Assembly (NCBI GenBank): GCA_023489235.1
Contig: JAMDDE010000020.1
Coordinates: 38,374-72,410 of the forward strand
From: Actinomycetota bacterium
GTDB lineage: Bacteria > Actinomycetota > Acidimicrobiia > Acidimicrobiales > JAMDDE01
DNA: 34,037 nt
Direction: 5' to 3'
Shown: positions 1 through 34,037 of the stretch, one piece after another
Layout of the letters: each line of letters starts with the position of its first letter
Position numbering within the stretch: position 1 is the stretch's first letter
Program-made: the position numbers and the translations under genes
Notes under the pieces: model-generated
What the model was told of the DNA's origin: nothing
The model's input: the letters and a program-made list of their open reading frames with translations, nothing else
Database searches by the model: none

Positions 1-1242
1 CTTGGTGAAGTTGGTCGGAACCAACGTACCATTCTCGTCCCTTGTTATCGCTACCTGGTCAGTGGTGAGGCCAGAGTGATCCGTTGGAGAGAATGTATAG
101 GTTCCGTCACCGGTCGTAATGGTCATATGGTTGAGCGCTGCGTCTATACCCGCCGGAGTAGCGCCATTCTCCTTGATCGCCTTGGCAATCATAGCCACTG
201 CCCCACCAGCGTCAAAGGCGAACTCCGGAGGATAGTATCCGTTGTTCTTCTGGAAGGTGTTGGCAAAGCTCATGATGGTGGACTTAGCCGGATAGCTGGA
301 GGGCAGGAATGGGCCAATGCCACCTATCGAGCTGGCTATTATTACCCCGTTGCCAGCTGCCCCAACAGGCTTGGTGTACAGATAAGAGGCTTCAGCATGG
401 CTCATGAACAGAGGTATGGTCATCCCCATGGACTTGAACTGCTCGGTCAAGGCAACCTCAGCTGGACCAGATCCCCATACCATCAGCCCTTGCGCTCCAG
501 AAGACTTCACCGCAGTCAGAATAGAGGTGAAGGTGGTGGAGGTAATGGAGAATATACCATCGTAGATGAAGTTGATCCCGTACTTCGGAGCCAGTGCCTT
601 CATCTCGTGCCAACCCGCCTCCGGGAAGGCCGTCGTGTCATGAGCTACCGCCATCTTGGTGAGACCCTTGTACTTCATGTAGGCGAGCAGCTGCTTGCCT
701 ACGATCAAAGTAGTAGGAGGTGTCATGAAGACGTACTTCCTTGGTGGTTGGACCTGAGAGTCATCGGCACAGGTGTTCACCGAGGGGATTTTGGCAGCTT
801 GGACATCAGGCAGTATGGCCATACAAGAGGAAGAGAACACAGGTCCCACCACTGCCACTACTCCATCGGAAACCAAGGTCTTGAAATCAACCACTGCTTG
901 GGTCGGGTTGGTGTTGTCGTTCTCGATGATGAGATCGATCTTCCTGCCATCGATACCTCCAGCAGCATTGATGGCATTGACCTCTTGCTCTGCACCAAGC
1001 TTGTCATTGGTGCCAAGCGGGGTGTATGGACCGGTTAGCGAGGTGATCATGCCTATCTTGATGGGCCCCTTGGCCTTGGCAACTGGTTTCACTGTCGAGC
1101 TGGAACTAGAGCTACAAGCAGCTAGGAGCAGGGCAGAGGACGCAACGGCTACGACCGCAACTGCTGCTTTCCGGAAGCGTCTTCGCCCGTCACCCAAAAG
1201 GTTACGAAGTAACCCGCCACTTCTTTGTACCTGATGGATCAT
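1..1242 (-). CDS. ABC transporter substrate-binding lipoprotein, branched-chain amino acid/aromatic acid (LivK-like) family; truncated at left window edge
   Basis: Manual reverse-strand translation from ATG at 1242: MIHQVQRSGGLLRNLLGDGRRRFRKAAVAVVAVASSALLLAACSSSSSSTVKPVAKAKGPIKIGMITSLTGPYTPLGTNDKLGAEQEVNAINAAGGIDGRKIDLIIENDNTNPTQAV... Lipobox LLLAAC, typical LivK N-terminus, GGGAG RBS upstream. Open to the window edge, so absent from the ORF track. Confidence 0.93.
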   Translation of the reverse strand, partial: MIHQVQRSGGLLRNLLGDGRRRFRKAAVAVVAVASSALLLAACSSSSSSTVKPVAKAKGPIKIGMITSLTGPYTPLGTNDKLGAEQEVNAINAAGGIDGRKIDLIIENDNTNPTQAVVDFKTLVSDGVVAVVGPVFSSSCMAILPDVQAAKIPSVNTCADDSQVQPPRKYVFMTPPTTLIVGKQLLAYMKYKGLTKMAVAHDTTAFPEAGWHEMKALAPKYGINFIYDGIFSITSTTFTSILTAVKSSGAQGLMVWGSGPAEVALTEQFKSMGMTIPLFMSHAEASYLYTKPVGAAGNGVIIASSIGGIGPFLPSSYPAKSTIMSFANTFQKNNGYYPPEFAFDAGGAVAMIAKAIKENGATPAGIDAALNHMTITTGDGTYTFSPTDHSGLTTDQVAITRDENGTLVPTNFTK

Positions 1243-1678
1243 AACTATACTCCCTTTTCTTTGCTTATTGTTATACGGCTACTGACAGCACAAACTAGGG
1301 ATACAAGAACCACTAGCAGTAACTTAATAGTCGCATTTACTGGAGCTACAAGTTATGCACAAATAACCTGCACCTCCTTATTTATATGTACTTTTACTTG
1401 TAATCCTTGCCTCTGCAGATGCCTCTAGTTTTAACACTTACAGAACCATCTAGCAGGGGTAATATAAAACAAGATCCATTATGGCAAGGTAGACCACCGC
1501 TACCCTAGTGATTACAGATGATTAACCTCTATATCCCCTCTTTACGCACCCCCTTTGCAAGCAACTTCGAACCTGCTAAACAAAGCCGATGTACTTGACT
1601 CAACTAATATAACAGTTTCCTTACGAAAATGCTATACCGGCTTTACTATCTTTGAATAAATTTTGCCTTCTGTCCTTT

Positions 1679-1697
1679 CCGGCAAAGGCTTTACCGG
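1679..1697. other. Imperfect palindrome CCGGCAAAGGCTTTACCGG just past the stop of the fused IOR gene
   Basis: CCGGcAAAG-G-CTTTaCCGG, one mismatch; no clear T tract, so terminator function is unproven. Confidence 0.35.
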
Positions 1698-1698
1698 T

Positions 1699-4600
1699 TC
1701 ACCTATTTCCTCTGGCCAGCACAACTGGCTCACCTTCTATTTGCTCCAACAGAACCCCCATCCTATCCTTGGCTCTGGCAATGGCAGCTAGCTTGATGGA
1801 TTCATACCCCCGTATTAGATCCGGCACCTGCGCTATCTCGACCACTAACGCATAGTTGAGCTGGTCAAGTCTCTTCAGAGCTCGATCAAGGCTGTTCTTG
1901 TACCATTCAGGTAAAGAGCGCTCCAACCTGCGCAGCTCGGTACGGCCAAATATATCCAGAGAGGTACCCCGGAGACGTCGCATCGCCTTCAGCACTCTGA
2001 ATGCAGGATCGAACCACTCACCCAGCTCGATCTTCCTGTTCATCCCCATGGCGCGCAACAAAGGTGGGTGCAGGTGATAGGTGACATGCCGAGGAGAGGA
2101 GAATGTCGCCTGGAGCTGCTGTCTGAACCTCGGTTTCAGGTACAGACGTGCAACCTCGTACTCATCCTTGTAGGCCATGAGTTTGAAGAGCGAGAACGCT
2201 GCTGCTGCTTGAATCTCGTATCGTCCGGGGGTGACTGACTGCTCCCTTTCATGAACATGCTCCAGAAACTTCAAGTACTCCTCTGCATAGCTGACACTTT
2301 GGTATGCAATAAGCTCAGCTATCCTGAGCTCTATCTTGGCTGCCACCTCTGCCGATCCAAATACACCCACTCTAGGCAGCAACCTACCGTAAGCATCCCT
2401 TTGAGCAGGGCTGAGATTGGCCAAGCTATCTGCCAGCGCTCTCTTCAACGGGTCGGCATCTTGAAGAACAAGACTCGAGATCTCCCTATTGTCTCGATCC
2501 CTCGATCCAGGTGCTGAGGTGGATCCAGGTGCTGAGGTGGACCCAGGTGCTGCCTGAGCGGAGGAGCTCGTTCCCACTCCTCCTGCTGCATCGTTCAGCA
2601 CTGGAACTCTCGTCCTCCTTGATCTGCTGGAGTACTTGCCATAAGGGTTGGTTCCTGCCAGGATCTCCTCGAGACGAGACCGATCGTGTACGAACAACCT
2701 ACCGTAGCGAAAGGCTTGAATGTTCTTGTCAACAAGAGTACCGTTCAAGCGAATGGCTTCCTCGATCGCCTCTGCGGACATAGGGAGGAAGCCAGCCTGC
2801 CAAGCCACCCCGACACAGATGAAATTGGCCATCATGTGGTCTCCGAACAGATCCTCGGACAGGCTCAATGCATCGACACCATGGACGACCCCCCCTTTGG
2901 CTACCCGAGAAAGCTCATCCAACATGAGCTCATCCGGCATCGGTTTGGAGATATCACGTACCAACTCACCGGTTAGAAAAGTTCCCGAATTTGCTACTAC
3001 AGAGGTCTTAGCTGGGTTGCAACGATCCAAATTGCTTGGGTCCACACTGGACACCAGATCTAGAGCAATGCATAGATCCGCCTTGGCTATTCCGACATCA
3101 GGTGAGACCGAAACAGGGGGGACCAACCCAGGAGATGGAGAGGATCCGATAGAGAGTGGATAACCTGACAACGGAGTAAGCACCAAACTAGAGAGAACCT
3201 GACCCCACTTCTGAGCAGCTCCTGTCTGGTCATAGCTATCCACCTGCCATCCATCGAGAAATGCCGCTGTGCTCAGTACTGCATTCACCGTGATAACCCC
3301 GGTTCCGCCAACGCCTGGCAGAATCACTCGATAAGGCCCAACTGGACGAACTTGATCATTCGGGGAGGGCAGTTCGGAAAGGGAGAGTTGAGGTGGGCGT
3401 GGCTTTGCATACCCACCACCAGGTCTAACTTTGATGGTGGTAAAAGCTGGACAGTCACCTTGCAGACATGAAAAGTCCTGGCTGCAGGAGGAGGGATGAA
3501 TCCTTGTCTTCTGACCGAACTCAGTTTCTACACGTTCAAGGGACATGCAGTTGGATACCCTTCCACAGTCTCCGCATCCCTCGCATACCTCCTCGTTGAT
3601 GTAGGCGAAGGTGAGCGGAGGTGGTTCAATACCTCGTTTCTGCCGACGCCGGCGCTCGTTTGCACATGACTCATCATATAATAGTACGGTAACACCCTTT
3701 TTCTTCTCTAGGAAGGCAGCCACTTCGACAACGTCCACAGGAGAGTGGACGCTAGTATGCTCTGGCAACTCTGAAGGATGATAACTCTTAGGATGCTTGG
3801 TCAGGATGGCTATATGAGCTACGCCTTCCGTAGCAAGCAAACGACAGAGTTCGGGAACGCTGCGCTGCCCTACCGGACTTTGTGCTCCGGTATTGGCCAC
3901 ATATCCGTTGTACAGGATCCGGAAGGTAATATCGACCCCAGCAGCAACACAGAACCGAATGTTCAGGTAACTCGAGTGGAAGATAGAACCGTCCCCCACA
4001 TTCTGGGTGATGTGCTTACGATCGGTGAAAGGAGACAGGCCAATCCAGGGCAACCCCTCGCCACCGAACTGGGTCATGGCTACGATATGGCGTTCTGGCT
4101 GGGTGATCACCGAGGCAAAGGAGTGGCATCCCGGACTTCCCCAAGCAACTTGGCCTGGGGCTAGTTTCGTCGAAGTACTGTGCGGACATCCAGAGCAGTA
4201 GTTGGGAGTCCGTTTCAGCTGGATAGAGTCCTTATGTCTCCTCAATGGCTCGAGTTCAGCAAGCCGACGTTGGACAACCTCTGGCCTGGTCAAGTACTTG
4301 AGCAAGGTAGGAGCCAGGCGTTCGGTAATAAGACTGGCACTCATCCCTCCTTCAACTGGGAAAAGCGGTCGATGATACTCATCATACTTGCCAATCACTA
4401 CTGGACTGTGTACCCCATTGGTGAAGAGTGCCTCTTTTACCTGCGTCTCCACAAATCCACGCTTTTCCTCTATGACGATCAACAACTCCAGACCCCGGGC
4501 GAATTGGGAGACGATAGAGGAGTTGAGAGGGTAGATCATGCCTAGCTCGAGGATTGCTATGCCTGAGTCGACGAGCAGGTCATCATCGATACCCATGTCC

Positions 4601-5496
4601 ATGAGGGCTTGACGGAGATCAAGGGCGCTCTTGCCTGCCGTAATTATGCCTATGCGATTCTTTGGTCCAGTAACGGTAATCCTGTCCAAGGAATTAGCGG
4701 CAGAGTAGGCCAACACAGCTGCATGGCGCTCTTCGAATAGATGGCGTTCAATATCAATATTCTTCCCTGGGTAGAAGGTGAAGTCATCCCGCTTCTCGAA
4801 TGGGTGTCCATCAAGGACAAGATCTGGAAGATGGATCTCTGGCCAGCCCTTGTCCAAATGCACTGTAGAGCCACTGTCGCACAAAGCGGACACCAGCTTG
4901 AGAGCTACCCAGCAACCACTGAAGCGAGAGATGGCCACTGCATGGGCACCGAGCTCCAACAGACTACGGATATCCGATGGGTAGAGAATCGGTACTCCCA
5001 CCGACTGGTACATGTAGTCCTGCTGGTGCGGCATTGTCGAACTCTTGGCTTCATGATCCTCACCACTCAACAGGACTACCGAACCGTACCTGCTGGTACC
5101 GGCAAAGTTGCCATGACGCAATGCATCTCCACTTCGATCCATACCAGGTCCCTTGCCATACCAAAAAGCAGCTACTCCATCGAAGTTGGAGTGAGGGTAA
5201 TGATCCAGCATCTGAGTGCCGGTTATGGCAGTCATGGCCAGTTCCTCATTAGCACCTGGGCGGTGTATCACGCCCCAACGGGACAGAAGATCCTTATGCC
5301 TTTCGAGAGCGAGGTCGTAACCGGCCAAAGGAGATCCTGGGTAACCACTGATGAACGTTCCTATGCGCAAGCCGTTGGCTGCATCCCTACGGGCCTGGTC
5401 AAGGGGTAATCTAACCAAGGCTTGCATGGCTGGCAGATAAAAGCTGCCCTCCTCTGCTACAAGCCGATCATCCAAGGATACGAGTTCTCTCTCCAT
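1699..5496 (-). CDS. Fused indolepyruvate ferredoxin oxidoreductase family protein (IorA-like TPP domains + ferredoxin-like Cys region + IorB-like gamma domain + C-terminal extension)
   Basis: ORF of about 1265 aa: GTFISGYPGSPLAGYDLAL, CSGCPHSTSTKLAPGQVAWGSPGCHSF, CEGCGDCGRVSNCMSLERVETEFGQ, PGVGGTGVITVNAVLSTAAF, YDQTGAAQKWGQV. Likely ATG at 5496 overlaps the tetR stop (TGATG); the ORF track used an upstream TTG. Confidence 0.93.
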   Translation of the reverse strand: MERELVSLDDRLVAEEGSFYLPAMQALVRLPLDQARRDAANGLRIGTFISGYPGSPLAGYDLALERHKDLLSRWGVIHRPGANEELAMTAITGTQMLDHYPHSNFDGVAAFWYGKGPGMDRSGDALRHGNFAGTSRYGSVVLLSGEDHEAKSSTMPHQQDYMYQSVGVPILYPSDIRSLLELGAHAVAISRFSGCWVALKLVSALCDSGSTVHLDKGWPEIHLPDLVLDGHPFEKRDDFTFYPGKNIDIERHLFEERHAAVLAYSAANSLDRITVTGPKNRIGIITAGKSALDLRQALMDMGIDDDLLVDSGIAILELGMIYPLNSSIVSQFARGLELLIVIEEKRGFVETQVKEALFTNGVHSPVVIGKYDEYHRPLFPVEGGMSASLITERLAPTLLKYLTRPEVVQRRLAELEPLRRHKDSIQLKRTPNYCSGCPHSTSTKLAPGQVAWGSPGCHSFASVITQPERHIVAMTQFGGEGLPWIGLSPFTDRKHITQNVGDGSIFHSSYLNIRFCVAAGVDITFRILYNGYVANTGAQSPVGQRSVPELCRLLATEGVAHIAILTKHPKSYHPSELPEHTSVHSPVDVVEVAAFLEKKKGVTVLLYDESCANERRRRQKRGIEPPPLTFAYINEEVCEGCGDCGRVSNCMSLERVETEFGQKTRIHPSSCSQDFSCLQGDCPAFTTIKVRPGGGYAKPRPPQLSLSELPSPNDQVRPVGPYRVILPGVGGTGVITVNAVLSTAAFLDGWQVDSYDQTGAAQKWGQVLSSLVLTPLSGYPLSIGSSPSPGLVPPVSVSPDVGIAKADLCIALDLVSSVDPSNLDRCNPAKTSVVANSGTFLTGELVRDISKPMPDELMLDELSRVAKGGVVHGVDALSLSEDLFGDHMMANFICVGVAWQAGFLPMSAEAIEEAIRLNGTLVDKNIQAFRYGRLFVHDRSRLEEILAGTNPYGKYSSRSRRTRVPVLNDAAGGVGTSSSAQAAPGSTSAPGSTSAPGSRDRDNREISSLVLQDADPLKRALADSLANLSPAQRDAYGRLLPRVGVFGSAEVAAKIELRIAELIAYQSVSYAEEYLKFLEHVHEREQSVTPGRYEIQAAAAFSLFKLMAYKDEYEVARLYLKPRFRQQLQATFSSPRHVTYHLHPPLLRAMGMNRKIELGEWFDPAFRVLKAMRRLRGTSLDIFGRTELRRLERSLPEWYKNSLDRALKRLDQLNYALVVEIAQVPDLIRGYESIKLAAIARAKDRMGVLLEQIEGEPVVLARGNR
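2504..2553. repeat. 18-bp in-frame tandem repeat (about 2.8 copies) encoding a GSTSAP linker
   Basis: GATCCAGGTGCTGAGGTG at 2504 and 2522, then GACCCAGGTGCTG at 2540; encodes APGSTSAPGSTSAPGS between the gamma-like domain and the C-terminal domain of the fused IOR. Confidence 0.85.
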
Positions 5497-6188
5497 CAAC
5501 GACTCTTCTCGGCTGCTCTCGAAGCCCTAGGGGATCCAGTCTCCTGTCTGTATGTCTCAGATTCATCATGAGTTCGGCGCACAACCCCTAGGATCATGTC
5601 CACACATGCCTCGGCAAAGGCCTCTGGATCATCCCTGTCAGGATCGAACCACTTATATATCCAGCTGGTCATCCCTAATATAGCCTGCGCACCATAGCGA
5701 GCCTTCATCGACGGAAGAGCCCCATCCTCCACTGCCGAAGCAACTGCCTCCTGATAGACATGGAGATACTGCCTTTCCTTGGCCAGTATCTCACTATCAT
5801 AATTGCGCGCCAGTCTCGGTCGTTGATCGAAGAATACAGTAAAAAAGCTCGGTTCTGATGCCACCATGATTGCTTGATGTCTTATCAAGGCTGCCAACCG
5901 TTCTTCGGGGTCATCAATGGACAGACATTTCTCCACACTGCTCAAAGCAGTGGAAATGGTCTTGTCGAAGATACGATAAAGCAACTCCGCCTTGGAGTGA
6001 ACGTAGTAGTACAGACTAGCCTTTCTCAAGTTGAGCTCTGCGGCCACATCATCGAGGGATCCGGCATCGTATCCTTTCTCTCTGAAGACCTTGGCAGCAG
6101 TCTCCACTATCTCGGCCAATCGAGCCTTGTACTCTACGCTTGGTTCGCGATTCCGCGGCCTACCTGGACGTCGTGCACTTGTCTGCAA
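5496..6188 (-). CDS. TetR/AcrR family transcriptional regulator
   Basis: 230 aa; N-terminal HTH ETAAKVFREKGYDAGSLDDVAAELNLRKASLYYYVHSKAELLYRIF. Start uncertain (TTG at 6188, or a nearby upstream start after GGGGAGG). Translationally coupled to the IOR gene. Confidence 0.92.
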   Translation of the reverse strand: MQTSARRPGRPRNREPSVEYKARLAEIVETAAKVFREKGYDAGSLDDVAAELNLRKASLYYYVHSKAELLYRIFDKTISTALSSVEKCLSIDDPEERLAALIRHQAIMVASEPSFFTVFFDQRPRLARNYDSEILAKERQYLHVYQEAVASAVEDGALPSMKARYGAQAILGMTSWIYKWFDPDRDDPEAFAEACVDMILGVVRRTHDESETYRQETGSPRASRAAEKSR

Positions 6189-6365
6189 CTCTAAGTCCTT
6201 AGCCAGAGCTATCCTCCCCTCAGTAGCAGTACCGGGCGATCCTGGAATGAGCCTTATACTCCTTGCACTCTCTTGCCTGCTGAGCGAGGTACGAAGTGTT
6301 GCAAACTTCCTTCAGTACACCACACTCATCTGGCCACTCTGTAACCGCCAACAATATATTTCTAC

Positions 6366-6545
6366 CTACTGTTCTATACGGTAGAAGCAACTCTTGCAAC
6401 ACTAGTTGCAGTGTGTCGTAGGGAGGGAAACAAAGAGCTACTGTTCTATACGGTAGAAGCAACTCTTGCAACACTAGTTGCAGTGTGTCGTAGAGAGGGA
6501 AACAAAGAGCTACTGTTCTATACGGTAAAGCAAACTCTTGCCACA
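6366..6545. repeat. 72-bp tandem repeat, about 2.5 copies, with internal palindromes
   Basis: CTACTGTTCTATACGGTA starts at 6366, 6438 and 6510 (period 72). Each full unit contains TGCAAC-ACTA-GTTGCA and TACtGT-TCTAT-ACgGTA inverted repeats. Confidence 0.93.
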
Positions 6546-6646
6546 CTACTCAAGGTGCTGAACACAACAGTTGCACCATGGACAGCTGACTGACCCGAAC
6601 GTGACAGCAAACTCCTAGCCTCAGCCATGGACAAATGACAGAGCTA

Positions 6647-7063
6647 TCACGAGAGCAACTCTCTGGCAGAGGGGAAGAGCATCATGTCCTCCTTGTCCAT
6701 ATGCTCCCGTAGTACCTGGCAGAACTCCTCGGTCTCCCCAACTGGCAAATTATTGGCCCTTGCGGAGGAGATTACTAGGTCGCGCAATTGCTTGATTCGG
6801 ACATGCTCTTCTATGAACCCGTTGAGCAGCTCTTGGCCCATCTCTGAAGCTAAGGCCGGGAAAAGGGTTTCATCCTCTGCCACTATGTGCTCATCCAGAG
6901 CTTCGCCAATCACAGCGCTGCCCGACAAGATCTGATCTACCGCTCCACCTAGATCATTACGAGCAGTAAGATCCTCTATCCCACTCAGCAGCGAACGCAC
7001 TTCATCGTGCTCCTTGGATAGCTGATCAACCAAAGCAATACCCACCGGCAGCTCAGCTGTCAT
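6647..7063 (-). CDS. Hemerythrin HHE cation-binding domain protein
   Basis: 138 aa: LSKEHDEVRSLL, LDEHIVAEDETLFPAL, FIEEHVRIKQL, LREHMDKEDMMLFP; RBS AGGAGG upstream of ATG 7063. Confidence 0.88.
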   Translation of the reverse strand: MTAELPVGIALVDQLSKEHDEVRSLLSGIEDLTARNDLGGAVDQILSGSAVIGEALDEHIVAEDETLFPALASEMGQELLNGFIEEHVRIKQLRDLVISSARANNLPVGETEEFCQVLREHMDKEDMMLFPSARELLS

Positions 7064-7088
7064 TTGTCCTCCTGTTCACCCACCTGTA

Positions 7089-7128
7089 GTCTAAGTTGCA
7101 GATCCGCTGACGGATCTGCAACTTAGAC
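7089..7128. terminator. Perfect 18-bp-arm inverted repeat between the bcr-type genes and the hemerythrin gene (terminator or processing hairpin)
   Basis: GTCTAAGTTGCAGATCCG-CTGA-CGGATCTGCAACTTAGAC; arms 7089-7106 and 7111-7128; includes the stop codon of the upstream gene. No downstream U tract. Confidence 0.6.
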
Positions 7129-7935
7129 GAGTGCTTCCTCCTCGGCAAGCCTTCTAGCCCGTTGTCTACCGAGAACTGCAGCGCCCAGAGCCAACACGAA
7201 CTGAGGCATATCCCCAGGTGGGACGTTTACCTCTGCCTTGAGCTTCTCTTTCAGCACCTGAGCCATGCTCTCGAAACGAAGTATCCCGCCCACCAAAGTG
7301 AACTCAGGCTCCATCTGCACACGCTTCATCAACTGAACAGACTTGGAGACCAGCGAGACTATAGCCCCGTGCATGATGTCAGCAGGAGCTACCCCTTGGG
7401 AGAGGTGGTTGATCACTTCAGCTTCGGCGAATACGGCACATACCCCAGAGATGGGGACATCCTCCTTCGAAGTTGCCGCCACTGGGCCTATCTCCTCCGT
7501 ATCGAACCCCATGTAGCGAGCAGTCTTCTCCAGGAATGCCCCAGTTCCGGCAGCACATTTGTCGTTCAATCGGAACGACTTCACTCGCCCATGCTCATCC
7601 AACCTGGTAGCCTTCATTGTCTGGCCGCCAACATCGAGAATAGTATGGGTATTGGGATACAGGAAACGTGCTCCCCAGGCAACTGCAGTAAGGTCGGTGA
7701 CGTTGATCCGTCTTACACCTACTTGAAAACGCCCGTATCCCGTAGCCGCTATGTAGGACAGGTCTCCTCGATCCAAGCCAGCCTGAACCAATGCCCTCTC
7801 CAGGGCCTCCTCTCCTACTTTGTCCAACTTGAACCCTGTGCGAATCATCGCCTTGCCGACGATGGAATCATCATCGGACAAGATGACCGCCTTGGTATAG
7901 GTAGAACCTACGTCTATTCCTGCTGTGTAACTCAT
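7123..7935 (-). CDS. Class I benzoyl-CoA reductase ATPase subunit (BcrD/BzdQ-like; BadF/BadG/BcrA/BcrD ATPase family)
   Basis: 270 aa: [81 protein letters not shown] ATPase with cluster-binding Cys motifs; fourth gene of a four-subunit set. Confidence 0.85.
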
Positions 7936-8756
7936 GCCGTAACTCCTGTCAACTTAGTTGGAGACTGACGACTCTTGATATGATCCATAGCAAACAAAGC
8001 TGCTCCAAGAGCTCCCATGTAATGCGACTCTTCACTCACATGCACCGGGAAACCGAGAAGATCCTCTATGGCCTTTACCATACCTATGTTCTTGGCTACT
8101 CCACCAGTAAAAGCAACCTCTCTTTCGATTCCCACGCGGCGTAGAAGTCCTAATGCCCTTTGTGCCACCGACTGGTGCACGCCAAGCAAAATATCCTCTA
8201 CTTTCTTGCCTTTGCCTAACCAAGAAAGAATTTCCGACTCAGCGAAGACCGTACAGGTAGTAGAGATCTTGACTGGCTTATCCGACCGGAGAGCAGTGGG
8301 TCCGAGATCATCCAAGGGTATCTCCAGGGCTGCTGAGGCACCTCCGAGGAATCTCCCTGTTCCAGCAGCGCACTTATCGTTCATGCTGAAATCGAGGATT
8401 TCGCCGTTGGGACTTACCTTGATAGCCTTGGTATCCTGTCCTCCCATGTCCAGTACCGTTCGCGTGTCCGGGAACATGTGGACTGCACCGCGACCATGAC
8501 AAGAAATCTCTGTGGTCTGAGTATCGCCGAAGGTCACCTTATAGCGGCCATATCCTGTGCCAACGATGAAACCGACTCCCTCTTTCTCCTCGTGAATATC
8601 CCCATCGGCTAAGGCGAGCTCATAGGCGCGCTCGGCAGCAATGGTCACATTGGCACCTGTATCTATGAGAGCTCTACCCACTATGCGGAGATCTTCATCG
8701 ATTATAATAGCCTTGGTTTGAGTGGAGCCTACATCAACTCCTGCTGCATACGGCAT
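7932..8756 (-). CDS. Class I benzoyl-CoA reductase ATPase subunit (BcrA/BzdP-like; BadF/BadG/BcrA/BcrD ATPase family)
   Basis: 274 aa: [84 protein letters not shown]; 4-nt overlap with the next gene. Confidence 0.86.
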
Positions 8757-8785
8757 ATGCTTCCTCCTCTGTTCCGATCTTGAGA

Positions 8786-10129
8786 CTAACTAGCACGAGC
8801 GGCCATCAACTTGCGAGTGGCGAGACCCTCGAAGAAGGCATCCACTCGGTTCTTCAGCTGAGCCTCCGAAACCACCCGAGGATCCATGTGGTCGGAGTCG
8901 AGCAGCAATGTACCTACGTCTGCATCTTTCATTACTGCCAACCTGTTGTCTGCCAGTCCAGTAGAGACTGTCCGGCAGGACTTGATGGCATGGTAGACGA
9001 CACCATCGATACCATAAGGTCCCACCATGTCCACCAGCATCTTGTCCGAGTAGAACATGGAGTCCATCGCATCCCTCACCGTAATGAGCACACCTTCAGC
9101 CAGACTCTCCAGCGGATTGTCCAGATCGTACTCGAATCCGGTGTTCGTACCCCCAGAGGCGAACCACAGATAGCTGGAGCCCACGAACTCACCGCCCCAC
9201 TCGCTGAACATCTCCCCGAACCGCCTGAATATCGGATAGCAGGGCACTCCTACGAAAACCAGCCGGTACTTCTCCTCATGAAGCGTGCCGATACCGTTAG
9301 CAGCCTTATACTCGAGCTCCTCCACCAAATCTTCGAAGTACTCAGCTCCTTCCTTACGCCCTCTGAACCCATTGGCAACGCCCAAGTAGACGGTCCCATC
9401 GGTCACTGCATTGTAAAGAGCTGGGACAGCTTTGTTCAGTTCGACTACTCGCTTGAACCCTACGCTAAGCCTATTGGCGTAGTCCATGTTCTCCCGCAGC
9501 TTGTCTATGTCGAACCTCTTGCCGGTCACCCCTTCGAGAACATTGATGAGCTCCCTCAACTGGCCTTCGACATAGAGACGATCATTCTCGAAGTCTTCAT
9601 TACCTCTCCAGGTTTGCTTGCCTTCTGCGCGAGTACCAGGCACGTCAAGGGTGAAGATAGGTATGTTGTACATCCTCTCCCATATCTCCGCCCATTTGAT
9701 ATAGGTATTACAGGCATTGGTGTAAACAGCAACCGCAGGTCGAGGTATGCGACCCATAGGATGCTCGCCATGTCGCATCTGCAAGCCAACATCTGCCTTG
9801 ACATAACCGCATACGTCAGAGGCATAGCCATAGTCTTCGGCATCGGCTATGTAGGACTCCGACACATGCCTGACCGCCGTCTGTAGACCATTTATCTCAG
9901 GGAACACCGTGTGCAAGTCAAAAGAGCGCAACAGCTCTGCAAGGCTTCCCATCACGAACACGTAGGCAGACTTCTCGCCCCTCTCTTCCGAGGTAGTCAG
10001 TTCCTTGTACCACTCACGAAAAAGACGGTTGCCTTCCTTGTTCCCCCGACCAACTATAGAGTCAGCACCATCATGGCCTGTCGATGCGGACTGATTCACA
10101 CTCTGCTCACTGCTCATTGCAACCTCCAT
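8786..10129 (-). CDS. 2-hydroxyacyl-CoA dehydratase D-component family protein; benzoyl-CoA reductase subunit B (BcrB/BzdO-like)
   Basis: 447 aa: [93 protein letters not shown]; position 2 of a CBAD-ordered set. Confidence 0.84.
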
Positions 10130-10146
10130 CTCTCAACTCCCCCCTC

Positions 10147-11313
10147 TCACACGAAGAGAAGGTTTTCTATGAACGTCTCCAACTGAATTTGCAAGTTGTC
10201 GAAGCTAGTCATGGACTCCTCGAACTCGCTGACGAAGTAGGGAATTCCCTCCTCGTCGAGCGCCTTGATGTACGCCACCTGCTCATCAAGGCCTGGCTCG
10301 CACATCTTGGCTGCAGTGATAATTGCCGCATCCGCCCCGGAGTTCCTTATCCGCTCCAAGAGCATCTTCTCCTTGGGCTTGCGCAGATCATGCTGAACCG
10401 GGCTGTAACTGGAGTGCTCCAGGTATGCATTAGCCAAGTTGGCCAATGGATCGCCCTCCAAGGGCACGTCTTCAGTAATCCAACGCAACCCTATCAAGAG
10501 GTCATCATCGACTATATAGGATGACTGGCCTATGGTATTCAAAAGATCCAAGGGGGGTTGTTCGCAAAATCCACCTTCGAAAACTAGTCGCATCCGATCC
10601 TGTGGCTGGAGATCACGCTTGCCGACAAGATCCAGAGCATACCTGAGTAGCTCGTTATGCTCCTCTCTGGGCACCATCCCGCCTACCGCCATCAATGCAT
10701 ACGCCTCGTCCACTGCCAAAAGCCACGGGGTGTCCCGCCTGATGGCGTACATCTCTCTCAACAACCGCCTATTCTCGTTGAAGATAGCTATTGCTGACCG
10801 CAGATCCTCATCGGTGATCCTTCGTCCAGCCACATCCTCTACTCCCCTCTTCAGTCGGTCATACTCACCGCGTAAGTATGACTGGGCATAAGCAGAGTTG
10901 GCATTTTGGGGAAGATATAGGATCTCGCAAGGGTAGTCGAAGTTCCTTCCGTATACGGCAGCAAGATTCCTCGCGGAATCGCATATTGGATGCGAAACGA
11001 ACATGTCCAGTACGACCTTCTCGGTCAAGGATAGTTCCAAGGAGGTCTTCACGATGGAGCACAGATAACCCCCGAAGTGAGCATCTGCTCCCCTTGCCTC
11101 GAAAGAACCGCCGCGTATGAGGAGAGGAAGCATCCCTGCTGCTGCCACGATCTCCTCTGGGAAGTAAACCTGGAAATGGCCTACTACCTTACCGCCATCC
11201 TCACGCCAGCGTTTGACCGTAGGATAGTCTACGTCTTCCACGAGGTCACGGCAGTATTGAATAACCCCCTCTATCGGCAGTCCCTGCCAACCTTCCATTA
11301 CACGAACAGCCAT
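10147..11313 (-). CDS. 2-hydroxyacyl-CoA dehydratase D-component family protein; benzoyl-CoA reductase subunit C (BcrC/BzdN-like)
   Basis: VVGHFQVYFPEEIVAAAGMLPLLIRGG, DMFVSHPICDSARNLAAVYG, EGGFCEQPPLDLLNTIGQSSYIVDDDLLIGLRW, DAAIITAAKMCEPGLDEQ. ORF track start at 11367; ATG at 11313 preceded by GTGAGG is a likelier start. Confidence 0.84.
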   Translation of the reverse strand: MAVRVMEGWQGLPIEGVIQYCRDLVEDVDYPTVKRWREDGGKVVGHFQVYFPEEIVAAAGMLPLLIRGGSFEARGADAHFGGYLCSIVKTSLELSLTEKVVLDMFVSHPICDSARNLAAVYGRNFDYPCEILYLPQNANSAYAQSYLRGEYDRLKRGVEDVAGRRITDEDLRSAIAIFNENRRLLREMYAIRRDTPWLLAVDEAYALMAVGGMVPREEHNELLRYALDLVGKRDLQPQDRMRLVFEGGFCEQPPLDLLNTIGQSSYIVDDDLLIGLRWITEDVPLEGDPLANLANAYLEHSSYSPVQHDLRKPKEKMLLERIRNSGADAAIITAAKMCEPGLDEQVAYIKALDEEGIPYFVSEFEESMTSFDNLQIQLETFIENLLFV

Positions 11314-11449
11314 AGCAACCTCACGCTCTTTCTCTCTAATCCACCTGGTACACTCCCAGGACTGCACCCACCCCCTGGATAGTTAGACGGTAAAAGCCTC
11401 GGCACATCCGGTCCTGGCTACCGGCTATCTCTCCAATGGAGTTTAATCT

Positions 11450-11502
11450 ACCAACTGTTCAGTAAGACTATGTTACACCACTCTTACTCAAGTTGCAACA
11501 GC
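11450..11502 (-). promoter_or_regulatory. Candidate sigma70-like promoter/regulatory region for the benzoyl-CoA reductase operon
   Basis: Minus strand TTGCAA-17 nt-TAACAT, followed by the palindrome ACTGAACAGT. Confidence 0.4.
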
Positions 11503-11613
11503 TTCAAACGTTTCTTACTGGAAGATAGTAAACAAACTCATTTACCAGGCAATTCACATTCCTGAAGGAGAGAGGGAAGGTCGCCTACACCTGGATGTTC
11601 CATCTTCCAAACC

Positions 11614-11651
11614 ACATTACCCAACTGAAGAGACACTACCCAACTGAAGAA
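11614..11651. repeat. 20-bp direct tandem duplication (CAYTACCCAACTGAAGA)
   Basis: cattacccaactgaagag at 11614 and cactacccaactgaagaa at 11634. Confidence 0.75.
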
Positions 11652-11660
11652 GGGGATAGA

Positions 11661-11706
11661 AAGTTCACAACTACCTGAAGGAGAAGTTCACAACTACCTG
11701 AAGGAA
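11661..11706. repeat. 23-bp direct tandem duplication (AAGTTCACAACTACCTGAAGGAR)
   Basis: aagttcacaactacctgaaggag at 11661 and aagttcacaactacctgaaggaa at 11684. Confidence 0.85.
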
Positions 11707-11865
11707 AGCCATAGTGCAATGAGCAAAGGAGCGCGACAACTCACAAGAGGGGCATGTTCTCGAGGAAGAGGTCGAAAAGCACATGCGTTTAAAAAAAATA
11801 GTGATCTGAGTCATGCCCTCCAACAACAGGTCGAGGAGGCAAAGACAAAATGAAGGGATGGTCGT

Positions 11866-11900
11866 GGGAGAGTCCTCCTCTGGACCAAGAGAACTCTCCC
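11866..11900 (-). terminator. Candidate transcription terminator/hairpin downstream of the PaaK-type ligase gene
   Basis: GGGAGAGT (11866-11873) and ACTCTCCC (11893-11900), extended by flanking GGATGG/CCATCC; on the minus strand followed by CATCCCTTCATTTTGTC. Confidence 0.4.
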
Positions 11901-12007
11901 ATCCCCGCACATCCTAGATCACTTCCCCGGAAGTTTTGCTCAGGGAAGCTTGCTCTGTCGGTCACCAAATGCCAATGCCACTCATCCCCTAGTCAAGTGC
12001 GCATTGC

Positions 12008-13351
12008 TCAGACAAGCTTCCGTTTGTCCACCACTCGTTGAGCTTTTCCTCCCTCTGAACGGGGCAGCTTACCCGGTTCGAGTAGGGTAACCTTCGCTGA
12101 AACCCCCACGTTCTCTCGAATGGAGCGCTGGGTGCGATCACGGACCCTGCGAAGCAGGTGATCAGCCTCCACGATCTCATCGGAGAGGAACTCAGCCGCT
12201 ACCTTGTGAAAGGCGTCCTCGGACAACTCTACCTCTACTTCTAGTTCGTCCAAGGTGCCGGTACGATCCACCAGGAGTCTGTAGTATGGGGCCAACTCGT
12301 CTATTCCGCCAAAAGCAGCCTCTATCTGGCTCGGGTAGACATTGATTCCCCTTATGATGAGCATATCGTCAGTTCTACCCTTGACCATGGCCATTCTTGT
12401 AAGAGTACGACCACAGCTGCATGCAGAGTGGTTCAGACTAGTGATGTCCCCGGTCCAATAACGAATCAAGGGAAGAGCTTCCTTGGTGAGAGTAGTGATC
12501 ACCAATACGCCTTCTTCGCCATCGGGTAACTGTTCTCCAGTATCTGGATCCACGATCTCGGCAAGAAAGTGATCCTCGTTGATATGAGAGCCAGAACGCT
12601 CCTCGACGCACTCGAAGGATACCCCGGGACCGATAATCTCTGAAAGCCCGTACACATTTACGCTTTTTACTCCAAGACGGCTATCTATCTCGGCGCGCAT
12701 AGTCTCTGTCCACGGTTCGGCTCCCACCAAGGCATACCGCAGAGGGATGTCCTCCGGGTCCACTCCTTGTCGTGCAAACTCAGTAGCAATGGTAAGAGCA
12801 TAGCTAGGAGTGCAAGAAAGTACTTGCGCGCCGAAGTCAACCATCAACATGACCTGACGTTCGGTCATTCCCGTGGAGGCAGGGACTACTACCATACCTA
12901 GGCTCTCACCACCAGCGTGGAAGCCCAAGCCACCCGTAAAGAGCCCATAGCCATAAGCGTTGTGCAGTATCATGCCTGGTTCTGCACCACCACCGGCAAG
13001 AGCTCGAGCACATACCTTCCCGAACAGCTCCAAATCTGCACGGGTGTACCCTACGACAGTGGGTTTGCCAGTAGTCCCCGAGGAGGCATGTATCCTGGCT
13101 AGCTCCTTTGTACTCCTAGCGAACAGACCGAACGGATAGGTGTCCCTGAGGTCGGTCTTCTTGGTGAACGGTAACTTGGACAGGTCGGAAACGCTGTGGA
13201 TATCACTGGGCTTGATGCCCGCTTCTTCCAGCCGTTCCCGCATAGGAGCAACCTGTTCATACACCCTGGACACCATCTCATGCAGTCGTGCAGACTGTAG
13301 TTCGATCATTGCCTCTCGACTCATTGTTTCAACATCAGGTTCGAATATCAC
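12008..13351 (-). CDS. Phenylacetate-CoA ligase family protein (PaaK-type aryl-CoA ligase)
   Basis: 447 aa: IHASSGTTGKPTVVGYT, NAYGYGLFTGGLGFHAGGESLG, YGLSEIIGPGVSFEC, IRYWTGDITSL, GRTDDMLIIRGINVYPSQIE. ATGA overlap with upstream gene. Confidence 0.93.
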   Translation of the reverse strand: MIFEPDVETMSREAMIELQSARLHEMVSRVYEQVAPMRERLEEAGIKPSDIHSVSDLSKLPFTKKTDLRDTYPFGLFARSTKELARIHASSGTTGKPTVVGYTRADLELFGKVCARALAGGGAEPGMILHNAYGYGLFTGGLGFHAGGESLGMVVVPASTGMTERQVMLMVDFGAQVLSCTPSYALTIATEFARQGVDPEDIPLRYALVGAEPWTETMRAEIDSRLGVKSVNVYGLSEIIGPGVSFECVEERSGSHINEDHFLAEIVDPDTGEQLPDGEEGVLVITTLTKEALPLIRYWTGDITSLNHSACSCGRTLTRMAMVKGRTDDMLIIRGINVYPSQIEAAFGGIDELAPYYRLLVDRTGTLDELEVEVELSEDAFHKVAAEFLSDEIVEADHLLRRVRDRTQRSIRENVGVSAKVTLLEPGKLPRSEGGKAQRVVDKRKLV

Positions 13352-14541
13352 CTTTGTGCCCCTCCTGTGAACACTTTGGACGCCCTGACGAACGCCTTTC
13401 CCTCCATCAGCTTTCGAGCAGTTCTTGTGTAAGCAGCCTTTTGTACAACAAGACCTCCTGCTTCATCCATCGAGACATTAGCCATGACCACATTTCGACC
13501 GGTAGGATGGCCTATGCGAACCTCCTCTGCACTGCCATCGCCCAGGTAGGCGAGAGTTCCTGGCAATTTAGCTGCTACGGCAACGGTTACACTGGCTGTA
13601 CCAGGAAAGGCTTTGTGCAGGGCTAGAGGTTGGCCTCCAATCACCTGAGCAACGAAATCTATCTCCTCCATTCTTACCTGGCCGTCACCGACCACCGTTG
13701 AATAACTGTGAGCATCCTCCAAGAGCACCGGGATAGGGACCAAGCCCCCTTCGGGAACGCCCAACATACGTGCTACTGCTCGTTGCAAGGAGTCCACCTT
13801 GGCAATTTGGGTATCAGAGGGGAAGGAGGGGATCTCTCCTGGCTCGAACCCAAGATCGGATGCCCTTGCCAGTACACACAAGTTGGCAATGTCCACAATG
13901 GAAACCGGCACCGTACCGACCAGAGGAACATCGACCTCGTCTACGGTCGAGCCCGTTGGCAAAAGCTTACCGGTAACGGATCCAACTGTTTCTCGGTAAT
14001 CGAGCAGTATCTCAGCTCCTGTACCAGGGACTCCATCAACTTGGCAGTCCCCTTCTACAAGTGGCCTGCCCTCCGCTACAGGCACAGTAGCCACGAACAC
14101 CTTGTGGGTATTGGTATTGTGAACTCTCACCGTGGTCAATGGCGATACTGGATCCACATAACCATGCTCAATGGCGTACACCCCTACTGCAGCCGATATG
14201 TTGCCACAGTTCATATCGGTATTTACCTGTGCCTTGGTTATACTTACCTGTGCAAACGTATAGTCTAGGTCGGCATCCTCGATACTTGGAGGCCCAATCA
14301 TGGCAACCTTGCTAGTAAGCAAGTCCGCGCCCCCAAGCCCATCTATCTGGCGAGGATCAGGACTCCCCATGAGAGCAAGCAAGAACTGCTCCAGTTCTGC
14401 CTCATCGCTCGGCAAAGCCAGCCTAGGGAGGAACACTCCCTTGGAGGTACCACCTCGTATGATTGCACAATCAACGGCTAAGAGCTCCCCCTCTCGTGAA
14501 AGAGAAGGGGAGCTCCCTTCAGTTGCTGGCCGCATGATCAA
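13348..14541 (-). CDS. PrpF-family protein (methylaconitate / methylitaconate (Mii) / oxalomesaconate delta-isomerase family)
   Basis: 397 aa: IIRGGTSKGVFL, QIDGLGGADLLTSKVAMIG, VNTDMNCGNISAAVGVYAIEHGYV, VRVHNTNTHKVFVA; translationally coupled on both sides. Confidence 0.9.
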   Translation of the reverse strand: MIMRPATEGSSPSLSREGELLAVDCAIIRGGTSKGVFLPRLALPSDEAELEQFLLALMGSPDPRQIDGLGGADLLTSKVAMIGPPSIEDADLDYTFAQVSITKAQVNTDMNCGNISAAVGVYAIEHGYVDPVSPLTTVRVHNTNTHKVFVATVPVAEGRPLVEGDCQVDGVPGTGAEILLDYRETVGSVTGKLLPTGSTVDEVDVPLVGTVPVSIVDIANLCVLARASDLGFEPGEIPSFPSDTQIAKVDSLQRAVARMLGVPEGGLVPIPVLLEDAHSYSTVVGDGQVRMEEIDFVAQVIGGQPLALHKAFPGTASVTVAVAAKLPGTLAYLGDGSAEEVRIGHPTGRNVVMANVSMDEAGGLVVQKAAYTRTARKLMEGKAFVRASKVFTGGAQR

Positions 14542-15680
14542 GCCACAAGGATATTGACCGTGCAGGCAGTGCCTTCTACGCCTTGTGCTTTCCCGCCTCG
14601 GCAGTGCGCCACCCCTACTTTCGCATTTTGAATTTGGCGTTCGCCTGCCTCTCCTCGGAGTTGCTTGACCAACTCCACTACTTGGGCAACACCAGTGGCG
14701 CCAAGGGGATGACCCTTGCCCAAAAGACCGCCGGAGGCATTGACCGGGAAGGAACCGTTGATATCCATCTCTCCCTTCCCTACTCTGGCCACATACTCAC
14801 CGTGGGGCACAAGACCCATTCCTTCCACCCGGAGGGCCTCGGCAATGCTGAAGCAGTCATGCACCTCAGCAAAGTCGATGTCGCCTGGGCCTACTCCCGA
14901 TTGCTCATAAGCTGTTTGAGCAGTTCGCCACGTGAGGTCCTCCACGGTCATATCGGCTAGACCCACCTCGGTACGACCACTCTTCAAAGCGGTGCCAGCT
15001 AGCTTGATAGCCCTACTGCTCCCTAGTTGATGGAGCTTCGCCTTGCTCACCATGACCACAGCTGCAGCACCATCACTAACTGGGGCACACTCGTGCAGGT
15101 GGAGTGGATCGGCTATCAAACGCCCTTGCATGACCTCTTCCAGAGTAACCGGCTTCTTGAAGTGAGAGAGAGGGTTCATGGCCGCGTTCTTCTTGTTCTT
15201 CACGGCTATCTGAGCAATTTGCTCAGAGGTAACCCCGTATTGAACCATGTAACGCTGGGCTCTCATGGCATAGATGCCCGGCATGGTCAGCCCTATCTGA
15301 GCCTCCACGTCACTAGGATCGGGAGCAAAAGCTCCTCTGAACAAATTGGTCAAATGCTCGACGCCTAACGCTAGGACGATGTCGTAGGCACCAGCTCGAA
15401 GAGCCATGGCTGCATCCCATATTGCAGTAGATCCCGACGAACACGCATTCTCTACGTTGTCAATTGGGATACCCGACAACCCCGCTGCATAAAGAGCACG
15501 CTGTCCCATAGCCATACCTTGGTATACATGGCCAACCCATGCAGCCTCTATGTCTTGCCGACTAACTCCTGCATCGGCAAGAGCTAAATTAACCGCCTCT
15601 GCACCCAGATCAGCAGCGGTCTTGTCCGGATGCTTGCCAAATGGCGTCATCCCAATACCTAATACATATACTTCTTCCAT
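14538..15680 (-). CDS. SCP2/lipid-transfer-type thiolase (BbsB-like candidate)
   Basis: 380 aa: VENACSSGSTAIWDAAMALRAG, ECAPVSDGAAAVVMVS, EVHDCFSIAEALRVEGMGL, NASGGLLGKGHPLGATGVAQ, VGVAHCRGG. Paired with a DUF35 gene. Confidence 0.9.
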   Translation of the reverse strand: MEEVYVLGIGMTPFGKHPDKTAADLGAEAVNLALADAGVSRQDIEAAWVGHVYQGMAMGQRALYAAGLSGIPIDNVENACSSGSTAIWDAAMALRAGAYDIVLALGVEHLTNLFRGAFAPDPSDVEAQIGLTMPGIYAMRAQRYMVQYGVTSEQIAQIAVKNKKNAAMNPLSHFKKPVTLEEVMQGRLIADPLHLHECAPVSDGAAAVVMVSKAKLHQLGSSRAIKLAGTALKSGRTEVGLADMTVEDLTWRTAQTAYEQSGVGPGDIDFAEVHDCFSIAEALRVEGMGLVPHGEYVARVGKGEMDINGSFPVNASGGLLGKGHPLGATGVAQVVELVKQLRGEAGERQIQNAKVGVAHCRGGKAQGVEGTACTVNILVA

Positions 15681-15844
15681 TGCCTATACTCCCTTCAACA
15701 AGGCCATTCAAAGAATTGACGCCTCCCTGGAAAACCTCCAAAGGAAACCTCGCACCTTTCATCACTCGCATCAACATCCATCCAACAACAACACAGCCCC
15801 TACCCTCTCAATCTCTCCGGAGGGATCGAGACTGGCCCACGCCT

Positions 15845-15856
15845 GGGGTCGACCCC
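15845..15856. other. Perfect 12-bp palindrome GGGGTCGACCCC with adjacent CCACC-GACT-GGTGG inverted repeat in the thiolase/DUF35 intergenic region
   Basis: Read directly: tggggtcgacccccaccgactggtggtg. Confidence 0.7.
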
Positions 15857-15871
15857 CACCGACTGGTGGTG

Positions 15872-16270
15872 TCACAATCTGGCATGGGGAATCGAGACTG
15901 GCTCACCATTTTCCACTCTGGGGCCGGATCCCATGACAATGTCCACCTGACTGCCTATGGGGGGCGGCTCCTCTCCGTCATATGGCATCAATACCCGTAC
16001 CTGTTCGGGAAAGTCCACATAGACAAGAATGTAGGGGGTCTTGAACTCGGGAGTTGACTGCCTCACCACCGTAAAGGTGTAGACGGTTCCCTCGCTAGCG
16101 AGCAAGATGTCGTCCAGTGGACTACTTCCATCAGCTGGGCAAATGCTTCGGGGAGGTTGGAACACCCCTCCACAAGTCGGGCATTTGCTAGCCCGCAGAC
16201 GTACCTTGCCATCCTCGATTACATAGTTGACCACCTTCTCGGGGGCTTCCGCCTCATCTACCTTGGTCAT
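15872..16270 (-). CDS. DUF35 OB-fold / zinc-ribbon acyl-CoA-associated protein (BbsA-like candidate)
   Basis: 132 aa: KVRLRASKCPTCGGVFQPPRSICPADGS, GTVYTFTVVRQSTPEFKTPYILVYVDFPEQVRVLM; adjacent to thiolase as in DUF35-thiolase pairs. Confidence 0.9.
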   Translation of the reverse strand: MTKVDEAEAPEKVVNYVIEDGKVRLRASKCPTCGGVFQPPRSICPADGSSPLDDILLASEGTVYTFTVVRQSTPEFKTPYILVYVDFPEQVRVLMPYDGEEPPPIGSQVDIVMGSGPRVENGEPVSIPHARL

Positions 16271-16421
16271 TGCACTCCTCCTTAATCAATAATGTCTATA
16301 CAACAACTACTCTTCACAGCAGAGATCCTTAGACGAACAACCTGACAACCTTGCGTGGTCACTGAGGACGGTAGATCGCTCACCAACAGAGGCTCTCCGT
16401 CAAACATCCCTTGGACCGTCC

Positions 16422-17168
16422 TCAATAGGCCCCCACGCTACGACCACCGCATACATAGAGAACCTGACCGGTTATGTACCACGAATCATCGTCGGCAAAG
16501 AAGGCTACAGCGTGACCAATATCTGCTGGCCCTCCTATGCGCCCAACAGGAACGGTCTTCACCAGTCTCTCTTGAGCCTCTTGGCTCAATCCACGGAACA
16601 ACGGAGTGTCTACTAGGCCAGGAGCTACGACATTTGCAGTTATTTGGTACTTAGCGAACTCCAAGGCAAGCGTGCGAGTAAAACTGACCACCCCTCCTTT
16701 GGATGCAGAGTAGTTAGCTTGTCCTGCTCCGCCCAACCAAGCACGAGACCCTATGTTCACTATACGTCCGTAGTTTGCCTCCATCATATGCTTAACAGCA
16801 GCCTGGGTGCAGAGGAACTGAGATTTCAAGTTGATCCTGAGTACCTCGTCCCAGTCCTCTTCACTCATCTTCACCAGCCATTTATCACGCGCAATACCCG
16901 CATTGTTGACCAGGATGTCCACTTGGCCGTAGGTATCCTTGGCATAGTCCACCAAACCGTCGGCACCAACCTTGGTGGAGATATCGCCAACGTAGTAGCC
17001 CACCTCGAAACCGGCTGCCTTCATCTCGTCAGCAAGAGCCGAGACCCGAGGTTCATCTATGTCGTTCAAGACCACTCTGGCACCGCCGACAGCCAAGCGA
17101 CGAGCAATGCCTTCCCCAATTCCTTGACCTGAACCGGTAACAATAGCTACACGATCTTTTATGCCCAT
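16422..17168 (-). CDS. Short-chain dehydrogenase/reductase (FabG-like; candidate 3-hydroxyacyl-CoA dehydrogenase)
   Basis: 248 aa: IVTGSGQGIGEGIARRL, VNNAGIARD, NIGSRAWLGGAGQANYSASKGG, ITANVVAPGLVDTPL. Confidence 0.93.
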   Translation of the reverse strand: MGIKDRVAIVTGSGQGIGEGIARRLAVGGARVVLNDIDEPRVSALADEMKAAGFEVGYYVGDISTKVGADGLVDYAKDTYGQVDILVNNAGIARDKWLVKMSEEDWDEVLRINLKSQFLCTQAAVKHMMEANYGRIVNIGSRAWLGGAGQANYSASKGGVVSFTRTLALEFAKYQITANVVAPGLVDTPLFRGLSQEAQERLVKTVPVGRIGGPADIGHAVAFFADDDSWYITGQVLYVCGGRSVGAY

Positions 17169-17175
17169 TTGATCA

Positions 17176-17958
17176 TCACCTTCCTATGAACTTAGGAGAG
17201 CGCTTCTCCACGAAAGCGCGCATGCCTTCTTCTCTGTCATGGGTACCACGAAGGAAAGCATGGCAAACTGCCTCGAACTCCAGACCTGTAGCCAGATCCG
17301 AGCTAGTAGCCACGTACACGCTGCGCTTGATCCGGTCAATTGACAATGGGGCCTTACTGGCAACCTTTTTCCCGAATTCCACAGCAGCAGAAACCGCCTC
17401 TCCCTCTGCCACCACTTTGTTGACGATTCCGAGTCTGTATGCCTCATCTGCATCGATGCGATCACCACTGAACATAAGCTCCATGGCTATCGCAGGACCC
17501 ACCAGCCTCGTCAACCTCTGGGTTCCACCAGCCCCAGGCATGCTGCCCACATTGGCTTCAGGGAATCCGAACTTGGCAGTAGCATCAGCGATGCGCAGGT
17601 CACACGCCAAAGCCAACTCGAAACCCCCTCCCAGTACATAGCCGGCTAATGCAGCTATGATGGGTTTGGAAACCTCCTCCATGTAAGAGAACAAACCTCT
17701 TATGATCTCACCAAGAGGATCCCGAGCGCCGCCCGTATCGTACTCTGCTACTCTGCCCTTTATGTCTGCCCCGACTGAAAATGCCTTGGGCTGTCCAGCC
17801 AACACTATTGCACGACAGTCCACCTCCCGATCAAAGTCCGAGAGAAGCTCTCGCAACTCAGCCAGCATCTCAGGGGTAAGAGCATTGAGTGCCTCTGCCC
17901 TGTTGATGGTCACAACCGCCACTCCGTCAGCAAAGCTCGACTGCACCAAGTCGCTCAC
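17176..17958 (-). CDS. Enoyl-CoA hydratase/isomerase family protein (crotonase)
   Basis: 260 aa: [46 protein letters not shown]; both canonical hydratase Glu positions present. Confidence 0.93.
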
Positions 17959-18069
17959 TTGACCTCTACCTCCATCCAGTGCCTCCTTATCCGCCTATCC
18001 GGTTCCCTGCCACCGTTCATACCATCGGCCTCCTCTATTTTGACCCTTGAAACTGCTTTGACTCCTGAA

Positions 18070-18106
18070 ACTACTACAGCTTGAAGTCACTCCAGGCTGT
18101 AGTAGT
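18070..18106. other. Inverted repeat (11-bp arms) between CoA-transferase and enoyl-CoA hydratase genes
   Basis: ACTACTACAGC (18070-18080) and GCTGTAGTAGT (18096-18106), 15-nt loop. Confidence 0.65.
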
Positions 18107-18150
18107 CCTCGACAAGGATCAACTAGAGATGGTCGAGGTATCCAATGCTC

Positions 18151-19362
18151 TTATTCATCCGACTTCTCCCACTGCACGACTACTCCATCTGCAAGCCAGC
18201 GATCCACTAGCTCGGTTGGAACCTCGGCCACTTCGGTCAGTATCTCTACGCTGTGCTCACCAGGCAAAGGGGCAGCACTTCGAGCACGTGCCGGCGTAGA
18301 AGACAGTCTGGCGGGCATCCCCACTCCAGGCATCTTCCCCAGTATCGGGTGGTACACCACTGGGAAGCGTTGCTCGTCGTCAAGATGGTCAACTCGGGCC
18401 AGAGACTCATAGTCGTAGATCTTGGCACAGACCACATCGGCACTCTCCAACCTCTCCACCCACTCGTCAGTGGAGGCAGTCTTGAAGACTCTGGAAAGCT
18501 CCTCGAACAGTTCACGGCGATTGGCCACCCGTTGGGCTACATCTATGAAACGCGGATCACTAGCCAGTTCAGGTCGTCCTATCACCTCCGTGAACTTCCT
18601 CCAGCGGTCCGGCCAATAGGCGGCAACCATGATATAGCCGTCCATGGTGGGGAAAGCTTCGTTAGGGGCTGCATACGGTGCGGCGCTGCCCTGCCTCCCA
18701 GGAGAACGTCCGCTAGCCTGGAACATCGACCAAGGCACTGTCTGGAACATGAACATGGAGTCCAGCAAGGAGACATTAACTCTCTGTCCTCGACCGGTCC
18801 CTTGACGCGCCAACAAGGCCAACAGTATTCCCTGCACTGCGACCAAGGCCCCTACGGTATCAGCCGCTGGTACCCCAACTTTTACCGGTGCACCGTCAGG
18901 TTCTCCAGTAACACTCATTATTCCGGACATGGCCTGTACGATGCCGTCAACGCCCGGTTTGTCACGCCATGGGCCATCCTGACCAAAGGCGGTGATCGAA
19001 CACCATATGACTTCAGGGCGCTCAGCACTCAAGCTCTCGTAGGAGAGACCTAGGCGATCCAGTACGCCTGGGCGGAAACTCTCCAGGACTACATCACAGA
19101 CACGCGCAAGTCTGCGAAGGACCTCCACTCCTTCGCCATGCTTGAGATTGATCACTATAGAGCGCTTGTCCCTATTCATTCCCAGGTAAGAAGCAGCTTG
19201 ATCTTGGATGAACGGAGGACCGAGTTTACGCCCCCATTCTCCACCAGGTGGGTCTACCTTGATGATCTCGGCACCGTATTCACCGAGCACCATCCCGGCA
19301 ATAGGTCCTGCTGCCCCTTGAGAGAGATCCAGCACTCTGATACCTTCAAGCGCTGAGCGCAC
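18151..19362 (-). CDS. Family III CoA-transferase (CaiB/BaiF; candidate aryl-dicarboxylate CoA-transferase)
   Basis: 403 aa: LEGIRVLDLSQGAAGPIAGMVLGEYGAEIIKVDPPGG, DKRSIVINLKHGEGVEVLRRLARVCDVVLESFRPGVLDRLGL, VGVPAADTVGALVAVQG. GTG start overlaps the KorC-like gene. Confidence 0.93.
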   Translation of the reverse strand: MRSALEGIRVLDLSQGAAGPIAGMVLGEYGAEIIKVDPPGGEWGRKLGPPFIQDQAASYLGMNRDKRSIVINLKHGEGVEVLRRLARVCDVVLESFRPGVLDRLGLSYESLSAERPEVIWCSITAFGQDGPWRDKPGVDGIVQAMSGIMSVTGEPDGAPVKVGVPAADTVGALVAVQGILLALLARQGTGRGQRVNVSLLDSMFMFQTVPWSMFQASGRSPGRQGSAAPYAAPNEAFPTMDGYIMVAAYWPDRWRKFTEVIGRPELASDPRFIDVAQRVANRRELFEELSRVFKTASTDEWVERLESADVVCAKIYDYESLARVDHLDDEQRFPVVYHPILGKMPGVGMPARLSSTPARARSAAPLPGEHSVEILTEVAEVPTELVDRWLADGVVVQWEKSDE

Positions 19363-20029
19363 TCCCTGCTACTCCCTCCTTGTCCACTCCACCACCGTTG
19401 TCAGCTACACGAGCCAACCTGCCAACTTGATTACCTGACAGCCGCCATGAAGGAGCATGGGCGTCGAGGTACTCGTCCATCATCTGCCATCCAAGCTTGA
19501 TTGCCTGTCGATTCTTCTCCTTGAAAGCTGGAGGCGACCTTCTCTCTGCAACCTCCGAAAGGCTCTCCACGGATATTGCCTCTATCAATCTAGCCAAGGA
19601 GGCTGCACAGATCATATTGGTTACCACTTTCGCACCTATGCGCACCTTGGCTGCCTCTTCGAAAGGTAGAGCGATGATGCTCTCCCGCTCAGGACCGCTC
19701 ACATCGACCAACCCAACTCTGTCCACATCCACTACGAGGCCCACATCCTTTTGGCCAACGAGTCTCTCCCCAAATCTAGTCCACGCTTTGTCCGAAAGGA
19801 CAAGACATAGATCTGGCACTTGGAACTGGGGATTGGCAATTGGGTACAGGGAGAGAGAAAGATCCGCCCTAGTGGCTCCTCCTCTAGCTTCTGGACCATG
19901 CTCCTGAAGCATGGTGGCATAGAGCTCAGAGCTCAACGCTGCCTCGGCAAGAACGGTAGCCGCCAAGGCAATTCCCTGACCACCCGAGCCACTGAGTCTG
20001 ACATTAACTCTGTTAGCAGCCGAAACCAT
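19346..20029 (-). CDS. 2-oxoacid:ferredoxin oxidoreductase gamma subunit (KorC-like)
   Basis: 227 aa: NVRLSGSGGQGIALAATVLAEAAL, MLQEHGPEARGGATRADLSLS; follows KorA/KorB. Confidence 0.87.
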   Translation of the reverse strand: MVSAANRVNVRLSGSGGQGIALAATVLAEAALSSELYATMLQEHGPEARGGATRADLSLSLYPIANPQFQVPDLCLVLSDKAWTRFGERLVGQKDVGLVVDVDRVGLVDVSGPERESIIALPFEEAAKVRIGAKVVTNMICAASLARLIEAISVESLSEVAERRSPPAFKEKNRQAIKLGWQMMDEYLDAHAPSWRLSGNQVGRLARVADNGGGVDKEGVAGSALSA

Positions 20030-20955
20030 CAGGCATCCCTCCCCTGGTCTGTACTGTACTGTCCAGTCTCATTGACCTCGGAGCTACGAGCACCCTTGAT
20101 CCCCATGGTCTCCTCCAAGGTAAGCCGACTCGAGCGATAGAGAAGGCCGGTGGGAAGGACGGGCCTCACTGGCTGTGCGTCGGCAATTGGCTCTACGGTT
20201 GGCCTTCTGGCCAAGTCGGCATCGATGGACGGCTCGTAACGTGCCTGACTCATGAGCATGTCTGCTCCACCGCCGAAGCGGTTGGTTCGACCGAAGTACT
20301 CCGTGCAGTCACTCATCACCTCAATGAAGGAGAACCCTACGTGATCCAGTGCCTGGCCGAAAACCTCCCCGAAGACTTGGGGACGGTAGCTCTGTGCTCT
20401 GGCCACGAAGGTCGCCCCAGCTGCCTTGGCCAACTCAGCAGCATCAAAGGAGTGCTGGGTATTGCCTTGTGGAGTAGTAGTGGTGTAGGCACCCAAGACA
20501 GTGGTGGGAGCAGCCTGACCTCCGGTCATTCCGTATATCTCGTTGTTCAACAGAACACAGGTCAGGTCTATGTTCCTCCGGGCAGCATGGATGAGGTGAT
20601 TGCCCCCAATGGACAGTCCGTCTCCGTCTCCGGTTATGACTATTACGGTCAGTTCCGGTCGAGCGAGCTTCAACCCGGTGGCAAATGAGAGAGGCCGCCC
20701 ATGAGTCGTATGAAGGGTGCAGGCGTCTATGTACCCTATGATCCTTGAGGAACAGCCAATTCCAGCCACAAAGGCTACATTGTCCAAATTGTCATATCGT
20801 TCCGACAAGACGGACAACATGGCATCCAGAATGATCCCATGACCACAGCCTGGACAGAGCATATGCGGCATCATGGCATGACGTAGCAGCCGCTTCTCCT
20901 TGCCTGTAACAGGAACTCTGGTGACGGTGGCCGCATCGGTGATTGCTGTGCTCAT
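20029..20955 (-). CDS. 2-oxoacid (2-oxoglutarate):ferredoxin oxidoreductase beta subunit, TPP-binding (KorB-like)
   Basis: Start re-assigned to ATG 20955 (MSTAITDAATVTRVPV), overlapping the KorA stop (ATGA). Motifs MLCPGCGHGIILDAML, GIGCSSRIIGYIDACTLHTTHGRPLSFATGLKLA, ITGDGDGLSIGGNHLIHAARRN. Confidence 0.92.
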   Translation of the reverse strand: MSTAITDAATVTRVPVTGKEKRLLRHAMMPHMLCPGCGHGIILDAMLSVLSERYDNLDNVAFVAGIGCSSRIIGYIDACTLHTTHGRPLSFATGLKLARPELTVIVITGDGDGLSIGGNHLIHAARRNIDLTCVLLNNEIYGMTGGQAAPTTVLGAYTTTTPQGNTQHSFDAAELAKAAGATFVARAQSYRPQVFGEVFGQALDHVGFSFIEVMSDCTEYFGRTNRFGGGADMLMSQARYEPSIDADLARRPTVEPIADAQPVRPVLPTGLLYRSSRLTLEETMGIKGARSSEVNETGQYSTDQGRDA

Positions 20956-22229
20956 TCTCCACCTACCTTCTTTTCGATGTCTACCTCTGTTGCACCTATC
21001 TTTGCTGTGGTGCTTGCAGGTACGACCATGCGTGCTTGGTTCTTCCCCTCTGTCCAGGAGACCGCCTCGGCCAGAGGTACCCTCCTGCTTGCAGCCGCGG
21101 GAAGACCATCCGCTACTTCCAAAGCATGGTCGATCACTTCCTCTGTAGTGATGACCGCTCCTCCTGCCTTGAGCAAGGGATGGAGGAGAGCATCGTTGTG
21201 CGCCACCCTCTCCACCTCCCTGGCCCACTGGCCTCTGTTCATCTCTACGACCACCACCGCCTCTGCCTTGGCCAAAGCCTCTTTCAACAACCCATCCTGA
21301 ACTGGCCAGAGCAGTCGTGGACGCCAAAGTCCCGCTTTTACACCCTTGCTTCTAAGGACATCCACCGCTGCTTTGGCTGTTCGCCCAGTTATCCCATAAG
21401 AGACAATGACAAGATTGGCATCGTCCATCAAATAGCTCTCCGGTTCAACCAGCTCCGTGACTACTTGAACCTTCTTCTCCAATCTCTCCAACAGGGCAGC
21501 TACTATCGATGTGTCGGTGGTAGGGAACCCTCGTTCATCATGCATCAGCCCAGTTACATGGAACCTATAGCCTCTGCCGAAGTCGGGCAGAGGGGCTACC
21601 AATGCCTCATTGGCTCTGTAAGGCTCAAAGGATGCCCCTGGTGGCTGAGTTGGACGAGGACGTGAGCCAATGCTACGAGGATCGGGTGAGTTGAGCTCGA
21701 CACCCTCTCTCATGTGGCCTACTACCTCATCGAACAATACGGTGACCGGGGTGCGCAAAGACTCCGCTAATCCGAAGGCTTGGATGGTGAGGTCGTACAC
21801 CTCTTGGACAGAGGAGGGAGCGAGTGCCACTGCAGCCCTGTCTCCATGGGACCCCCACTGAGCCTGCATGACATCACCCTGGGAAGGGAGCGTAGGTAGT
21901 CCTGTACTTGGTCCTCCTCTCATGACATCCACAACTACACAGGGGATCTCTGCCAAGTAAGCATAACCAATATGCTCCTGCATCAGGGAGAACCCCGGTC
22001 CCGATGTGGCCGTCATGGCCCTTGCTCCACCCAAGGATGCGCCCAGTACAGCTCCTAAAGAAGCCATCTCATCTTCGGCTTGCAAGAATACCCCCCCATG
22101 CTTGGGAAGCAGTCGAGCCATCGCCTCAGCGATCTCCGAGGACGGAGAGATGGGGTAGCCAGCAAAGAATCGACATCCTGCGGCTATGGCACCCTCTGCA
22201 CACGCCTCGTTGCCTTGTATCAATCTCAT
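20952..22229 (-). CDS. 2-oxoacid (2-oxoglutarate):ferredoxin oxidoreductase alpha subunit (KorA-like)
   Basis: Start re-assigned to ATG 22229 (MRLIQGNEACAEGAIAAGCRFFAGYPISPSSEIAEAMA) behind GGGAGGAG; TATSGPGFSLMQEHIGYAYLAEIPCVVVDVMRGGPSTGLPT. Confidence 0.92.
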   Translation of the reverse strand: MRLIQGNEACAEGAIAAGCRFFAGYPISPSSEIAEAMARLLPKHGGVFLQAEDEMASLGAVLGASLGGARAMTATSGPGFSLMQEHIGYAYLAEIPCVVVDVMRGGPSTGLPTLPSQGDVMQAQWGSHGDRAAVALAPSSVQEVYDLTIQAFGLAESLRTPVTVLFDEVVGHMREGVELNSPDPRSIGSRPRPTQPPGASFEPYRANEALVAPLPDFGRGYRFHVTGLMHDERGFPTTDTSIVAALLERLEKKVQVVTELVEPESYLMDDANLVIVSYGITGRTAKAAVDVLRSKGVKAGLWRPRLLWPVQDGLLKEALAKAEAVVVVEMNRGQWAREVERVAHNDALLHPLLKAGGAVITTEEVIDHALEVADGLPAAASRRVPLAEAVSWTEGKNQARMVVPASTTAKIGATEVDIEKKVGGE

Positions 22230-22255
22230 GTAAAATCTCCTCCCTTGTACCGCCG

Positions 22256-23335
22256 CTACTCCGTGCTCGCACCAAGATGCGTCGGTACATCCAACCAGAT
22301 CTCTATGGCCATGTCCGGGCACAGGCGAGCACACAACCCACACCCGGTGCAACGATCAGGATTCGACGCAACCGCAATATCGAAACGATCGAGCGACAGA
22401 ACCCTTTCCGGGCATACTGCCACGCAGATATTGCAGCCTTTGCACCAATCCCTTACTATCTCGACTTTAGGTATGCCGCCACGCCAGGCTTCTATCGTCG
22501 TCCTCGAGGCATCGACAGCTTTGCCGCCTCCAGATCCCGGTATGGACTCGTAGCTCTTCTTCGATCCATTGGCTTGCAGAACAGTTTGACCCTTCGAACC
22601 AGCGGTATCCTGCTTCCATCGCTTGTACCAGCTACGTCCATTCTCGAAAGCAACCAGGTTGGCCTCCACTGTTTTCGGTGGGACCGTAGCAGCTATCGCC
22701 TCCTTCCATATCTCTACAGGAAGACCCATCTCCACGGAGAGAGCCCCCAAGAGAACGGTCTGGGCAATGGCCGGTCGTTCTAGAGCAGCATCACCGGCAA
22801 TGGCATAGGTATCTATAGGCACCACTCCATCTGGCGGCGCCGACTCCAAGGCGTAGTCGACTCTGCCGCCTCGACGATCTGCCTGTGCAGTAGGGGGTAT
22901 CCGCCGCTCGGTACTGACGAAAGCCACACCACCTGGCTTGAGATACTCGAGGAAGCGAAGGCCTTCCTCCCACTCGAAGCCGAGAATCCACTCTGCCTGC
23001 TCGGGCTCCAACATCACCGAGTGAACCTCGGGTCCAAAGCGCAGGTGACTTACCACGGTGCCACCGCGTTGGGACATGCCATGCACCTCGGACTTCTTCA
23101 CATCCAAGCCAGCCTGCATGCAAGCAAAGGAGATGGTATTGCTAGCCGTGATGATCCCTTGCCCGCCAACGCCTGCTAGTACCATGTTCCCCTTGAGCTC
23201 GCCCAAGGGGTTCCTCTCCTTCGAACTCCTAGCTGGAGCAGGTTCTGCTGAGGAAGCTAAGGAATTGTCAGGTGGCTGGGCTGTTTGGTCGGGGGAGGGA
23301 TCAGTAAACCTGTCGGTAGCCTTGGTCATGGTCAT
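22256..23335 (-). CDS. Indolepyruvate ferredoxin oxidoreductase beta subunit (IorB-like) fused to a C-terminal KorD-like 2[4Fe-4S] ferredoxin domain
   Basis: 359 aa: GVGGQGIITASNTISFACMQAGLDVKKSEVHGMSQRGGTVVSHLRFG, then a linker and VEIVRDWCKGCNICVAVCPERVLSLD...NPDRCTGCGLCARLCPDMAIEI. Confidence 0.9.
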   Translation of the reverse strand: MTMTKATDRFTDPSPDQTAQPPDNSLASSAEPAPARSSKERNPLGELKGNMVLAGVGGQGIITASNTISFACMQAGLDVKKSEVHGMSQRGGTVVSHLRFGPEVHSVMLEPEQAEWILGFEWEEGLRFLEYLKPGGVAFVSTERRIPPTAQADRRGGRVDYALESAPPDGVVPIDTYAIAGDAALERPAIAQTVLLGALSVEMGLPVEIWKEAIAATVPPKTVEANLVAFENGRSWYKRWKQDTAGSKGQTVLQANGSKKSYESIPGSGGGKAVDASRTTIEAWRGGIPKVEIVRDWCKGCNICVAVCPERVLSLDRFDIAVASNPDRCTGCGLCARLCPDMAIEIWLDVPTHLGASTE

Positions 23336-25383
23336 CGCCCCCTTTCAGTGGGACCAGAGGATGACGAGATGGACGACACCGCTTCGGAAACGGATACCCG
23401 CTTGCTGGTAGGAAGTATTGCTCCTTGTGGACATATTTGAGCACAGACGGTGCAACCGGAGCACAGAGCAGCGTCTATGCGGACCCGCTTGGGCATGACA
23501 TCCAGGCTCATGTCCCAAATGAGAGCCGGGCAGCCAAGGTTCATGCACAACTGACAGCCATCGCAGCGATCCGTATCCACGTAGTAGACTGGTCCTCGGC
23601 TCTTCACCGGTGACTCCACGCATGGCCTGACCGTGACGACCACTGAAACTCCCTGTTTGGCTACGGCGTTCTCGATCGCCCTTCTCGTGGCGCCGACATC
23701 GTAAGGGTCGACCACGGTCACCGAGCTGACTCCGATAGCCTTGCATATTGCCGGGATGTCGACCCTGGGGGCAGTGCCACCACGAATGGTCATAGAGGTC
23801 GCCGGGTGCGGCTGCCCTCCAGTCATGGCCGTAATGCCGTTGTCCAGAATCACTACGGTCATGTTGGCTTCACGGTGCACTGCCTCGATGAGAGGCGGAA
23901 TGCCGGCATGAAGAAAGGTCGAGTCCCCCAGTACCGCCACTACCGGTCTGCCACCAGTATTCCCTGCTTTGGCCAACCCTACCGCCATGCCAATGCTCGA
24001 ACCCATGGAGAGACAGGTGTCCATGGAGGCAAGGGGCTCGGTAGCTCCAAGGGTGTAGCAGCCAATGTCACCGGCTACCACAGCATCGAGCTCTCTGAGC
24101 ACCAAGAACGGGGTTGCATGAGAACAGCCAGCGCACAGAAGAGGGAAGCGAGGACCTACGGATGAAGCCGGAGATGACGTTCCGCTGGGACCGTCTTGAC
24201 CTCGAGGAGCCTCCAAGACACCGGCCGACTGGAATCCTACGCGCACCAAGTGGGGGGAGAGCTCTCCATAGCGAGGGAAGAACTCCTTGCCCTGGGCGGC
24301 TATGCCGAACAGTATTAACGCCTCTTCCAGATAAGGCTCCAACTCCTCGACTACGAACAGCCTGTCCACCTTGGCAGCAAAGCTCTTCAAGCGCTCCTTT
24401 GGAAGGGGGAAGGTAAGGCCGAGCTTGAACACGCTGGCATCGGGGAGCACGTCCCGCACGTACTGGTAGGAGATGCCGGAGGTCACCACCCCCACCGAGG
24501 AAGAACGCATCTCCTCTCTGTTGAAGGGTACTTCTTCTGCCCACTCCTCCAACTTGGCCAACCGTTCCAGATGGGCCAGGTGGCGAACCCGAGCATTTGC
24601 TGGGAGCATTACGTACTTGCGGCGGTCACGACGGAACTCTCCTTCCCGACGACTCTCTGGAGAGGTAGGAACCACCTTGGAGCGCGAGTGAGAGACCCTG
24701 GTAGTAGTGCGCAGGATGACTGGGGTATCCCACTGCTCACTCAGAGCAAAGGCTGCTCTGGTGAAGTCATAGGCCTCCTGGCTGTCAGAGGGCTCCAGCA
24801 AAGGCACTCCTGCGAAACGAGCTATATAGCGGTTATCCTGCTCGTTCTGGGAACTGTGCATGCCTGGGTCGTCGGCGTTGAAGACCACCACGCCACCGTT
24901 CACTCCAATGAACGGGCTGGTCATTAGGGAGTCCATGGCCACGTTCAACCCGACGTGCTTGGTGGTCATGATAACCCGCTCTCCAGCCAAAGAAGCACCC
25001 ATGGCCACGTCCATTGCCACCTTCTCGTTGGTGGACCACTCTACGTATACATCCGACTCCGGCGTGATCTTCGCTATGTACTCGAGCACCTCCGTACTCG
25101 GGGTTCCCGGATAGCCAACGGCCATGCCAGCTCCCGCATGCCAAGTGCCCAATGCAATGGCCTCGTTGCCGGAGAGAAGGCTTACCTCGTGCTTGATGCT
25201 GCCATCAGAGCCGTTCAAGGTAGGACCTACCGATACTGCGACTTTGCTGTCCGACGCCCTGTCCTTCCCATCCTTGCTGCTCTCGGATATCCTTTTTGAG
25301 TTCATCTCTTTCGAGACTGCCTTCTTGGTGCTCGCACCCTCCTTGGCAACTGCACCAGGGGAGGTGTTCACTTCTATCTTCAT
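23332..25383 (-). CDS. Indolepyruvate ferredoxin oxidoreductase alpha subunit (IorA-like)
   Basis: 683 aa: SLLSGNEAIALGTWHAGAGMAVGYPGTPSTEVLEYI, LCAGCSHATPFLVLREL, GDIGCYTLG, C-terminal CDGCQLCMNLGCPAL...CSGCTVCAQICP. Confidence 0.93.
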   Translation of the reverse strand: MKIEVNTSPGAVAKEGASTKKAVSKEMNSKRISESSKDGKDRASDSKVAVSVGPTLNGSDGSIKHEVSLLSGNEAIALGTWHAGAGMAVGYPGTPSTEVLEYIAKITPESDVYVEWSTNEKVAMDVAMGASLAGERVIMTTKHVGLNVAMDSLMTSPFIGVNGGVVVFNADDPGMHSSQNEQDNRYIARFAGVPLLEPSDSQEAYDFTRAAFALSEQWDTPVILRTTTRVSHSRSKVVPTSPESRREGEFRRDRRKYVMLPANARVRHLAHLERLAKLEEWAEEVPFNREEMRSSSVGVVTSGISYQYVRDVLPDASVFKLGLTFPLPKERLKSFAAKVDRLFVVEELEPYLEEALILFGIAAQGKEFFPRYGELSPHLVRVGFQSAGVLEAPRGQDGPSGTSSPASSVGPRFPLLCAGCSHATPFLVLRELDAVVAGDIGCYTLGATEPLASMDTCLSMGSSIGMAVGLAKAGNTGGRPVVAVLGDSTFLHAGIPPLIEAVHREANMTVVILDNGITAMTGGQPHPATSMTIRGGTAPRVDIPAICKAIGVSSVTVVDPYDVGATRRAIENAVAKQGVSVVVTVRPCVESPVKSRGPVYYVDTDRCDGCQLCMNLGCPALIWDMSLDVMPKRVRIDAALCSGCTVCAQICPQGAILPTSKRVSVSEAVSSISSSSGPTERGR

Positions 25384-26705
25384 ACAAGTGTCTCCTTATG
25401 CTCTTCCTTGGCGGCGGCCTCCTTCAAAGCCGACTCCACAACAGCTCTCGTCTCTTCGTCGTCCAACACATGAGCAGACCGCTTAGCAGCATCCAAGATG
25501 GCAGAGGCCAGCTCCGATGATTCTTCGTAACCGTGTTCACGTAGCCAGAACAGTGCATTCCACCTGCCACTCATCGGACCCACGGATATGCGTTGCTGTT
25601 TGCCTACTAGCCCCGCAGGTACAGCTGAGTAAATGCGGTCAGCAAGCCACGCTTCACCTTTTTCATATGCTTTGGCTACTGCAGCTGCATGAACACCCGT
25701 ACTGGTAGCAAAGGCATCTGCGCCTACCACTGGGTAGTTCCTGGCGATCGGGAACCCAGTCATCTCACTGGCCAGTTCACAGTAGGCTGGCAGCCCGGTA
25801 AGGTCTGCCTCCATCCACCCGAGGAGGACAAGGTTGACCACCAAGGTATCCATCACTGCGTTGCCTACTCGCTCGCCGACACCTAGAGCACAAGCATGAA
25901 CTCTGGTAGCGCCAGCAGAGAGAGCAGCTAGGTTGTTGATCAGATCAAGGCCACGATCCCTATGGCCATGGAAGTCGATCTCGATGGTGGAGAAACCCGC
26001 CTCGTCCAGGTCCTGACGGAGAAAGCTGATAACATGCTGTACGCCTACAGGAGTAGCTTGCCCAACCGTATCCGATACGCACACTCGGCTGGCTCCTGCA
26101 TCAGCAGCTGCTCGATAGAGGCGCGACAGATCTTCCGGACGGGCCCTGGTGGTATCCTCGGTTACGAACATGACATCCAGACCGTGATTCCTGGCATAGC
26201 TCACTGCTTTGGTAAGGGTTTCTTCCAGATGCTTGAGATCCCATCCCTCCACCAACTGTCTAATAGGGCTGGAGCCGAGGAACAAAGCGGCTTGTATGGC
26301 TACGCCCGACCTCTGAGTTGCCTCCAGTATCGGATCTATATCGGCAACATGGGTACGTCCAGCACAGTTAGGTTCTATGGAAAGCTGCTCATCGCGGATT
26401 GTCTCAGCGAGCTTTATCACATCGGAAAGTGCGCTGCTGCTGGCCCCTGCATAGCCAATATCTGCGGAGTGTATCCCTAGGGCTGGAAGAAGTCGCAAGA
26501 AGGCCTGCTTCTGTGCAACTGTGGGCTGCAGGGTGGATGGAGATTGAAGTCCATCACGAAGCGTCTCGTCGTTGAGAATGATTTTCGTAGGTTGTTCGAA
26601 GGAACAGCTAGGTGGATCCACCTGATTCCAATCAAAGACCAACTCTGAGAGCTTGGGCAATCTCACGGCTGACGAGCCGGAGGATGATTCGTTGGTTTCG
26701 TACAT
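25380..26705 (-). CDS. DRE-TIM metallolyase / 2-isopropylmalate synthase-homocitrate synthase-HphA-like acyltransferase
   Basis: 441 aa: IILNDETLRDGLQSPSTLQPTVAQKQAFLRLLPALGI, FHGHRDRGLDLINNLAALSAGATRVHACALGVGERVGNAVMDTLVVNL, TSTGVHAAAVAKAYEKG. Confidence 0.88.
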   Translation of the reverse strand: MYETNESSSGSSAVRLPKLSELVFDWNQVDPPSCSFEQPTKIILNDETLRDGLQSPSTLQPTVAQKQAFLRLLPALGIHSADIGYAGASSSALSDVIKLAETIRDEQLSIEPNCAGRTHVADIDPILEATQRSGVAIQAALFLGSSPIRQLVEGWDLKHLEETLTKAVSYARNHGLDVMFVTEDTTRARPEDLSRLYRAAADAGASRVCVSDTVGQATPVGVQHVISFLRQDLDEAGFSTIEIDFHGHRDRGLDLINNLAALSAGATRVHACALGVGERVGNAVMDTLVVNLVLLGWMEADLTGLPAYCELASEMTGFPIARNYPVVGADAFATSTGVHAAAVAKAYEKGEAWLADRIYSAVPAGLVGKQQRISVGPMSGRWNALFWLREHGYEESSELASAILDAAKRSAHVLDDEETRAVVESALKEAAAKEEHKETLV

Positions 26706-26947
26706 GACTCCACCCCTCCTTGTAGGTTTTATTGCCTAGATGACATTTGACAAAAGCCAACACTAAAACTTAGGATGCCTTCCAGCTTGCCGATCAGTAC
26801 AGAACTCACCATTGAGAACTAGCTTTGCACCAACCGTTCAGACTGGAACAGCAACAAATCCACTTATCACGAATCAAATTTCCTTGGAACACCTCGGTGT
26901 ATTTCGCACTTCGTACATATCCGTACTTCAAGATTGCTTATATAGTT

Positions 26948-26977
26948 ACTTTACGTTCGACTGTCCAGTCAGTCAAG
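26948..26977 (-). promoter_or_regulatory. Predicted promoter with overlapping palindromic operator upstream of the DRE-TIM/ior/kor operon
   Basis: Minus strand TTGACT (26976-26971), 17-nt spacer GACTGGACAGTCGAACG, TAAAGT (26953-26948); palindrome TTCGACTGTCCAGTCAGTCAAG at 26956-26977. Confidence 0.6.
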
Positions 26978-27147
26978 TACTTTGACTAAATATCCCCTCC
27001 CACGTGCAAACCCATCTGTGCCTTGAACCAATTCCAAATAAGGAAGACCGCCACGTAATGAGCGATTTCACCCTCAAGGACGGGGTTGCGGTCGCCACCC
27101 GGCTCAATAATTAAAAAGTATAAGCGTTGAGCTAATAGGAAAAGCTT

Positions 27148-28137
27148 TCATCTTCCCGGTGCAGCGGCCTCAGTGATAGCCTGGCTGACCAAGTGCTTTA
27201 CCATCCTCTTGCGCCAGGTATAAGCAAGATCGGTGTTGTCCAGTGGCTTTGCTGGTTTGGCTGCTTTCTCCGATGCCTCGGTAATGGCATCGTCGTCGAG
27301 ATGGCGACCGATCAGGCAAGAAGCAGCCTCTTCGGCGATAACGGGATGGGATGCCACTCCAGAAAGGACTATCCTCGCTTCGGTTACCAAGCCGTCTTGG
27401 AGACGCAAGGCCGCTGCAGCTCCACCAATGGGAAAGTCTATAGATCCTCTTCGACGCAGTTTCACATAGGAAGAACGCCAGCCGTCCTTAGGAGGAAAGT
27501 GCAGAAAAGCCACCACCTCGTCCGGTTGCTTGGTCGTGTAACGAATGCCGTCGTCCTGGTAGAGGGAGCTCACTGGAACCTCTCGGCGCCCCTCGGGACC
27601 CACCAGGACCACACTGGCATCGAGTGCTATGGCTACCGGAGCTGTATCGGAGGAGGATACAGCCCAACATCGTGGGCTGGAAGGAGCTACTCGGCAAATG
27701 TCACCATCCTTCTTCAGACAGAATCCAACGGCCTGGCGCCACTCGTAGGTCATGTCATAGTAGTTGCACCGAGTATCCACCAACAGGTTGCCCCCAATAG
27801 TTCCCAAGTTGCGCAAGGGTGGCGAAGAAACCAAGGAGGCTGCTCGAACGTATCCAGGGTATCGTTGCAGCAGCTCGCCATCGCCCACCACCTTGGAGAG
27901 GGTAACAGCTGCACCTATGCTCACCCCCCCATCCGAGAGATGATCGACGGATTTGAGTTCCTCCAGGTGTCCTATGCCTATCAATGCCGACGGTTCCATC
28001 TGCCGTCTCTTCAACTTGGGCACCAGATCGGTCCCACCCGCCACCATCATGGCCTCACCGTTCAGTTCAGCAGCCAGAGAGGCTGCTTCCTCGACGGTAG
28101 AGGGACGTAAGTACTTAAACGGCTTGAGTCGCAACAT
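27148..28137 (-). CDS. Molybdenum hydroxylase FAD-binding subunit with 4-hydroxybenzoyl-CoA reductase-type [4Fe-4S] loop (HcrB-like)
   Basis: 329 aa: AGGTDLVPKLKRRQ, PPLRNLGTIGGNLLVDTRCNYYDMTYEWRQAVGFCLKKDGDICRVAPSSPRCWAV; four Cys with spacing +16, +8, +9. Confidence 0.9.
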   Translation of the reverse strand: MLRLKPFKYLRPSTVEEAASLAAELNGEAMMVAGGTDLVPKLKRRQMEPSALIGIGHLEELKSVDHLSDGGVSIGAAVTLSKVVGDGELLQRYPGYVRAASLVSSPPLRNLGTIGGNLLVDTRCNYYDMTYEWRQAVGFCLKKDGDICRVAPSSPRCWAVSSSDTAPVAIALDASVVLVGPEGRREVPVSSLYQDDGIRYTTKQPDEVVAFLHFPPKDGWRSSYVKLRRRGSIDFPIGGAAAALRLQDGLVTEARIVLSGVASHPVIAEEAASCLIGRHLDDDAITEASEKAAKPAKPLDNTDLAYTWRKRMVKHLVSQAITEAAAPGR

Positions 28138-30451
28138 GAGGAGGATCCACCTTTATACACTGAGGATAAGGAATATCAGGGAATGACTTGGGTCCGAACC
28201 TTGGAGCTTCGCCCTTGACTTTGGCATCCAAGGCCTTGAGCACCTTGTCAGGGGTGATCGGCACTTGGTCAACCCATACCCCCAAGGCGTCATGGATAGC
28301 AGAGGCCACTGCAGGGACGACAGGGAGCAGAGGGCCTTGTCCTACCTCTTTGGCTCCGTATGGGCCCTCTGGATCATTGGTCTCCACAAGAATGGTTTCC
28401 ACCTCTGGCATATCGACAAAGGTGAGTGACTTGTAATCGAGCATGGAGGGTTGTTTGTGCAAAGCCTTGCGGTAAGCTTGCTCCTCCATGAGCGCTTCCC
28501 CTAGCCCCATGTACACGCCACCCTCGACCTGACCTCTCACAGAAATAGGATTTATGGAACGACCTATGTCATGAGCAAGCCATACCTTGTTCACTTGGAC
28601 GATCCCCGTCTTCGAATCCGCATCCAGATCGACCACTGCAGCAGAGTAACTGTAGGCTGGGCTAGGTCCAACACCCGAACCTTTGTAGGGCCCGGCCAAG
28701 TCAGGAGGACGGTAACTACCAGCGGTAGAGATGGCTCCGTATCGTTCCTGGGCTAGCTGAGCTGTCTCCTCGAAACTGAGTGCCCCGATCTTTCCGTCAC
28801 CGACCTCGACCTCTCCAGGTGAGCACCCCATGGACTCCGCAGCCACCTCGACAAGCAGATCCCGTAACTTCCTCGCCGCATCCAAAGCAGCATTTCCAGC
28901 CATGAAGGTCACCCTCGAGGAGTAAGAACCCAGATCCACAGGGGCAAGTCCTGTATCCCCAGTTACCAACCGGATGTCCGATGGCCACAAGCCTAGTTCC
29001 TCAGCTACTACCGTGGCTATGACCGTATCGGAGCCCTGGCCTATGTCGGTAGCACCACAGTAGGCAGTGACCCCACCTCGATCGAGTTTGAGCTGGCACT
29101 CGCTATGGGGAAGCTTGTTCCAATAGATGGGAAGACCTGCGCCGCTCAAGTAGCTGGCTACCGCAAAACCCATGCCATGGCCTTCAACTCTACGACGCCT
29201 GTGATAGCCAGAGGCTTGGATCACTCGATTGGTTATCTCCTCCAAGCCACAAGAGGTGATCCTCAACCAGTTGACCGTAGTAGTGTTGGGCTTCACGTAG
29301 TTGCGTCGTCTTACCTCTACAGGATCAAGTCCAAGGTCCTCTGCAATCTTGTCCAGATGCAGCTCCAAGGCGAACCGAGGTTGCGGGGTACCGTGACCCC
29401 GCTTGGGACCACAGGGAGCCTTGTTGGTGAAGACCCGAGCTCCTTCGAAGCGATAAGCAGGAATGTCATAGGTCGCGGTCTGTAATGCCCCAGTATAAAA
29501 AGTAGTGGCAACTCCGTAAGAGCCATAGGCTCCCCCATCAAGAGCTGTCTTGAAGTGCATGGCGGTTATCTTGCCGTCACGCTTTACCCCAGTACGTACC
29601 CACATCAATACAGGGTGACGACCTCTGTGGGCGTAGAAGACCTCCTCACGGGTCAAGGTGCACTTGACCGGCTTGCCCGTTACCATGGCCAGCTTGCATA
29701 CGACCATTTCATGGGAGAAGGGATCGGTCTTGCCTCCGAACCCGCCACCATGCGGAGTGGCAACTATGCGAACAGCGGACATGGGTAAGCCCATCACCTT
29801 GGATACCGCTCTGTGCACATAATGGGGCGTTTGGGTGGACGACCACAAAGTCAGCTTGCCGTCCACATAGCTGGCAATAGCAGAGTGCTCCTCCATGGGC
29901 AAATGGGTATTGCCTTCGTAGAAGAAGACATCCTCCCTTATATGATCGGCCTGGGCAAAGCCAGACTCCAGATCCCCGAAGGCCAAAGCAGCCATCTTAT
30001 GGATGTTGGCCGGCCCTCCATAGTCGTGGATAGGCTCGTCGACCGGTTCGGAGAGAGCCTCCTCGATGCTGGTAACCGGATGAAGGACTTCGTATTCGAC
30101 GACTATTCTTTCACAGGCTAGAGCAGCTGTTTCTTCGTCATAGGCAGCTACAGCTGCCACTGGATCTCCGACATAGCGTACCTTCTCGTTCTCCAAGGCA
30201 TGCTCGTCTTGGGTAACCGGCAGTATCCCATACTTGATAGGCAGATCGTCACCGGTTATCGCTGCAACCACACCCTCAACCTCCAGTGCTCCCCGGACGT
30301 CTACACGCTTGATACGCGCATAGGGATGGGGGCTGCGTAACAACTTGCAAAACAGCATGTCCGGAAGGACCAAGTCATCTGCATAAAGGGTGCTGCCGGT
30401 CACTTTCGCCCTGACATCAACCTTTGGTAAGGGCTTTCCAACTACGCGCAC
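28115..30451 (-). CDS. Molybdenum hydroxylase molybdopterin-binding subunit (xanthine dehydrogenase family; HcrA-like)
   Basis: 778 aa: ATPHGGGFGGKTDPFSHEMVVCKLA, NKAPCGPKRGHGTPQPRFALELHLDKIAEDLGLDPVEVR, YCGATDIGQGSDTV, GPYGAKEVGQGPLLPVVPAVASAIHDALG. Confidence 0.92.
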   Translation of the reverse strand: MRVVGKPLPKVDVRAKVTGSTLYADDLVLPDMLFCKLLRSPHPYARIKRVDVRGALEVEGVVAAITGDDLPIKYGILPVTQDEHALENEKVRYVGDPVAAVAAYDEETAALACERIVVEYEVLHPVTSIEEALSEPVDEPIHDYGGPANIHKMAALAFGDLESGFAQADHIREDVFFYEGNTHLPMEEHSAIASYVDGKLTLWSSTQTPHYVHRAVSKVMGLPMSAVRIVATPHGGGFGGKTDPFSHEMVVCKLAMVTGKPVKCTLTREEVFYAHRGRHPVLMWVRTGVKRDGKITAMHFKTALDGGAYGSYGVATTFYTGALQTATYDIPAYRFEGARVFTNKAPCGPKRGHGTPQPRFALELHLDKIAEDLGLDPVEVRRRNYVKPNTTTVNWLRITSCGLEEITNRVIQASGYHRRRRVEGHGMGFAVASYLSGAGLPIYWNKLPHSECQLKLDRGGVTAYCGATDIGQGSDTVIATVVAEELGLWPSDIRLVTGDTGLAPVDLGSYSSRVTFMAGNAALDAARKLRDLLVEVAAESMGCSPGEVEVGDGKIGALSFEETAQLAQERYGAISTAGSYRPPDLAGPYKGSGVGPSPAYSYSAAVVDLDADSKTGIVQVNKVWLAHDIGRSINPISVRGQVEGGVYMGLGEALMEEQAYRKALHKQPSMLDYKSLTFVDMPEVETILVETNDPEGPYGAKEVGQGPLLPVVPAVASAIHDALGVWVDQVPITPDKVLKALDAKVKGEAPRFGPKSFPDIPYPQCIKVDPPHVATQAV

Positions 30452-30454
30452 TGC

Positions 30455-30934
30455 TCAGACCTCCATCCGCCGTGCTGCCAACTCGACTGCCCTTGTAATA
30501 CTTTCGTATCCGGTGCAGCGACATATATTCCCCGATAATGCCTCGGCGATCTCTTGGCGACTCGGAGCAGGGTTCTCATCGAGAAGTGCTTTGGCGGTAA
30601 GCAACATACCCGGGGTGCAGTAGCCGCACTGTACGGCTCCAACCTCCACGAAGGCTTCCTGAAGGGGGTGCAGTTCATCTCCGCTCTTGGCCAGGCCTTC
30701 CACCGTAGTGATCTCCTTGCCCTCTACCTGATGAGGAAGGAGCAAACAGGAGAGTTGAGGTATACCGTCAACCAATACGGTGCAAGCACCGCACTCGCCT
30801 AGCTCACAGCCGTGCTTCGTACCAGTAAGGCCCAGGTCCTCTCTTAGTATCTCCAAGAGCGTATGGTGCGGCTTGGTGAGCACCTCTCGCCTACGCCCAT
30901 TCACAGTGAAGCCAACTACTATCGAATCACTCAT
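30455..30934 (-). CDS. Molybdenum hydroxylase 2x[2Fe-2S] subunit (HcrC-like)
   Basis: 159 aa: TKHGCELGECGACTVLVDG...SCLLL and QCGYCTPGMLLTAKALL...GNICRCTGYESI. Confidence 0.95.
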   Translation of the reverse strand: MSDSIVVGFTVNGRRREVLTKPHHTLLEILREDLGLTGTKHGCELGECGACTVLVDGIPQLSCLLLPHQVEGKEITTVEGLAKSGDELHPLQEAFVEVGAVQCGYCTPGMLLTAKALLDENPAPSRQEIAEALSGNICRCTGYESITRAVELAARRMEV

Positions 30935-31445
30935 CTCTCTGCTCCGCAGCTATGGAGATGAGCAACGGCTCGATCCCACCATGTCTCAGAACATCGAGCA
31001 TAGGCTCGGGTATGCGGTCGGCCTCCAACGATACACTTCGTGCCGGTATGTTCACCCGACCGGATATCACGTCCACCTCCACGACGTCTCCGTCCTCGAC
31101 CACCTCGGAGATGGTCGGACAAGCGATCGCCACGAGACCGATGGCTATTGCATTCCTCGAGAATATCCTCGCCAAGGAGTCGGCTACTACAGCAGCTACT
31201 CCCAGATCCTTTAGGTGCTGAGGTGCTGACTCGCGGGAAGAACCGCAACCGAAGTTGGGACCAGCCACGACTATGTCTCCTGGCTTCACCTCCCCGGCAA
31301 ACTCGGGGCGGGCAGACTCCAGCACATGCTTCAAACGCTCCTCCATGGGATGGTGAACGTACTGGCCAGGAGAGAGCATGTCAGTAGAGATATCAGAGCC
31401 GAATAGCCAAGCCCTGCCACGTATAGCAGCCAGATCCACCGTCAT
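30927..31445 (-). CDS. Aconitase-family small subunit (LeuD/HacB/DmdB-like)
   Basis: 172 aa: RAWLFGSDISTDMLSPGQYV, VAGPNFGCGSSRESAPQHLKDLGVAAVVADSLARIFSRNAIAIGL. Confidence 0.93.
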   Translation of the reverse strand: MTVDLAAIRGRAWLFGSDISTDMLSPGQYVHHPMEERLKHVLESARPEFAGEVKPGDIVVAGPNFGCGSSRESAPQHLKDLGVAAVVADSLARIFSRNAIAIGLVAIACPTISEVVEDGDVVEVDVISGRVNIPARSVSLEADRIPEPMLDVLRHGGIEPLLISIAAEQRDE

Positions 31446-32746
31446 TCTCCCGTTCCTGAGCCACCAGAGCCAGAAGCAGATACTCCTGCAAGTTCTCTGC
31501 CTGCCGATATGCCTTCTACTTCACGCGGATCAGCGATAGCGCCCATCAATGCCGATGCGGCAGCCGTCATGGGAGAGCCGAGATAGATCTCGGCATCTGC
31601 CGAGCCCATCCTGCCGCGAAAATTCCTGTTGTGGGTCCCCAGGCATCGTTCACCTGGAGCCAGAAGCCCGAGATGTCCCCCGAAGCAAGGGCCACACCCA
31701 GGTCCGCCTACGTAAGCACCAGCCTCAGTGAGCGCTTCTATGATTCCCTCTCGGGCGGCAGCCTCCATCACCTGAGCAGAGGCTGGGGTAACTATCAGTC
31801 TCACCCCTTTTGCGATGTGCCTGCCTCTCAGAATGCTGGCCGCTTGACGAAGATCCTCCAACCTGCCGTTCGTGCAAGATCCTATGAACACTTGGTCCAG
31901 AGGAGTGCCGACCACCTCGTTGACATCGACCACGTTCTCCACATGATGAGGAACGGCAATTTGTGGAGCCAACGAGTCGAGCAAGACCGTGTGACTTGCC
32001 GCATAGTTGGCACCTTCCTTGTTGGTCTGGACGAAGCCAGCAGGGAAGATAGCGAACTTGGCCCCCATCTCCACTCCCATGTTGGACACGGTCATGCGAT
32101 CAGCCAAATCGAGCTCTCCTACTCCTGGCCCACCGAATTCCACCGAACGGTACTGCGCCTCTGTGGAACCAACAGCCTTCATGAGGTAGAGGATGAGATC
32201 TTTGGCCGTTACCCCATAGGAGAACCGACCTTCGAGAACAATGGATATACTCTCTGGTACCTTGAACCACAACTGCCCAGTAGCAAGAGTATAGGCCATC
32301 TCTGAACTGCCAATACCTGACGATGCTACTCCCAAGGCACCATATGTAGTGGTATGCGAGTCCGTGGCAACTACTAGTTGACCTGGGGACACCCGACCTT
32401 CTTCGACCATCACCTGATGACAGATGCCTCTTCCTATTTCGAAGAAAGCGCTTATCCCAAAGTGGCGAACCAGTTCTCTTGCTTTGGCTTGATGAGCAGC
32501 AGCAGACACCGAAGGGGGAGGAACCATGTGATCGAATACCACGGTCACTTTGTCAGGGTCGTACAGACGCTTGATCCCCGTCCTCTCCAGCATGGAAAGG
32601 ACATCAGCAGCGAATATATCGTGCATCATCATGGCATCCACTTGGGCTACTACATATTCGCCTGCACTCACCCTATCCTTTCCTGCAGCTCTCGCCAGTA
32701 TTTCCTCGGCTGCAGTGGGTTGCGGATACATCTCCTCTCTGCTCAC
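31442..32746 (-). CDS. Aconitase-family large subunit (LeuC/HacA/DmdA-like)
   Basis: 434 aa: VVFDHMVPPPS, GQLVVATDSHTTTYGALGVASSGIGSSEMAYTLATGQLWFKVPES, VFIGSCTNGRLEDLRQAA, GPGCGPCFGGHLGLLAPGERCLGTHNRNFRGRMG. Confidence 0.94.
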   Translation of the reverse strand: MSREEMYPQPTAAEEILARAAGKDRVSAGEYVVAQVDAMMMHDIFAADVLSMLERTGIKRLYDPDKVTVVFDHMVPPPSVSAAAHQAKARELVRHFGISAFFEIGRGICHQVMVEEGRVSPGQLVVATDSHTTTYGALGVASSGIGSSEMAYTLATGQLWFKVPESISIVLEGRFSYGVTAKDLILYLMKAVGSTEAQYRSVEFGGPGVGELDLADRMTVSNMGVEMGAKFAIFPAGFVQTNKEGANYAASHTVLLDSLAPQIAVPHHVENVVDVNEVVGTPLDQVFIGSCTNGRLEDLRQAASILRGRHIAKGVRLIVTPASAQVMEAAAREGIIEALTEAGAYVGGPGCGPCFGGHLGLLAPGERCLGTHNRNFRGRMGSADAEIYLGSPMTAAASALMGAIADPREVEGISAGRELAGVSASGSGGSGTGE

Positions 32747-32749
32747 TAC

Positions 32750-33037
32750 TCAGTTCCGCGCAATCCAAGAATCCACCATGGCTCTGGCCCCATTCTTGTC
32801 TTTGTACCAGAGGCTGTTGATGGTGATGAACTCCTTCCATTCGCTGGGGAGATCCTCTTCAGCATAGATAGCATCCACCGGACATGGTTCTACACAGGCG
32901 CCGCAGTCGATGCACTCATCAGGATCTATGTAGAGCATACGATCACCTTCATCGGCATGTATGCAGTCCACTGGACACACATCGACACACGATTGATCCT
33001 TGGTGTCTATGCAGGTAGCACCAATAACATAAGCCAT
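32750..33037 (-). CDS. FdxA-like ferredoxin, probably [3Fe-4S][4Fe-4S] (7Fe) type
   Basis: 95 aa: [70 protein letters not shown]. Confidence 0.93.
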
Positions 33038-33168
33038 TTTCGCTGAGACCTCCCCTCCCTTTGCAGGACGGTAGCTTTTCCACTTACTTACTACGATAAC
33101 CTTTCATTCGCTCTCACCTTACCCGAGAATCAACCACAGATGGTGCGATCGAATGAACAGCTACATTT

Positions 33169-33209
33169 AGTCAATAACTATTTTATTGACTGTCCGTCCG
33201 GTAGGTCAA
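33169..33209 (-). promoter_or_regulatory. Predicted promoter with overlapping palindromic operators upstream of the ferredoxin/leuCD-like/hcr-like operon
   Basis: Minus strand TTGACC (33209-33204), 18-nt spacer, TAAAAT (33185-33180); inverted repeats TGACTGTCCG-TC-CGGTAGGTCA (33187-33208) and AGTCAATAA-CTATT-TTATTGACT (33169-33191). Confidence 0.65.
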
Positions 33210-33241
33210 GAGATCATGAAGCAGATTACTAGAGATTGTTC

Positions 33242-33955
33242 TCAGAAATCCTGGATGAGCCTTTCGGTTTGGCGGATCTCTGAGATCATGGGGTTCGGCC
33301 TCTGCATCTCCTCTCTGCTCACCTCCCCGGTAAGATAGGTGAGCACCGCCGCCAAGCAAGCTCTCTTGTACCAACTATGAAGGCGCTTCCAATCCTCCTC
33401 TTGAAGCCATTGGATATAGAGCCCTTCGATTATAGCCCTCACCACTGTAGCTGCTTCGGCCACATCTCCTACCTTGAACGCTCCTCGTTCCTGCCCATCC
33501 CGGATCACCTCTGCGTATATAGCATTCACCGTAGACCTGAAGGTGGCACTCAAACGACCGAAGGAATCGAAGCTCGCAGCGTGATCTATCAGTCCTATAT
33601 AGGTAAGATAGAAGCGCCTGTTCTGGACTGGGTCACTGAAGATAGTATCGATCATGAGACGAATCCTCTCCTCTGCGGAGTTGACCTGAGAGACAGAGGC
33701 CCTTATTCGCTCTGCAATTTGGTCCAGCACCCACCTCATTACCGTCAGGACCAAGTTCTCCTTGCTCTTGAAGTAATACAGGAGCACGCTCTTGCTAACT
33801 CCAGCAGCATCCGCTATATCCTGGAGAGGAACTCGATAGACCCCCTTCTCTCCCATCACCCTATAAGCACTTCGGATGATATGGATCTGAGGGGCCGTAT
33901 GATCCTCGTGAAGCAAACCTTTCGATTCCTGAACTGGGGAGGAAGACTTGACCAC
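33242..33955 (-). CDS. TetR/AcrR family transcriptional regulator
   Basis: 237 aa: IIRSAYRVMGEKGVYRVPLQDIADAAGVSKSVLLYYFKSKENLVLTVMRW. Start by ORF track is GTG at 33955, which lies in a palindrome; the true start could be downstream. Confidence 0.92.
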   Translation of the reverse strand: MVKSSSPVQESKGLLHEDHTAPQIHIIRSAYRVMGEKGVYRVPLQDIADAAGVSKSVLLYYFKSKENLVLTVMRWVLDQIAERIRASVSQVNSAEERIRLMIDTIFSDPVQNRRFYLTYIGLIDHAASFDSFGRLSATFRSTVNAIYAEVIRDGQERGAFKVGDVAEAATVVRAIIEGLYIQWLQEEDWKRLHSWYKRACLAAVLTYLTGEVSREEMQRPNPMISEIRQTERLIQDF

Positions 33956-33963
33956 GTGGTCAG
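33950..33963. promoter_or_regulatory. Perfect 14-bp palindrome TGACCACGTGGTCA at the start of the TetR gene (possible autoregulatory operator)
   Basis: Read directly: gacttgaccacgtggtcagtc. Confidence 0.5.
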
Positions 33964-34000
33964 TCTAATACACAATACGGCAAATGAGCTGTTTCCCCAG

Positions 34001-34037
34001 GCTAGCTGCGACAATCAAGGGAAAAGCTAGCTGCGAC
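34001..34037. repeat. 12-bp direct repeat GCTAGCTGCGAC, two copies 25 bp apart, at the right window edge
   Basis: 34001-34012 and 34026-34037. Confidence 0.8.

What the first reader, a model, noticed from the sequence alone, without database searches (positions are those of the whole stretch)
7123..11367. Complete four-subunit class I ATP-dependent benzoyl-CoA reductase in bcrCBAD/bzdNOPQ order
Two different 2-hydroxyacyl-CoA dehydratase D-component proteins plus two different BadF-type ATPases, in the order C-B-A-D, distinguish this from a simple 2-hydroxyacyl-CoA dehydratase with a single activator. Both ATPase subunits are short (270-274 aa), which from memory resembles the Azoarcus (Bzd) subtype. 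If the host is an actinobacterium, as gene style hints, this would be an unusual phylum for the enzyme.
Basis: partly seen in the sequence, partly recalled or inferred. Interest (0 to 1): 0.62.

Follow-up and report, generated by a model that had tools for sequence, protein, structure and literature searches.

The report
Actinobacterial MBR-type benzoyl-CoA reductase operon
This uncultured actinobacterium carries a complete four-gene operon for an ATP-driven enzyme that very probably strips the aromaticity from benzoyl-CoA without oxygen; it belongs to a subtype (MBR) that few cultured bacteria are known to have but that turns up in many uncultured phyla.

Summary
Four intact minus-strand ORFs at 7123-11367 form a tight operon in C-B-A-D order: two different HGD-D proteins and two different BadF-type ATPases. 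The class I benzoyl-CoA reductase (BCR) reading is well supported, but the Azoarcus Bzd subtype is wrong. All four subunits match solved 3-methylbenzoyl-CoA reductase (MBR, Mbd) best (546, 515, 406, 301 bits; BzdN/O 97/86; HadC/B 122/114). Authentic MbdN falls as far short of NCBIfam Bcr/Bzd cut-offs as the window protein, and nests with it in a 92-sequence tree, away from HadC, BzdN and DCCP. The three catalytic-cluster cysteines and catalytic Glu are invariant in 81 sequences; only three of BzdN's six double-cubane cysteines are present. The context is aromatic: a 4-hydroxybenzoyl-CoA reductase with its diagnostic four-Cys loop, IOR, KOR and phenylacetate-CoA ligase in the window; boxBC, an Oah-like ring hydrolase and a BadH-like SDR 10-17 kb outside. 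The host is an Actinomycetota MAG. A genome scan found 350 relatives; the best 80 span Chloroflexota, Acidobacteriota, Gemmatimonadota and others, and all 66 complete loci keep CBAD order. bcrBC was already annotated in one actinobacterial order (PMC12008989). Substrate and activity are untested. New member of a known kind.

The parts
10147..11367 (-). bcrC / mbdN-like gamma subunit (HGD-D); probable true start at 11313
   Evidence: PDB 9g87_B MbdN 546 bits, about 59% identity; Cys103/129/356 (ORF numbering) invariant in 85 sequences
8786..10129 (-). bcrB / mbdO-like beta (catalytic) subunit (HGD-D)
   Evidence: PDB 9g87_A MbdO 515 bits; cluster ligands Cys107/140/385 and Glu78 invariant in 81 sequences; Tyr143 where BzdO has His131
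7932..8756 (-). bcrA / mbdQ-like ATPase (alpha)
   Evidence: PDB 9gai_D MbdQ 406 bits; DVGST, DMGGQ, NDKC and TCTVFAE motifs
7123..7935 (-). bcrD / mbdP-like ATPase (delta)
   Evidence: PDB 9gai_C MbdP 301 bits; DVGST, DVGGQ, NDKC and VCAVFAE motifs
5496..6188 (-). TetR-family regulator next to the operon (MbdR is also TetR-family)
   Evidence: conserved at 60% identity or more beside bcr in 8 of 17 actinobacterial loci; MbdR from PMC4424350
30455..30934 (-). 4-hydroxybenzoyl-CoA reductase gamma (HcrC-like)
   Evidence: TIGR03193 185 bits (cut-off 258); other Mo-hydroxylase gamma models score about the same
28115..30451 (-). 4-hydroxybenzoyl-CoA reductase alpha (HcrA-like, Mo)
   Evidence: TIGR03194 799 bits, best family by about 300 bits (cut-off 994)
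27148..28137 (-). 4-hydroxybenzoyl-CoA reductase beta (HcrB-like) with the extra [4Fe-4S] four-Cys loop
   Evidence: PDB 1rm6_B 202 bits, next best 112; four loop cysteines aligned and kept in 9 of 9 actinobacterial neighbours
19346..22352 (-). 2-oxoacid:ferredoxin oxidoreductase KorA-KorB-KorC (candidate ferredoxin reducer)
   Evidence: KorAB is the ferredoxin reducer for BCR in T. aromatica (PMC9973337)
22256..25383 (-). indolepyruvate:ferredoxin oxidoreductase IorA, IorB (IorB with fused ferredoxin domain)
   Evidence: IorA TIGR03336 680 bits, over cut-off 651; IorA beside bcr in 8 of 80 related loci
12008..13351 (-). phenylacetate-CoA ligase-like PaaK
   Evidence: TIGR02155 573 bits (cut-off 646)
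14538..17958 (-). beta-oxidation-type genes: BbsB-like thiolase, BbsA-like OB protein, SDR, enoyl-CoA hydratase

Best explanation
The four genes encode a heterotetrameric, ATP-dependent class I aryl-CoA reductase of the MBR (Mbd) subtype. Its ATPase pair (A, D) holds a bridging [4Fe-4S] cluster and uses ATP hydrolysis to push ferredoxin electrons through the cluster of subunit C onto the aqua-[4Fe-4S] cluster of subunit B. That cluster reduces benzoyl-CoA, formed here from 4-hydroxybenzoyl-CoA and perhaps from arylacetates, to a cyclohexadienoyl-CoA. The KOR and IOR enzymes of the same gene block probably supply reduced ferredoxin. An Oah-like hydrolase and a BadH-like SDR just outside the window probably act in opening the ring. 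Together with boxBC this gives an oxygen-independent route beside an oxygen-dependent one in a facultative actinobacterium. Shown: gene content, order, homology to MBR, cluster-ligand conservation, linkage. Inferred: substrate, electron donors, ring-opening steps, activity, facultative lifestyle.
For: All four subunits have MBR chains as best solved relatives by a wide margin. The control MbdN/O/Q/P score like the window proteins on the Bcr models C/B/A/D: 230/221/222/119 against 258/217/207/134 bits. The tree puts MbdN inside the clade that holds the window, split from HadC, BzdN and DCCP at 100/100. Catalytic cluster ligands and Glu are invariant. CBAD order holds in 66 of 66 complete loci; an Oah-like gene at least 55% identical lies in 38 of 80 loci (median distance 812 bp); hcrA in 9 of 17 actinobacterial loci. 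HcrB carries the 4-HBCR loop. The own-genome flank has boxB and boxC over their curated cut-offs, an Oah-like protein, a BadH-like SDR and ABC-transporter genes; a haem-copper oxidase is present.
Against: No Bcr/Bzd equivalog cut-off is reached. Subunit B has Tyr where BzdO has His131 and MbdO has Phe, so the fine chemistry may differ. The Oah-like protein scores 196 bits against a 464 cut-off. No canonical Had or boxA was found. No dedicated dienoyl-CoA hydratase was assigned.
Confidence: 0.88

Rival explanations
1. An MBR-subtype reductase whose physiological substrate is a substituted aryl-CoA (for example 3-methyl-, 3-hydroxy- or 3-chlorobenzoyl-CoA) rather than benzoyl-CoA itself.
For: Closest characterised relative is 3-methylbenzoyl-CoA reductase; T. 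chlorobenzoica converts 3-Cl-benzoyl-CoA to benzoyl-CoA with an ATP-dependent class I BCR (PMC4992971); Tyr143 or Phe in place of His near the cluster.
Against: A linked 4-hydroxybenzoyl-CoA reductase would deliver plain benzoyl-CoA; the Oah-like gene linked to bcr in at least four phyla fits a standard benzoyl-CoA lower pathway.
Confidence: 0.2
2. A 2-hydroxyacyl-CoA dehydratase (HgdAB, HadBC or FldBC type) with its activator, for amino-acid fermentation.
For: Same superfamily; HadC/HadB and the HgdC/HadI activators are detectable relatives; the window holds arylpyruvate-type oxidoreductases and a CaiB-type CoA-transferase.
Against: Dehydratase loci have one activator gene and about 30% identity to these proteins, as in the R. 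ruber and Azoarcus KH32C plasmid loci; the bit score to MBR is more than four times higher; tree separation 100/100.
Confidence: 0.03
3. A Bzd-type (Azoarcus) class I reductase with a double-cubane cluster.
Against: BzdN/BzdO match only at 97 and 86 bits; three of six double-cubane cysteines (36, 263, 293) are replaced by Gln, Leu and Tyr.
Confidence: 0.02

Closest known systems
3-methylbenzoyl-CoA reductase MbdONQP (MBR subtype; PDB 9g87, 9gai, 9gal, 9gba)
   Same: All four subunits are best matches over nearly full length; subunit sizes, cluster-ligand cysteines, catalytic Glu; a TetR-family regulator nearby, as with MbdR.
   Different: About 59% identity in subunit C; C-B-A-D order, whereas the mbd operon of Azoarcus sp. 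CIB starts with mbdO (PMC4424350); Tyr143 instead of Phe near the cluster; linked to 4-HBCR, IOR and KOR instead of a 3-methylbenzoate-CoA ligase operon.
Benzoyl-CoA reductase BcrCBAD (Thauera) and BadDEFG (R. palustris)
   Different: TIGR02259, 2260, 2261 and 2263 equivalog cut-offs not met (for example BcrC 258 against 421 bits); subunit A here is 274 aa and matches mainly the C-terminal half of the 432-position BcrA model. Not compared sequence to sequence.
BzdNOPQ (Aromatoleum sp. CIB; PDB 8s02)
   Same: Superfamily, catalytic-cluster cysteines of BzdO, catalytic Glu.
   Different: 86-97 bits only; double-cubane ligands lacking; His131 replaced by Tyr.
4-hydroxybenzoyl-CoA reductase HcrABC (PDB 1rm6)
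   Same: The window's Mo enzyme at 27148-30934, with the additional [4Fe-4S] loop in the beta subunit.
   Different: Below the curated equivalog cut-offs (799 against 994 bits for alpha).

Membership tests
Class I (ATP-dependent) aryl-CoA reductase | Two different HGD-D subunits plus two different BadF-type ATPases in one operon | tested here: met
Class I (ATP-dependent) aryl-CoA reductase | Catalytic subunit with three Cys for the aqua-[4Fe-4S] cluster and the catalytic Glu | tested here: met
   Cys107/140/385 and Glu78 (Glu assigned by the FPE motif), invariant in 81
Class I (ATP-dependent) aryl-CoA reductase | Both ATPases keep nucleotide motifs and two Cys for a bridging cluster | tested here: met
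Class I (ATP-dependent) aryl-CoA reductase | ATP-dependent reduction of benzoyl-CoA | not testable with these tools
   needs an enzyme assay
MBR (Mbd) subtype | All four subunits nearest to MbdN, MbdO, MbdQ, MbdP | tested here: met
   tree (subunit C only). Thauera Bcr and R. palustris Bad were not available for comparison
MBR (Mbd) subtype | Cys pattern of the gamma subunit like MbdN, without the full double-cubane set | tested here: met
   only 3 of 6 BzdN ligands present, pattern shared with MbdN; cluster type inferred from ligands, not measured
MBR (Mbd) subtype | Activity on 3-methylbenzoyl-CoA | not testable with these tools
   needs an enzyme assay
BzdNOPQ subtype | Six Cys of the [8Fe-9S] cluster in subunit N | tested here: not met
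   Cys36, 263 and 293 absent
Canonical Bcr equivalogs (TIGR02259, 2260, 2261, 2263) | Score above curated cut-off | tested here: not met
   207/578, 217/487, 134/313, 258/421 bits; authentic MBR also fails
2-hydroxyacyl-CoA dehydratase | One activator ATPase; closest to HadBC or HgdAB | tested here: not met
   two ATPases; 122/114 bits to HadC/HadB against 546/515 to MBR
4-hydroxybenzoyl-CoA reductase (HcrABC) | Beta subunit with extra four-Cys [4Fe-4S] loop | tested here: met

The most novel reading that the evidence does not exclude
The MBR-like clade of uncultured phyla is a functionally distinct branch of class I reductases: the residue at the BzdO His131 position is Tyr in all 80 compared sequences other than MbdO, and the ring is opened with a linked Oah-like protein that has a C-terminal zinc-ribbon-like segment, in the closest actinobacteria together with an IpdAB-like CoA-transferase-fold pair and a BadH-like SDR. 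That would be a variant of the lower benzoyl-CoA pathway not described for cultured bacteria.
Probability: 0.25. Interest if true: 0.6.

Novelty: new member of a known kind. Interest (0 to 1): 0.4.

Why it matters
Class I reductases are known mostly from facultative proteobacteria. This operon, its 350 relatives in one genome scan and their linkage to an Oah-like gene suggest that MBR-type dearomatisation is widespread in uncultured bacteria. Current equivalog cut-offs miss the MBR subtype: no genome in the host-phylum sample passes, nor does the solved MbdN. The combination with boxBC and 4-HBCR predicts a facultative actinobacterial aromatic degrader that could be tested directly.

Tried and rejected
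Bzd subtype: rejected on scores and missing ligands. Dehydratase: rejected. Plasmid records gave one-activator dehydratase loci and DCCPs where annotated. No Rfam element in the window; promoter and terminator scans at chance level. The IPMS-like protein 25380-26705 could be a Re-citrate or homocitrate synthase; neither family scores nor PDB matches decide. Structure prediction was not run, as solved homologues at about 59% identity make it largely redundant.
Full report
OBSERVATION. The four ORFs are real, intact and in C-B-A-D order on the minus strand, with operon-like spacing (17 bp, 29 bp, 4-bp overlap). The start of C is better placed at 11313 than at 11367, because the solved MbdN aligns from residue 19 of the ORF and a GAGG site precedes that ATG.

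WHICH ENZYME. NCBIfam ranks BcrC and BcrB as best families for the two HGD-D subunits but far below their curated cut-offs (258 of 421 and 217 of 487 bits). The PDB copy explains why. The nearest solved chains are 3-methylbenzoyl-CoA reductase subunits MbdN (546 bits), MbdO (515), MbdQ (406) and MbdP (301), while BzdN/BzdO reach 97/86 and HadC/HadB 122/114. As a control, the MBR sequences read from those alignments were run through the same library: they score 230, 221, 222 and 119 bits on the same Bcr models, as low as the window proteins. So failing the cut-off is a property of the MBR subtype, not evidence against function.

TREE. A maximum-likelihood tree of 92 gamma-type subunits splits a clade of 80, holding the window protein, MbdN and relatives from many phyla, from HadC, BzdN, DCCP and one-activator plasmid dehydratases at 100/100. 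Most of the actinobacterial sequences, including the window, form one group of 16 at 99/92; three other actinobacterial sequences of the clade (L100, L101 and L103) fall elsewhere. Long branches of the outgroups make their own placement unsure, and canonical Bcr and Bad sequences could not be obtained.

ACTIVE SITE. Residues come from the BzdNO structure paper (PMC11971306). Mapped through the printed alignments and counted over relatives, the three cysteines of the catalytic cluster (BzdO 95/128/380 = window B 107/140/385) are invariant in 81 sequences. Glu78 of the FPE motif, taken as the counterpart of BzdO Glu65 by motif because that stretch is not in the printed alignment, is invariant too. 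BzdO His131 corresponds to Tyr143, kept in 80 of 81, the exception being MbdO with Phe. Of the six BzdN double-cubane cysteines only 73, 100 and 327 are kept (window C 103/129/356, invariant in 85); a further Cys268 is also invariant. Both ATPases keep the nucleotide motifs and the two cysteines expected for a bridging cluster.

CONTEXT IN THE WINDOW. The Mo enzyme at 27148-30934 is a 4-hydroxybenzoyl-CoA reductase by homology: its beta subunit matches 1rm6_B at 202 bits against 112 for the next family and keeps all four cysteines of the extra [4Fe-4S] loop, as do 9 of 9 related actinobacterial loci. Upstream genes encode IOR (IorA over cut-off), KOR, a phenylacetate-CoA ligase-like protein, a CaiB-type transferase, a thiolase with BbsA-like partner, an SDR and a hydratase. 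KorAB is the ferredoxin reducer for BCR in T. aromatica (PMC9973337), so KOR, and by analogy IOR, may feed this enzyme; this is inference.

CONTEXT OUTSIDE. About 10-17 kb beyond the start of the window in the same contig (17-24 kb from bcrD) lie boxC and boxB (both over cut-off), an Oah-like protein (best family Oah, 196 of 464 bits), a PF01144 pair that resembles IpdA/IpdB in size and arrangement (inference), a BadH-like SDR (295 of 431 bits), and nearer the window a thiolase and ABC-transporter genes. In the close relative G039 (L010, L017) the box genes, Oah-like gene, PF01144 pair and SDR lie directly around bcrCBAD. A haem-copper oxidase is encoded elsewhere; boxA and a canonical Had were not found.

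DISTRIBUTION. One scan of GTDB genomes found 350 relatives; the best 80 are from Chloroflexota (34), Actinomycetota (17), Acidobacteriota (13), Gemmatimonadota (9) and a few others. All 66 with four genes keep CBAD. An Oah-like gene at 55% identity or more is present in 38, within 3 kb in 35. hcrA is linked in 9 of 17 actinobacterial loci. IorA is linked in 8 of 80; in Gemmatimonadota L075 an IPMS-like gene, IorA and IorB follow bcrD directly, and L067 is similar. In a sample of 397 genomes of the host phylum only 4 have a strong match and none passes TIGR02263.

HOST. The nearest named records are Actinomycetes/Actinobacteria MAGs, several with sample names that suggest acid mine drainage (the reading of the sample names is from memory). 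The order could not be named.

LITERATURE. Class I BCR has been reported in Chloroflexi single cells (PMC5736913), and bcrBC, boxBC and bbsA in actinobacterial UBA5794 (PMC12008989), so the phylum is not a first. I found no paper that assigns these to the MBR subtype or describes the linkage, but the library lacks most subscription journals.

VERDICT. A sound observation with a correct class and a wrong subtype: an MBR-type class I reductase in an actinobacterium, embedded in an aromatic-catabolic region, and a representative of a broad, uncharacterised clade. Activity and substrate remain to be shown.

Noticed in passing
window 25380-26705; L075:14578-18190; L067; L027: An IPMS/homocitrate-synthase-like DRE-TIM protein sits next to IorA-IorB here, and in Gemmatimonadota L075 it follows bcrD directly together with IorA-IorB (it is also near bcr in L067 and L027). 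Role unknown; could be a Re-citrate synthase feeding a ferredoxin-reducing oxidoreductase.
   Followed up: partly
window 30927-32746 and 13348-14541: A LeuCD/DmdAB-like aconitase-family pair and a PrpF / 4-oxalomesaconate-tautomerase-like protein lie in the same block; the reaction they serve in aromatic catabolism is unclear.
   Followed up: no
L015:6504-7568 (own genome, outside the window): The Oah-like ring hydrolase has a C-terminal zinc-ribbon-like segment (about residues 326-353), and homologues at 56-92% identity lie beside bcr in several phyla.
   Followed up: partly
L015:7587-9335: A pair of PF01144 CoA-transferase-fold proteins resembling IpdA/IpdB (steroid ring-cleaving hydrolases) is next to the Oah-like gene and, in G039/L017, beside bcr.
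   Followed up: partly
window BcrB residue 143 and BcrC residue 268: Subtype signatures: Tyr for the BzdO His131 in 80 of 81 sequences, and an extra invariant Cys268 in the gamma subunit.
   Followed up: partly
L100 (G068) and L101 (G115): Two other genomes of the host phylum carry a sister lineage (C 55-57%, B 47-48% identity; TIGR02263 314 and 302 bits) that could be another class I subtype.
   Followed up: no
window 1699-5499: A second, fused 1266-aa indolepyruvate ferredoxin oxidoreductase (PRK13030 family, over cut-off) beside the bcr operon, in addition to split IorA/IorB.
   Followed up: no
window 6647-7063: Hemerythrin-domain protein (PF01814) directly downstream of bcrD, also present beside bcr in other actinobacterial loci (L021, L022, L032, L041, L050); possibly oxygen handling for an oxygen-sensitive enzyme.
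   Followed up: partly
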